A program made the position numbers and the translations under genes. Positions 1-64,000 of a stretch of 64,000 bases of DNA are shown here, piece by piece. The stretch is from assembly GCA_009829735.1 (NCBI GenBank), contig CM020620.1:27374951-27438950 (forward strand), given 5' to 3'. The stretch comes from Pyropia yezoensis (taxonomy: Eukaryota > Rhodophyta > Bangiophyceae > Bangiales > Bangiaceae). Each line of letters begins with the position of its first letter. Within the stretch, counting starts at the first letter, position 1. The notes under the pieces are model-generated. The model was not told the DNA's origin, did not search any database, and saw only the letters and a list, made by a program, of their open reading frames with translations.

Positions 1-1
1 C

Positions 2-724
2 GTCACCGCCGCGGAGGTTCGCCAGACGGCGGGTGGCTGGGAGCCCGTCTACGCGGCTGACAACCTGGCGGTGATGAGCATAGGGTTCATGTTGCCCGCG
101 TCGGACGAGGCCATCATCTGGCGGGGTGCCCGCAAGACGGGCCTCATCCGCCAGTTCCTCCGGGACGTGGCGTGGGGGGAGCTCGACTACCTTGTCGTCG
201 ACGCGCCGCCGGGCACCAGTGACGAGCACATCTCGCTGGTGCAGGCGCTCATGGCCAAGCCCACCGACGTCGACGGTGGCCCATCGTCGGGTGGCGTGAC
301 GGCCGCCATCATCGTCACCACCCCCCAGGAGGTGTCCCTCCTGGACGTCCGCAAGGGCATCTCCTTTTGCACCAAGGCGGGTCTGCCCGTCCTGGGGGTG
401 GTGGAAAACATGGCGGGCTTTGTGTGCCCCCACTGCGCGGGGTGCACGGACATTTTCGCGCCCTCGTCGGGGGGGGCCGCCGCGCTCGCCGCTGCAACGG
501 GGGTGCCCCTCCTCGGCCGCATCCCGCTGGACCCGGCGCTGGGCGCCGCAGGGGAGCGGGGCGTGTCGGCGTTTGCGGGGGGGAAGGGGAAGAGCAGCAG
601 CCCGGGCGTGGCCGCCCTGCGGTCGCTGGTGGGGGCGGTCAAGGCGGCGGTTGCGGCCACTGAGGCGAGAGGAGTGGGGGGGGGGGGTGGGGGGGCGCCC
701 GCGGGGGGGGCCCCGCCGGGCTAG
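2..724 (+). CDS. NBP35: NBP35/NUBP1-type cytosolic Fe-S scaffold P-loop ATPase, C-terminal part
   Basis: The reading frame is open from base 2 (GTC) to a TAG at 722-724, so the N-terminus lies outside the window. The frame contains [15 protein letters not shown], a DEAIIWRG segment, [18 protein letters not shown] (the Walker B-like [10 protein letters not shown] signature of Mrp/NBP35 ATPases), [25 protein letters not shown] and the CPHC pair that holds the bridging 4Fe-4S cluster. Family knowledge: NBP35 with CFD1 assembles Fe-S clusters for cytosolic and nuclear apoproteins. [10 protein letters not shown] and [11 protein letters not shown] favour NUBP1/NBP35 over NUBP2. The C-terminus ends in a short Gly/Ala/Pro tail encoded by a G-run, which is unusual for the family and common in this GC-rich genome. 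The P-loop is not in view. Confidence 0.9.
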
Positions 725-1345
725 GCCGTCGCCTCGCCGGCCTGGCAGGCTGTGTATTGATTTTGCGGCGTGCGCGCCGCGGGGGGGGCGCGGGCTGGTT
801 GACTGGGGCCCGCCCCCGAGAGCGCCCGCGTGGCTCACCATTGGGCAGCGTTGTCGCCCTGAGGTGGTGTCTGGCGGTAGGGCAGTTCCTCCCCCTGCGT
901 GCGTGTGCATGGGTAGCGTGCGGGGGGCGGCCGCTGGCCCACGACAGGCGCCGGCATGTAGCTGTGGCCTTCATCACCTCCGTGCTGCGGCCGGCCCGGC
1001 CGTTGGTGTCCTGCTGAGAGGAGTGACACCGTCGACATAGGAACAGCCGGACTGTCTGGCTTGTGGCGCCACTGTTTAGTGCTTCATGCCATCACGCCGT
1101 GCGGAACTGGGGGTGGTACAAGTGGAGTACTTTTGGGGGATGGTTAGCCCGCGTGTGCTTGTCCAGCTCGTAAAGAAGAGAAGGTGGGCAGGGTCCCAGA
1201 AGCGTGCACGCCATCAGTAATGCTTCACCCCAGCCAACGCAAACCCAGGGGCCTGCAGCGGGGCATCCGCCCGCCCCAGCCCCATGCAGCGCAGTCATTA
1301 CCCCACGCACGAAGGGCCCCCCCACCGGCCCCACGGGGGCCATTC
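725..1345. other. Intergenic spacer between two convergent genes
   Basis: The NBP35 gene (+) and the SNF1 kinase gene (-) converge here, so the stretch should hold two 3' UTRs. I see no coding signal or RNA gene in it. The open frames are short and Pro/Arg/Gly-rich, as expected of GC-rich noncoding DNA. Confidence 0.6.
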
Positions 1346-5094
<3,749 letters not shown>

Positions 5095-6651
5095 ATGGCG
5101 CGGAGGTCCCCCCGCGTGGCGGCTGCGGCGATGGCGGTGGCGGCGGCGGCCGTGGCCCTGACGCCCCCCCCCCCCCTTGGGGTAGTGGCGGGGGGAGCGC
5201 TACCCCCCCCCACCCCCCCCAGCGGCATCCCGCAGGTGCTGCTGACGGCCGCGACGGCGCCCATCCCCGTCTTTTCGCACCCCGCCATCGGGGCGCCCCT
5301 CCAGTGGCGCACCCTGTCTGCCATTGGCATGCCCTGGTTTGACTGCCTCGGCGTCTACGCCCGGGATGACCGGCGGTTCACCACCTGGGACGGGGCGCCC
5401 GTGCGGCGGGCGCCGCCCGCCGCCCGCACCGCCGAGCAGTGGGGCCTGTGTGCGGCAACGGCCATGGCCGCCGCCTTTGACCACATCTATGGCGGCGGCA
5501 CGTCGGCGCCCGTCTACGCCGCCACCGCCGCCGCCGGGTACACGCTGCCCGACCTCAACGACACGGCCTGCGCCCGCGGGCCCGACCCGTCGGACGCGGG
5601 CTGTGTGGGGCTGGCCGCCGTCCGGCGGTACATCAACGGCACGCTGGACCGGGACGGGATGAATGCGGACGGCCGAGCGGGGCTGCCGACGGGCGCCCCG
5701 CCGCGCCCCTACTTGGACACCCGCACCGGCTACGCGCCCGTCAATGGCCCGGCGGCGGGGGTGACCGCCCTGACCCGGTGGGCGCCGCTGGTGCAGGACG
5801 CCCTCGGCTTTGGCACTTACACCGCTCAGACGGTGGCCATGGCGCAGACCTCCCTGGCGGCCCCCCTGCTGGTGCCCCGCCGGCGGCTGTGGCGGCTGCG
5901 GCTGCGGCCGCCCTACCGCTCCCCGCACGCCTACGCGCCGGGCTTTGTGTGTGGCGCGGGGGCGGCCGACCCCGACCGCCTGTGCGACGCGGCGCGGGCG
6001 GTGGTGGCGGCGGGGGCGCACCTGACCCCCGGCCGCCGCACCCTCATCCGCTGGTTTGACCGCCCCGCCGCGTCGATCGCGGACCTGGCCTTTCGGATGC
6101 TCACGGGCGGGGGCGCCCCGCTGGCCGACTATGTGGTGGCCGAGCTGGCCATCAACGCCTTTGCGTGGGACGCCACCGTCCAGGTGTGGGCGGAGAAGCT
6201 GCGCCACGACGCCGCGCGGCCCGCCACCCTCATCCCCTCCATCCTGCGGCACACCCCCGCGGGGGCGGCCTTTACCCCCGCCGTCCCCCCGCCGCCCACC
6301 CCAGACTACCCGTCCGCCGTGGCGGCCTACTGCCACGGCATTGCGCACATCCTGCGGGCGCTCGGCGGGGGCGCCCTCAACTTGACCATCCCCCTGACGG
6401 AGGGGCAGGTGGGCGACGGCCTGCCGGCGGCGGCGGAGGCCATCTCCTTTGACAGCCTCGAGTCGCTGGCGACGGCCTGTGGGGAGAGCCGCGTGTGGGG
6501 GGGGCTGGCCTTTCCCGCCGCCGTGGACGCGGGCCGCGCCCTCGGCTTGGCCGTTGCCAAGGAGGTGCTGCGGACGGTAGCGTGCCGCGCGCCGGGCACG
6601 CCGGGGCTGCCACCGTGCGAGCGAGGGGAGGGCGGGGGGGGGTCCCCCTGA
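5095..6651 (+). CDS. Secreted PAP2/vanadium-haloperoxidase-like protein with substituted catalytic residues
   Basis: The product is 518 residues starting at an ATG in strong context (GTGCCATGG). Residues 1-35 form a signal peptide (MARRSP then an Ala/Val-rich core), so it is probably exported. The C-terminal half has the spacing of the vanadium haloperoxidase signature K-x6-RP ... PSGH ... SR-x5-H. Lys368 and Arg375-Pro376 are present. The PSGH position reads PSAV (406-409). SR is present at 465-466, but the final His is Ala472. Spacings (29 and 55 residues between blocks) fit the family, so this is an alignable fold, not a chance match. In active enzymes the final His is the direct vanadate ligand and the PSGH His is the acid-base residue. 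Both are absent here, so normal peroxidase or phosphatase chemistry looks unlikely. The protein ends in a Gly-rich tail. Confidence 0.7.
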   Translation: MARRSPRVAAAAMAVAAAAVALTPPPPLGVVAGGALPPPTPPSGIPQVLLTAATAPIPVFSHPAIGAPLQWRTLSAIGMPWFDCLGVYARDDRRFTTWDGAPVRRAPPAARTAEQWGLCAATAMAAAFDHIYGGGTSAPVYAATAAAGYTLPDLNDTACARGPDPSDAGCVGLAAVRRYINGTLDRDGMNADGRAGLPTGAPPRPYLDTRTGYAPVNGPAAGVTALTRWAPLVQDALGFGTYTAQTVAMAQTSLAAPLLVPRRRLWRLRLRPPYRSPHAYAPGFVCGAGAADPDRLCDAARAVVAAGAHLTPGRRTLIRWFDRPAASIADLAFRMLTGGGAPLADYVVAELAINAFAWDATVQVWAEKLRHDAARPATLIPSILRHTPAGAAFTPAVPPPPTPDYPSAVAAYCHGIAHILRALGGGALNLTIPLTEGQVGDGLPAAAEAISFDSLESLATACGESRVWGGLAFPAAVDAGRALGLAVAKEVLRTVACRAPGTPGLPPCERGEGGGGSP

Positions 6652-7054
6652 AGACAGTAGTGGCACGGGGGAGCAGCAACGAGCAGTGCGTTTGGGGGCG
6701 GAGCCATCGAGCTCTAGTGCTTTGGGCGTGGAGAGGAATCGAGTGTGCGCCTGTCGAGAGTATGTACAGTACGTAGCCGACCTGTTCACGCGCTTCTCAG
6801 ATTGGCAAGAGCTGGCCAGCAGCGGAAGACGCCGACAGAGGCGAGCGTATTGCGGGGCGGGGGGGCCGTGGAGGTAGGACGACACCTGAGGTGGCCCTTC
6901 TGCAATCTGGTCACTCCCCGGACAGAGCACGGCAGAAGGAGGAAAATAGCGCAACCCAGCGGCTGAGGCGACGGCCTCGCATCGCCAACAAAGCACTCCC
7001 CCCCTGTCCGCCCTCCACACCTCGCGCACCCCCCCCCTGCCGTCCCCTCTGTTC
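6652..7054. other. Spacer between convergent genes
   Basis: Two genes end tail to tail here. I see nothing coding. The first 150 bp are less GC-rich than the flanking coding sequence, as expected of 3' UTR. Confidence 0.5.
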
Positions 7055-8271
7055 TCAACCCCCCGCCGCCGGGTCACCGCCACCGCCCGCCCCCCCGCCG
7101 CGCTGGTGGCCCTCCCCGGCGGGCCGCTCCCGCGCCAGCGCCGTCCAGTCGTCTGCGGGCGCAAACGCAACGCCGAGCGCCCCCCCTGCCGCCCACGGGG
7201 CGCCCGCGGGGACGCCCCGGTAGTAGAGCCGCAGGCCCCCGTCGGGCGTTGCCACAGCACACGGCCGGCCGACGCCGCCGCCGTCCCAGGCGGCGGTGGC
7301 GGTGCCGACTGCGTCCTCTGCCGCGGGGGGCGCCGCGAAGACGGGGGAGGGGGGGGGGGGGGCGGCGGCGGCGGCAGCGGCGGCAGCAGCAGCAGCGTCC
7401 GCGGCTGTGGGTATCGCTGCTTCCGCCGTCACCGTTCCGGCAGCGGCGGCCGCCGCCGCCGCGGCGGCGGCCTCGGCCGCGGCCGTCGCGCCGGCACCCC
7501 GCCCGACGCGCGTCCACGTCAGGCCGCCGTCGCGGGAGGTGGCGACGCCAATCGCCACCCGCCCGTCCGCGGCGGGGGTCTCGTGGAAGAGGTAGTGCGT
7601 GGCGGTGGGCTCGTGGTAGGCCACGGATGGGGCGGCGGCGGCAGGGAGGAGGGGCGACCGCGCCGACTTGGCAAACGTCAACCCGTCGGGGGAGGTGGCG
7701 AGGCCAATGGCGGGGGCGGCGGCGGCGGGTGCCGCCGCGCCGGGCCGCCCCACCCCGCCGCCGCCGCCGCCGCCACCGTCGTCACCCTCCCCCCCGCCGT
7801 CGGTGCCAGCGGGTGCGGGCCGCCCCGTATAGTACATGAGCACCGACCCGTCCCGCAGGCGGAGGGTGGACGGCGCGCCAATGCCGCCCGCGTCCCACGC
7901 AGCCGGGTCCCCCCCCGTGTCAAACAGCGCGCCCGAATGGTGGGCGCCCTCCACACGCGACCACACCCACCCGTCCTTGGACAGCGCCACCCCCGCCCGG
8001 GTGCGCCCGCCAGCCACCCCCGCCGCGTCCACCTCCCCGCAGGTGCCAGTGTAGTAGAGAAAAAAGATGCCGCCCTCGGCGCGCACGACGGGGGAGGTGC
8101 CCACCGCCACGTCCGCCACGTCCACCGCCACCGTGTCAAACGCCCACCACTCGTCGGTGTTGGGCGTGAGGACCGCCCCGCCGGCGAGGCCCCCGCGGTG
8201 TCGTGTCCACCCCAGCCCGTCGGTGCTGGTGGCAACGCCAATCGCGCCGCCCCGCCGGGGGCCGCCGCCCC

Positions 8272-8304
<33 letters not shown>

Positions 8305-8745
8305 CGTCGTCACCGTCGCCACCACCACCGGGCACGGCCGAGTACCACATGAGCCAGGAGGGGGGCCCGTCGGGCTCGCCCGTCTCGTTTTCCGGAAAAT
8401 GCCGCACCACCGCGCCGGTGAGCCCCACCCCCGCGTCCCACCAGACGGTGGAGCCGTCGTCGACAAAGTCGGTCGACGGGGGGAGCGCGTCCGCCACGTC
8501 TGACGGCGACAGGATGTGCACGGCTTGCGGTTGCAGCAGGGGGGGAGGGGGGGGGGGGGCGGTGCGACCGGCACGGCGCCCCCGCGCCGCCGCGCCGCCC
8601 GCCCCCATCGCCGCGGGGAGCGGACGTGCGAGGCGCCCCGCCCGCCGACCGTGGCTCCCGCGGCGGTCGAAGCGGTGGCGCTGCCGGTGGGCCGCAGGGG
8701 GACCCCCGCCGCGGCGCTAACAAACGCCCCCAGGAAAGGAGCCAT
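7055..8745 (-). CDS. GH43-type five-bladed beta-propeller protein, probably organelle-targeted, with a frame change in its N-terminal C-run
   Basis: The main frame (8608-7055, 517 codons) has repeated propeller blades: FVDDGSTVWWDAGVG, AIGVATSTDGLGWTRH, FFLYYTGTCGE, GVALSKDGWVWSRVEG, VLMYYTGRPAP, AIGLATSPDGLTF and IGVATSRDGGLTWTRVG. The pattern of S-x-DG-x-x-W and YYTG strands is that of the GH32/43/68/130 propeller clan. Substrate and catalytic acids cannot be assigned. Low-complexity inserts (Gly, Ala, Pro) separate blades, one encoded by a GCC repeat near 8255-8305. A better start is the ATG at 8745 in good context, which opens a basic, Ser/Ala-rich presequence ending GGAVPVAPPPPP. That frame is one step off and would join the main frame inside the poly-C tract at about 8530-8562, so a homopolymer indel (real or from sequencing) is likely. 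Confidence 0.6.
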
Positions 8746-10480
8746 GACCACACGAGGGGGCGAGCGGGGTAGACGAAAAAGAGGGAGGAATGGGCTTGAG
8801 GATGCAGGAGGGGGGGGGATGGGGGTGATGGGGGTTTGCGGCGCGCGTGGCAGAGGCGATGCGCGAGCTCATCATCCGAAAGCCGTCTTCAGAGCATACT
8901 TAGCGATGCTCCGATACGAAGTACTTAAATGACATCCTTCGCTGTTTTGAAAAGAACTTGATTGGTCCACGTACTTGCAGCATCCAATTTCTCCTGGCCA
9001 CACATTGGACCAGTGGGGCTCGAGTTGCACCATAATCAGGCACTCGAGTGGACCTGCGCACCGCTTTAGGCACAAAAAATTCACACTCGTAGTGGGCAGC
9101 TAGGAACAATAAAACAGACTGACGCCGCTTTCCCGCCGTGGCTGCGAAGAGAATCGCTTGTGGTTGGAGCGCGGGGGGACGCACAGGCCGCAAAAGACGG
9201 TCTTTCACCATCACAGGTGCCCCTCAGTGTGGTGGAGCCCAGCGAGTAGCGCGGGTATGATGTGCCTCTTGACCGGGGGGTGGGGGTGTTCCGGTGCGCG
9301 AGACTCCTGCTGGGGCGCTCTGCGAATGGAAAGAATATGAGCTAACAGCCGATGTGTGCAACAGACCTGTTGGGCCGCTAGATATTGGCGAATCGGGCGC
9401 CGAGGCGGGGTGGAGGGGGGTCAGTCGCCGGCGCTTCAACAGTGTGCGTCTGCGATAGCGAGACGCTGACCAGGTTGTACTACCAGTCAAGTATTGTAGG
9501 TTCCTATCGTACATTACCGAATTTTTCATACGAATGCTGATCACAGCTGAGAGCTCGTGACAGCCTATCACATCGGGGACATGGCGCATGTGGTCCTTCA
9601 GATACTACGAGATGGGGTTCACGTCGAGCTTGTCGTGTGCGTTTATAGAGGGTGCTTATACTGCGAATTTCTTGCCAAACAACTGCGCATACGCTGATGT
9701 GCAGGTCTCTCTCGGGCTGCTGGCCGGCGTCATCAGTGGGTCTGACCCCCTCGGCCCCTCCCCCATCCACCCACCGTATGTCACGTCTGCTCCCGAAGCT
9801 CTCTTTGACAGGGTGGAACAGCGGCGGTGGAGGCGGGATCAGCGGTGGAGGAGGTGGTGGCGGCGGGGGCGGCGGGTGTTGTGGCGGTGGCGGCGGTGGC
9901 GGCGATGGCGGCGGACAAGGGCAGAGGGGCGGGCGGGACAGACACCAGCTGGGCGTACAGCCCGACGGTGTGTACGACAAGGACGCCGGCGGGATGGCGC
10001 TCGACGGCCCGGCGGGGGTCCCAGCCGGCGGCGGGCTGCGCCACGACGACACCACCGATGGCCATGACGGCTGCCGGAAGGGTGGCGGCGGCGTCGGCAA
10101 GGGCGGCGGCAGCACGACAGGGGCAGCCGGCAGAAGCTTATGGCACAAACGGCGGCGGGCCGTGGCGGCGGCAGCCCCAGGCCGCTGTGCTGGCGGCCCC
10201 CGGCGACCCGCGGTGCTCTACTTCGGAGACCGTTGGGGCAGGCGGGCTGTTTCTCGTAAGCGACGAAGTCTAAAGGTCGATTCCATATAACGAGACGGAT
10301 GCAAAAGAAAGCGAGGAAGGTCAGTTGTGGCGGTTCGCTTCCCGCTGCTCCCGCCCCAGGTTTCGATCCCAGATCGATGGAGAGCAGTTGCAGCGCCGAG
10401 GGGAGGGAAGCTGTGGGGGCGTGGGATGGGGGGAGAAGGAAGAACAGACGTCCCTACTTCCTCCCCCCTCCTCCCAAGGG
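8746..10480. other. Long region without a supported gene
   Basis: The part from 8860 to 9560 is less GC-rich than its surroundings, resembling intergenic DNA or UTR. From about 9820 to 10160 there is a GGC-rich stretch giving Gly-rich frames on + and Pro/Ala-rich frames on -. A minus-strand segment near 10065-9960 reads fairly protein-like (AIGGVVVAQPAAG), but I cannot extend it or match it to a family. Confidence 0.4.
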
Positions 10481-10490
10481 GCTATAAGAG
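10481..10490 (+). promoter_or_regulatory. TATA-box-like element
   Basis: GCTATAAGAG lies in an otherwise very GC-rich stretch, 360 bp upstream of an ATG in strong context at 10847. It could drive the possible gene leading into the CobT-like region. Confidence 0.35.
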
Positions 10491-10846
10491 GCGGTGCGTG
10501 GCTGCGCTCCACCGCCGGACTAGGTGGTACGTCCGTCGTTTCTCGCCTCCCGCCCACCGTCCCTTGGAGGGGCTGGCGCAGGCCTCGGTGTGCACATCCT
10601 CGTTTTTTGACGAGCTCTTTCATGCTCGTCTTGCATGGTTCTGTCTCTTTTATTGTTTGTGCGCAGCCTCATCAGTAAATCCAATCGTCTATGGCACACC
10701 GCGGCCCTCGTGCCCAGTAACCCCGCGCAGGTCCGGGGAACTCGACTTCCAGAATCCCCGCTCGTCACCCTTCCCCAAGGAGCGCTTCAGCTGCAGCCGC
10801 ACCTCCCCTTCCCGCAAGTAGCCAGTCACCAAGAGCCAAAACAACC

Positions 10847-12310
10847 ATGGTTGCTCTGCAGAGTACGGCTTCCGTGCGGGCTGTGTCCGCGGCGGCCGGG
10901 GCGGTTATCTCTGATGGCTTGGCGCCCACCCTTCCCACCGCCTCCGCCGGCCCTGCAACGGTAGGTGGTCGAGAGTGGGGCGGAGACGAGAGCGGCTGCA
11001 GCCGCCGCCGATGCGGACGGCGCCGCGAATGCCAATGCCTCACGCGCTCTCGCCACTGCCAGCTGCCTACACGGCCGCCGCGATGAGCACTGGCCAAAAG
11101 GCACGCTCCCCCTCCCCCCACCGCGCCCCCCTCCCCCCACCGCGCCCCCCTCTCCCCCGCCCACTCAGCTCTCACGGCCCACGCTCACGACATTGGGGGT
11201 CCGTCCTGTACGGAACTTCTTGCGTTTCAGTCTCCACGTTGCGGGCACCGTCGCGGTGGGCGTGCCCACCGAGGGCGGCATTGCTACGGCGTCGTCGTCT
11301 TCGCCGGCCGCCGGAGCTCACCCGCCGGAGGCGGGCGTCGCTAACGGCCTGGTGGGGGGCGTAACAGAGGCAGAGCTCGTCGCCGCCGCTGTTGGCGTGG
11401 CGGCGGCGGCGGGAGGTGGTTGTCTGGGGCCTGGGGGGCCGCCGGTCCCTCCCAGGTAGGTCAGCGGTTTTGGAGGAGTGGAGGCGGGCTTGAGGTCACA
11501 CACGGCGCAGCCGCCGCCATGGCAGGCGGCCGTGTCGCGGCGGAGGTGGCTTTCGCGGCTGTCGCGGCGGCGGGAGTTGCTGCGGCAACGGCCGCCGCCG
11601 CGGCGGCAGCGACGGTACCGGTGGCGGCGGCGGCAGTGGGGCCGGTCACAGGCATCGACATGGCCGTGGCGGACAAGGTGCTGCTTGTGGCTTCGGCGGT
11701 CTGCGGGGAGGCGCCTGCGGGGCTGGGCCGACGAGACGAAGATCGCGGTTGGGGGCCGAGCCGTCAGGCGCCGGCGTGGCGCTGCCAATCCCGCGCTAGA
11801 GGGTGGGCGAGGGGGGCCCGAGGGCGCAGGAGGGGGAGGGGGGCGGTCATTCCGGTGTTCCGCGTGGCGGGCGGCCCAACGTCGTGCTGTCGGACCCACC
11901 GTACCGGCTGCCGCTGCTCGTCGCTGCCAGCGCGACCGGCACGACGACCGCGTGGGCACGAGCTGTGGCGGCCGCGGCAGCGGCCACAGCAGCACTTGAG
12001 CGGGCAGAGAGGAAGACGGCGGCGCCCGCTGCGGGGCGCCGCGCCAGCGGCGGCCGTGGGGACGGTGTTGCAGGCGTTGGGGAGGGGGAACGATTGTTGC
12101 AGCTTTTCGCGCGGAGGAGTTGACGCGCCGTCCACCCTCCCGGGTGAACACGTTCCCACCTTTCCTCTGCCTCCAGCCGTGGCCGCGACGTCGGCTGCTT
12201 TTTCTGTGCAGCTGGTCGCCGCGGCGGTAGCAGCGACAGCCATGGCGATGGGCATGGTGACCGTACGTGGGGTTGGGGGTGACCACGGCATGGGGGACGT
12301 CTCTCTTTCT
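10847..12310 (+). CDS. Possible Ala-rich upstream exons leading into the CobT-like gene
   Basis: An ATG in strong context (ACAACCATGG) at 10847 opens an Ala/Ser-rich N-terminus (MVALQSTASVRAVSAAAGAV) like a transit peptide. It reaches a donor-like CG|GTAGGT near 10960. Another donor-like CAG|GTAGGT lies at 11454-11459 after an Ala/Gly-rich frame, with an acceptor-like GCGCAG near 11510. Downstream, VTVRGVGGDHGMGD near 12255-12300 resembles the GDHG segment of CobT just before the clear CobT homology. Exon boundaries are not resolved and the Ala-rich parts may be noncoding. I do not find the GSLGRLE segment expected at a CobT N-terminus. Confidence 0.25.
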
Positions 12311-12357
12311 TCGGTTTGATCACCCGTGCGCGCCAACAGCAGCGGCGGCAGCGGCTA

Positions 12358-13393
12358 GCGGCGGGGGTACGCTCGGTGGCGGCCCGCCCGGCCGCCGTGA
12401 CGGCGGCGGTGGTGCCGGCGCTGGCCGGCGGCGGGGGGGCGGCGCCGGTCGTTGGGCGGTCCGTGGGGGTGCCGCGGGAGCGCCTAGCGGTGGTGGACGT
12501 TGGCGTCGCGTGGCCGCTGGCGGGTGGGGAGGGGCCGGGGGCGGGTACCACGGGAGTGGCCCCGCAGCCGCCACCGCCGTCATCGTCGCCGCCGCCGCCG
12601 CCCCGCCGGCCGTCCTGCCCGGCGCCCGGCGAGCCCGTCCTGCCGGGTGGCACCGCGGACTTTACGGCGGGCCCCGCCATGGACGCTGCCACAGTTGCCG
12701 CCGCCGAGGCGGTTGGAGCCACGACGGTGCGGCGGCTGGTGGCCACGCACGGCAGCCTTGGTGGTGGCGCTCGGGGAGGTGGGCATTGGCAACACCACCG
12801 CCGCGACGGCGGTGCTGGCGGCGCTGACGGGCTTCACCCCCGCCGCGGTCGTTGGCCGCGGCACGGGGGTGGACGACGCGGGGCTGGCCGCCAAGGCGGC
12901 CGCCATTGCCGACGGCCTGGCGCGGCTCGCGGAGGTGGTGGCGGCCGCCGCGGCGGCGGCGCGCGGGGTGCTGGCCGCTGTGGGTGGGGTGGAGGTGGCG
13001 GCGCTGGTCGGCGCCATCCACCAGGCCACCTGCCAGCGGGTGGCGGTGCTCGTCGACGGGGTGATCGTGTCGGTCGCCGCGCTGGTTGCGGTGCGGCTGG
13101 AGCCGGCCGCCGAAGGGTGCCTTTTCCTCGCCACCCGCTCCGCCGAGGCGGGCCACGGCGCGTGCGTGGCGGCGCTCGCTGACGCGATCTGGGGCGCCGG
13201 CAGGGCGCCGCAGCCCGGCGCGCCGGCGGCGGCGCTGGGCATGGGCCTCCGCCCGGGCAAGGCGACCGGCGCGCTGCTGGCGGTGCCGCTCCTGCGGGCA
13301 GCGGCGGCCATGGACTCAGAGATGGCCACCCTGGACGAGGCGCTGGCGGCAGCCGAGGGGGGGGGCGACGAAGAGGAGTCCGTGGCAAAGTAA
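12358..13393 (+). CDS. cobT: CobT-like nicotinate-nucleotide--dimethylbenzimidazole phosphoribosyltransferase, frame-broken
   Basis: Known CobT activates the lower ligand of cobalamin (alpha-ribazole phosphate synthesis). In algae it is used to remodel pseudocobalamin. Here PAAVTAAVV, RLAVVDVGVAW and GTADFTAGPAM (to about 12,750) are in one frame. VALGEVGIGNTTAATAVLAA, TGFTPAAVVGRGTGVDD, AALVGAIHQATC, VLVDGVIVSVAALVA, TRSAEAGHGACVAAL, LGMGL, TGALLAVPLLRAAAAM and EMATLDEAL (from about 12,755) are in the next. The frame change falls near 12,754, amounts to one base, and lies just before the GNTT motif. The segment usually reading LGEGTGA, whose Glu is catalytic, here reads RPGKATGA, with Lys (codon 13259-13261) at the Glu position. 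The 5' part is unresolved. An Ala/Pro/Ser insert lies after DVGVAW. Confidence 0.75.
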
Positions 13394-14640
13394 AGTGTGT
13401 GGGGGGGCAGCAGGGGGGGTAACCACCGCCCGACCGACCAACCGACCGCCGGACCGGCGGGGGAGGCTGGTTCCCCGTTTTGAGTGGAAGGGCGACGACG
13501 GCAGGGCGGCACGCAGCGCGTGTGGCTACGGACGAACACCCATGGGTGGCCACCAGCCGCTGCCGCTGCGCTTGCCCCTTTTCGTCCGTGCACCGAAGCG
13601 CGCGCGCCCCCCCAACGGGGGCACAGACAGGCTGTGCCGCTCGCGCCGGGCGTTGGCTACCCGCCGCCCCTCCAGCCCCACACGCGCCTCGGACCGGTGC
13701 GGGTGTCGGCCAAACACTCACTCCAATGGCCTCTGCACGCTCTGGGCTGAGCACATCATCAAGGGGGGTGGGTGCCTTTTCGGCCCCAAACGGGTCGAGG
13801 GGGGGGGTTCTCCCCAAAGGGCGGCCGCAAGCAGCGAGGCCTCGAAGAAGGATGTTCGCACTGAGGGTGGGGGGTGGGGGGGATGCGGATGGGTGCCTTG
13901 AAAATCTGGATGAGCTGGCCACCCCCCATCCCACCCCCGCCCCTTGCACTGCCCCCGCGGTTGTGCGGTCCACCACATGAGCGTGGGGGGCACCCGCGGG
14001 CGATCGGCTGCAGCCGCCCCCCCCGCTGCCCCTGTGGGGGCTGCTCGGCGCCCCATGCGCCGCCCTTGTCCCCATCGGCCTGCCCTTCCCCCCCCCCGCG
14101 GGCGCGCGTGTGGCGGAGGCGGCTGCCGCCACCCCCGGGGGCGGGGGGGGAGGGGGGGGGCTCCGCCCAAACCGGCGGCTATAGGCGCGAAGGCCGGCCC
14201 CCCTCACAGAAAACTTTACTGGCTGCACTCTCGCGCCGCGCTCGATTGGGCAAGCCCGCCGCCGGCCGCGTTCCGCGCCGCGCCGCGCTGGGCGGTGGCC
14301 GTTTGGATGTGGCGCGAGGGCCAATCATCGCAACAAGGACGGCATGGGGACGCCGCACGCCCCTGCGCGGTGGTGGTCGAAGGGGGAAGGGGGGGGTGAG
14401 GGGGTAGGGTGGGGAGCGGGCCGCCGCCGCCACCGCGGCCGCCCCCACCCGCTGAGCTGCCGCGGCTACCGCGGCTACCCGAATGGGTGTCCATGAGCTA
14501 CTGGCCAAGCCCCCTCGCTGCGGTTCCACGAGTCCCCGTCACCGCCAACCGCTCCCCTTGCCCCTACCCGCGGACCCCACCCGCTGGCCACCCGCCCGCC
14601 TGCCCCGCGCGTGACTGCGACCGATGTCATCGCCGCCGGG
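13394..14640. other. Intergenic region, G/C-run rich
   Basis: This separates the CobT-like gene from the TATA box of the malectin-domain gene. Frames on both strands are Pro/Arg/Gly-rich shadows. I see no domain, RNA gene or repeat apart from short G and C runs. Confidence 0.5.
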
Positions 14641-14651
14641 ACGGGGTAGCG

Positions 14652-14659
14652 CTATAAAG
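14652..14659 (+). promoter_or_regulatory. TATA box of the malectin-domain gene
   Basis: CTATAAAG is the best TATA element in the window. It lies 291 bp before the chosen ATG at 14944, so the implied leader is about 260 nt. The ATG at 14672 would fall upstream of or at the expected start site and is not the translation start. Confidence 0.6.
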
Positions 14660-14943
14660 AGGGCGCGGGCCATGTTCCTCTTTGTCGGCATCGAGAGGAG
14701 CGACAACCCGCGCCGCCACCACGGACCGCCAGGCGGAGGCCGGCGCCAGCCCTCGCCGCGGGGGCCGTCGCTTCCCACCCTGCGCCCCGTTGCGTTGCGC
14801 TCGTGGCTTCCCGGTCCACCGCGGCAGCGGCGGTGCGACGAGCGCGGCGCTGGCGGGCGGCTAGACCGCTCCTTCCTCCCGCCCCCCACCGACACCCGAC
14901 CACCTGCTGTGCGTTCTCGCGCCGCGGCGGCCTCTCTTGGGCG

Positions 14944-16740
14944 ATGGCCGCGCAGACGGCCCCATTGCTGCGGCGGTGGACGGCGATGGCGCTGGTGGTG
15001 GTAGCGCTGGCGCTCATCGTGCTGCCTTCGTCGGGGGAGGTGACCGCCGCTACCACCTCCCGCCGCCACCATGGGGGCGGTGGTAGGCACCCCGTTGGCG
15101 TCGCGGGCACCAACCGTTACCTTTACGGGTACAACTGGTACTACGGCCGCCGGCACTATCGGGGCGGTTGGACCTATGGTTACCATCAGCCTCGCAGAAG
15201 CTCGTCGGGGTCGAGCTCGTCGGGGTCGAGCTCGTCGGGCACGCGATGGGAGCGCTCGGGAAAATCTACGCCAACGCCTACGCCTACGCCTGTGCCGACC
15301 CGTACACCTTTGTCTGTGCCGATGCAGCTGGCAAAGGCCATCAAAGTCAATGTGGGCGGCCGCGCGACGGGTGGGTTTGCGGCGGACCGCGGGTGGACGG
15401 TGCGGGGTTGGTCGACCACCCGTGACTGGCGGTCTGTGCAGGTGTACCGAACGGCGGGCCTGCCGAGATCGCTCTACACCTCCTTCCGTTCCGCGATGTC
15501 GTCTTCCTCCTTTGTCTACTCCTTTCACGTCCCGGCGGGCACCTACACGGTGCGCCTTCACTTTGTGGAGATCGACCGTTACGCCATGAGCTGGGGCAGG
15601 CGCGTCTTCTTTGTGACGCTCGAAGGCGTGCGCGTCCTGCGTGACTATGACATCTACCGAGATGTGGGCGCGTACGCGCCGTCCATCAAGACATTTACCA
15701 CCACCGTGAGCGACGGGGTCCTGGACATTGGCTTTCACAGCGTGGCGCGCAACGCGGTGGTGTCGGCCATCGAGGTGCATGCGGCGCCGCAGGAGCGGGA
15801 CCCGCCGACACCGTCGCCATCGGCAAGCGCCACCCCCACACGGGTACCATCGGCGAGCGCCACCCCCACGCAGGTGCCCACTGCATCTCCGGAGGCCGTG
15901 GTTACCACACCGAGTCCCACCTCCATCGGTACCAAGAGGCCCCGTGTCGAGAGCAACGATCTCAAGCGCAACCTCTTGTATGCCAAGAAGTCAATGGACA
16001 AGGGGGTCGTTGGTAACGCTGCCAGGTGCAACGTTCAACCAGAGGACTGCGCCACAACAAGAACGGCCATCGTGGACCGTTATCTCGTCAACCAGTGCCT
16101 GCCGCATCGCAAACGCGGTAAGCTGGTTGCCACCGCCGCCACCCTCACCGTTGCCCTCTCCGTTATCGGGGCACACGGCTGCTGCGCTCATGAATTGGAG
16201 CGGGAGGAGCTCCTGCAGCTGGCCATGGTCCTCGCGTCGACCGACACCTGTATCGACGGGATGTCACTGCCAGAGGGGGTTGTCACCACTACACCCCACA
16301 ACAGCACCACGGTGCCGCCCCCGTCCAACGTGACGGTGCCATCGATCGACGCTGGTGTCACGGCGCTGCAGTTTCTTGACACCTTCGACGATGAGCCCGC
16401 GCCCGGGGTGGTCGTGCCCGAGACAGTGGAGCGAGGGCAGTTGACGTCGGCGGCTTCCGACGTGGCAGGGCACGAACGCCAGCAGACCCAGGGCCATTCA
16501 CTGCCTGGCAGGGCTGACCGCGTGCTCGGGCCTTCATCGGCAAGGGCAACCGTCGTCCTGGAATTCGTCTCCCAGCCCGCAGACCTACATGTCTATGACC
16601 AGCACCACCAGCACATGTTCAACTTCAATGGTCTCGGCTGCTGCGACTACGCCTGCTGGATCGTAGCGGACGTCTTTCCATTCTTCACGCTCGAGGAGTG
16701 CTGCAACGGGGGCCTCAAGGCCCTCAAGCACTGTAAGTAG
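14944..16740 (+). CDS. Secreted malectin-domain protein with Cys-rich C-terminus
   Basis: The product is 598 residues. Residues 13-30 form a hydrophobic signal segment (MALVVVALALIVLP). Then come a Tyr/Gly/His-rich stretch (NRYLYGYNWYYGRRHY, 58-72), a Ser/Gly repeat and a TPTPTPTP linker. Residues about 131-281 form a malectin-like carbohydrate-binding domain: KAIKVNVGGRATGGFAADRG, YTVRLHFVEID, RVFFVTLEGVRVLRDYDI, KTFTTTVSDGVLDIGF and VVSAIEVHA. A second Thr/Pro/Ser linker follows with two copies of PSASATPT. The C-terminal part has a hydrophobic segment (LVATAATLTVALSVIGAHG) and ends in a Cys-rich region with GCCDYACW and EECCNGG. Likely role: cell-wall or extracellular glycan binding. The C-terminal Cys module is not one I recognise. 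The start is the first in-frame ATG after the TATA box. Confidence 0.8.
   Translation: MAAQTAPLLRRWTAMALVVVALALIVLPSSGEVTAATTSRRHHGGGGRHPVGVAGTNRYLYGYNWYYGRRHYRGGWTYGYHQPRRSSSGSSSSGSSSSGTRWERSGKSTPTPTPTPVPTRTPLSVPMQLAKAIKVNVGGRATGGFAADRGWTVRGWSTTRDWRSVQVYRTAGLPRSLYTSFRSAMSSSSFVYSFHVPAGTYTVRLHFVEIDRYAMSWGRRVFFVTLEGVRVLRDYDIYRDVGAYAPSIKTFTTTVSDGVLDIGFHSVARNAVVSAIEVHAAPQERDPPTPSPSASATPTRVPSASATPTQVPTASPEAVVTTPSPTSIGTKRPRVESNDLKRNLLYAKKSMDKGVVGNAARCNVQPEDCATTRTAIVDRYLVNQCLPHRKRGKLVATAATLTVALSVIGAHGCCAHELEREELLQLAMVLASTDTCIDGMSLPEGVVTTTPHNSTTVPPPSNVTVPSIDAGVTALQFLDTFDDEPAPGVVVPETVERGQLTSAASDVAGHERQQTQGHSLPGRADRVLGPSSARATVVLEFVSQPADLHVYDQHHQHMFNFNGLGCCDYACWIVADVFPFFTLEECCNGGLKALKHCK
15197..15239 (+). 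repeat. Short in-frame tandem repeat, 15-bp unit
   Basis: The unit TCGTCGGGGTCGAGC occurs nearly three times and encodes Ser/Gly repeats in the linker between the Tyr-rich segment and the malectin domain. Confidence 0.8.
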
Positions 16741-17480
16741 ATACGTGCGGAGCAGGGGACAGAACAACAAGGAGGCCGCCACAGTGGTGGGGCTGCTGAC
16801 GGCAGATGGGAGTGGTGGGGGGGGGGTGCTTGAGAGCGAGCCGGCGGATGCAAGTGGTGGGGTGTGAGCAGGAAGAAAGGCCGATACTAAAGGTGGATTC
16901 CCCTTAGCTAGGCCGGTTTGCACGGCCCAGTTGCTACCGGTCGTAGCTCAGGCGCTACTACCCTGTTTTGCTTGCTGTACAAGGCATGCATGAGAAATAC
17001 TTCCGCGTCACGAGCCCCGTGAAGTCGGGCACTTTTTTGCACTTAAATTTAGTGCACGCTCGCACCATATGGTAAAGACGCCTCGAGAACCTCGGGTGTG
17101 GCGTAGTGGAGGAGGTGTGACGTCGGGTTCGCGGGCGCTTAGGGGCATCGACTTTGTCTTTGTGCTGAGACGATGGGGCGGCACTGACATGCTGTGTTGC
17201 CGGTCACTCTCTCGTCCCATGTATGTGTGCGTGTCCCATCTTGGTCTAGCTGCTGAAGTCGCTTCGTAGTGCTCGTCTGGTTCGCTCGTCCAGGAAAGAG
17301 CTTAAACAGACGCTTGTGACGAAGGATAGGAGGTGCGTTTGTGTGCAGGTGCCTGGATTATGCTTGCCGCATGATGTTGTTCATGCGTATCCCCTACTAC
17401 CCAGTCACGAAAACTGCCAGCTTCGCTGTATATGTCACAAGACGGCTATCCGTAAAGAGTATTCTCGATTATAAGTTCGC
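16741..17480. other. Intergenic region, lower GC
   Basis: This lies between the malectin gene and the transposon block. I see no gene. The drop in GC from about 16,900 marks the edge of the host gene cluster. Confidence 0.5.
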
Positions 17481-17489
17481 GTGACATGT

Positions 17490-17960
17490 ATTCGGCGGAC
17501 CCGTCGGATATATTTCTGTGGCGCTGTGACTTCCCGCACCGCAGCGCTTCACCTCCCGCCGCCGCGGACCCTTTACTTGCGGCTCCCCCCTACCCTCTCT
17601 TCCACCACACCGTTCGAGGCCTTCTACAGCAGGCAGCCCCGCGTGACGCACCTCCGCGTGATCGGATGCACCATCTGGGCCTACAGCCCCAAGCAAATCC
17701 GCAGCAAGATGCAGCCACGGGCGCGGGATGTTCATCGGGTACGGCATCAATCAGAGCGACTGCCGCGTCTTGATTGACGGCCGCGTCGAGACGCGCTGGG
17801 ACGTGAGGCGTGAAGAGAACCCCCGCAACAAGACGGGATGTCGATGCCTCTGAAGAGGAGGACGCGACGGAGGGCGCCGCCCCTGTCGGTGGGAGTGAGA
17901 CTGGGGATTTTTCCAGCGAGGAAGACGCGGACGACGTATCTGCCCCCGTGGAGGAGGGCA
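17490..17960 (+). pseudogene. Ty1/Copia polyprotein remnant (end of integrase and linker)
   Basis: One frame reads TPFEAFYSRQPRVTHLRVIG, then AYSPKQIRSKMQPRAR, the segment of Copia polyproteins just after the integrase core. The next part (MFIGYGINQSDCRVLIDGR) is in a different frame, and the acidic linker (DASEEEDATEG) is in a third, so the copy has at least two frameshifts. No Copia LTR, protease or reverse transcriptase is seen next to it. It is an old fragment. Confidence 0.7.
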
Positions 17961-18063
17961 CGGCGCCGGCGCCAATTGCTGACGTTGTGGCCGCCGCGCG
18001 CAACCTCGTCGAAAACCCCGGGGCTCTCCCTCTGGCGGTACGGAGCGCCGCCAAGCACCTCGG
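17961..18063 (+). pseudogene. Tc1/mariner-like transposase remnant, left part
   Basis: The frame reading DVVAAARNLVENPGALPLAV then RSAAKHLG resembles the helix-turn-helix part of Tc1-type transposases. It runs into the LTR of element 1. Its continuation is at 27777-27935: removing element 1 and one copy of the CTCGG duplication makes a continuous frame (AAKHLG followed by LSSWAAKK). Confidence 0.55.
18059..18063 (+). repeat. Target-site duplication of element 1, left copy (CTCGG)
   Basis: CTCGG directly precedes the TGTAG start of the left LTR and is repeated directly after the CTACA end of the right LTR. Confidence 0.95.
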
Positions 18064-18755
18064 TGTAGTGGTTTTACGTGCCTTAGGCGCGTAGCACCCA
18101 GAACACACAGAGAAGCAACCCACCAAGAACGCGGGGAGACAGGAGAGATACCGAACCGCCGACCGCCTGGCTGGTTCACGCGGGGATCCGCGACCAGGAC
18201 GACAGTGTTCAAGCACACGCAAGTCTGTTTTTTTTTCGAAGGGGGAAGCAACGCGCACCCCCACGCACACTCTTACCCTCTCTCACCCGCACCCAGCAAC
18301 CCTCCACACCGGGCCACGTGCGGGCCAATCAAACCCCTCCAACATGTCCGGAGGGCCCCCTCCCCCACGGATCATCCCTGCCAGCGGGGCAGGAACCTCC
18401 AAGATACGGGGAAGAGGAGCCCCGCCGGACATCAGTGCCAACACTCAAGATCTCCCCAATCTCACAATCGCTTAAAATACACAATCACAGTCCCAACCCC
18501 AAATGCATCCCATCCCGGATCACTGACCAATGGCCAGTTCCGGTCAGGGGAAATTCCCATACACTGGAGATCCCAACATGGGCTCCAAAACCAATGGCGA
18601 CCCGATCTCATCTCCATAGGAGGGGACCAATCGGAAGCCAGTAAAATCCGAAGGGGGCAAATCGGCCCCGTCCTCCTCACTAGGAAGGTGGGCACAGGGG
18701 TACGACGCGATCTCTACGAGGTCCCCCCAGGTGGAGGGCCCATAGGGTCCCTACA
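18064..18755 (-). repeat. 3' LTR of element 1
   Basis: It is 692 bp with TGTAG...CTACA ends and aligns over its full length with 27085-27776. In element orientation it is preceded by the purine-rich GGAGGTGTGGGAAG, the likely polypurine tract. Confidence 0.95.
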
Positions 18756-19288
18756 CTTCCCACACCTCCAGGGGGTTGCGACCCGCGACCCGGACACCGG
18801 GGCAAAAATCTCCCGGGTGCCCAACGGGCGGCAAAGGCAATGCCACTTGGCAACATGCCGTCCCCACCTCCGAGTGTACCCATCCCACGGCCCAATGGTT
18901 TCCTCCCTTGGGGAGACAATCGTGGCCGCCCCCGTCGAGCGACAGGGGGGATACGTGGAGACACCCCCTCCAAGCCACCACCTGAGGGGTGGGGGATGCA
19001 ACAAGGATGGAGCCCGTCTCCTCCCACGGCCCTGCCCGCACGGGGTGGAGACGTGAGGGGCTGGCTCCCCTAGCTTAGCCGAGAGCGCGGGGTATTCACC
19101 CGTTTGGGGGTGACCCGAGAAGGGGGGTCTACAACGGGTGCCCGCCGCGAGGGCGGCCACGGTCTTCTCCCCTCCTTCGTCGCCTCTCGCTTCCACCGGC
19201 CGGCGTGCATCCCCCTCTTCCTCACCCTAAGGGCGGGGGCAGCATCCACGTACTTTCCCTCGTCGTCTCCTGTGGAGAGCGGCCAGTC

Positions 19289-20356
19289 ATGGCTTCCCCG
19301 TCGGGGTCATCGGACCACAACGCCACCATGGGTGACGGCGGCGGACCCGTTTCCCTGTCGGCTCCTTCCTCCCCCCGTGGCCTTTCGGCCACGCGGATGC
19401 CACCCGCCGCTCCGGGCGATGTCCTTACGGACGACGCCGGGAGCGGCCGGGGTGATGCCGGTCCGGCTTCGCCGGCCGAGGTACCTGTACCACCGTTGGC
19501 GGACTCGGAGGGGCCTGGCCCCTTCCGGGAGGTAGCCCCTTTTTCGAGGGAGTGGCCCTACCCACACCCTCTTCCCTGCGTGGTCACCGACCGCTGGGTT
19601 CATGTCAAACTCCGCCGTATGGCGGGCGTTTGGACGACGTTTCGTCATCTCTTCCCGGACCTATATGAGGTCCTCATTGGTACTCCCACGGACTACCCGG
19701 TCCTCCGCTTTGCGGATGATTGGAAGGTGGCCCGGCAGATGGAGGAAGCGTGTGACCGCCCTTCTCTGCCGAAGGGAGCTATGCCGGTCTTTGACCTGGC
19801 ATACTATCCGGAGCCGCTCCCTCCCATTGGGGAGCGCCCGCGGGGATACATCCTGCGCCAAGCGCTGGCAGAGCATCGACATCGCCGGCGCCATGGCAGT
19901 TTATCCTGCGCAGAGCAGCGGGAGGTCGAGGGCTTCACCCACGAAGACCGGCTGAAGTACTCCCCGGTCGTCTCCACCTGGTGGAGTGAGTACGAGGTGC
20001 CTTGCGGCATGGCCGCGCGGATTGGCAACCGTGTCGCTCTCCGGGGTAGTCGGCTCATGGCCGACGGACCAGACTCCGCGGCCAGGGCTACAGTGAACGC
20101 CTGCTGGCTTGTCGAGGTGGCGGATGTAATGCTTTTATCCGGCCTGTTCTATGGCCATTCCTGGCTTATCCCTCTTCCTCTGCTTTGGGTTCTCAAGGAG
20201 AGTCCGATTGACGTCCTTTGCCCTGACCACCCTGACCGGGCGGCATACCTTCGGGCCCTTCTTCTCCTCCTTGAGGAGGTACATCTTAAGGCTATACCCT
20301 CGTATATGGGTCTTCCCTTCCGGCCTCGCTTGCTGGTACGGTGCTCGCGGTCTTAG
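19289..20356 (+). CDS. Element 1 antisense ORF 1 (aORF1-A)
   Basis: The ATG at 19289 (CAGTCATGG) opens 355 residues ending in TAG, on the strand opposite gag-pol, between pol and the 3' LTR. After a Pro/Ser/Gly-rich N-terminus the protein has WVHVKLRRMAGVWTTFRHLF, a segment with TWWSEYEVPCGMAARIGN, and a hydrophobic, Leu-rich C-terminus (LLLLLEEVHLKAIPSYMG). The TWWSEYEVPCG block matches EWWPQVEVPYG in aORF1 of elements 2/3, and LLLLEEVHLK matches LTLLEEMVRLHK at the aORF1/aORF2 junction there. I know no family for it. The homology between two divergent gypsy families argues that it is or was a real gene. Confidence 0.65.
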   Translation: MASPSGSSDHNATMGDGGGPVSLSAPSSPRGLSATRMPPAAPGDVLTDDAGSGRGDAGPASPAEVPVPPLADSEGPGPFREVAPFSREWPYPHPLPCVVTDRWVHVKLRRMAGVWTTFRHLFPDLYEVLIGTPTDYPVLRFADDWKVARQMEEACDRPSLPKGAMPVFDLAYYPEPLPPIGERPRGYILRQALAEHRHRRRHGSLSCAEQREVEGFTHEDRLKYSPVVSTWWSEYEVPCGMAARIGNRVALRGSRLMADGPDSAARATVNACWLVEVADVMLLSGLFYGHSWLIPLPLLWVLKESPIDVLCPDHPDRAAYLRALLLLLEEVHLKAIPSYMGLPFRPRLLVRCSRS

Positions 20357-21088
20357 ACATCCGAGGGTGCCCTCCTCTTGGAGGAGGGGTTGGGGCATGA
20401 GGAGCTCCCTTATGCTCCTGGCGTGGAATCCAACACCCGGGTCCTTGCCCCGGAGACCCGTATGGAGGAGGAGCAACCCCGCCTCCCTGGTTTTGGCCAG
20501 GAGCGGTATGGTCCCTCCTTACTGCCAAACTCTCCTAAGGGGAGCTCCGGAGAGCGTGGGTCCGCGGGCTCATCCGGCGGTAGGTATTTTAGACCTCCTC
20601 CGCCACAGAGCTTTTCTCCGGGGGGGGAGATCCGGGCGCCGGGTGGCCGCCGTGTTCTTGTGCCGGAGCCTGTAGCTCCGTTCCGCTGGGGGGGCTCGCC
20701 TTTGGCGTTGCCCCGTCCCATCCCGGGTACTACTGTGGCCGCTTTGGGGCAGGTATTTGACACGCCCCCTCCTGCCCTTCGGGATGCCGTCCAGGACTCC
20801 CTTGTGATGGGGTTATGCCGGGCCTACACGGGCCTAGCCAACGATCTGGCGGCGATACTCGCCACCCGTGGAGACTGGCGAGACATCCCTCCGGTGATTT
20901 TGCCACTTCTTTCTCGGGAGGCGCTCGCAGAGAGCCTGGATCGGGAGCTGGGGAGAGCCAACATGGATACCATGTTGCAGGTCCCCAGTCTTTCGCTCCA
21001 TGGTGCCGCCGAGGCAGCTTACGGTGGAGGGGGGAATGGCCCTCGTTACTGCACTGCTTCCCATTCTGACGAGAAGTGGGGGTATTAG
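20357..21088 (+). CDS. Element 1 antisense ORF 2 (aORF2-A), in frame after the aORF1 stop
   Basis: Directly after the aORF1 TAG the same frame stays open to a TAG at 21086-21088. EEGLGHEELPYAPGV matches REGLGIGDYPYAPGV of aORF2 in elements 2/3. The rest is Pro/Gly-rich, followed by a helical segment (ALRDAVQDSLVMGLCRAY). No ATG lies at the frame start, so it would need readthrough of the TAG or the stop is a mutation. Function unknown. Confidence 0.5.
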   Translation, partial: TSEGALLLEEGLGHEELPYAPGVESNTRVLAPETRMEEEQPRLPGFGQERYGPSLLPNSPKGSSGERGSAGSSGGRYFRPPPPQSFSPGGEIRAPGGRRVLVPEPVAPFRWGGSPLALPRPIPGTTVAALGQVFDTPPPALRDAVQDSLVMGLCRAYTGLANDLAAILATRGDWRDIPPVILPLLSREALAESLDRELGRANMDTMLQVPSLSLHGAAEAAYGGGGNGPRYCTASHSDEKWGY

Positions 21089-21328
21089 TCTGCATAGTCT
21101 TCCCCCTCGACGAGGGGCGTTGTGTGTTTCCTTTCTTCCGTACGAGAAGGAGGGACGAGGGATAGTTTTGCATTGGTTTCCACCTTTCCCATAGGGACTG
21201 GCTCAGCCGTATTCCCCCTCTTTGTCTGGGGGCTGATTATCACTCTTCTTCCTTCGTTCCCCCTTGGGGGAACAGTCGGGACCCTTGGTCCCGTCCCTTA
21301 ATGGGGAGCTCATGCCTTTGGGTATAGT

Positions 21329-24300
21329 TCAGCAGGGCCGCCCGTGGCACACCCTTCTTGGGTGCCAAGTATCCCCTTCGGGACCGTGGCCAAACCACCG
21401 CACCCGGAAGTCCAAGTCCGGCTTCCCGTCTTCATCCTCCACCCACTGATGGCCGACGATCTGTTGCGAACACGTCCTTCCCCGGGGATTCCTCGGGGCA
21501 TTCGTTGAACGCGTCCCGGGCTTCCACTGCCCGCACCCGTACTGGATCCCCTGCCTTAGACGGGGGAGCACGTGTGATATGTCTTTACCCTGGGTCTGCT
21601 CTCCCGTAGGTGTTTCAATAAGAAACCGCTGCCCGTCTGTACGTAGCACCATATACGGTCCATTCGTCCTTGAAGACATTTTCGTCCGCCCCTTAGCATA
21701 GGATTTCACATAAACCCGATCTCCTTGAGACATGGTCTCTTTGTCTTGTTGAATACCCGCGCCATAAACACGTTTGTAGGCCTCTTGGGCCTTATCCAAA
21801 TTCTTTCTAATCCGGGGGACTAGGTGGCGCATTTCCTTCACATATTGAACCGCCGCCGTATCGGCGTCAGGCTCTTCCGTGTCCACAGAGCGTACCTTAG
21901 GTAAGCGCTCAATATTCGAGGCTTGCAAGCGCGGAGGGCTAACAAAAGTCATTGGGGCTACCCCAGTGCTCGAATGCACCTGCATATTATATGCAGTCGT
22001 CAGGAGGGACACATAGCGATCCCATTCCCGCGGGTGCTCGGACGAATACGTCCGTAGCTGCCGCATGATTGTCTTGTTATACCGTTCCACTTGACCGTTG
22101 GTCTGTGGGTGATACGGAGTCGTATAGTTTGTGGAGATCCCTAGGAGCCCCATGACTCCTAGGAAATAGACGGCCGCAAACTGAGGTCCGTTGTCCGTCA
22201 GAGTGGAATCCGGGATGCCATAGGCAGCCACCCAATAATCGATAAAAGCAGATGCTACCCCAAGGGCAGTCGTGTCCGATAGTGGGACCGCCCTCACCAG
22301 TTTTGGTGAACCGGTCGCACATTACCAGGAGCGTGGTGTGCCCATTCTCCGTCTTCGGAAGGGGACTCAGCAAATCCATGGCCACCGATTGGAATGGCTC
22401 ATGGGCGGGGAATAGTTTCATAGGAGACTTACGCCTCCTATCCGATATACGGTTCTTGGTGCATCCTGGGAAGTTATAGACGTACCCGTATACATCCGCC
22501 ACTAGGGCGGGCCAAGAAAAATACTGGCGCATCGTCCAGTTCATCTTCCGGGAACCCGGATGACCCGCCGTAGGCGCGTCATGATAAATTTCCAGAACAC
22601 GCTTCCTCAGTGAGTCCGGGATGACCCATTGGTTATTCCCCCCGAGCAGGGAGTGGCGACACAGTACACCATCGTCGTCTTCGAAGAAGAAGGCGTTCCG
22701 CTGCCAACGGGCATCCTTTGGAGGGATGAGAGGCCCCTTCATCCGGCGTTGCTTGCAGAATTTATCAGTGACGTGGGCCTCAATGAGCTCTCGAAGCGTA
22801 ATCTTCCCGAGGCCCTTAGGGATTCGGTCTGTGAGGGCCTTTGCTGACCGAGTCACCGCCAACACGGGTATCTGGTCATCTAGAGATGTCCTATTCAAGC
22901 CATCCGTAGGAAGGCGAGACAGGGCATCAGCCATTTTGTTGTCCTTCCCCGGTTTTTGCTTAATTTTGTACGAGAATTCCGCCAAGCGGAGCCTCCAGCC
23001 CGTAAGGCGTCGATTAGGGCTATTGCTTGTCATCACAGAAGTGAGGGCAGAATGGTCACAGCGCACCAGAATTTCGGATCCTTCCAAGAAGGAACGCAGG
23101 TAGGTCACTGACCATACCACTCCGGGGGCCTTAGTTTCTGTGGCACAATAGTTCCGTTCGGCCGAGGATAGACCCCGACAAAAATACCCAACGGGGACAT
23201 ACTTTCCGTCCTCTTGTTGTTGCAGCAAGGCACAGCCCCGTTGCTCATAGCTGGCGTCCACCTCCAAAATATAATGGGCTCCCGCCCGAGGGATGGCCAA
23301 AAAAGGAGGCTTCAAGAGGCAGTCGCGAAGCTCCTCGAACGCCGCTTGAGTCTCCTCCGTCGGAGGAGGCGGTTCCCTGGCTAGGTGCGTACTAGTCAGC
23401 ACGTTCAGCGGTCGAGGGATACGGGCAGAATTCGGGACAAACCTTCGGTATACCCCACACATGCCCAAGAAGCTCTTCAGCCGCGTTTGTGTACGCGGAT
23501 AATGCAACCCCTTCAGGGCTTTGGTATTCTTCTCATTCACGGCCACCCGCCCTGGGCGGATGACATGTCCCAAATGTTCGACCTCCGTCTGAAAGATGTG
23601 GCACTTGAACGCCTTCAGCGATACGCCGTTCTCCTTGAGGAGACTCAAAACGTGTTCCAAAAGGTGCAGGTGCTCCTCGTCAGAACGAGAAAAGACGATA
23701 ACATCGTCTAAGTATACGAGGCAGGTCTGCCACTTCACACCAGCCAGGATAATATCCATAGCTCTCAGGAACGCCGCTGGAGCGTTGCAGAGCCCAAAGG
23801 GCAGCCGCGTACATCGCCATATGCCGTTATGGCACGAAAATGCCGTCAGGTGCTTATCCTCTGGTGCAATAAGAATTTGCCAATATCCAGCGTTACAATC
23901 TAGGGTGCTAAACACCCTCGCCTCCCCTAGGGAGTCCAAACATTCATCCATCCTCGGGATGGGATAAGCGTCGTTCACCCTGACGAGGTTAAGCGGCCGG
24001 TAGTCAATACAAAACCGGGGCGCACCGTCCGACTTCGGGACGATTACCACGGGACTAGCCCACTCGCCCTCGGCGGGATCAATAACTTCGAGTTTTCGCA
24101 TCCGTTCCACTTGTTTCCCTTCCAACTGGCGATGCTTGTGCCCCGCCTTGTAGGGATGTTGCTTTACCGGGGTTGCCCCGGGTTTTAAGCGGATACGGTG
24201 CACGGTATTCTTGATGAGTCCAAGAGTACCATCCCATAGGGATTTGCATTTCTCCACCAGCTCCAAAAGCTGGCCACGTAGGGCTTCAGGGACCTCTCCT

Positions 24301-25130
24301 AGGTCAACCTCAGAATGGGCGCCCGCCTCCTTCACCGCAGGACCTTCGCTCAATTTCTGCACCTCTTGTTGAGAGACGCTCAGTATAGGTCCTTGATAAG
24401 ATGATATTGACGCCACCACCGTCCCGACGGAAAGGCGGACCATCCTTGGCGTAGGATTCATCATTTGCACGGTGTACGGGGCGTCCCGGTTTCACTCCAC
24501 GGGACCGTTCGCCACGTGAACACCGTACTTTGAGGCGAAACGGGGCTGCCCGGAAATAATCCCGTGGCCTTGGAAATTCCCTCGCACCTTCACGTGAGAG
24601 ATAACCCCAGGCTTCAGCCTCAACTTGTGACACAAAGTGAGTTTCTCGGTCTTGACCTGAGGACAAGCGCACACAGGATTCCTTTTAATGGGACCCGTTT
24701 CCACATCCTCCATATCCCGGAGAATCGGGACAACCATCCCAGTCTTGAGGGTCACCGTCTGGTCCTCACAGGAGATGGTTTTCACCTCGGTGTCACCGAA
24801 TGAATTTCCAAATATGACGGGTACCGCCATATTATCGATCACTCCAAAGCAGACGTAGGAGACTTGGTCTCCCACTTGTACTCCCAAGCGTACAGTTCCT
24901 CGAATGGGGAGCCACCCCCCCTTCAGGTCAAAGTACAATATATTGTCCAGCTCTCCCTGGGGCTGGAGCCCCATTCCCTTCGGGAGCAAGGAGCTTCAAA
25001 TCAAGGAGGACCCGCTGCCGGTATCCAGGACAGCGTGCAAAGCATGCACCAACCCTTCAGTAGCAAACAATTGTACAGCCAGCTGATAGTTGGATGAAGG
25101 CATAATCGCGCAAATAACACTTTCCCGTTT
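21329..25130 (-). pseudogene. pol: Element 1 pol: protease, reverse transcriptase, RNase H, integrase, chromo-like end
   Basis: Read on the minus strand: a retropepsin motif VLDTGSGSSLI followed at once by an in-frame TGA (24998-24996), then more protease-region sequence to a second in-frame TGA (24494-24492), then a long open frame. That frame carries RT (FCIDYRPLN, LPFGLCNAPAAFLRAMD, LVYLDDVIVFS), RNase H (YILEVDASYEQRGCALL) and the start of integrase (a zinc region HDAPTAGHPGSRK, then MDLLSPLP). Near 22,300 an extra A in an A-run after DRFTK shifts the frame. The rest of integrase (LTDNGPQFA, YHPQTNGQVERYNK) and a chromodomain-like tail (DLDFRVRWFGHGPEGDTWHP) continue in the next frame to 21329. 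Family: Ty3/gypsy with C-terminal chromo-like module. Confidence 0.9.
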
Positions 25131-25309
25131 CACCCCCTTAGGGAGTGCCAATAATGCAGGCTTGTTCGTCTGGGGGCGGCGAAAAATCCTCTTAGGCCCT
25201 CCCGTATCAGGGGACGTCGTGGGAGAAGCTCTAGGGGAACCGCCCCTTACGCGTTTCCCAAAGATGGGGAATCAGAGGAACTCGCCTTGGGGGAACTCGG
25301 TCGATCTAC

Positions 25310-26971
25310 CTACCCCTTTAGGGAGGGCGTAGCCGCAGCAATCGCCCCGCCAGTTCGGACGGAGTCTCGGGCTTCCTTGCGCTCCGCGTGTGCCTTGGCC
25401 ATCTGTGCTCGAGTCGCCTCCGAATGGTGTGGACAATTTGACACCCAAGGAGAGGTACTACTACAGACATGACAGGGGAATAGTTCCGGCTTCCTGTCCG
25501 TCCATCTGGACCCCCCAGAGGGTCGATAATCCTTGCGGGAAGAGCCAGAGGCCTCCCGGACATCCTGGGGTGACGACGTAACAGCCGCCAGAGCCCGACG
25601 CGCCACGCGGCGAGCGTTACGCTCCGCGTCTTCTTTCGCCCTTAACTCCTTGGCGGCGGCTTGAACCCGCCGCCAGAAATCTCCTGCCCGTTTGGTATAC
25701 TGTACTACGAGCTCAATAGGAGCATGAGGGTGGTCAGCCACGTAGTTGCGGACCTCGTGCCGAATTTCCCACCAGGTGCCCTGCATAAAGTGGGCTCGGA
25801 CCTGGCCCGAGGTTTGTATATATCCACACTTCGCGTGGAGTTCCATGAGGTGGCGGAGAAGCGCCGTCTCCGTCTCATCCTCCTATTGGGAGGCACCATT
25901 AAAAATGGCCTCCTGTTCATTCAGGAGATGCTCATCTGCGTACGCGCGCAGAAGCCAACTCACCAGTTCCAAATAGGAGGTCACCTCCCCAGTGCGCCGG
26001 CCCACATCGACGGACGGGCGAATTCGTTAAAGGTCCCTCTTTAAGGGATCCTTAGTAAATTCCGGGACGAGAAGCAAAGCTCGCCCCTCTGAAAGGCCAT
26101 TATCTTTTGCCGCTATCACAAAGCGGTTGAGAAATTCGAAGACTCCCAGAGGAGGGTCTCCCCCCCATTCACAATCGCGACCAAATAGACTGGCCAGGTC
26201 CTTTCGCTGCTTGCCCAGGCCTTGGGCCTCGGCTCCCGATACTCGGTTGTCCTTGTTCTTGAGAGCATATGTCTCACAGTCCAGCAGGCTCGCATAACGG
26301 TCGTCTGCCGGTATACTTTTGGGGGGAATCTCCCGTAGGGGGACTCGCCCCGGTCCTGCCTGAGCGGAAACCGCTCGGACTGCAGGTCGCGGGCGCCGAC
26401 GGCGCTCGGGAGGCGAAGCCTCCCCTCCGGAATAATCCGAAGTCGACTCAGATGAAGAACTGGGCTGCCGGCCACGCTGGCGCTCCCATTTCTGCACACT
26501 TCGCTCCACAAAACTCAACCGTTGGTTGACCGGAGTCAGCAGGCCGCTGACAGCCTCCACCATCGCTTGCTTCTAGTCCTCCGTAGGAGTATCCGATCCA
26601 GGGGCCACAAACGCTCGGGGTGTCTCCTTAGGAGACGATGCCCGCGTGAGGGGAACCGGAGGGGTGGGCGTTCCCTCAGAATCCACCCCCGCAAAGGGGA
26701 GAATCCCAGGAAAATTGCCGAACCTGGTTGAATGTCCTCCCTCGCGCTTCCCGCGCGGCTGGGAATACGGTTCGCCCCACGGGCCTTCCGAACCAAGTTC
26801 CAGCGGAGGTAGCCGGGTAGTCACCCTACGGGTGGCCAGGTCATCAACTTTAGCCCCTTGGGCGCGCGGAGGAGCAGCGCCTCCAATCGCGCTCTCCTTC
26901 GTCACGGATGACCCGCCCTCCAGGACTCCCGTCTCCGCCTGAGGGGGATCCTGCTCGTTATCAGACATCAC
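25310..26971 (-). pseudogene. gag: Element 1 gag, with in-frame stops
   Basis: The ATG at 26971 opens a Ser/Thr/Pro-rich N-terminus. An in-frame TAG at 26575-26573 is followed in the same frame by VEAVSGLLTPVNQ, LDCETYALKNK and LGVFEFLNRFVIAAKDNGLS, to another stop at 26027. Further pieces EVTSYLELVSWLLRAYADE and then WRRVQAAAKELRAKEDAERN follow in shifted frames. A weak zinc-knuckle-like CHVC...CPHH closes it. The capsid-like blocks match gag of element 2 (FDCETYALHNK, VFEFLRRFTKACDDNAIS, EVTSYLELVNWLLRAMVDE), which identifies it. Confidence 0.85.
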
Positions 26972-27065
26972 TACATCCGCGTTCCCTTAGGGAAGACAGA
27001 GCATAACCACAGAAAGAGTACGAAGAAGAGGCAGACCCCTTTGGCCAGAAGGAAGCTAGTCCCCT

Positions 27066-27082
27066 CCCCCGCTGATCCACCA
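27066..27082 (-). other. Primer-binding site of element 1
   Basis: Two bases inside the 5' LTR, the minus strand reads TGGTGGATCAGCGGGGG, as expected for pairing with a tRNA 3' end (CCA). Elements 2 and 3 have nearly the same sequence at the same distance. Confidence 0.75.
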
Positions 27083-27084
27083 AA

Positions 27085-27776
27085 TGTAGTGGTTTTACGT
27101 ACCTTACGCGCGTAGCACCCAGAACACACAGAGAAGCAACCCACCAAGAACGCGAGGAGACAGGAGAGATACCTAACCGCCGACCGCCTGGCTGGGTCAC
27201 GCGGGGATCCGCGACCAGGACGACAGTGTTCAAGCACACGCAAGTCTGTTTTTTTTTCGAAGGGGGAAGCAACGCGCACCCCCACACACACTCTTACCCT
27301 CTCTCACCCGCACCCAGCAACCCTCCACACCGGGCCTCGTGCGGGCCAATCAAACCCCTCCAACATGTCCGGAGGGCCCCCTCCCCCACGGATCATCCCT
27401 GCCAGCGGGGCAGGAACCTCCAAGATACGGGGAAGAGGAGCCCCGCCGGACATCAGTGCCAACACTCAAGATCTCCCCAATCTCACAATCGCTTAAAATA
27501 CACAATCACAGTCCCAACCCCAAATGCATCCCATCCCGGAATATTGACCAATGGCCAATTCCGGTCAGGGGAAATTCCCATACACTGGAAATCCCATCAT
27601 GGGCTCCAAAACCAATGGCGACCCGGTCTCATCTCCATAGGAGGGGACCAATCGGAAGCCAGTAAAATCCGAAGGGGGCAAATCGGCCCCGTCCTCCTCA
27701 CTAGGAAGGTGGGCACAGGGGTACGACGCGATCTCTACGAGGTCCCCCCATGTGGCGGGCCCATTTGGTCCCTACA
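27085..27776 (-). repeat. 5' LTR of element 1
   Basis: It is a 692-bp direct copy of 18064-18755. It ends CTACA and is followed by the CTCGG duplication. Confidence 0.95.
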
Positions 27777-27781
27777 CTCGG
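27777..27781 (+). repeat. Target-site duplication of element 1, right copy (CTCGG)
   Basis: This is the same five bases as 18059-18063, directly outside the right LTR. Confidence 0.95.
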
Positions 27782-27935
27782 GCTATCGTCGTGGGCCGCG
27801 AAGAAGCAGTTTTTGTCGGCCGTTAACAAGGCGAAGCGCCTGCAATGGGTCAAAACTCACCAGTCTTGGACGTTTGAATTGGCTTCTGTGCTTTTCACAG
27901 ACGACAACTCCTTCCTAATCAATCAATCCCCGCCG
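27777..27935 (+). pseudogene. Tc1/mariner-like transposase remnant, right part
   Basis: The frame reads LSSWAAKKQFLSAVNKAKRL, QWVKTHQSWT and VLFTDDNSFLI, matching the Tc1/mariner pattern of LS..NK.KRL.WA..H..W then V.FSDES.F that carries the first catalytic Asp. It is the continuation of 17961-18063. Homology ends soon after the DDNSF motif, so the D,D(35)E core is incomplete. Confidence 0.75.
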
Positions 27936-28390
27936 GCCGCGCCGCGACACGCAGGCGCCCAGCCGGTGACAACCACCGCGGGAAACCGCCTCGCCCCCGA
28001 GGGGAGCCCCCACCAGAGACAGCGTTGCTGCTGCTGCACCGGCCGTCATCCCCACCCATCTCATACGCCCCGGTACATCTGGCGCAGCCACAGAGCCCAA
28101 ATCCCCACTCCTTCAGTCCCACCGTCATCGGCGGACCTCCTTTCGCCCGCCCAACCGCAGCCCCTACTGCCCCCCCCACCACTTTCTCTCATCACTCCGC
28201 CCGACTGACCACTCCCGCTCATCACCCCCGCTCGACTGACGGTGGCGAGAAGCGCGCCCCCCCCCCCCTTTCGCCCTCGGCAACAACGAGGGCCGCCTTC
28301 CCTTCCACGAACCCACTTCCCTCGCCCCCCGCCCGCCCCCATTCTCATCCAGCGCTGCCGCTGCTGCGGCGGTCGAGTCAACCTGCTCCA
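27936..28390. other. Pro/Arg-rich spacer
   Basis: I see no domain here. The + frames are Pro/Ser-rich with several C runs. Confidence 0.4.
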
Positions 28391-28399
28391 CGCTTGTGA

Positions 28400-30193
28400 C
28401 GATGTCCGCTATGGCCGACGCCGAGCATTCCAGCCCCGAAATGTCACCCCCCCCCCCCGGTGCCATCACCCGGGTCTGTTGGCGAAAACGTCCTCCCCAG
28501 CTACAAGAGCAAGTTCTCGTCCCAAGCTGTACACCCGTTCGTCCAAAGAGGAGCGGCAGGTCATTGCGAGTCCCGATGACGGTGCGCTGCGTCCAGGGAC
28601 CAGGAGCTTGGTTCTCTTTTATGCACGTCATTTCGTAGTCTACCACGTGCAGGTAGCACGAGCGCGGCAGCCAATATTCGTACTCACCTCGGCCGCCGAA
28701 CAGGTGCACCAGCTTCGACTCCTTTTTTGCGCAGATGCCGCAGGATGGTCACCGGGTTGCTATGCGGAAGAGCGGTGGCGCCGCGCTTCTTGGCCTGAAC
28801 CCAAACAGCACCAGGACCGACAGGCCCCATGAGGGAGAATACGCCATCAAGCTGCAAAGCGTTCTTAGGCGAAAAGCACGCCGTCCCGGTCGCATGCTGT
28901 GAGGCACCCCGTCCAAGTCGTAACAGGTCCTTCACCGTATATTGCTGGTTGCCGTCGCCAGCTTTTCCCGCCATCTGCCGCACCTCCTTGTGCCCAACGG
29001 CTGCATTGACGGTCATGTCTTGCAGCACGGGGTCGTTGCCGATGTATGAGGCACCACGCCCAAGCAGCTCGGTCAGGGTGACGGCCGAGTACGTCGTCGG
29101 GTGGAGGGACCGGGCGATGCAGTGCAGATGCTCCCAGTACATCACAATATTATCCCAGCCGGCACCAGTCAACTGCCTATACTTCGACTCAGTGCGAGAG
29201 GAGGAGGCGCTTGCAAGATCAATGGGGTCGCCCGGCAGCTTGTGACTGACGACGCTGACAATCTGCTTGAACGCGTGACGGCGCGCACTTGGAGTTGACA
29301 CTCCTAATGGCGTCCATCGCCATCGTGTCGGCCACAAAAGTGTCATCGCCCGCGGCGGCGACGTAACCCAATGCACGGACATCGCCAAAAGTCAGGTCCC
29401 GTACCGACAGGCTGCGCAACCGCAGTTATTCAATCTGGACCACAGCGTCGCGCCGCTGGAGCACCTTCTCATCGTCCTCCACCTCAGATGCACCTCGATG
29501 CCCTTCTTGAGCTCCGTTCCAAGCGGCCACCTCTTCAGCACCGTCGTCCGCTGGCGTTGCACCACGTCCGCGATGAGCACGGGCTGCATCATCCCCTTGT
29601 TCCTCGACAGGCGCACAAGCAGCACGCTCCAGAGGCGACGACGGACCGTCATGTTCCGCGACATATGGCCCACCGTCGCCACCCTACGAAGCCTCAAAAA
29701 CGCCACCCTGGGAAGGAACGGGCAAGACTCGTTAACTAGCGCCCACCTCCCTTGACAGAAGGCCGACCGACAACACGGCATCGCGAAACTCGGGGGGAGT
29801 CGACCGCAGGTCCAACGGCAGGGGTGCTTGCGCGACTGGGATGGTATGCTGATTGCCTGGTTCGGCGAGCCTCGACACCCCTGATGAACGACCGGCATTC
29901 ACCGCGTCGACCACGTCAAGGAAGTCCAGCTTGTTCACAGTGCCTACGGCCGCAGCCGTCAGGACACCGGCTCGCCAGTTCGTTCCAGCGGCGAGTGCGT
30001 AGACCTCCGCGCAGTCGCCCACCTTCATCTTGAGCCGTACCGATCCGACCGACACTGCCAGCCGCTTGTGGACCCCGCGGGGCCGTGACCACAAGGCATC
30101 AAGCATCATGCGGTATAGCTCGGAGTACGGCGGAGGGTCAATCTTCGGCACAATCATCGCGCTACGCCCAGACGCCGCCTGCTCTGCTATCAT
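28400..30193 (-). pseudogene. Degenerate gene of unknown function
   Basis: Protein-like sequence runs from 30193 down to about 28400 but switches frame at least three times. Pieces in order: RSAMIVPKIDPPPYSELYRM and VGTVNKLDFLDVVDAVNAG, then a basic part (ADVVQRQRTTVLKRW, LKKGIEVHLRW), then RDLTFGDVRALGYVAAAGDD, then KYRQLTGAGWDNIVMYWEHL, YSAVTLTELLGRGASYIGND and QQYTVKDLLRLGRGASQ, then EYEYWLPRSCYLHVVDYEMT. Base composition is even and codon-like, unlike the G/C-run noncoding DNA around it. I do not recognise the family. It could be a decayed host gene or a gene carried by a transposon, and it abuts an LTR fragment at 30208. Confidence 0.5.
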
Positions 30194-30207
30194 CAGGGCG
30201 CGGTTGA

Positions 30208-30566
30208 AGGGACCCTATGGGCCCTCCACCTGGGGGGACCTCGTAGAGATCGCGTCGTACCCCTGTGCCCACCTTCCTAGTGAGGAGGACGGGGACGATT
30301 TGGCCCCTTCAGCTTTTACTGGCTTCCGATTGGTCCCCTCCTATGGAGATGGGACCGGGTCGTCATTGGTTCTGGGGCCCATATTGGGATTTCCAGTGTA
30401 TGGGAATTTCCCCTGACCGGAACTGGCCATTGGTCAATGATCCGGGATGGGATGCATTTGGGCTTTGAATTGTGATTGTGTATCTTGTGTGATTGTAAGA
30501 TTGGGGAGATCTTGAGTGTTGGCACTGATGTCCGGCGGGGCTCCTCTTCCCGTATCTTGGAGATTC
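30208..30566 (-). repeat. Truncated LTR of the element 1 family, inverted relative to the element 1 LTR sequence
   Basis: The reverse complement of the last about 360 bp of the 692-bp LTR is recognisable, from AGGGACCCTATGGGCC at 30208 to CGTATCTTGGAG near 30562. It lacks the terminal TGT and the other half. At the inner end it resembles the 18064 LTR more than the 27085 LTR. Confidence 0.85.
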
Positions 30567-31141
30567 ATGCATCCCTGGTCACCGCGGGGGACGGTGCTCA
30601 ACCCGGCGTTGTCCCCGCGGGCGAAGCAGACCTGGGCGAGACACCCGGTAGCGGTCTGGAGTCTACAGGTAACCAAGTACCTCCTGCTCTGGTTGCTCCG
30701 GCTGTCCTTCTTGTGCGAGCCACCCCGGGGTCAACGGCGTTTGAAGCCGCTCGAAGCAGACGACTACCTCCTGTCGGTTCTACTCCTGAACTTCCAGGGA
30801 TACCCCCTTGTGTGTTTACTCCTGGTCCTTAATATGCCAGCTGGGAGTATACTCCTCTTCTTGTGGGCGCGACCGGTACCGGATGCACAGCTGCGACTGG
30901 CTCTACACGTCTTCCTAAGTCCTCGACTCCTGGTTCCGGTCAGACTTTTCCTCCCCTGGCGTTCTATGGGGCGGGAAATTCCGAGACCCGTGGCCGGAGC
31001 AGCCGGAGGCGGCGGCGTCGTCGTCGTCGCTCTGGCAAAAAAGGGACCAGCTCCTTCAGCTCCGAGGAGGAATGCGACTGAGACGCGACCCCTGGTCCCA
31101 CTCGGCGCAGACTGGTCGAGTTTGACTTTCCTGCTAACCAA

Positions 31142-32272
31142 GTGGGGGACGCCTCCCTGAACCAGGTCACGTACTGGGGCAACTACCGGCTGGAGAACCA
31201 AGACCAAGGTTGCACCCGGAGGATGGCCAAGAAGAAGTCATCCCTGAACCAGCGTATTCAGCCGAGTTTTGGGGGACATTCCAAGTTTTCTGGGAAGAAA
31301 CCGGCGCTTGTCTTCGCCTTCCTGCGCCGGTTTGTCAAGGGATGTAACGACAATGATGTGTCGGAAGGCAAGGCACTCTACCTTCTGGTCAACGTCATGA
31401 CCGAAAAAGCGGAACAGCGGTTCGCCCCAGTTCTTCCGGACTCAGCCGGACACATCGTCGGGCGCACCGTTGGTAGCTATCTGGAAGCGGACAACTGGCT
31501 CCTCTCCAACTACGCTGACGCGGACGCCCTGCGGAAGGCGGTGGGAACGTTAAACCCGGCAACCATGGAGCGCCAGGAGTCTCCAGACGCCTTCGACCGC
31601 CGTGTCCGGGAGATGAGCGGGGCTTGTGGCAACGTTTACCCTGAGGACAGGCTTAGCATGATCTTCTCGGGAGGGCTTCCTGAATATTTTCAAGTTGATG
31701 CTGAGAACTACAACCAGGAACACCAAGATCATACCTTGCAGCAGCTGATGGCCTACACCCAGCGCAAGTACCGGCAAGCCACGTCACTCCAGGCCTCCCT
31801 ATTGTCGACTCCCAAGCCGTTGTCGTGAGTTTGTCCCGGACCCGACAAGTATAAAGGAGGCGAGCACCCACTACCGGTACAGGCTGTTGGTGTGACCTCT
31901 CCCCTGGCGTCAGGTGTCAGGTGGGGTGGCTTCGTCTCCAAGGAGCAGCCCTCCTTAGTGGCTCCTGGACAAGTCAACAACCAGCGGTTCCGGTCTTGTT
32001 GGCTGTGCCAGAAGGAGGACAATCTGTCTTACCAGTGCCCGACCATCCCTAAGGATCTCCACGAGAATCTCAAGCGTGAAGGACTAGTGCTTGCTAAGGC
32101 GGTCAACTGGGCTGACCAGCGAACGCCTACCAAGACAGACAAGGCACAGGTACACGCAGTTCGGGGGGCGACCTTGCAGAGCATTATCGAGGCTCTGACC
32201 AAGGACCCTCCTACGGACTTTGACCTGGAGACCGAGACCTCCAAGGAACCCTCGGGCTCGGGAAGCGAGTAG
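31142..32272 (+). pseudogene. gag: Element 4 gag remnant
   Basis: VFAFLRRFVKGCNDNDVSEG, VGSYLEADNWLLSNYAD and ESPDAFDRRVREMSGACGN correspond to the capsid-like blocks of element 2 gag. The first part stops at 31826-31828. The second part (from about 31892) has a CWLCQKEDNLSYQCP segment like a zinc knuckle without its His, and ends at 32272. Confidence 0.75.
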
Positions 32273-32726
32273 GGCAGGCGCTCCCCCCGAGCGTCTTCCC
32301 GAATATTCGACGGCAAGATGCTTCTTTTCTTTCTCCCCGTGCATGCCGGGAGAAAGAACGGCAGTTACCCACTCAACCGGTAGCCACCTGGACACCCTGT
32401 TTGTTCAAGTTAACCTCACTCGTCCTGCGTGAACACAACCTCAATATTAATGCTCGTACGCGTGTGCGGGATAGCCTTCCCCAAGATGTTACTCCGGTGG
32501 TCGACACGAAGGCCGGACCAAGCGTCATCACTGAGAACCTGTTACCTCCGGGCTGGTGCCGACAAGCCTGGAGAGTTCCTACCAAGACCCGGATGGTAGA
32601 CGCCTCGGGTCAAACTCTACGACCGCTTGGCCGCCTTCCTGTCACTACCTTCGTCACAATGAACCAATGCTTTTTACCTTGCTTGTAGTTACGATCCTCT
32701 CCGTCCCCCTCATCCTAGAATAAGAC

Positions 32727-35700
32727 TTGCACAAGCAGCATGTCAAGAGGACCCTGCAAGGAGAAGGAAAGGTACAGTTCAACCACGGATTTGTGTCGCC
32801 GATGCTGGAGCATCTGGACACCAAGGTTCGTGTAGTCAAGAGCAAGAAGGACCGTGTCCTGCCCTCAACCCTGACGCTCTTTAAGCCAGTGCTTCTTCCT
32901 CCTCGTTCGGAGACCAAGGTTCAAGTGACAACCCGGACAACGCATCAATGCCTGATCTTCGGACGAAAGGAGTTTCTGGCAAGACACCGGTTGTATTTGA
33001 CCCGTGAGCAGCACCGGACGGTGAAAAGGCACGTCCCATTCTCCGCGCTCGTCGTCAACGTGAGCCGGAAGCCGATAGCTCTTGCCAAGGGCACTCGAGT
33101 TGGGACGGCCGAATCTTATCGAGGCTCTCCCCGTGCCCTGAGCAAGGAGGACCTCTTGAGCCTGCAACAAGACCTGGCGTCCAACCTATACGCCCTAGGC
33201 GTACCTCCGGAACAAGCACAGGCTGCTGGCGTTGCCCCAAAGCCCGAGCAAGCACCGCCACAAACGCCGAGCGGCAACCAAGAAAGTGTTCCTCCCGACC
33301 TGAAGGAGGCTCTGGAGAAGCTTCTCCAAGAATATCGGCACCTGTGGTCGGGAAAGCTGGGCAAGATGGACGCCACCCTACATCGAATTCAACTTCAGCC
33401 GGATGCTAACCCAGTACTCTTACAACCATACCGGGCTGGACCACATCGCCGGGATGAGATTGAGAAGCAGGTCAACAAGATGCTCAAGATGGATTTTATC
33501 GAGCCCTCAGATGGCGAGTGGGCCTTCCCGGTGGTGGTCGTCCCGAAACCTGGCGGTCACATTCGTTTCTGCGTTGACTACAGGCGCCTGAACGAGATGA
33601 TGGTCAAAGATATATACCTGATACCCCGGATGGATGATTGCATCGACTTTCTCGGTGACGCCACCCTCTTCTCATATCTGGATTGTAACGCCGAGTAGTG
33701 GCAGATCCTACTGGCCGACGAGGATAAGGACAAGACCACCTTCACGTGCCATCTGGGGCTATTCCGATGCAAGCGTTTTCCTCTTGGCCTCACCAATGCT
33801 CCAGCTACCCTCCAGAGAGCGATTGACGTAATCCTGTCAGGGCTAAGGTGGAGGAAATGTCTGGTTTACTTGGACGATATGATCGTCTTCTCCACGACCC
33901 CGGCGGAACATCTAGAGCATCTCCGAGAGGTCATGGCTCTCCTGTACAAGGCTGGAGTCACCCTGAAGGCAGAAAAGTGCCACCTGTTTGAGACCGAGGT
34001 TGAGTACCTGGGGCATGTGTTGAGTCCGGGGAAGATCCGGGTCAACGAGAAGAACGTCAAGGCTCTTCGGCAAGCCCGGCAACCCAAGACCCAGACGGAG
34101 CTCAAGAGCTTTCTGGGTATGTGCAAAGTCTACGGCCGGTTTGTTCGAAACTACGCCCTGATTGCCAGGCCATTGACCAAGCTCACCAGCACGAAGCTCC
34201 CAGCACAACTCCCGGTGTTCGACGAGAAATAGACAGCCGCCTTCGAGGAGCTTAAGAAGCGCCTGACCACGACTCCAGTACTGGCGATACCCAAGCGGGA
34301 CGGCCACATTGTCCTAGAAAGCGACGCCTGAGGCGTCCAGGTTGGGTGCTCTCTGCTCCAGCAACAACCTGATGGGCACTTCCTCCCGGTGGGCTACTAC
34401 AGTCGCGGCTTGACTCTAGCAGAGAAGAGCTATTCTACGACGGAACGCGAGTGCTTGGCAGTCGTCTGGGTCTGTTTCCTGTTACACCCCTATCAAGAAG
34501 GACAAAAGTTTCTCATCCGGACGGACCACGCCAGCCTAAGGTGGCTGCTAGGCATGGACAGCAGCCAAGGAAGGGTCGCCCGGTGGCGTATACGCCTCTC
34601 GGAAATCAAGTACAAGTTGTGCACCAGAGCAGGGAGGGAGCAGTACTGCGCCGACACCATATCCCGGTTGGAGACTCCTGCAGCCGATATGGGTCCTATC
34701 CCTGAGGAAATACCCTGTTTCATCCTCCCGAATGTCGGACGTGGTTGGCATGCTCCCCTACACGAGTCTCCAGAAGCCAACCTGCCGGTAACCATTCACC
34801 GGATGCTGGAGGCACAGCTCAAGGATCTTCATTGCTTAGAGCTCCGCCACCAGATGGACCTGAACCGGAATAGTCGCTTCTCCGAGTCCACGGATGGACT
34901 CTTGATACGGGTATCACCATTTGATGGGGCAACTCAAGTCTACGTACCCCAGAACCTACGAGCTGATATCCTCGGCCTGGAGCACTTGTCTTCCCAGGCT
35001 GAAAACGCTGGCATCAACCGGATTTACGCCTCGATGCGGCGACACTGCTACTGGGAAACCATGGCAAATGACGTCCACAAGTATCGAGTTTGCATTCGGG
35101 TTCCTCCAAGGAGTCTGCGACCTGATGGATATTAAGAACTTGTTTACCACGACGTACCACTCACAAACGAATGGTCAAGTGGAACGATTTAACGGGACTC
35201 TGGTGGACGTGCTCCGGCACTACGCTGAGGAGCGTCAAGAAGACTGGGACGAGCTCCTGGCCGTCCTCACTCCAGCGCACAACTCTCGTGTTCACCGGAC
35301 AACAGGGGTAGCCCCACTAGACTTTGTTACTTCAATGCGGCTGACCAACTTCTCCCTGGAAAGAATATCGGACGGTCAGCAGCCTGCCCTGAAGCCGGGC
35401 CCCAAGGCTGAAAATGAGTTCCTGGAACGACTGAAGCTCCTTCTCCCACGAGTCAAGGAGTCAATCTCGAAGACCAGGGAGCGATACAAGCGGGTCTATG
35501 ACAAGGGTGTCCGGGAAAAGAACAAGGAACTGCGTGATGATGACTAGGTTTTTGTGGATAACCACAGCAAGTCCCGGGGGAAGCTGGACGCCAAGACGAA
35601 TGGGCCTTATGAAATCCTGAGCACGGACGGCTGGACGTTCGTCCTAGACGTGGATGCCTCTCCCTACCGGGTGAGCAGTGACCACGCCACTCGAGCTCCA

Positions 35701-35960
35701 CCGCCAAGCAAGCGGGACCTGACCCGGCGTAAGCGCGCCGCAGTACCCTGGTTGTCCCGAAAGGAAGGCCGAGAATATGTCTACGATACGTTTGTGGACC
35801 GTGCCTGGACGGAGAGAAGCCTGTACCGGCGCGTACGCTAGTTCGGCTTTATCGAATGTGAAGATACCTGGGAGCCATCCAACCGGTTATTCATTGCTAA
35901 TATCTTCATGTTACGGGCCACGCGACCCACCTTTCGTGCTTCTCGGGTCCCATAAGTGGC
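32727..35960 (+). pseudogene. pol: Element 4 pol remnant with three in-frame stops and an integrase deletion
   Basis: RT landmarks are FPVVVVPKPGGHIRFCVDYR, LGLTNAPATLQRAID and LVYLDDMIVFS. RNase H has VGCSLLQQQ and an early stop at the DA position. In-frame stops are TAG 33696-33698, TAG 34230-34232 and TGA 34329-34331, all in the same frame. Near 35,085 the integrase zinc region (HCYWETMANDVHKYRVC) jumps into a later part (LFTTTYHSQTNGQVERFNG) with a frame change, so most of the catalytic core is deleted. A TAG at 35545-35547 and a chromo-like tail (EYVYDTFVDRAW ... CEDTWEPSNR) follow. Confidence 0.88.
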
Positions 35961-36968
35961 GTTCTTGTTCCGCAAACGGTACGTATGGTAGTCCAGCACC
36001 TGGGAAAACGATCATCGGAACAGCTGATTACATCGGGGCCACCCGCCGTGTCCCCAAACGTAGTCAGGTCGTCCTCGTCAAGAACAGAAGATAGAGTGGT
36101 CCCAGAAGAAATAGAGGATGTCGAGGAACCATGGCAACGGTGACGACGGGACCGACGACGACGGGAACTCAAACGGGTCGAACGGCGCGGATTACGTGAC
36201 CCATCCGGGCCAGCATGACTCTGACTCAGGGCCTGGGAATCGGTGGCCAAAACCTCATCTCGGAACGTCTCAAGGGTTGAACGAATCTCTTCGGGTCCGG
36301 TTGAAGTGGCCACCGGTGGAACTTGTGTCCCTGTCGGGGGACCCGTAACTTGACGCAAATCCTGTCCATAGGGGCCCGAATGCCGCCCGTGGGCGCCGTA
36401 GCCAGGCGAGCAATACCGTTGGTCCCGCATCTGCAATGGCCAACGGGAACAGAAGTCCCGCGACCACGAACAGCGGGGATCACCATCGTAGTGACCAACC
36501 TGCCGCGCTTGCCGACTGCGATGGCTCCGACCAACCCCGGCACCCAGCTGCCGTCATGCAACCCTGCACGCGCCACGGTGCCTCACTCATCAATGGCTCC
36601 CTCTCCCCCCCCCCCGGCGTCAGCCCCGCCCCAGCCCCTCGCTGTGCTGAACGCAGCCCCGGCTGGCACCGGGGCTCCTTCAGGAGCGTCCCCCCCGACA
36701 CCTCCCATAACCACCCCGCCCGACGTCAACTCTGGCACCACACCGCAGGACAAGAAGAGCCGGCAGTGTGCGCACTGTGTTCTGCAGCCGAGTCTGTAGT
36801 CGGCTCAGAGGCAGACGTTGGTGCACCCAGTCTCTCGTGATTGCTCACTTCTCCGCTAACGACTGTGGACTGCCGGTCGACCTTTCCGTAGCGAGGTTGG
36901 TCACCTGCTGAACGTCCCGGCGCTAAAGGCTCGGTAAGAGAATCCTGATGCGACGGTACCGAGAACAT
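35906..36968 (-). pseudogene. Element 4 antisense-ORF remnant
   Basis: On the strand opposite pol, an ATG at 36968 opens MFSVPSHQDSLTEPLAPG. Further on, 36436-35906 encodes EEIRSTLETFRDEVLATDSQ followed by an Arg/Ser-rich stretch (RRRRSRRHRCHGSSTSS). Position, strand and the Arg/Ser-rich end agree with the aORF pair of elements 2/3. Sequence similarity is weak and most of aORF1 would be missing. Confidence 0.35.
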
Positions 36969-36990
36969 ACCAAGATCTGTAACGAGATCT

Positions 36991-37447
36991 GTACCTGCTG
37001 AAAGTCTCTATTGAGGTGCCTTTCCGGTGTTAACCAGTGTGCCAGACTGTCGAAAGGCCCATCGAAAGAAACCTTCGTTGCCACGTTTTCATGGACTTGA
37101 AACCTGTGGCGGTCCGTTCCTACTTTGGCTCTTGTTGAGGGCGCTTGTCAGCGTCTTGCTGAGTGCACATTTCTTCAGAGAACGGCGGTACAGACGTACC
37201 TGGGGTGCGGGGATGTGTGGTCGGAGGGGCGGGAGGGGGGCGAGGGGCGTGTCTGGGCCTTTCCGACGATGCGGGGCAACTGCTTCGATGCAACCTCCGT
37301 GCAGACGCGGGGCGCTGGCGGGGTGCCTGCATTTCATTGAATTTATTTGGCTTGCCGTCGACGCCTTCGCAGCTGTACGAGCGCCCTGCCCAGGGGGTGC
37401 TGAGCTGTATGCTGCGTCCTACGCCAGCGCATACAGTACATACTACC
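36991..37447. other. Spacer without a recognised gene
   Basis: This is mixed-composition sequence after element 4. I see no LTR end, gene or repeat. It may include the missing right end of element 4. Confidence 0.35.
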
Positions 37448-37795
37448 ATGGCTGTGGGACTGCGGCAAGTGCGGTGGGAGGACGACCCCGACGGAGATCA
37501 TCCCCGTCCGTTTTTCGTCAACAAGTGCTACACGTATGACATCTGGTTGCACAACCAACTCAGAGGAAGATGTGTGGAGAGGTCGAGCGGGACAGCCCCC
37601 CCCAAGTTTGTGCGTGCTGCCCGCCTCGCCTGCCCGCCGAGCGGTGGTCCACAGAGACTTTTCGCCAGCGCGGTCCTCGGAGAAGGTGCACGCGAGCGCT
37701 GTCCATGGCACGCGTGGGGCATGTACATACACAAAAAAGCACCACCCCTCTGCGCGCGGAACTCGCTGATGCCCGCGCCCCCTTCCTCCTCTTAG
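37448..37795 (+). CDS. Small hypothetical ORF
   Basis: The ATG at 37448 is in strong context (TACCATGGC) and opens 115 residues beginning MAVGLRQVRWEDDPDGDHPR with FFVNKCYTYDIWLHNQL. The first 40 residues look protein-like and the rest less so. No family recognised. It may be a gene fragment. Confidence 0.3.
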   Translation: MAVGLRQVRWEDDPDGDHPRPFFVNKCYTYDIWLHNQLRGRCVERSSGTAPPKFVRAARLACPPSGGPQRLFASAVLGEGARERCPWHAWGMYIHKKAPPLCARNSLMPAPPSSS

Positions 37796-37940
37796 CCCTC
37801 CCGCCGGTCCGCTATTCCGTCATAGCCTTAGTGGAGCTTTTGCCCCCTCGTCCGAGGAGTGCTCGCGCCCTCCCCCTTTCCTTTCCCCCCGTCCCCCCTG
37901 CCTTTAACCCCCCGTCTTTGCGCCCGTATCCGCTGTCTGT

Positions 37941-38507
37941 ATGGCACTGTTGATGGCGTCTACCCCGCGGGCTCGCCGCAGAAGCGGCGACTCTGTCGCC
38001 ACCGTCGCGGTTGCGGTTGCAGCGGTCGCTGCTGTGCCGGCCAACTCCTCGGCGGCGCGTGCAAGCGGAGGGGGCGCCGCCGTGCCCGCGGCAGCGAGTG
38101 GAGTGTGGGCGTCGGCAGTCGCGGCCGTCCCTACGTTGGTGGCGCGCTCTGCCATTCGCGGCGGGGCGCTGCCGGTGGTGGGTGAACCCCTGACCGACGG
38201 CGTGTCGGTTGGGACCGACGGCGCCTACTCCTAAAGGCAAACGAGACGCTCGTGCGGTGCCCCTTCTCGGTGTTCATTGCTGGCCCCCTTGCGACGAACA
38301 ATGGCACCTGCTCCGTCCCCCCCGCCAGCCTGACCGTCAATGGCAGCGGGTGCACGGCTGCGAGCGCCTCGACCGCGTTGACGGGCCTGTTTTGGGACGC
38401 GCTCGTTGATGCGGCCGACCGGACGGGCCGAGCCGCCCCCATGGCGGTGGCGGACGGCGGGTCGAGCGCGGCACCCTCCTCCCCCCCCCCCCCGTCTCCC
38501 CGCCCAC
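37941..38507 (+). pseudogene. Possible secreted or cell-wall protein fragment, frame-broken
   Basis: One frame from ATG 37941 (MALLMASTPRARRRSGDS) runs through an Ala-rich segment to GVSVGTDGAYS and a TAA at 38232-38234. The next frame continues KANETLVRCPFSVFIAGP and NGTCSVPPASLTVNGSGC. TDGAYS followed by KANETLV resembles a carboxypeptidase-regulatory-like beta strand repeat. It then runs into the methyltransferase relic, so this may be two genes brought together. Confidence 0.35.
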
Positions 38508-39014
38508 CCGTGGTGCCCGGCATCACCAGTCGCCTCCGCCGCGACGACGTACTGGACGTCACGATGGAGTCGCTCGCGTACCGTGGCGACGGCCTCGCGT
38601 GGGCGCCCGGCAGCACCGGCGAGGCGGCGCTCGCCATCTCGGTCAAGCACGCCATCCCGGGGGATACGGTGCGGGTGGCGCTTTAGAAGCTGCGGCGCAA
38701 GCCCAAAACCCACTCTAACAGCGTCTCCCGCGGCGCGCACGCCGAGGCGGTGCTGCTGTCGCAAACGGGTACAGCGGCGGCGGCGGTGACGCCGCGGTGC
38801 CCACATTTTGGCCTCAGCCGCACGGGGGGCGGCGGGTGCGGCGGGTGCCTCCACCAGCACCTCAGCTACGAACGGCAGCTCGCGGAAAAGGCTGGGCAGG
38901 TGGCGTCTCTGTTTCGGGATCTGGTGGCGGCGGGGGGGGGGGGGGGGACCTCCGTCCCATTGTGCCCGCGCCGGGCTTGTGAGGGTACCGCATCAAGATT
39001 GATTTATCGTTGGG
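38508..39014 (+). pseudogene. TrmA/RlmD-like m5U methyltransferase relic, N-terminal part
   Basis: DDVLDVTMESLAYRGDGLAW and HAIPGDTVRVAL form a TRAM domain. CPHFGLSRTGGGGCGGC and LHQHLSYERQLAEKAGQV match the Fe-S/Cys region of RlmD/TrmA-family RNA uridine-C5 methyltransferases. The frame is broken by a TAG at 38684-38686, by changes of frame, and by a TGA before GYRIKIDLSLG (equivalent to the family YR.K..FS.G). It is then split by element 2. Removing element 2 and one TTGGG copy restores KIDLSLG to TRIWRSD. Already a pseudogene by its stops. Confidence 0.7.
39010..39014 (+). repeat. Target-site duplication of element 2, left copy (TTGGG)
   Basis: TTGGG directly precedes TGTGGCAG and is repeated at 48392-48396. 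Confidence 0.95.
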
Positions 39015-39483
39015 TGTGGCAGTATTGACCCCCAGGTAGGGGGGCAACACGTGCCATGCAAGGGGCGGCAGGCCACTAGCCTGATCCGTTCCCCCCCCTG
39101 CATTTGGGTCCATATTCCCTAAGTTTGGGATAGTTAGCTTAGTAGTAAGTCCAACTTGGATTTGAGGGTTTTCTGCATTTATCGTCTTGAATTTTCGTGT
39201 GGCCCGGTGGGCAGGTGCTGGGGTGGGAGATTCTGAGTGGCGAGATTCTGAGGGGACCCTGGGGGGATAAGGGGAGGGACAGCGGGGCTTGGCCCTGCGT
39301 CCCCGTCCCGACCAAGAAACTGTTGGACCACACACCATCCTCTTGTTAGTCCGTGGGGGGTTTGCCCCACAACAGGGACAGAGTGTGTGCGACTTGCACT
39401 TCTTCCGGTTCCCCCGACACGGGAGGCAGCCCTTGCACACCGCCCCAACTTGGGTGCCGTGTGTGCATGTGGTTTTTGCCACA
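39015..39483 (+). repeat. 5' LTR of element 2
   Basis: It is 469 bp and starts TGTGGCAGTATTGACC, ending TTTTTGCCACA. It aligns in full with 47923-48391 and contains two AACTT-centred palindromes (39150-39160 and 39444-39454). Confidence 0.96.
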
Positions 39484-39485
39484 CT

Positions 39486-39502
39486 TGGTGGAGCAGCGGG
39501 GG
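39486..39502 (+). other. Primer-binding site of element 2
   Basis: TGGTGGAGCAGCGGGGG starts two bases after the 5' LTR. It begins TGG as required for tRNA CCA pairing and is shared in position and sequence with elements 1 and 3. Confidence 0.8.
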
Positions 39503-39602
39503 TCAGAGGTAAACTTTTCCTCCGGGTGCACCCGGGTGTAGGGGGCCCTCTGTCTCAGAGGAACGGTGGACTTGGACCGTGTCATACGGATCGTCAGCCA
39601 AC

Positions 39603-41549
39603 ATGGCTAGCTCGGACCCCCCGTCGTTCGGGGAGTACACGGGTGACGCACGTACTTCAGTGCCTTTGAATACTGGTGAGACACAGGTGGGTTTACCTGG
39701 GGTCGCAGAGGGACTAGAGGTCCCTCAAGCCACCAGGACTGGAAGTGCGGGCGGGCAACAGGCCACCCCGACTCAGTCGGGAGTTCACTCGGGTGACACT
39801 TCTGATGTGGGTGGGCCGAAGTCTGGCCACCGTGTGGTATACTCAACGGGAACGTCCCAAGGGGTGAGGACTGTCCCCGCGGGTTCCACTCGGGTTGGAG
39901 CCAACTTTGGCTTGGAGCCGTCGCCAACTAGGCTTTCGGAGGACGGCGGACCTCCGTTGGTCGGCGATGGGCTCGCGCCCATGCCCCCGGTTGAGACCCC
40001 TGAGGAACGTGGTTACCCCTCAGGTGGACTCCCGGAGGCGGACCGAGACTCAACTGGAGTCGTCAATCCACTCCTCGCGGAAACTGTCCGTCGGGAGGCG
40101 ACCAATGTGTTGCGGCAGACTTTGCCGGACCTGGTGGTCACGATGACGAATACAATTCTGAATCAGATTGTGGCGAGTTTGCCAGATGGCCTTAATGTCC
40201 AGACCAGATCGGGGCTTTCGAGCCCGCAGGCGCGGGGGGAATCCCTCCTCACGCCTACCTCTGGTCGCCCCGAACAGGGGGCGACACCTGTGACTCCCAA
40301 CGAGGGAGCCACACCATACTCGGTGGGGCGTACGCCCTTCATGGGGGAGTTCCCCCCGGAAACGCCGGCGGCTACACCAAGCGCGCCGCGCCGGACTGCA
40401 GGCACTGAGGGTGAACTTACCCCAGTGCCACAGCGGCTGTTCCCTCAACGTGAGGTGCCGCCCAAGATCCAGGTAGCCAACCCGGTTTACCAGAGGATCT
40501 TTGACTGTGAGACCTACGCCCTCCACAACAAGTCGGTGGTGTATGGTCCTGACCAGGCCCGAGCCATGGGCCGTGCCAAGAAGAATGCACTTCATTCTTT
40601 TGGGCACAAAGCGGAGTGGGATGGAACTCCCCCCCTTCGTGTCTTTGAGTTCCTACGTCGTTTCACAAAAGCCTGTGACGACAATGCCATAAGTGAAGGC
40701 ATGGCTTTCTACATGCTACAGGAGTTTACGAAGGGAGACCTGCGGACAGAACTTATGTCCGTCATGCCCAGCTCCTCAAGTGGAGGCGCTGGGGAGGTGA
40801 CTTCCTATTTGGAGCTCGTCAACTGGTTGTTGAGAGCCATGGTTGATGAAGCGGCGCTGGCTTCTCAAGTCGAGGAGTTTACGCAAGCCCATCAGGAAGA
40901 GGCGGAGGACGAGTTGTCCTTTGCGGAGCGAGTCCGTAAGCTCAACACTCTTTGTGGGTTTCTTCATCCACAAGCTGTGGTGAAGAGCCGGTTTGTGGAG
41001 GGATTCCATTGGTCAGTCCGGATGGAGACCCGGGAGCATAACACTGCCCGGGTGACCCTGGCCGAGCTGGCCAGGTTCGCCTATCGCAGAGGCGAGGCCT
41101 ACCGCAAGTTGCGGGAGGAACAACGCCAGGAGCGTCAGGCCGAGTTGGCCAAGGAACGGGAGGAGGCGCGCCAGGCCAGAGAGTTGAGAGAGGCACGCCG
41201 AATCCGCAAGGAGAGGGTGGTAGCTGCCGTGGGAACTTCCCAGGGTATCCCTTCGTCTTCCCAAGTTGGGAAGACCCCTCCGGGAACAGACCATCGGTGT
41301 TGGAACTGCAACTCCGATGGACACTGGGCATATGATTGCCCCAAGTTGATTAAACGCATCCAACAACTTGTTAGGAATGCGAGTAAGAAGTCGGCTACGA
41401 ACGAAGTACGTTCACGCCGCGAGGGTGGGTCTCGACCGGTCGTCGCGGTCGCCACACCCTCGGCGGAGGAGGCGGACACGTCGTCCTCGGACTCGTCGTC
41501 TTCCTCCCCGCCCTCAGATTCGGACGCCAAGTCGGCGGGAAACGAATGA
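39603..41549 (+). CDS. gag: Element 2 gag polyprotein
   Basis: The ATG at 39603 gives 648 residues. The first 300 are Pro/Thr/Gly/Ser-rich. A capsid-like core follows: FDCETYALHNK, VFEFLRRFTKACDDNAISEG, EVTSYLELVNWLLRAMVDE and LSFAERVRKLNTLCGFLH. Then comes a long charged helix (REEQRQERQAELAKEREEAR) and one zinc knuckle CWNCNSDGHWAYDCP. The C-terminus is acidic and Ser-rich. The stop TGA overlaps the pol start in ATGA (41546-41549). Gag forms the particle and binds element RNA. The copy is intact and its homologue in element 3 has the same length. Confidence 0.93.
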   Translation: MASSDPPSFGEYTGDARTSVPLNTGETQVGLPGVAEGLEVPQATRTGSAGGQQATPTQSGVHSGDTSDVGGPKSGHRVVYSTGTSQGVRTVPAGSTRVGANFGLEPSPTRLSEDGGPPLVGDGLAPMPPVETPEERGYPSGGLPEADRDSTGVVNPLLAETVRREATNVLRQTLPDLVVTMTNTILNQIVASLPDGLNVQTRSGLSSPQARGESLLTPTSGRPEQGATPVTPNEGATPYSVGRTPFMGEFPPETPAATPSAPRRTAGTEGELTPVPQRLFPQREVPPKIQVANPVYQRIFDCETYALHNKSVVYGPDQARAMGRAKKNALHSFGHKAEWDGTPPLRVFEFLRRFTKACDDNAISEGMAFYMLQEFTKGDLRTELMSVMPSSSSGGAGEVTSYLELVNWLLRAMVDEAALASQVEEFTQAHQEEAEDELSFAERVRKLNTLCGFLHPQAVVKSRFVEGFHWSVRMETREHNTARVTLAELARFAYRRGEAYRKLREEQRQERQAELAKEREEARQARELREARRIRKERVVAAVGTSQGIPSSSQVGKTPPGTDHRCWNCNSDGHWAYDCPKLIKRIQQLVRNASKKSATNEVRSRREGGSRPVVAVATPSAEEADTSSSDSSSSSPPSDSDAKSAGNE

Positions 41550-44500
41550 CCGTTGGGGCTGGTCGTCCGAAGCTCACAACGGCAGCCTCGGCCAAGTGGG
41601 TCAAGAGGATGAATCAACCGTGCCGGATACTGCGGCGACCTAAGGGAGTCCGCCCACCTCGGGTAGGACTCCCCAAGAACGTAAACCCACGTCGGGTCAT
41701 CGCGGTGCTGACGGGTGAGAACTTCCAGGTGGCTGGACGGGTGCAACTTGCCCCCGGCCGCGCCTGTTGTGCCCGTATCGTACTTGATACCGGGTCAGGA
41801 GCCTGCTTGATACGCAAGTCGCTATTACCAAAGGAGATGAAGCTCCAACGCTGGAAGTCTAAAGCTGACCATCTGATCGATATCAATGGTGGGGTACTTC
41901 CCATCGTTGGTGCCGTGACCCTACCAACTAGGTTGGGGACCCATGAGGTCGACGTGACCTATGGTGTAGTTGAGAATATATCGGTACCCCTGCTTCTGGG
42001 TACCCCTTATGTCGTAACACAAGTGCCTTTGATTTGTGGCCCTGAGTACTGGGTCAAGTTGATGAATGGGGAGACTATCCCCATCCTTGGTAAGGGAAAG
42101 TCTGTGGCTCCTGTGACAGTCTCACAGTCGAAGCCTGTTTGCTCTGTGAGGGAAAGGTTTACTGCTACCCTGCGTCTAGACCGTAAAGTCACGTTGCCCC
42201 CCAACTCGGTGGCGCACGTTGACGTTGTAACTGATGATACGGGGAACGGGTTGGTGCACCCTCACCCCCGTCTTGCTCGCAAGCACCAAGTGCAAGTTGC
42301 CCTTGGCACGATGGACTCCAAAGCCGGAGTCCCGTGGAGGATCCAGGTGATGAACCTGAGCTCGTCGCCCAAGTACTTCAAGTCGGGAGCCAAGTTCGGC
42401 TATATCGACCAACACGAGGGACCGGTAGTAGCGGTCACCCTCAACGCGGGCGCAAGTAGCGACCCGAAGTCCGGAAAGGAGAAGCATCAAGCCAAGTCGG
42501 CCGCCTCTCCTCGGCCCCATGTGAACATGGAGGGTGTCCCCCCCAGGTTGAGGGTTCAAGTTGAACGCCTCTTGGACCAATATCACAAGTTGTGGGATGG
42601 TCAATTGGGACTCATGAGAGCCACCCAACACCGGATCGAGTTGAAGCCCGGTGCACCCCCTATACGCCAACAACCGTATAGGGGAGGACCCCGTTCAAGG
42701 GCCCTCGTTAAGGAGCAAGTTGCTCACATGGAGGCCCTCGATGTGATCGAGGCCAGTAACGCCGAGTGGGCGAGTCCGGTGGTTATCGTCCCCAAAGTTG
42801 ATGGGACCCCCCGGTTTTGTATCGACTACCGTAAGCTCAACGAGAGCACGGTGAAGGACAGTTATCCCCTACCTAGGATGGACGACTGTCTGGACTCTCT
42901 GGGGGAGGCGAACGTGTTCTCTACCCTGGACTGTAACGCGGGGTACTGGCAAATTCCCATTGCCCTGGAGGACAGGCATAAAACTACCTTTACCTGTCAC
43001 TGTGGTACCTACCAGTGCAAGCGCGTACCGTTTGGTCTGTGTAACGCGCCGGCAACTTTCCAGCGCGCTATGGACATGATTCTGGCCGGAGTACGGTGGC
43101 AAATCTGTCTCGTGTACCTAGACGATATCATTGTGTTCTCCCGAAGTCCGGAGGAACACATTGGCCATCTTGTCCAGGTGTTCAAGCTACTTGCTGACGC
43201 CGGTGTGTCACTGAAGGCGAGTAAGTGCCACCTCTTCACTCAAGAGGTGGAATACTTGGGACATGTTGTCCGTCCGGGGCGTCTCAGTGTTAACGAGAAG
43301 AAATTGAGGGCCATTCGTAAGGCTCAGTACCACCGGACCCAGACCCAGATGAGGAGCTTCCTCGGAATGTGTAACGTGTACCAACGTTTCACCAAGGGCT
43401 TCGCCAAGGTGGCGAAGCCGTTGAATGAGCTAGTGAGCTCAACGCTACCGAAGAACCTGCCTCCCCCAAGTCGGGTGGAGCAGGAATCCTTTGAGACTCT
43501 TCGGGACCTTCTGCTGAAGCCCCCTATCCTGGCTATTCCCAGGTTGGGAGGCCACTACATCTTTGATGTGGACGCCAGCTACGACCAACTTGGTTGTGTG
43601 TTGCTTCAGCAGCAGCCGGACAAGGAGTACTTGCCGGTGGGATACTTCAGTAAGGGGCTGAACTCGGCCGAGAAGAACTACGGAGTCACCGAGTTGGAAG
43701 GACTCGCAGTGGTGTGGGCGGTGACGTCCCTTCGTCACTACCTAGCGGGTGAGAAGTTCCTCATCCGCTGTGACCACCGCGCGTTGCAGTTCATCTTTAA
43801 GACGGACTGTACGAACACTCGTCTCAACCGGTGGAGGGTGCGACTGGCACCCTTCAACTTTGACATTGAGTACCGACCTGGCAGGCAACATGCCCTTGCC
43901 GACGGCCTCTCTCGAGTACCTACCGAGGGGCTGGACACTAACCCAGTCGATGAGGACATCCCCATCGGGGGGGTAGTCACGCGCTCGGGTCAGGCGTTGA
44001 ACCCCGAGGCGCCAGGGAACAAGAAGTACTTGCCCCTGTCCCTGGACGAGGTGGTGAAGGCCCAGGCCGAGGATCCCTTCTGCAAGTCGCAGAGGGATAC
44101 ACTGGATACAGTGGCGGAGACGCGGATCTTTCTGGGAGACGATGGCCTCCTCATGAGGAGGGGGGTATTCCAAGGGGCTGAACAACTTGTCGTCCCCGCA
44201 TCCCTCAAGGACAGTATCCTTGAGAGGGAGCACAACGCTCCCACGGGTGGACACCTGGGGTCTAGTAAACTGTACCAGACCCTGAGGACCAGATACTACT
44301 GGTCGTCCATGGTGGTGGACATCTACAGTTGGGTGGCTGCCTGCACAAGTTGTGCACAGAACCGTCTGATGGAACGGCGGCCTACTACGGCTATGCTATT
44401 GTTCCCGGCCAAGGAGCCCTTTGCCGCGTTGGCGATGGACATCCTTGGGCCACTGCCAGTGACCGAGGAGGGCAACCAGTACCTCCTGGTCATCTGTGAC

Positions 44501-45529
44501 CGCTTCACGAAACTTACGCGAGCGATCCCACTGGCAGAGATCACGGCCATGTCGGTCGTGTCAGCCTTCCTAGATCACTGGGTTGCCGCGTATGGCATTC
44601 CGGATAGTACACTATCGGACAATGGACCGCAAGTTGCGTCTGTACTGTTTCAGGGAGTGCTGGATATGTTGGGGGTTAAGGCAAACTATGCCACCCCCTA
44701 CCACCCACATACTAACGGGCAGGTGGAGCGCTTCAACAAAACTATTGTTCGGCAGCTGCGCCACTATGTGAGTGAGCATGTGAAAACGTGGGACCAATAC
44801 ATTTCTATTCTTACCACTGCCTACAATTCGCAGGTTCACTCATCTACCGGGGAAGTACCCCTCGCTTTTGTGACCCCCCGTCGTGTGCGGTCTATTGCCG
44901 TGCGGCGGTCGCTCCCAACTAGGGAGGATGGTGGCAGTACGCCTACTCCTACTGAGAGTAAGGCGGATTTCGCTGCTAGGCTTGAAAACCTCATCCCTAA
45001 AGTCAGGGCTGAGATGGACAAAGCACAAAAGCGCTACAAGCGTACCTTTGACAAAAAGGTGCGCAATGCTAAGCACGTCCCCGAGCAGGGTGACTGGGTG
45101 CTGGTACACTCGCACACCCCAACTGGGGGTAAGTTGGTATTCCAGACGAAGGGGCCGTACCAGGTCCTTCGTACTGATGGGCGGCGCTTCACGATCGAAA
45201 GTGACGATGGGGTCCGCACAGTGAACGGACAGGACGTGGTCAAAGTTGCACCACCGCCTGCAGGCGACCCAGCTTGGGCGCGTGCTTTGGAAGCGTGGCG
45301 CCTCCCCTCACTGCCTGCGGCCAAACAGGGCCCGCAGGAGTGCGTGTTTGATAAGTTCATCGATTACGGATGGGATGAAGACACTGACCGCCTCATGTTG
45401 AGGGTGCGTTGGTTTGGCTACAAAGCCAAGGACGATACGTGGGAGTACGTGGAGGACCTTCCCGCTGAGAAGGTCCGGGCGTACTGTGCCCGGAATGAGA
45501 TAGACCCTAACAGCCCTCCCTCAACGTGA
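41546..45529 (+). CDS. pol: Element 2 pol polyprotein, complete
   Basis: The product is 1,327 residues in order: retropepsin with IVLDTGSGACLI (Asp81), RT at about 395-600 with FCIDYRKLN, VPFGLCNAPATFQRAMD and LVYLDDIIVFS (YLDD 524-527), RNase H at about 670-790 (Asp674/676, Glu718, Asp743, Asp786 region), integrase zinc region EREHNAPTGGHLGSSKLYQT with CTSCAQN, catalytic core with MDILGPLP, LSDNGPQVAS and HTNGQVERFNK, and a chromodomain-like C-terminus (MLRVRWFGYKAKDDTWEYVE). The ATG overlaps the gag stop by four bases in the -1 frame, so pol would be made by reinitiation or by frameshift near the stop. No stop or frameshift is seen, so this copy could be autonomous. Confidence 0.95.
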   Translation: MTVGAGRPKLTTAASAKWVKRMNQPCRILRRPKGVRPPRVGLPKNVNPRRVIAVLTGENFQVAGRVQLAPGRACCARIVLDTGSGACLIRKSLLPKEMKLQRWKSKADHLIDINGGVLPIVGAVTLPTRLGTHEVDVTYGVVENISVPLLLGTPYVVTQVPLICGPEYWVKLMNGETIPILGKGKSVAPVTVSQSKPVCSVRERFTATLRLDRKVTLPPNSVAHVDVVTDDTGNGLVHPHPRLARKHQVQVALGTMDSKAGVPWRIQVMNLSSSPKYFKSGAKFGYIDQHEGPVVAVTLNAGASSDPKSGKEKHQAKSAASPRPHVNMEGVPPRLRVQVERLLDQYHKLWDGQLGLMRATQHRIELKPGAPPIRQQPYRGGPRSRALVKEQVAHMEALDVIEASNAEWASPVVIVPKVDGTPRFCIDYRKLNESTVKDSYPLPRMDDCLDSLGEANVFSTLDCNAGYWQIPIALEDRHKTTFTCHCGTYQCKRVPFGLCNAPATFQRAMDMILAGVRWQICLVYLDDIIVFSRSPEEHIGHLVQVFKLLADAGVSLKASKCHLFTQEVEYLGHVVRPGRLSVNEKKLRAIRKAQYHRTQTQMRSFLGMCNVYQRFTKGFAKVAKPLNELVSSTLPKNLPPPSRVEQESFETLRDLLLKPPILAIPRLGGHYIFDVDASYDQLGCVLLQQQPDKEYLPVGYFSKGLNSAEKNYGVTELEGLAVVWAVTSLRHYLAGEKFLIRCDHRALQFIFKTDCTNTRLNRWRVRLAPFNFDIEYRPGRQHALADGLSRVPTEGLDTNPVDEDIPIGGVVTRSGQALNPEAPGNKKYLPLSLDEVVKAQAEDPFCKSQRDTLDTVAETRIFLGDDGLLMRRGVFQGAEQLVVPASLKDSILEREHNAPTGGHLGSSKLYQTLRTRYYWSSMVVDIYSWVAACTSCAQNRLMERRPTTAMLLFPAKEPFAALAMDILGPLPVTEEGNQYLLVICDRFTKLTRAIPLAEITAMSVVSAFLDHWVAAYGIPDSTLSDNGPQVASVLFQGVLDMLGVKANYATPYHPHTNGQVERFNKTIVRQLRHYVSEHVKTWDQYISILTTAYNSQVHSSTGEVPLAFVTPRRVRSIAVRRSLPTREDGGSTPTPTESKADFAARLENLIPKVRAEMDKAQKRYKRTFDKKVRNAKHVPEQGDWVLVHSHTPTGGKLVFQTKGPYQVLRTDGRRFTIESDDGVRTVNGQDVVKVAPPPAGDPAWARALEAWRLPSLPAAKQGPQECVFDKFIDYGWDEDTDRLMLRVRWFGYKAKDDTWEYVEDLPAEKVRAYCARNEIDPNSPPST

Positions 45530-45640
45530 GGGAAGGCCGAACAACAGTGCCAAGAGTGTGCTTCAAGTCGAAGTGGTACGCAGAGTGGCTTTTAACTACA
45601 GCCCTAACCCTCACACTCTCACAACAAAGGCAGCTGCCAA

Positions 45641-46666
45641 CTAGGCACGCATGCTAGACTCTCCCACTCCACGGCCCTCGCCCTCACGTGGAGGCGAGCG
45701 GCGAGACCCACGGCGATAACGGTCTCCACTCGTTGGAAGGAGCGGCGGCTCCAAGTCGGAACCGTCACGCCCTTGACGGTCGCGCAAGTGGCGCCGACCG
45801 TGGCTACTCTTCTGCCTGGTCTTGCGCGCAAGTTTGCGACGCAGACGCTGGACAGACTCCGTCTCCGACGGGGTAGAGGACTCCGAGACGGAGTAAGACA
45901 ACTCTTCTTCCGACACGGAGGGAGAGCGCCGCGAGTGTCGGCGGCGACGGCGAGGAGGCGAGTATGCCCGGCTCGCGCGACGTTTGCCACGCCCAAGTGG
46001 GGCTGGCTGGGGCATAATAGCCCCAATGCGAGCCAACTCGGCCGTCATAAACTCCGCCACCGACTCGCAACTCGCGGTCGCCACTGCAGTACGAACGCGC
46101 TCCTCAAGTTGAGGAGTCTCGGAACTTTGAAGGGTTGCGGTCGACGCGGCCAACCAGGAAATGGTGCGCACCAACGTGGTGATCATCATCTCTGAGGTTA
46201 GAGGCGTGGGCGGTAACACCAACTTGGGGTATACCGTCAGGAGGGTGGCCCCCAAGTTGGGGGACACCGGGGTGGATGACTCCACGGCCACGCTAATCGG
46301 GATGTTCCCGTGAGCCTGGAAAGGAACAGGAGAAAGCGGAGGGGCACGCCGAGGTGGCGGTACCCGGGTGTAACTGCGACCCCGACTTGGGGCCCCCGCA
46401 GTGGGTTGAGTCATATGGTCATCATATGAGGGCACAGCCATAACTATGGGCTTGTCCGGGGGTGGCGCAGTGTGGCGATCCACCCCCGGGGCATACGGGT
46501 AGTCCCCGATGCCCAACCCCTCTCGTAGGACCACACGGCCGTCGTGAAGTTCACGAGCGACCCACACGAACTGGCGAAGTGCGCCATCGTCCTTGGGCCC
46601 ACGAGTGGGGCGGCGCAACTTGTGCTCAATGCTCTCCCACTCGATAAACTTGTGGAGGCGGACCAT
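45641..46666 (-). CDS. Element 2 antisense ORF 2 (aORF2-C)
   Basis: The ATG at 46666 opens 341 residues on the strand opposite gag-pol. The pol stop and this stop are 112 bp apart, tail to tail. N-terminal part: MVRLHKFIEWESIEHKLRR, FVWVARELHDGRVVLREGLG and DYPYAPGVDRH. Middle: EMMITTLVRTISWLAAST and a helical ASCESVAEFMTAELARIGAI. C-terminal part: strongly Arg/Ser-rich (YSPPRRRRRHSRRSPSVS, then SETESVQRLRRKLARKTRQK), suggesting nucleic-acid binding or nuclear localisation. It is in the same frame as aORF1 and follows its TAA by 18 nt, and those 18 nt have homology inside aORF1 of element 1. Family unknown. Confidence 0.75.
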   Translation of the reverse strand: MVRLHKFIEWESIEHKLRRPTRGPKDDGALRQFVWVARELHDGRVVLREGLGIGDYPYAPGVDRHTAPPPDKPIVMAVPSYDDHMTQPTAGAPSRGRSYTRVPPPRRAPPLSPVPFQAHGNIPISVAVESSTPVSPNLGATLLTVYPKLVLPPTPLTSEMMITTLVRTISWLAASTATLQSSETPQLEERVRTAVATASCESVAEFMTAELARIGAIMPQPAPLGRGKRRASRAYSPPRRRRRHSRRSPSVSEEELSYSVSESSTPSETESVQRLRRKLARKTRQKSSHGRRHLRDRQGRDGSDLEPPLLPTSGDRYRRGSRRSPPREGEGRGVGESSMRA

Positions 46667-46684
46667 CTCCTCAAGTAGAGTGAG

Positions 46685-47584
46685 TTATCCTGATGAGCAC
46701 CCCTCAGCAACTAGCTGAGGGGTGAGCTGTTCCAAACCTTGGATAAGCCGGAGGGGGAGATGCCAGAGCATCCCCCGCCGCTGAACACAAGACACCCAGG
46801 TCGACATGACCTCGAGGAGCCACTGGGTGACCAACATGGCCCACACCAGGTGATCAGGGCCAGCTGTCAACATGACGGCGCCGAAGTGGTCAAGCAACCG
46901 TGGCAGCAACGCCGGGAACCCGTAGGGGACCTCAACTTGAGGCCACCACTCGGGCTTCTTCGGATAGTACTGCTCCTTGCTGGCAGCAGACTGTTGAGGA
47001 AACTCAAGTTGAGCCGAGGTCACCAAGTAGGGACCTCGCCGGAAGTCTTTCTCCATCCGCACATCAAAGTGATGAGTGTGCGGATCGGCCTCGTGAAGGT
47101 ACGGGGGGCGAGTTGCCACCGCGTCCCAAGTAAAGGTCGGCAAGTCGCCGGGACCTGGGATAGTTCCCCCGCGGTACACCATGGCCTTAGCACGCTGAAC
47201 GTCCTCAACCTCCTCATCGTCCAGGAAGGCAAACTGGTCCGTCCTGAAGCCGGCAGGGAACCCGACCTTACGGGAATACTTCTGCCGTAGGCGGTCCCAT
47301 ACCCGACCCATCGCTGCGCCAAGTCGGCCACAGCGAAGAACAGTCAACCCCTCCTCATATAGAGGCCAAGCGGGGTAAAACCACCGCCCCAAGGCCTCAC
47401 GCGGGACAACTTGTCCCGCCTCCGGGGGAGACCCCGCCGTCAACCCAAAGCCGGGTGACGCGGGAGTCCCATCCCCAGGAGCGATCGCGGAGCCCCCGCC
47501 GGAAGTCCCGGCGGGCGCTGCACCGTAGGTGGTGTCCTCCATAGGCTCATCTAGAGAGTCCGTCTCCACTCCCGGGGTCGCCAT
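46685..47584 (-). CDS. Element 2 antisense ORF 1 (aORF1-C)
   Basis: The ATG at 47584 opens 299 residues (MATPGVETDSLDEPMEDTTY) ending in TAA. After a Gly/Pro/Ser-rich N-terminus come GRWFYPAWPLYEEGLTVLRC, KVGFPAGFRTDQFAFLDDEE, HHFDVRMEKDFRRGPYLVTS, EWWPQVEVPYGFPALLPRL and a Leu/Trp-rich end (QWLLEVMSTWVSCVQRRGM). It has no transmembrane span, zinc motif or catalytic pattern I recognise. The copy in element 3 is nearly identical. Element 1 has a diverged homologue at the same place and strand. It would be transcribed from the 3' LTR side. Confidence 0.78.
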   Translation of the reverse strand: MATPGVETDSLDEPMEDTTYGAAPAGTSGGGSAIAPGDGTPASPGFGLTAGSPPEAGQVVPREALGRWFYPAWPLYEEGLTVLRCGRLGAAMGRVWDRLRQKYSRKVGFPAGFRTDQFAFLDDEEVEDVQRAKAMVYRGGTIPGPGDLPTFTWDAVATRPPYLHEADPHTHHFDVRMEKDFRRGPYLVTSAQLEFPQQSAASKEQYYPKKPEWWPQVEVPYGFPALLPRLLDHFGAVMLTAGPDHLVWAMLVTQWLLEVMSTWVSCVQRRGMLWHLPLRLIQGLEQLTPQLVAEGCSSG

Positions 47585-47910
47585 GGCTCTCCCCAAGTTG
47601 GGGAGAGACGCTCTGGCTATCGCGGCACGAGACCCGCCTCGAGTTGAGGGGGACTCGGATCGTGGGTATACGGGTGGCCTCCCCAGCGTGGGGCGGCCCA
47701 GTGGAAGGTGAAGGGGAGGTGGTGGTGATGGTGAAGTGTGAACTGAGGAGAGCAAGCTGCCGAGTGGGCAAGCTTGAGGAGAGGGGCGGTCAACGTGACC
47801 GCCTCCACATCCGTGTTACGTACTCGATGGGGGACAGCAAGTCGCGCCCCCAACGCCGAGACGTGCGTTTACGCACCCCCTCACAGGGCCGACCGGGTCG
47901 GTCGGAACTG

Positions 47911-47922
47911 AGGAGAGGGGAG
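47911..47922 (+). other. Polypurine tract of element 2
   Basis: AGGAGAGGGGAG lies immediately before the 3' LTR, the position for plus-strand priming. The reverse complement is found next to the 3' LTR of element 3. Confidence 0.75.
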
Positions 47923-48391
47923 TGTGGCAGTATTGACCCCCAGGTAGGGGGGCAACACGTGCCATGCAAGGGGCGGCAGGCCACTAGACTGATCCGTTCC
48001 TCCCCCTGCATTTGGGTCCATATTCCCTAAGTTTGGGGTAGTTAGCTTAGCAGTAAATCCAACTTGGATTTGAGGGTTTTCTGCATTTATCGTCTTGAAT
48101 TTTCGTGTGGCCCGGTGGGCAGGTGCTGGGGTGGGAGATTCTGAGTGGCGAGATTCTGAGGGGACCCTGGGGGGATAAGGGGAGGGACAGCGGGGCTTGG
48201 CCCTGCGTCCCCGTCCCGACCAAGAAACTGTTGGACCACACACCATCCTCTTGTTAGTCAGTGGGGGGTTTGCCCCACAACAGGGACAGAGTGTGTGCGA
48301 CTTGCACTTCTTCCGGTTCCCCCGACACGGGAGGCAGCCCTTGCACACCGCCCCAACTTGGGTGCCGTGTGTGCATGTGGTTTTTGCCACA
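47923..48391 (+). repeat. 3' LTR of element 2
   Basis: It is 469 bp, near-identical to 39015-39483, and followed by TTGGG. Confidence 0.96.
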
Positions 48392-48396
48392 TTGGG
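48392..48396 (+). repeat. Target-site duplication of element 2, right copy (TTGGG)
   Basis: TTGGG directly follows TGCCACA and matches 39010-39014. Confidence 0.95.
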
Positions 48397-48840
48397 GACC
48401 CGCATCTGGCGATCGGACAAGCCGTACGTGGCCCGCACCGCCGCCGGGGAGGGCGCCGACGACCCATTGGCAGAGGCGGCGGGTGCGCCGGTGTCGGGAG
48501 CGGCCGATACGCCTGCCGTGCCACTGCCGCCACCGTGTTGGGGCCCCCCCCACCTCGCAAGGTGTATCCCCCAGGGGGCAGTGACGGCTTTGTGTAGGGC
48601 CTCCAGGCACCCGGGCGGTATGACAAGCTGGTCCCCATCGCCTCGTGCCTCATCCAGCCCGACCCCGCCAACGAGGTGCTCGCCTTCCCCCGCACCCGCA
48701 CGAAGGAGCTGCTGCTCGAGCCGTTTGACGTCGAGACCGCCACCGGCTACCTTTGTGCAATTGGCTTGCGGTCCGCCATGGACGCGGCCGGGCGGCTGCA
48801 GCTGAGCGTCAGCCTGGTGACGGCCCAGGACGACGTGCCC
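48392..48840 (+). pseudogene. TrmA/RlmD-like methyltransferase relic, middle part
   Basis: This continues 38508-39014. After TRIWRSDKPYVAR the frame shifts. One stop (TAG near 48597) precedes GRYDKLVPIASCLIQPDPAN, which matches the family block F.KVV.I..C.LQ, and ATGYLCAIGLRSA with LQLSVSLVTA matches HTGYLR...R. The SAM-binding Rossmann domain is absent: similarity ends at about 48840, where an opposite-strand hydrolase relic begins. The gene is truncated as well as split. Confidence 0.65.
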
Positions 48841-48849
48841 GGCCCCGGT

Positions 48850-49240
48850 CACGCCCCCCCGACACGACCTCCAGGAGATACCCACGGTCGTCGGCGACGA
48901 CCAGGCCGGGACGCGGTTCAGCCGGCGGGCGTCGGCGACAAAGCCCTGCAGCGCAACCACGGCGGCGAGGCGGGCGCGGGTGTGCAGCGCGACGTGTGTG
49001 ACCATCACCGCACCGAGGCTGTGGCCAGCCAGCACAACGCAGCGATGGCGGGCAGCGGCAGCGGCGGCAACAGAGACGGCGGCTGCGGCAGCGGCGGCGA
49101 CAAACATGGCGGCTGCGGCAGCGGCGGCGACAGCGGCTGGGCAAGCGGCTGCGGCAGCGGCAGCGGATGCGGCAGCGGCGGCAACTGTAGGAGCTGACAC
49201 AGGCGGGCGGAAACGAAGGCAGCCACCAAAGCACACGTGG
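48850..49240 (-). pseudogene. Alpha/beta-hydrolase (acyl-protein-thioesterase-like) fragment
   Basis: On the minus strand RCVVLAGHSLGAVMVTHVAL followed by LAAVVALQGFVADARRLN has the nucleophile elbow G-H-S-L-G and the following strand typical of thioesterase/carboxylesterase hydrolases. Upstream is an Ala-rich GCx repeat (49020-49190). Downstream catalytic Asp and His are not seen, and the fragment runs into the methyltransferase relic on the other strand. Confidence 0.5.
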
Positions 49241-50281
49241 GCAAGTGAGGGGGCATCCCGGCGTTGGCGCGCGCGTGGCTCGCTGCAGAGAGCGTGAAGG
49301 AAGGGCCGCGATGAATGGCCGCGAGAAGAGCGGGTGGTGGGAGCGTCAGTCAGCCGTCGACTGGCACACTTTCTGCTGCAGCGCTGGCACAGGCGAGACT
49401 TGTGGCCGGATGACGGGTGGACCTGGCGGGCTGCGGAGGCGTACGCGGCCAGCACGAAAATGACGAGGCAGCAGACAGCGCAGCTGACCGGCGTTCGTTG
49501 TGGCGTGAACGGTCCTTACAGTCCAAACAGGATGCAAACCGGTCTGTCGTCCCTCCCCATCCCCACCAGCACTCCTTGTGCCTGCGCCTGCGCTTTTCGT
49601 GTTGCCGGCCGTCGCTCGATGCTCCGCGCGCCGCGGCGGCGTCACCGTACCGCTCCTTCCCCCGCCGACCTTCCCCCCCCCCCCCCCCCAAGGCGCGCAA
49701 AGCTGTACTCCCCCACCCGGCGTTGCCCGCCTCCTCCCCGCGGCAGAACTCCTCCTCTACGTGGCCACCCTGGCGGCCACCGTCGGCAACACCTTGTGGA
49801 CGGCGGCGGTGGCGCCCCGCCCCCCCCCTTCTGCAGCGGCCACCAGGGGGGACGGCGCCGCCGCCACCGCCGCGGCCGCCGCTCCCCCGCCGCCGCTTGC
49901 CGGCCCCATTGCCGACGCGCTTGCGGCGGATGGGGTGTGGGGCCACGCGCCGCCCCGCTGGGCCACCCTCCTCCACATCAACGACGTGCACATGGACATT
50001 GGCGGCGGCGCGGGAGCAGGGAGGCGCGGCGGCGACGGTGGCGGCACCGCCGCCACCGATGGCGGCGCCATACCATCTGCACCGCCCTCCAGTCGATTGC
50101 GGGGGGGGTGGGGGCGTCCATTGCGCTTGCGGCGGTGGTGGTGAGTGAGGACCTCTTCGCGGGCGTTGCCAGCGAGGCCAAGTGGGCCACCTACGCGGCG
50201 GTCGTAGCGTTTGCGTGGGGGGTGCCGCCGACGCCACTGCCACCACCGTCATCGTCATCGTCATCGTCGTCAGCGGCCGCA

Positions 50282-50301
50282 GGGGGGGGGGGGGGGGGGG
50301 G
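50282..50301. repeat. Poly-G run of 20 bases
   Basis: An uninterrupted run of G inside the metallophosphoesterase relic, preceded by a TCA/TCG-type Ser repeat (50250-50270). Confidence 0.9.
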
Positions 50302-50600
50302 TGGGGGGGCGCCACGACCGCGGCGGCGGCCGCCACCACTGCTGCCGCGGCAGAGGCGGGGGACGGCGGTGCCCCCCCGGCGGATGGTGTGGGTGGACAC
50401 GCGGGGCAACCACGACGCGTATGGGGATGGCGGCGTCCACCGCGCGGGTGGGCGGGGGCGCGGCGGCCACTACCGCCGGTACGGCCTCAGCAGCCGCGCA
50501 GCTGGCGACCGCCTGGCCGTCAGCGACGTCGGCCGTGACGGCGACGGCAGGGATGGGGGCGGCCGCGAAGGCGACAGCGGCTGCGGCGACAGCGGCGGTC

Positions 50601-50603
<3 letters not shown>

Positions 50604-50632
<29 letters not shown>
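50604..50632. repeat. Poly-C run of 29 bases
   Basis: The longest homopolymer in the window, inside the metallophosphoesterase relic. Frame assignments across it are unsafe. Confidence 0.95.
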
Positions 50633-51305
50633 GCCGGCCTACCCCTGTCCACCACCCGCCGGCGGCGGTCCCTCTCCTCCCTGGCCACTGCCTGTGGGGG
50701 CGGCGCCCCCCCCCCTGGCGCTGGCGCTCGTTGGTTACCTTCACACCGCCGGCATGGCCGCCCCCGCCGGGGTAATAGTGGCCCCGCCCGCGGTGGTGGC
50801 CGCTGTCGCCATCACTACAGACCTTGCCGCCTGCTGCGGCGGCTGTTCGGTATCGAGAACGGGGTGATGACCATCGGTGGTGACGACCGCGCTGGTGCTC
50901 GTCACCAACCCCAGGGGGGGCTCTTCGACGCCGCCATCCACGTGGACCTCCTCCACCTGCCCGAAGCGGGGCGGCCCGCCTTGCTGGGCGTCCTCGTGCC
51001 CCTTCTCGACGCCGGAGCCTTCCGGACGGTGGGGGGGGGACGTGCGCCAGTGGTTCGATGGCGGGCCCTACTGTGCAGCGGCGTGGGCGTGAGCGACCCG
51101 CCCGTAAGCGGCGGCGGCGGCGGCTGACGGCGGCGGCGGCGGTGGCGGTGTAACGGCGGCCGCAGCGGCGGGTGCAGGTGCGGCGGTGGGGGGCGGCGGC
51201 GCCCCCCCCGCGTGGGCCCCCTACCACGACGGCGCCCTCTTCCCCCCCCCCCCGGCACGCCCTTCCACATGCACGGCACCTTCCCGACGGCGCTGGATGT
51301 GGGCG

Positions 51306-51310
51306 ACGAC
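51306..51310 (+). repeat. Target-site duplication of element 3, left copy (ACGAC)
   Basis: ACGAC directly precedes TGTGGCAAAA and is repeated at 60676-60680. Confidence 0.95.
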
Positions 51311-51773
51311 TGTGGCAAAAACCACTTACACACACGACACCCAAGTTGGGGCAGTGTACAAGGGCTGCCTCCCGTGTCGGGGGAACCGGAAGAAGTGCAA
51401 GTCGCACACACTCTGTCCCTGTTGTGGGGCGAACCCCCCACTGACTAACAAGAGGATGGTGTGTGGTCCAACAGTTTCTTGGTCGGGACGGGGACGCAGG
51501 GCCAAGCCCCGCTGTCCCTCCCCTTATCCCCCCAAAGTCCCCTCAGAATCTCGCCACTCAGAATCTCCCACCCCAGCACCTGCCCACCGGGCCACATGAA
51601 AGGCGATAAATGCAGAAAACCCTCAAATCGAAGTTGGATTTACTACTAAGCTAAGTATCCCAAACTTAGGGAATATGGACCCAAATGCAGGGGGAGGAAC
51701 GGATCAGGCTAGTGGCCTGCCGCCCCTTGCATGGCACGTGTTGCACCCCTACCTGGGGGTCAATACTGCCACA
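51311..51773 (-). repeat. 3' LTR of element 3
   Basis: It is 463 bp and begins TGTGGCAAAAACCAC on + (reverse complement of the element 2 LTR end). Next to it, 51774-51785 is the reverse complement of a polypurine tract, which sets the orientation. Confidence 0.95.
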
Positions 51774-52111
51774 CTCCCCTCTCCTCAGTTCCGACCGACC
51801 CGGTCGGCCCTGTGAGGGGGTGCGTAAACGCACGTCTCGGCGTTGGGGGCGCGACTTGCTGTCCCCCATCGAGTACGTAACACGGATGTGGAGGCGGTCA
51901 CGTTGACCGCCCCTCTCCTCAAGCTTGCCCACTCGGCAGCTTGCTCTCCTCAGTTCACACTTCACCATCACCACCACCTCCCCTTCACCTTCCACTGGGC
52001 CGCCCCACGCTGGGGAGGCCACCCGTATACCCACGATCCGAGTCCCCCTCAACTCGAGGCGGGTCTCGTGCCGCGATAGCCAGAGCGTCTCTCCCCAACT
52101 TGGGGAGAGCC

Positions 52112-53011
52112 ATGGCGACCCCGGGAGTGGAGACGGACTCTCTAGATGAGCCTATGGAGGACACCACCTACGGTGCAGCGCCCGCCGGGACTTCCGGCGG
52201 GGGCTCCGCGATCGCTCCTGGGGATGGGACTCCCGCGTCACCCGGCTTTGGGTTGACGGCGGGGTCTCCCCCGGAGGCGGGACAAGTTGTCCCGCGTGAG
52301 GCCTTGGGGCGGTGGTTTTACCCCGCTTGGCCTCTATATGAGGAGGGGTTGACTGTTCTTCGCTGTGGCCGACTTGGCGCAGCGATGGGTCGGGTATGGG
52401 ACCGCCTACGGCAGAAGTATTCCCGTAAGGTCGGGTTCCCTGCCGGCTTCAGGACGGACCAGTTTGCCTTCCTGGACGATGAGGAGGTTGAGGACGTTCA
52501 GCGTGCTAAGGCCATGGTGTACCGCGGGGGAACTATCCCAGGTCCCGGCGACTTGCCGAACTTTACTTGGGACGCGGTGGCAACTCGCCCCCCGTACCTT
52601 CACGAGGCCGATCCGCACACTCATCACTTTGATGTGCGGATGGAGAAAGACTTCCGGCGAGGTCCCTACTTGGTGACCTCGGCTCAACTTGAGTTTCCTC
52701 AACAGTCTGCTGCCAGCAAGGCGCAGTACTATCCGAAGAAGCCCGAGTGGTGGCCTCAAGTTGAGGTCCCCTACGGGTTCCCGGCGTTGCTGCCACGGTT
52801 GCTTGACCACTTCGGCGCCGTCATGTTGACAGCTGGCCCTGATCACCTTGTGTGGGCCATGTTGGCCACCCAGTGGCTCCTCGAGGTCATGTCGACCTGG
52901 GTGTCTTGTGTTCAGCGGCGGGGGATGCTCTGGCATCTCCCCCTCCGGCTTATCCAAGGTTTGGAACAGCTCACCCCTCAGCTAGTTGCTGAGGGGTGCT
53001 CATCAGGATAA
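52112..53011 (+). CDS. Element 3 antisense ORF 1 (aORF1-C copy)
   Basis: It has 299 residues, the same length as 47584-46685 in element 2, with a handful of substitutions (for example PNFTW for PTFTW, and SKAQYYP for SKEQYYP). The ATG is at 52112 and the TAA at 53009-53011. Both copies stay open with few changes, while pol in this element has already decayed. Confidence 0.78.
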   Translation: MATPGVETDSLDEPMEDTTYGAAPAGTSGGGSAIAPGDGTPASPGFGLTAGSPPEAGQVVPREALGRWFYPAWPLYEEGLTVLRCGRLGAAMGRVWDRLRQKYSRKVGFPAGFRTDQFAFLDDEEVEDVQRAKAMVYRGGTIPGPGDLPNFTWDAVATRPPYLHEADPHTHHFDVRMEKDFRRGPYLVTSAQLEFPQQSAASKAQYYPKKPEWWPQVEVPYGFPALLPRLLDHFGAVMLTAGPDHLVWAMLATQWLLEVMSTWVSCVQRRGMLWHLPLRLIQGLEQLTPQLVAEGCSSG

Positions 53012-53029
53012 CTCACTCTACTTGAGGAG

Positions 53030-54055
53030 ATGGTCCGCCTCCACAAGTTTATCGAGTGGGAGAGCATTGAGCACAAGTTGCGCCGCCCCACTCGTGGGCC
53101 CAAGGACGATGGCGCACTTCGCCAGTTCGTGTGGGTCGCTCGTGAACTTCACGACGGCCGTGTGGTCCTACGAGAGGGGTTGGGCATCGGGGACTACCCG
53201 TATGCCCCGGGGGTGGATCGCCACACTGCGCCACCCCCGGACAAGCCCATAGTTATGGCTGTGCCCTCATATGATGACCATATGACTCAACCCACTGCGG
53301 GGGCCCCAAGTCGGGGTCGCAGTTACACCCGGGTACCGCCACCTCGGCGTGCCCCTCCGCTTCCTCCTGTCCCCTACCAGCCGCACGGGGACATCCCGGT
53401 TAGCGTGGCCGCTGAGTCGTACACCCCCGTGGCCTCCAACTTGGGGGCCACCCTCCTGACGGTATACCCCAAGTTGGTGTTACCGCCCACGCCTCTAACC
53501 TCAGAGATGATGATCACCACGTTGGTGCGCACCATTTCCTGGTTGGCCGCGTCGACCGCAACCCTTCAAAGTTCCGAGACTCCTCAACTTGAGGAGCGCG
53601 TTCGTACTGCAGTGGCGACCGCGAGTTGCGAGTCGGTGGCGGAGTTTATGACGGCCGAGTTGGCTCGCATTGGGGCTATTATGCCCCAGCCAGCCCCACT
53701 TGGGCGTGGCAAACGTCGCGCGAGCCCGGCATACTCGCCTCCTCGCCATCGCCACCGACACTCGCGGCGCTCTCCCTCCGTGTCGGAAGACGAGTTGTCT
53801 TACTCCGTCTCGGAGTCCTCGACTCCGTCTGAGTCGGAATCGGTCCGGCGTCTGCGTCGCCAACTTGCGCGCAAGACCAGGCAGAAGAGTAGCCACGGTC
53901 GGCGCCACTTGCGCGACCGTCAAGGGCGCGACGGCTCCGACTTGGAGCCGCCGCCCCTTCCAACGAGTGGAGACCGTTATCGCCGTGGGTCTCGCCGCTT
54001 GCCTCCTCGTGAGGGCGAGGGCCGTGGGGTTGGAGAGTCTAGCACGCATGCCTAG
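53030..54055 (+). CDS. Element 3 antisense ORF 2 (aORF2-C copy)
   Basis: It has 341 residues, ATG 53030, and the same length as the element 2 copy, with more changes in the middle (PPVPYQPHGDIPVSVAAES) and in the Arg/Ser-rich end. It is in frame with aORF1, 18 nt after its TAA. The spacer encodes LTLLEE in frame, matching LLLLEE within aORF1 of element 1. Confidence 0.75.
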   Translation: MVRLHKFIEWESIEHKLRRPTRGPKDDGALRQFVWVARELHDGRVVLREGLGIGDYPYAPGVDRHTAPPPDKPIVMAVPSYDDHMTQPTAGAPSRGRSYTRVPPPRRAPPLPPVPYQPHGDIPVSVAAESYTPVASNLGATLLTVYPKLVLPPTPLTSEMMITTLVRTISWLAASTATLQSSETPQLEERVRTAVATASCESVAEFMTAELARIGAIMPQPAPLGRGKRRASPAYSPPRHRHRHSRRSPSVSEDELSYSVSESSTPSESESVRRLRRQLARKTRQKSSHGRRHLRDRQGRDGSDLEPPPLPTSGDRYRRGSRRLPPREGEGRGVGESSTHA

Positions 54056-54166
54056 TTGGCAGCTGCCTTTGTTGTGAGAGTGTGAGGGTTAGGGCTGTAG
54101 TTAAAAGCCACTCTGCGTACCACTTCGACTTGAAGCACACTCTTGGCACTGTTGTTCGGCCTTCCC

Positions 54167-57100
54167 TCACGTTGAGGGAGGGCTGTTAGGGTCTATCTCA
54201 TTCCGGGCACAGTTTGCCCGGACCTTCTCAGCGGGAAGGTCCTCCACATACTCCCACGTATCATCCTTGGCTTTGTAGCCAAACCAACGCACCCTCAACA
54301 TGAGGCGGTCAGTGTCCTCATCCCAGCCGTGGTCGATAAACTGATCGAACACGTACTCCTGCGGGCCCTGTTTGGCCGCACGCAGTGAGGGGAGGCGCCA
54401 CGCTTCCAAAGCACGCGCCCAAGCTGGGTCGCCTGCAGGCGGTGGTGCAACTTTGACCACGTCCTGTCCGTTCACTGTGCGGACCCCATCGTCACTTTCG
54501 ATCGTGAAGCGCCGCCCATCAGTACGAAGGACCTGGTACGGCCCCTTCGTCTGGAATACCAACTTACCCCCAGTTGGGGTGTGCGAGTGTACCAGCACCC
54601 AGCCACCCTGCTCGGAGACATGCTTAGCATTGCGCACCTTTTTGTCAAAGGTACGCTTGTAGCGCTTTTGTGCTTTGTCCACCTCAGCCCTGACTTTAGG
54701 GATGAGGTTTTCAAGCCTAGCAGCGAAATCCGCCTTACTCTCAGTAGGAGTAGGCGTACTGCCACCATCCTCCCTAGTTGGGAGCGACCGCCGCACGGCA
54801 ATAGACCGCACACGACGGGGGGTCACAAAAGCGAGGGGTACTTCCCCGGTAGATGAGTGAACCTGCGAATTGTAGGCAGTGGTAAGAATAGAAATGTATT
54901 GGTCCCACGTTTTCACATGCTCACTCACATAGTGGCGCAGCTGCCGAACAATAGTTTTGTTGAAGCGCTCCACCTGCCCGTTAGTATGTGGGTGGTAGGG
55001 GGTGGCATAGTTTGCCTTAACCCCCAACATATCCAGCACTCCCTGAAACAGTACAGACGCAACTTGCGGTCCATTGTCCGATAGTGTACTATCCGGAATG
55101 CCATACGCGGCAACCCAGTGATCTAGGAAGGCTGACACGACCGACATGGCCGTGATCTCTGCCAGTGGGATCGCTCGCGTAAGTTTCGTGAAGCGGTCAC
55201 AGATGACCAGGAGGTACTAGTTGCCCTCCTCGGTCACTGGCAGTGGCCCAAGGATGTCCATCGCCAACGCGGCAAAGGGCTCCTTGGCCGGGAACAATAG
55301 CATAGCCGTAGTAGGCCGCCGTTCCATCAGACGATTCTGTGCACAACTTGTGCAGGCAGCCACCCAACTGTAGATGTCCACCACCATGGACGACCAGTAG
55401 TATCTGGTCCTCAGGGTCTGGTACAGTTTACTAGACCCCAGGTGTCCACCCGTGGGAGCGTTATGCTCCCTCTCAAGGATACTTTCCTTGAGGGATGCGG
55501 GGACGACAAGTTGTTCGGTCCCCTGGAGTACCCCCCTCCTCACGAGGAGGCCATCGTCTCCCAGAAAGAACCGCGTCTCCGCCACTGAATCCAGTGTATC
55601 CCTCTGCGACTTGCAGAAGGGATCCTCGGCCTGGGCCTTCACCACCTCGTCCAGGGACAGGGGCAAGTACTTCTTGTTCCCTGGCGCCTCGGGGTTCAAC
55701 GCCTGACCCGAGCGCGTGACTACCCCCCCGATGGGGATGTCCTCATCGACTGGGTTAGTGTCCAGCCCCTCGGTAGGTACTCGAGAGAGGCCGTCGGCAA
55801 GGGCATGTTGCCTGCCAGGTCGGTACTCAATGTCAAAGTTGAAGGGTGCCAGTCGCACCCTCCACCGGTTGAGACGAGTGTTCGTACAGTCCGTCTTAAA
55901 GATGAACTGCAACGCGCGGTGGTCACAGCGGATGAGGAACTTCTCACCCGCTAGGTAGTGACGAAGGGACGTCACCGCCCACACCACTGCGAGTCCTTCC
56001 AACTCGGTGACTCTGTAGTTCTTCTCGGCCTAGTTCAGCCCCTTGCTGAAGTATCCCACCGGCAAGTACTCCTTGTCCGGCTGCTGCTGAAGCAATACAC
56101 AACCAAGTTGGTCGTAGATAGCGTCCACATCCAGGATGTAGTGGCCTCCCAACCTGGGAATAGCCAGGATAGGGGGCTTCAGCAGAAGGTCCCGAAGAGT
56201 CTCAAAGGATTCCTGCTCCACCCGTCTTGGGGGAGGCAGGTTCTTCGGTAGCGTTGAGCTCACTAACTCATTCAACGGCTTCGCCACCTTGGCGAAGCCC
56301 TTGGTGAAACGTCGGTAAACGTTACACATTCCGAGGAAGCTCCTCATCTGGGTCTGGGTCCGGGGGTACTGAGCCTTACGGATGGCCCTCAAGTTCTTCT
56401 CGTTGACACTGAGACGCCCCGGACGGACAACATGTCCCAAGTATTCCACCTCTTGAGTGAAGAGGTGGCACTTACTCGCCTTCAGTGACACACCGGCGTC
56501 AGCAAGTAGCTTGAACACCTGGACAAGATGGCCAATGTGTTCCTCCGGACTTCGGGAGAACACAATGATATCGTCTAGGTACACGAGACAGATTTGCCAC
56601 CGTACTCCGGCCAGAATCATGTCCATAGCGCGCTGGAAAGTTGCCGGCGCGTTACACAGACCAAACGGTACGCGCTTGCACTGGTAGGTACCACAGTGAC
56701 AGGTAAAGGTAGTTTTATGCCTGTCCTCCAGGGCAATGGGAATTTGCCAGTACCCCGCGTTACAGTCCAGGGTAGAGAACACGTTCGCCTCCCCCAGAGA
56801 GTCCAGACAGTCGTCCATCCTAGGTAGGGGATAACTGTCCTTCACCGTGCTCTCGTTGAGCTTACGGTAGTCGATACAGAACCGGGGGGTCCCATCAACT
56901 TTGGGGACGATAACCACCGGACTCGCCCACTCGGCGTTACTGGCCTCGATCACATCGAGGGCCTCCATGTGAGCAACTTGCTCCTTAACGAGGGCCCTTG
57001 AACGGGGTCCTCCCCTATACGGTTGTTGGCGTATAGGGGGTGCACCGGGCTTCAACTCGATCCGGTGTTGGGTAGCTCTCATGAGTCCCAATTGACCATC

Positions 57101-58150
57101 CCACAACTTGTGATATTGGTCCAAGAGGCGTTCAACTTGAACCCTCAACCTGGGTGGAACACCCTCCATGTTCACATGGGGCCGAGGAGAGGCGGCCGAC
57201 TTGGCTTGATGCTTCTCCTTTCCGGACTTCGGGTCGCTACTTGCGCCCGCGTTGAGGGTGACCGCTACTACCGGTCCCTCGTGTTGGTCGATATAGCCGA
57301 ACTTGGCTCCCGACTTGAAGTACTTGGGCGACGAGCTCAGGTTCATCACCTGGATCCTCCACGGGACTCCGGCTTTGGAGTCTATCGTGCCAAGGGCAAC
57401 ATGCACTTGGTGCTTGCAAGCAAGACGGGGGTAAGGGTGCACCAACCCGTTCCCCGTATAATCAGTTACAACATCAACGTGCGCCATCGAGTTGGGGGGC
57501 AACGTGACTTTACGGGCTAGACGCAGTGTAGCAGTAAACCTTTCCCTCACAGAGCAAACAGGCTTCGACTGTGAGACTGTCACAGGAGCCACAGACTTTC
57601 CCTTACCAAGGATGGGGATAGTCTCCCCATTCATCAACTTGACCCAGTACTCAGGGCCACAAATCAAAGGCACTTGTGTTACGACATAGGGGGTACCCAG
57701 AAGCAGGGGTACCGATATATTCTCAACTACACCATAGGTCACGTCGACCTCATGGGTCCCCAACCTAGTTGGTAGGGTCACGGCACCAACGATGGGAAGT
57801 ACCCCACCATTGATATCGATCAGATGGTCAGCTTTAGACTTCCAGCGTTGGAGCTTCATCTCCTTTGGTAATAGCGACTTGCGTATCAAGCAGGCTCCTG
57901 ACCCGGTATCAAGTACGATACGGGCACAACAGGCGCGGCCGGGGGCAAGTTGCACCCGTCCAGCCACCTGGAAGTTCTCACCCGTCAGCACCGCGATGAC
58001 CCGACGTGGGTTTACGTTCTTGGGGAGTCCTACCCGAGGTGGGCGGACTCCCTTAGGTCGCCGCAGTATCCGGCACGGTTGATTCATCCTCTTGACCCAC
58101 TTGGCCGAGGCTGCCGTTGTGAGCTTCGGACGACCAGCTCCAACGGTCAT
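54167..58150 (-). pseudogene. pol: Element 3 pol with two in-frame TAG codons
   Basis: The frame is 3,984 nt, exactly the length of element 2 pol, and starts ATGA overlapping the gag stop. Two codons are TAG: 56032-56030 (TCG in element 2, after YFSKGLN in RNase H) and 55219-55217 (CAG in element 2, after VTEEGN in integrase). Protease DTGSG and RT YLDD are intact upstream of the first stop. The chromo-like tail is unchanged. A product would end in RNase H, so the copy depends on another element's integrase. Confidence 0.93.
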
Positions 58151-60093
58151 TCGTTTCCCGCTAACTTGGCGTCCGAATCTGAGGACGAAGGGGAAGACGA
58201 CGAGTCCGAGGACGACGTGTCCGCCCCCTTCGCCGAGGGTGTGACGACCGACACCACCGGTCGAGACCCACCCTCACGGCGTGAACGTACTTCGTTCGTA
58301 GCCGACTTCTTACTCGCATTCCTAACAAGTTGTTGGATGCGTTTACTCAACTTGGGGCAATCATATGCCCAGTGTCCATCGGAGTTGCAGTTCCAACACC
58401 GATTGTCAGTTCCCGGAGGGGTCTTCCCAACTGGGGAAGACGAAGGGATACCCTGGGAAGTTCCCACGGCAGCTACCACCCTCTCCTTGCGGATTCGGCG
58501 TGCCTCTCTCAACTCTCTGGCCTGGCGCGCCTCCTCCCGTTCCTTGGCCAACTCGGACTGACGCTCCTGGCGTTGTTCCTCCCGCAACTTGCGGTAGGCC
58601 TCGCCTCTGCGGTAGGCGAACCTAGCCAACTCGGCCAGGGTCGCCCGGGCAGTGCTATGCTCCCGGGTCTCCATCTGGACTGACCAATGGAGCCCCTTCA
58701 CAAACCGACTCTTCACCACAGCTTGTGGATGAAGAAACCCACAAAGATTGTTGAGCTTACGGACTCGCTCCGCAAAGGACAACTCGTCCTCCGCCTCTTC
58801 CTGATGGGCTTGCGTAAACTCCTCGACTTGAGAAGCCAGCGCCGCTTCATCAACCATGGCTCTCAACAACCAGTTGACGAGCTCCAAATAGGACGTCACC
58901 TCACCAGCGCCTCCACTTGAGGAGCTGGGCATGACGGACATAAGTTCTGTCCGCAGGTCTCCCTTCGTAAACTTCTGTAGCATGTAGAAAGCCATGCCTT
59001 CACTTATGGCATTGTCGTCACAGGCTTTTGTGAAACGACGTAGGAACTCAAAGACACGAAGGGGGGGAGATTCATCCCAATCCGCTTTGTGCCCAAAAGA
59101 GTGAGGTGCATTCTTCTTGGCACGGCCCATGGCTCGGGCCTGGGCAGGACCATACGCCACCGACTTGTTGTGGAGGGCGTAGGTCTCACAGTCAAAGATC
59201 CTCTGGTAAACCGGGTTGGCTACCAGGATCTTGGGCGGCACCTCACGTTGAGGGAACAGCCGCTGTGGCACTGGGGTAAGTTCACCCCCAGTGCCTGTAG
59301 TCCGGCGCGGCGCGCTTGGTGTAGCCGCCAGCGTTTCCGGGGGGAACTCCCCCATGAAGGGCGTACGCCCCACCGAGTATGGTGTGGCTCCCTCGTTGGG
59401 AGTCACAGGTGTCGCCCCCTGTTCGGGGCGACCAGAGGTAGGCGTGAGGAGGGATTCCCCCTGCGCCTGCGGGCTCGAAAGCCCCGATCCGGTCTGGACA
59501 TTAAGGCCATCTGGCAAACTCGCCACAATCTGATTCAGAATTGTATTCGTCATCGTGACCACCAGGTCCGGCAAAGTCTGCCGCAACACATTGGTCGCCT
59601 CCCGACGGACAGTTTCCGCGAGGAGTGGATTGACGACTCCAGTTGAGTCTCGGTCCGCCTCCGGGAGTCCACCTGAGGGGTAACCACGTTCCTCAGGGGT
59701 CTCAACCGGGGGCATGGGCGCGAGCCCATCGCCGACCAACGGAGGTCCGCCGTCCTCCAAAAGCCTAGTTGGCGACGGCTCCAAGCCAAAGTTGGCTCCA
59801 ACCCGAGTGGAACCCGCGGGGACAGTCCTCACCCCTTGGGACGTTCCCGTTGAGTGTACCACACGGTGGCCAGACTTCGGCCCACCCACATCAGAAGTGT
59901 CACCCGAGTGAACTCCCGACTGAGTCGGGGTGGCCTGTTGCCCGCCCGCACTTCCAGTCTTGGTGGCTTGAGGGACCTCTAGTCCCTCTGCGACCCCAGG
60001 TAAACCCACCTGTGTCTCACCAGTATTCAAAGGCACTGAAGTACGTGCGTCACCCGTGTACTCCCCGGACGAAGGGGGGTCCGAACTAGCCAT
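58147..60093 (-). CDS. gag: Element 3 gag polyprotein
   Basis: The ATG at 60093 gives 648 residues, the same domain order as element 2 gag and an intact zinc knuckle (CWNCNSDGHWAYDCP). The C-terminal acidic Ser-rich tail ends AGNE with TGA overlapping the pol ATG (58150-58147). Confidence 0.92.
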   Translation of the reverse strand: MASSDPPSSGEYTGDARTSVPLNTGETQVGLPGVAEGLEVPQATKTGSAGGQQATPTQSGVHSGDTSDVGGPKSGHRVVHSTGTSQGVRTVPAGSTRVGANFGLEPSPTRLLEDGGPPLVGDGLAPMPPVETPEERGYPSGGLPEADRDSTGVVNPLLAETVRREATNVLRQTLPDLVVTMTNTILNQIVASLPDGLNVQTGSGLSSPQAQGESLLTPTSGRPEQGATPVTPNEGATPYSVGRTPFMGEFPPETLAATPSAPRRTTGTGGELTPVPQRLFPQREVPPKILVANPVYQRIFDCETYALHNKSVAYGPAQARAMGRAKKNAPHSFGHKADWDESPPLRVFEFLRRFTKACDDNAISEGMAFYMLQKFTKGDLRTELMSVMPSSSSGGAGEVTSYLELVNWLLRAMVDEAALASQVEEFTQAHQEEAEDELSFAERVRKLNNLCGFLHPQAVVKSRFVKGLHWSVQMETREHSTARATLAELARFAYRRGEAYRKLREEQRQERQSELAKEREEARQARELREARRIRKERVVAAVGTSQGIPSSSPVGKTPPGTDNRCWNCNSDGHWAYDCPKLSKRIQQLVRNASKKSATNEVRSRREGGSRPVVSVVTPSAKGADTSSSDSSSSPSSSDSDAKLAGNE

Positions 60094-60193
60094 GTTGGCT
60101 GACGATCCGTATGACACGGTCCAAGTCCACCGTTCCTCTGAGACCGAGGGCCCCCTACACCCGGGTGCACCGGGAGGTAAAGTTTACCTCTGT

Positions 60194-60210
60194 CCCCTGC
60201 TGCTCCACCA
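60194..60210 (-). other. Primer-binding site of element 3
   Basis: The minus strand reads TGGTGGAGCAGCAGGGG two bases inside the 5' LTR. It differs from element 2 by one inserted A in the G run region. Confidence 0.75.
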
Positions 60211-60212
60211 AA

Positions 60213-60675
60213 TGTGGCAAAAACCACTTACACACACGACACCCAAATTGGGGCGGTGTACAAGGGCTGCCTCCCGTGTCGGGGGAACCGGAAGAAGTGC
60301 AAGTCGCACACACTCTGTCCCTGTTGTGGGGCAAACCCCCCACTGACAAACAAGAGGATGGTGTGTGGTCCAACAGTTTCTTGGTCGGGACGGGGACGCA
60401 GGGCCAAGCCCCGCTGTCCCTCCCCTTATCCCCCCAGGGTCCCCTCAGAATCTCGCCACTCAGAATCTCCCACCCCAGCACCTGCCCACCGGGCCACATG
60501 AAAGACGATAAATGCAGAAAACCCTCAAATCGAAGTTGGATTTACTACTAAGCTAAGTATCCCAAACTTAGGGAATATGGACCCAAATGCAGGGGGAGGA
60601 ACGGATCAGGCTAGTGGCCTGCCGCCCCTTGCATGGCACGTGTTGCCCCCCTACCTGGGGGTCCATACTGCCACA
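60213..60675 (-). repeat. 5' LTR of element 3
   Basis: It is 463 bp and pairs with 51311-51773. It ends TGCCACA on + and is followed by ACGAC. Confidence 0.95.
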
Positions 60676-60680
60676 ACGAC
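60676..60680 (+). repeat. Target-site duplication of element 3, right copy (ACGAC)
   Basis: The same five bases as 51306-51310. Confidence 0.95.
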
Positions 60681-60830
60681 CTCGCCGCGCGGACGGCCCA
60701 CCAACGGGCGCTTCCCGACGACGTGCTGGCGCTCCTCGTCTTAAGGTTCTTTGGTGGCGCCCCGTACGTCCTGTCCGCCGCCAACCGGCTCGGCTGGTTC
60801 GGCGCCCGCCGCCGCCCGCCCGCGGTCGGC
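60681..60830 (+). pseudogene. Continuation of the relic split by element 3
   Basis: Joining 51310 to 60681 keeps one frame: FPTALDVGDD runs into LAARTAHQRALPDDVLALLV and LRFFGGAPYVLSAANRLGW. The sequence is protein-like with a hydrophobic segment, as expected near the membrane part of a TMEM62-like protein, but I cannot align it confidently with the family. Confidence 0.5.
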
Positions 60831-62446
60831 GGGGCGGCGACGGTGGCGGCGGCTGTGCAGCGGCGACGCGCCCCCCGTCGACACGTTGCCCGCCATCTGG
60901 GCCGTTGCCGTGGCCGCGCTGCGCGCCGGGAAAGCTCCAGTGGCCGCCGCCGCCTATGGGGCACGTGCCTCCTGTGGCAGCACCGTCCCTGTGGCAACGC
61001 CGCGGCAGTGGCACCCCAAGCTCACGGGGCACCCCGTTTCATCGCCGCCGTCGGCGCCGCCGCAGTGGCAGCACCTGCTGTCGGCGCACCCCGCGGCGGC
61101 GCTGGCGCAGCCGACGGCGGCATGGCAGCCGGGACCGCAGCCACTGCTGGCGGCGGCGGCAGGCCCGCTGCTACATCATAAGCCCCCGCCACTGGGAGGG
61201 CGGCACCCCGCGGCAGAGCCACCGCACACGTTACGCCTGCCACTGACGACGGCGCCGCCGCCGCCGCCACTGCCGTTGCCGCTGCTGAGGGCGTTGTCAT
61301 CGGCCGTGTCTATAGCGACGCTATGGCCGCCAGTCTGCTCCTCGTCGGCTCCCGGCGGCAGCGGCGGCTGCGGTGGCAGCGGCGGCTTCGGTGACAGCCG
61401 CTGAGAAAGCGTCTGTCATGGTGGGGAGGCGTGCCGGCCCGGCCGTGCGGCGGGCGGCCGCCGCCCGGTCCGCACCCTGTCGCTGCCCGCAACGACGTTT
61501 TACTGCGACGGCGGGGGGCGGGTGGCCGAGGGGCCGCCCACGTCGCGCAAAAGAAAAAAGGGGTGGTACGGCAGCTCCTTTGGCCACTTCCCCGGCCGCA
61601 GCCATGTTCACGGAGGCGGTTGCCGCAGCGGCGGTGGTGGCGGGCGGGGGGCTGTCGGAGCAGACGGCGGCGGTGGCTGGGGTGTTGTGGGGGGGTGCAG
61701 CAGTGACGGCGGCGGCGGCGGCAGCCGCGGCTGCCTGAGCGACGCCGCGTCCATGATTGAAGACGCCGGGGCGGCCGCCGCGGCAATGGTGGATCACCCG
61801 GTGGGGGTCAACGTGCAGGCCGCCGGCTCGGCCACCCCCCCGTCGTCGGCTCCCCGCCCTGCCGGCAATGGGCACGGTGGACGGGGTGACGGCGGCCACG
61901 ATGATGGGACGGCGGGGATGGACGCGCCCGTAATCGCTGCCACCATTGCGCTGCCACCAGTCACGTCCGTCGTCGCCGCCGCGCCACAGGCGGCCGACGT
62001 CGCCTTGACGTCGATCATCGCCGGCAACACGTCAACCTCTGCCCCCGGCCCGGCGTCCACCCTTTCGTCAGCTGCAGCGGCGGGCGCCGGCGCCGCCACT
62101 TCCCGGCGATTGCCGGGGGGCGCGCCGGCCGCCGCCGTCCCGCCAGGGGCAGCCCCCATGGCCATCGTGCCGCCCGCCACGCTGACCATACCCGCTGTCT
62201 TGTCCGCCGCCACCAACGCCGTCAAGGTGACGCGCCCAGCCACGCGGCCAGCGCCTGTGCCCGCCCGCCCGCCGACACCCGGTGCCAATCCGGGTCGGGA
62301 CGTGCGCCTTGCCCCCGCCGGGCGCGCATACCGGCGACCCCCCCCCCCCCCCCCGCCGCCACCACCACCGCCACCGCCACCACCACCACTTTCGCCGGCG
62401 CCGGCACTCCCACCGCCATCGCCGCGGCTACCTCTGCTGCGTCTTC
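60831..62446. other. Low-complexity Ala/Pro/Gly-coding-like region
   Basis: GCx and CCx repeats give Ala- and Pro-rich frames on both strands. A + frame from about 61740 to 62330 has plausible segments (SMIEDAGAAAAAMVDHPVG, APQAADVALTSIIAG), but I cannot name a protein. A C-run (62338-62354) and a CACCAC-type repeat follow. This may hold the decayed 3' part of the metallophosphoesterase gene. Confidence 0.35.
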
Positions 62447-63934
62447 CTATTCTGCCGCCCTCTCGGGCCGTAACCCGCGGTACCAGACGATATGACGGGG
62501 AAAGGACGGTGCACCTGTGGCGTCCATCCACGCTGCGTCCAGCTTCTGAAGTCTCCATTCGGAGATGGGCGGTCGATTCGCTTTGGCCCGGAGTAGGCGA
62601 CAGTACAGTGCCTCCTCCTCTCTTGGCGATGCCGCCCGGCAGAAAGGAGTGCGTTTGTGCTTCCGCACAAACGCAATCACTTCCGCTACAATCTCACGCT
62701 GCCTCTGATGGGCCAACCGCTCCACCCCCGCTGCAAGCGACAGCCGCCAGTCAAAGCCCCATGCAATGAGCTTGGACTTTTCCGCTTCGTCTTGTAGGAG
62801 GTGGGACGGGTCCGTGCGCAAGCGATGAACCGCTGCGCCAAAAGAGCCGCCCGGGCCAAACGCCTCGTCGTGGGCTTGGCCGGGTACGATAACGTCGCCG
62901 AACTTCAGCAAAAACCGTTCCAGCGCGCCGCACAGGTCTACCCAATGCCCACGTACCGCCGATGATGCCTGCAGCGCAGTCCGCATGCCTGGCCGAGCGG
63001 CGTTCTTTAAGTCAGATAGGGGTGCACGGGCACTGTACAGCACGTCCTCAAGGGCGTCTGCCACCGCACCGAGCTTCGCAATGCCAAGCGCATCCCCGTT
63101 GCAGTCAGAGACGGGCACGCACCGTCACGTGCGCGCCTGTCGCGCTTCCTCCTCCTGCAGAAGCTTGTCAAAGCCAAAGGGGGCCTGACAGCAGCAGTGC
63201 TGATGAAACCTCTGGAAGATGCCGGTGGTCGCTGGCATGCAGCGGACGACTTGTCCGACGTGTACCCCTGCACCAGGCACGCGCACAATGAGGTAAATGC
63301 CGACGTGGTAGCCGACGGCTGCATGTCGATCTCTTGTGCAGGCGGCGTCCGGGTCCTCTCCAGCAGCAGTTGCGAGCGAACGCAGCGCCGCCAGCGCTCC
63401 GGCCGCAATCCTTCTCACCCGGCCGCCAATGTCGCCCAGGATGTCGTGCGCCCAGGCGACCGCAGCCACGACAGGCGGCTCAGCGTGTGGCTCCCCGTGC
63501 CGCAACTGTAAAGGCACCCTAGGGTCGCAATCGGCTGGTGCGTGAGATTGTAGAGATGGGGATGGGGGGCAAGGGTTGAGGCGACGCCGCTTGGACGCCT
63601 CTTCCCCTGACTCGGGAGAGACTGGTGTCGGCTGTCCCGTCTCGTCACATGAGTCGCCCACAATACGGCGCAGCGCCGGCGCAGCCCGGCACTCGTGAGT
63701 CTCGTCGTCGTCGTGCTGGAGCAGAGTCGCTGCCAGCGCCTTCCTCCTCCGCCGCACCCGGCGAGTCTTGCCACTCTCAGCCTGCTCCAACACCAGGGCC
63801 CACAGGTCCCAGACGGCGCATGTGGGCACGCCAGCGTCGACCAGAGCGCAGGCGAGTGCTGCGTCCATCCAGGGCCGGTCCCCATCCCGCTGCAGCACAG
63901 TGGCGAACAGTCGCTCCACCGTGGCGGCCTCCAT
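62447..63934 (-). CDS. GIY-YIG-like domain protein, interrupted by one in-frame TGA
   Basis: The ATG at 63934 (GCCATGGAG) opens a frame with basic nuclear-signal-like stretches (KTRRVRRRRKALA, KRRRLNP). It continues to GYHVGIYLIVRVPGAGVHVG, QVVRCMPATTGIFQRFHQH and FDKLLQEEEARQART, then TGA at 63127-63125. The same frame continues to 62447 (GIAKLGAVADALEDVLYSAR, then EEEALYCRLLRAKANR, WRLQKLDAAW). GIYLI...HVGQ...R..QH resembles the GIY-YIG nuclease core, with HVG for YIG. The C-terminal part resembles a helicase-associated-type repeat. The TGA may be a nonsense mutation or lie in an unrecognised short intron. Total would be about 495 codons. Role unknown. Confidence 0.5.
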
Positions 63935-64000
63935 GGCGCCACGCCCCGCCGTGCGCCGCCGGCTGCCGCCCGGAGGCTATGCCGGCGGCACACCACCGGA
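63935..64000. other. Upstream edge of the GIY-YIG-like gene
   Basis: Only 66 bp upstream of the ATG are in view, GC-rich. No promoter element can be called. Confidence 0.4.

Follow-up and report, generated by a model that had tools for sequence, protein, structure and literature searches.

The family C element and its palindromes

The window—64,000 nucleotides of Pyropia yezoensis DNA—contains two copies of a Ty3/gypsy LTR element, family C. Copy 1 (39015..48391, plus strand) is bounded by a 5′ LTR (39015..39483, plus strand) and a 3′ LTR (47923..48391, plus strand), and by a 5-bp target duplication, TTGGG, at 39010-39014 and 48392-48396; copy 2 (51311..60675, minus strand) is inverted with respect to copy 1, is ~98% identical to it, and carries nearly the same set of palindromes. 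The gag orf (39579..41549, plus strand) encodes a CCHC zinc knuckle and the pol orf (41546..45529, plus strand) encodes reverse transcriptase (RT), RNase H and integrase. The LTRs, the target duplication, the gag zinc knuckle and the RT–RNase H–integrase order identify family C as a Ty3/gypsy LTR retrotransposon. A Pfam Chromo match to its pol (E = 0.0059, 16.9 bits) falls below the 25.1-bit cut-off. A search of viral contigs for relatives of pol gave two pattern matches, neither of which was confirmed, and a search of phage records gave none.

Two antisense orfs follow, aORF1 (45641..46666, minus strand) and aORF2 (46685..47755, minus strand). They encode, respectively, the C-terminal part of an antisense protein, with an Arg/Ser-rich stretch, and its N-terminal part, and in the close relative P0003 the two form a single continuous protein. 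The antisense protein has no Pfam match, and its sole PDB match has an E-value of 0.75.

Copy 1 contains 13 perfect odd palindromes with arms of at least six bases around AAGTT or AACTT (together AASTT). A preliminary description had listed 11 of these, all perfect and correctly placed. Eight have an AAGTT core: 41102..41114 (whose outer pair is C-G in copy 1 and T-A in subfamily copies L021 and L023), 41255..41275 (21 bp), 42554..42566, 42713..42725, 44342..44356, 46249..46263, 46542..46556, and 47587..47607 (21 bp). The remaining three—41230..41242, 46930..46942, and 47401..47419 (19 bp)—have AACTT. Two 17-bp palindromes had been overlooked, one with AAGTT centred at 46108 (46100..46116) and one with AACTT centred at 48063 in the 3′ LTR (48055..48071). 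Two 11-bp AACTT-centred palindromes in the 5′ LTR (39150-39160 and 39444-39454) are likewise perfect and had been located correctly, and the repeat at 47495..47515 (AAGTC core, 8-bp arms) has exactly one mismatched pair, as described. The sites span coding and noncoding DNA and both coding strands (LTR, gag, pol, and the antisense orfs), again in agreement with the earlier account.

Further inverted repeats have other centres. They include 46699..46723 (AACTA core, perfect 10-bp arms), 44204..44224 (CAGTA, 8-bp arms), 44258..44282 (AACTG, replaced by AACTT in subfamily copies; 10-bp arms with one mismatch), 43397..43419 (AAGGT, in pol between the RT and RNase H domains), and 43228..43250 (CACTC, 9-bp arms), where pairing is also found at the homologous place in family G. 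Two have 6-nt loops and one mismatch each, 41293..41318 (GAACTG) and 43369..43392 (GTACCA).

The core of family C sites

AAGTT/AACTT, named as the centre in the preliminary description, is the commonest form of a more general pattern, in which an inverted repeat surrounds ACT or AGT (AST), with a loop of about 5 nt and arms that are often imperfect. Of the ACT/AGT trinucleotides in family C, 63/333 centre an inverted repeat, compared with 2.35% of all centres, and in a scan of all trinucleotides this class alone stands out (runner-up class, 9/252). Copy 1 has 24 AAGTT and 23 AACTT cores, around which pairing is 35-71% at distances 3-9 and 8-39%, mostly near 25%, from distance 10. The register is strict: of 333 cases, 23 have the dyad on the central base of ACT, 5 and 2 have it at the half-base shifts, and the remaining 16 shifts tested account for 4 in all. 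Arm sequence is nearly unrestricted as long as the arms are complementary, and most sites are 13-25 bp long.

Defining a strong hairpin as a centre with at least 7 of 8 pairs and a loop of 5 or 6, we find 49 in the 9.4 kb of copy 1, against 4.1 + 4.0 in shuffles (~8 by chance). There are 12 in gag (6.1 per kb), 24 in pol (6.0 per kb), 7 in aORF2 (6.5 per kb), and 3 in aORF1 (2.9 per kb); density is even across gag and pol, and the LTR shows no increase. Imperfect arms are over-represented: at loops 5 and 6 of copy 1, repeats with 7/8 pairs whose mismatch is neither G-T nor A-C number 25, with 6.0 expected.

Codon and composition controls

As the preliminary description had held, codon choice alone does not explain the palindromes, and codon-matched shuffles fail to reproduce them. 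Perfect AASTT palindromes number three in each of gag, pol, aORF1 and aORF2, whereas 1000 protein- and codon-preserving shuffles per orf give means of 0.05, 0.12, 0.07, and 0.07, respectively. Inverted repeats with a spacer of 5 number 15 in pol (2.5 in synonymous shuffles) and 8 in gag (1.2), values reached in 0/1000 shuffles in either case; there is no excess of this kind in aORF1 (2 versus 0.8, reached in 200/1000). Inverted repeats in coding sequence beyond the codon-controlled expectation are therefore clear in gag, pol and aORF2, and weak in aORF1. AST-centred hairpins behave similarly (29 versus 3.2 in pol and 13 versus 1.5 in gag, 300 synonymous shuffles) and occur at all three codon positions. 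The excess is lost when the codons of gag and pol are shuffled synonymously. Codon and base composition do not account for it, and the sites are accommodated in protein-coding sequence through synonymous codon choice.

Other families and genome samples

Family G, which is related to family C, has the same ACT core (ACT/AGT 36/235, next class 9/167) in a looser register: of 233, 11 lie on the centre, 4 and 6 at the half-base shifts, and 10 at the other 16 shifts. Family A, a Ty3/gypsy element at 18064..27776 (minus strand) with target duplication CTCGG, has a TA-containing core and a 3-nt loop; TAA/TTA centres 14/114 and ACT/AGT only 3/175. Its sites include an inverted repeat with 8-bp arms and a 3-nt loop (20959..20977) and a 17-bp odd palindrome (23352..23368). 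The signal in family A is weaker than in family C, and hairpins in the antisense region of family A number 7, close to the 5.4 expected.

In the trinucleotide scan, no comparable core was found in family B (ACT/AGT 4/213), families D and E (2/183), or window positions 1-18k (6/214). Family B has an old, decayed look, and a slight ACT excess in family F (4/79) was treated as noise. The pol of family D has 7 hairpins where 3.4 are expected, ACT being present in none. In the 3′ flanks of family D (L032) and, to a smaller degree, family F (L031), counts are elevated whether the spacer is odd or even, which we attribute to GC-rich repeats. On visual inspection, a long antisense orf next to family D looks like a piece of another element's pol. 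Within the GC-rich DNA of window positions 1-38k, inverted repeats are raised at every spacer from 0 to 20, and positions 1-18k are without an ACT core.

AASTT palindromes with arms of at least 5 are absent from 8 of 11 hand-placed 10-kb genome samples (L012-L019); the three that have them (L009, which is mostly N, L010, and L011) each hold family C or its ~86% subfamily. Among the sequences examined, the sites are restricted to the element.

Family A, where palindromes occur, carries an aORF2 homologue in antisense orientation, and no homologue was found in family B, which lacks palindromes; no homologue of the antisense protein is demonstrable in family G despite its palindromes, and homology is established between families C and A only.

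The idea that the sites are integration targets, with the 5-nt loop corresponding to the 5-bp target duplication, was rejected; the duplication at family C copy 1 is TTGGG, which does not match AASTT, and family A combines a 5-bp duplication with a 3-nt loop.

Strand symmetry and change between copies

Hairpins with ACT only and with AGT only number 15 and 21 in family C (87 hairpins) and 20 and 19 in family G (73). An apparent one-strand bias of 6-nt loops is not seen in counts pooled over all loops in families C and G. Among one-mismatch repeats, the ratio of G-T to A-C mismatches is 8:8 in family C copy 1, 4:10 in L021, 3:5 in L022, 5:9 in L011, 7:9 in family G, and 4:8 in family A; in a loosely defined 160-site set that contains many chance sites, conserved mismatches are 89 G-T, 73 A-C, and 251 other. 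Family A may not be strand-symmetric, its sense-strand centre being A or T in a ratio of 50:27 in a loose set and 18:11 in a stricter one.

In family C the centre is exchanged between G and C but is rarely replaced by A or T. Considering only alignment columns in which at least 4 copies retain A and T as flanks, AST columns in hairpins (n = 68) have 9 G-C swaps and 3 transitions, and those outside (n = 263) have 5 and 38 (p = 5e-5). Some swaps change the centre alone and leave asymmetric flanks as they were. Four of the nine are at second codon positions, where ACT and AGT encode Thr and Ser, and conservative replacement may contribute to them. The equal orientations, the lack of a clear G-U preference, and the G/C swaps at the centre together point to recognition that is strand-symmetric and at the DNA level, rather than of a sense-RNA hairpin.

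The sites are kept in part in subfamilies of ~85% identity. Fourfold sites in stems are less changed in 9/9 subfamily comparisons (odds ratio 0.34-0.77) and in 3/3 recent-copy comparisons, a modest synonymous constraint (z of -0.8 to -2.7) from comparisons that have copies in common; the subfamily copies L020-L023 are of common ancestry, and counts across them are not independent. Co-variation of the arms had been proposed earlier as a check. In four copies there are 51 doubly changed pairs, with 22.4 expected if changes were independent, and 24 of the 51 are complementary, by our own estimate hardly above what transition bias alone could produce. Compensatory change is not counted as decisive evidence. 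When 17 family C sites were compared with the corresponding positions in family G, strong pairing was present at only 2.

Possible explanations

The arrays are not due to codon or base composition, each family has one core, and those of families C and G are strand-symmetric. The explanation we favour, held at somewhat less than even confidence, is that they are dispersed, family-specific self-recognition sites, maintained by selection on nucleic acid and served by a putative reader. Self-recognition had been suggested in the preliminary description, and it is supported by the element-specificity of the sites in coding and noncoding DNA, their excess over codon controls, their partial retention in subfamilies, and the difference in core between families; the likeness to VANC systems offered with it does not hold up on the features compared below.

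In one Ty3/gypsy clade of P. yezoensis, each family has its own array of short, scattered dyad-symmetric sites. A site consists of complementary arms of nearly any sequence around a small family core, which is ACT/AGT in families C and G and TA-containing in family A. We propose that selection on the nucleic acid would maintain them, largely through synonymous codons, and a lineage-specific factor would read them as DNA, either as a duplex dyad or as an extruded hairpin on either strand. Such reading would amount to recognition of the element's own DNA, possibly for assembly, chromatin, or silencing. More tentatively, the array may be a strand-symmetric structural address over the full element, coding sequence included, which a co-evolving protein encoded by the element would read as DNA to distinguish the element's DNA from that of the host and of sister families. 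The antisense-encoded protein and Gag are candidate readers.

The main rival is template-switch (quasi-palindrome) conversion, in which a strand being synthesised, by reverse transcription or replication, folds back at favoured sites and uses one arm as the template for the other; palindromes would be both made and kept by mutation, and the reverse transcriptase of each family would have its own preference for pausing or for the loop. We consider this possible but doubtful. Under this process one expects symmetry between strands, G-T and A-C mismatches in equal number, arms that evolve together, and no such sites in other families or in the remaining genome samples. In the available text of two reports, template switching is described as creating and maintaining hairpins (PMC8794818) and is proposed for nematomorph coding palindromes (PMC6649704). 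The G-C swaps at the centre (9/68 versus 5/263 columns) are equivalent to inversion of an AGT loop, a possible product of the process, although the swaps that keep asymmetric flanks argue against it, as does the even density over gag and pol with no rise in the LTR. Conversion from a template should also perfect the arms, yet imperfect arms are clearly over-represented, and we know of no basis on which it would centre strictly on ACT/AGT. Finally, the share of adjacent changes at hairpins found only in copy 1 is 0.37, 0.50, 0.35, and 0.41 in four subfamily copies, compared with 0.47, 0.39, 0.29, and 0.33 elsewhere, which we judge to be no clear excess given the higher divergence at such hairpins.

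It is improbable that the sites are stem-loops of the sense RNA, acting as dispersed packaging or assembly signals in genomic RNA and read by Gag through the loop motif, a scheme put forward for several RNA viruses. Dispersed RNA packaging signals have variable stems, and family C likewise has many dispersed hairpins with a common short loop motif and variable stems, as well as a zinc knuckle in Gag. Mean sense-strand RNA folding z is lower in the families with arrays (-0.89 in C, -1.20 in G, and -0.56 in A) than in the others (-0.17 in B, -0.39 in F, -0.33 in D, and +0.09 in E), but the antisense strand folds as well as the sense strand. G-T mismatches outnumber A-C in the loose 160-site set (89 versus 73), whereas one-mismatch repeats have no sense-strand wobble excess; moreover, the loop motif occurs equally in both orientations in families C and G, and a centre largely confined to G or C, with few cases of A or U, is uncommon in single-stranded loops. 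Chance, base composition, or codon usage can be set aside almost entirely, with dinucleotide and synonymous-codon shuffles and the negative families of the same genome all against it.

If the sites are read, they would form a code of complementarity plus a tiny core, rather than a fixed sequence, overlaid on coding DNA by synonymous choice, and would open self-recognition by a transposon family to direct study. If they are mutational, a process linked to reverse transcription would be turning an entire element into hairpins centred on a favoured trinucleotide. Both outcomes are testable because closely related families in one genome carry different cores or none.

Comparison with known systems

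A search of the open-licence literature, judged mostly by title, returned no description of this pattern for Pyropia palindromes, retrotransposon hairpins or template switching, or antisense genes of red-algal gypsy elements. The VANC proteins of VANDAL elements, to which the sites had been compared, likewise involve short motifs that are specific to a family and densely spread within a transposable element (PMC5735166). The VANC21 motif is, however, a fixed nine-base sequence in one orientation, mainly in noncoding DNA and often in tandem repeats (PMC5735166), whereas in the present arrays the arms are almost unconstrained, the two orientations are equally frequent in families C and G, and sites are dense in coding sequence; no arm pairing is described for VANC21 motifs in the available text (PMC5735166), whereas the arms of family C pair. 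The comparison is not sustained on these features.

Mitochondrial genes of Nematomorpha contain many inverted repeats in protein-coding sequence, up to 284 bp long, and there too codon degeneracy accommodates coding palindromes that are gained and lost between relatives (PMC6649704). These long repeats are nearly always perfect, and the text available names no core motif (PMC6649704), whereas most of the sites described here span 13-25 bp, many have imperfect arms, and the centre is a trinucleotide specific to the family. Packaging signals of RNA viruses and HBV resemble the arrays in being many dispersed stem-loops with a common loop motif, as far as the accounts available go (PMC7612645, PMC6281560, PMC5431903); the sites of families C and G differ in having both orientations equally, no clear G-U tolerance, and the motif at the dyad.

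Template-switch hairpins (PMC8794818) and yeast quasi-palindrome mutations (PMC3820800) are alike in that arms become complementary and loops invert. The former are described for DNA replication in rRNA genes, with 4-nt loops enriched (PMC8794818), and the latter for transcription-associated synthesis (PMC3820800). Within the available text of these reports, neither system has a fixed core trinucleotide or is restricted to a transposon clade, whereas both features are present in the seaweed arrays.

Family C element and its antisense protein

The family C element at 39015-48391 (plus strand; copy 1) is an LTR element of the Ty3/gypsy type, flanked by the target duplication TTGGG. It has a gag with a zinc knuckle and a pol encoding RT, RNase H and integrase; a relative of its Gag is annotated in Pyropia vietnamensis. 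A second copy with ~98% identity lies inverted at 51311-60675 (minus), and between the two, at 50274-50636, is an imperfect inverted repeat, rich in GC and containing long G and C runs, whose arms of ~73 nt are 74% complementary. The antisense frames aORF1 and aORF2 (45641-47755, minus) are in the same frame and constitute a single continuous protein in P0003, a close relative (95% identical), being split by a stop in the window copy. The antisense protein has an Arg/Ser-rich stretch close to its end; it has no Pfam match, and a PDB search returned a single match (E = 0.75), taken as noise. The antisense ORF of family A (19079-20353, plus) shares 27.6% identity over 105 aa with aORF2 (E = 9e-8).

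Inverted repeats in family C

The preliminary description listed 11 odd-length palindromes centred on AAGTT or AACTT (AASTT) in copy 1; all are present, and two further ones had been overlooked. Complementary pairing around the AASTT cores extends from distance 3 to ~9, with background beyond. Inverted repeats were also counted independently of the core, using 8-bp arms with at least seven pairs and every spacer. Spacers of 1, 3, 5 and 7 gave 38, 32, 34 and 29 repeats against 4–5 expected each, whereas spacers of 0, 2 and 4 gave 3, 5 and 6 (~4 expected); spacer 6 gave 15 (4 expected), and spacers 8–16 are likewise elevated (9–20 versus 4–5). The set is therefore chiefly odd-centred, with some 6-nt and larger loops. 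With loops of 5 or 6 and at least 7/8 pairs there are 49 centres (~8 expected), and the majority of loop sequences are NASTN, the perfect form being AASTT.

Codon choice was controlled by synonymous shuffles of the family C ORFs that hold protein and codon usage constant (1000 per test). At spacer 5, pol has 15 repeats (shuffle mean 2.5, maximum 9), gag 8 (mean 1.2, maximum 5) and aORF2 5 (1.0, attained by 2/1000 shuffles). The excess in aORF1 is weak, with 2 versus 0.8 at spacer 5 (attained by 200/1000) and 4 versus 0.7 at spacer 1 (7/1000). Hairpins centred on ACT or AGT number 29 in pol and 13 in gag (3.2 and 1.5 in 300 synonymous shuffles) and occur in every codon position; the trinucleotide itself is mildly enriched over such shuffles (145 versus 117 in pol, 67 versus 58 in gag).

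Specificity of the core

Each trinucleotide class was scored by how frequently it lies at the dyad of an odd inverted repeat (at least 5/7 pairs at distances 3–9). ACT/AGT centres account for 63/333 in copy 1, against 220/9353 for all centres and 9/252 for the runner-up class; the proportion is 49/304 in the subfamily copy L021 and 36/235 in family G (L027 and L030). In family A it is only 3/175, the leading classes there being TAA/TTA (14/114), ATA/TAT (13/186) and GTA/TAC (12/201). A comparable core is absent from families B (ACT/AGT 4/213), D/E (2/183) and F (4/79) and from window positions 1-18k (6/214). The slight ACT-centred excess in family F (L028, 4/79) could be noise or could mark a weak array. 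In family C the dyad coincides with the central base of ACT in 23/333 cases, with 5 and 2 at the half-base shifts and a total of 4 at the remaining 16 shifts tested; family G keeps the register less strictly (of 233 cases, 11 at the central base, 4 and 6 at the half-base shifts, and 10 elsewhere). Beside the ACT-centred repeats of family C, C occupies -3 in 38/63 and A occupies -2 in 33/63, mirrored opposite, and from -4 outward the bases track composition. The core is thus specific and the arms nearly free.

Distribution among families and in the genome

Comparisons were made within one genome. Eight family C copies, complete or partial, were aligned, and every other family was represented by between one and three copies or part copies. 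Family A (18064-27776, minus) has 27 and 26 repeats at spacers 1 and 3 (~5 expected), with 14 hairpins in the pol region (5.2 expected) and just 7 in the antisense region (5.4 expected). Family G pol is elevated from spacer 5 up (8, 10, 9 and 8 at spacers 5, 7, 9 and 11, versus 1.6–1.7). Among the loop trinucleotides of family G, ACT/AGT shows the strongest enrichment (37/68 loops, 3.6-fold), and it is found in 21/47 loops (4.3-fold) of the family C pol and aORF stretches. The pol regions of families B, D, E and F are near expectation, with every spacer count at most 5, and no loop of B, D or F contains ACT/AGT. Since pol protein identity to family C is 58% for G, 47–55% for A, 39–43% for B and 30–37% for D and F, the feature characterises a single clade within the set of families seen. 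At the homologous places in G for 17 inspected C sites, those at 43146 and 43239 have 7/8 pairs and that at 43756 has 6, so the arrays turn over while their density is kept.

In the 3′ flanking DNA of one family D copy (L032), an antisense stretch resembles another gypsy pol by eye, perhaps a neighbouring or nested element. Loci L001, L002 and L008 (start of C1), 99% mutually identical over 3 kb, are a different repeat; every one contains a single AASTT core, and none has an AASTT palindrome whose arms reach 5.

On both strands of the 107.5-Mb genome CAAGTTG occurs 35,340 times (9,726 for the reversed control) and CAACTTGG 13,953 times (3,518 for control). Set against the 26 CAASTTG sites of copy 1, this excess is equivalent to an estimated thousand or so family C copies if wholly within family C, and is not a count.

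DNA or sense RNA

Hairpins acting in sense RNA should have the loop motif in one orientation and more G-U than A-C pairs. The orientation ratio (ACT only:AGT only) is 15:21 for family C and 20:19 for family G. Among single mismatches, the G-T:A-C ratio is 8:8 in copy 1 and 4:10, 3:5 and 5:9 in a further three C copies, while families G and A give 7:9 and 4:8; a less stringent set of 160 sites, which includes many chance ones, gives 89:73. When copy 1 is compared with the four subfamily copies (~85% identical), one-sided stem-pair changes comprise 50 G-T and 74 A-C, with 10 and 5 for the further copy L011, and RNA folding is alike on the sense and antisense strands.

The centre base was examined in alignment columns flanked by A and T. 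The 68 columns inside hairpins include 51 invariant, 9 G-C swaps, 3 transitions and 5 others, versus 200, 5, 38 and 20 among 263 columns outside (swap versus transition, p = 5e-5); for comparison, 1610 third-position C/G columns have 62 swaps and 507 transitions. An obligatory G:C pair at the centre, in either orientation, fits recognition of a duplex or of both strands. Counter to strand symmetry, sense-strand centres in family A are A:T = 50:27 and 18:11.

Selection or mutation

With stratification by codon, fourfold sites within stems diverge less than those elsewhere in 9/9 subfamily comparisons (odds ratio 0.34–0.77, z -0.8 to -2.7) and in 3/3 comparisons of recent copies (0.33–0.82), these comparisons having copies in common. 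For the four subfamily copies, divergence is 6.5–8.3% in regions paired in both copies and 14–20% elsewhere, partly by construction. Across the four copies 51 pairs are doubly changed, versus 22.4 under independence; 24 of the 51 are complementary, which is only suggestive of compensatory change.

Formation of the arrays by template switching is the main alternative and seems only somewhat less likely than selection. The G-C centre swaps are equal to inversion of the AGT loop, and loop inversion is described as a template-switching product in PMC8794818; adjacent-base changes at gained or lost hairpins showed no clear enrichment when the higher divergence there was allowed for. On balance, we tentatively suggest that the arrays are kept by selection for a putative self-recognition. 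In nematomorph mitochondria, according to the Discussion of PMC6649704, a lack of imperfect repeats was read as a sign of active conversion and not as a tug-of-war between coding and structure; imperfect repeats exceed expectation in the family C arrays, and on that argument the Pyropia arrays lean to selection.
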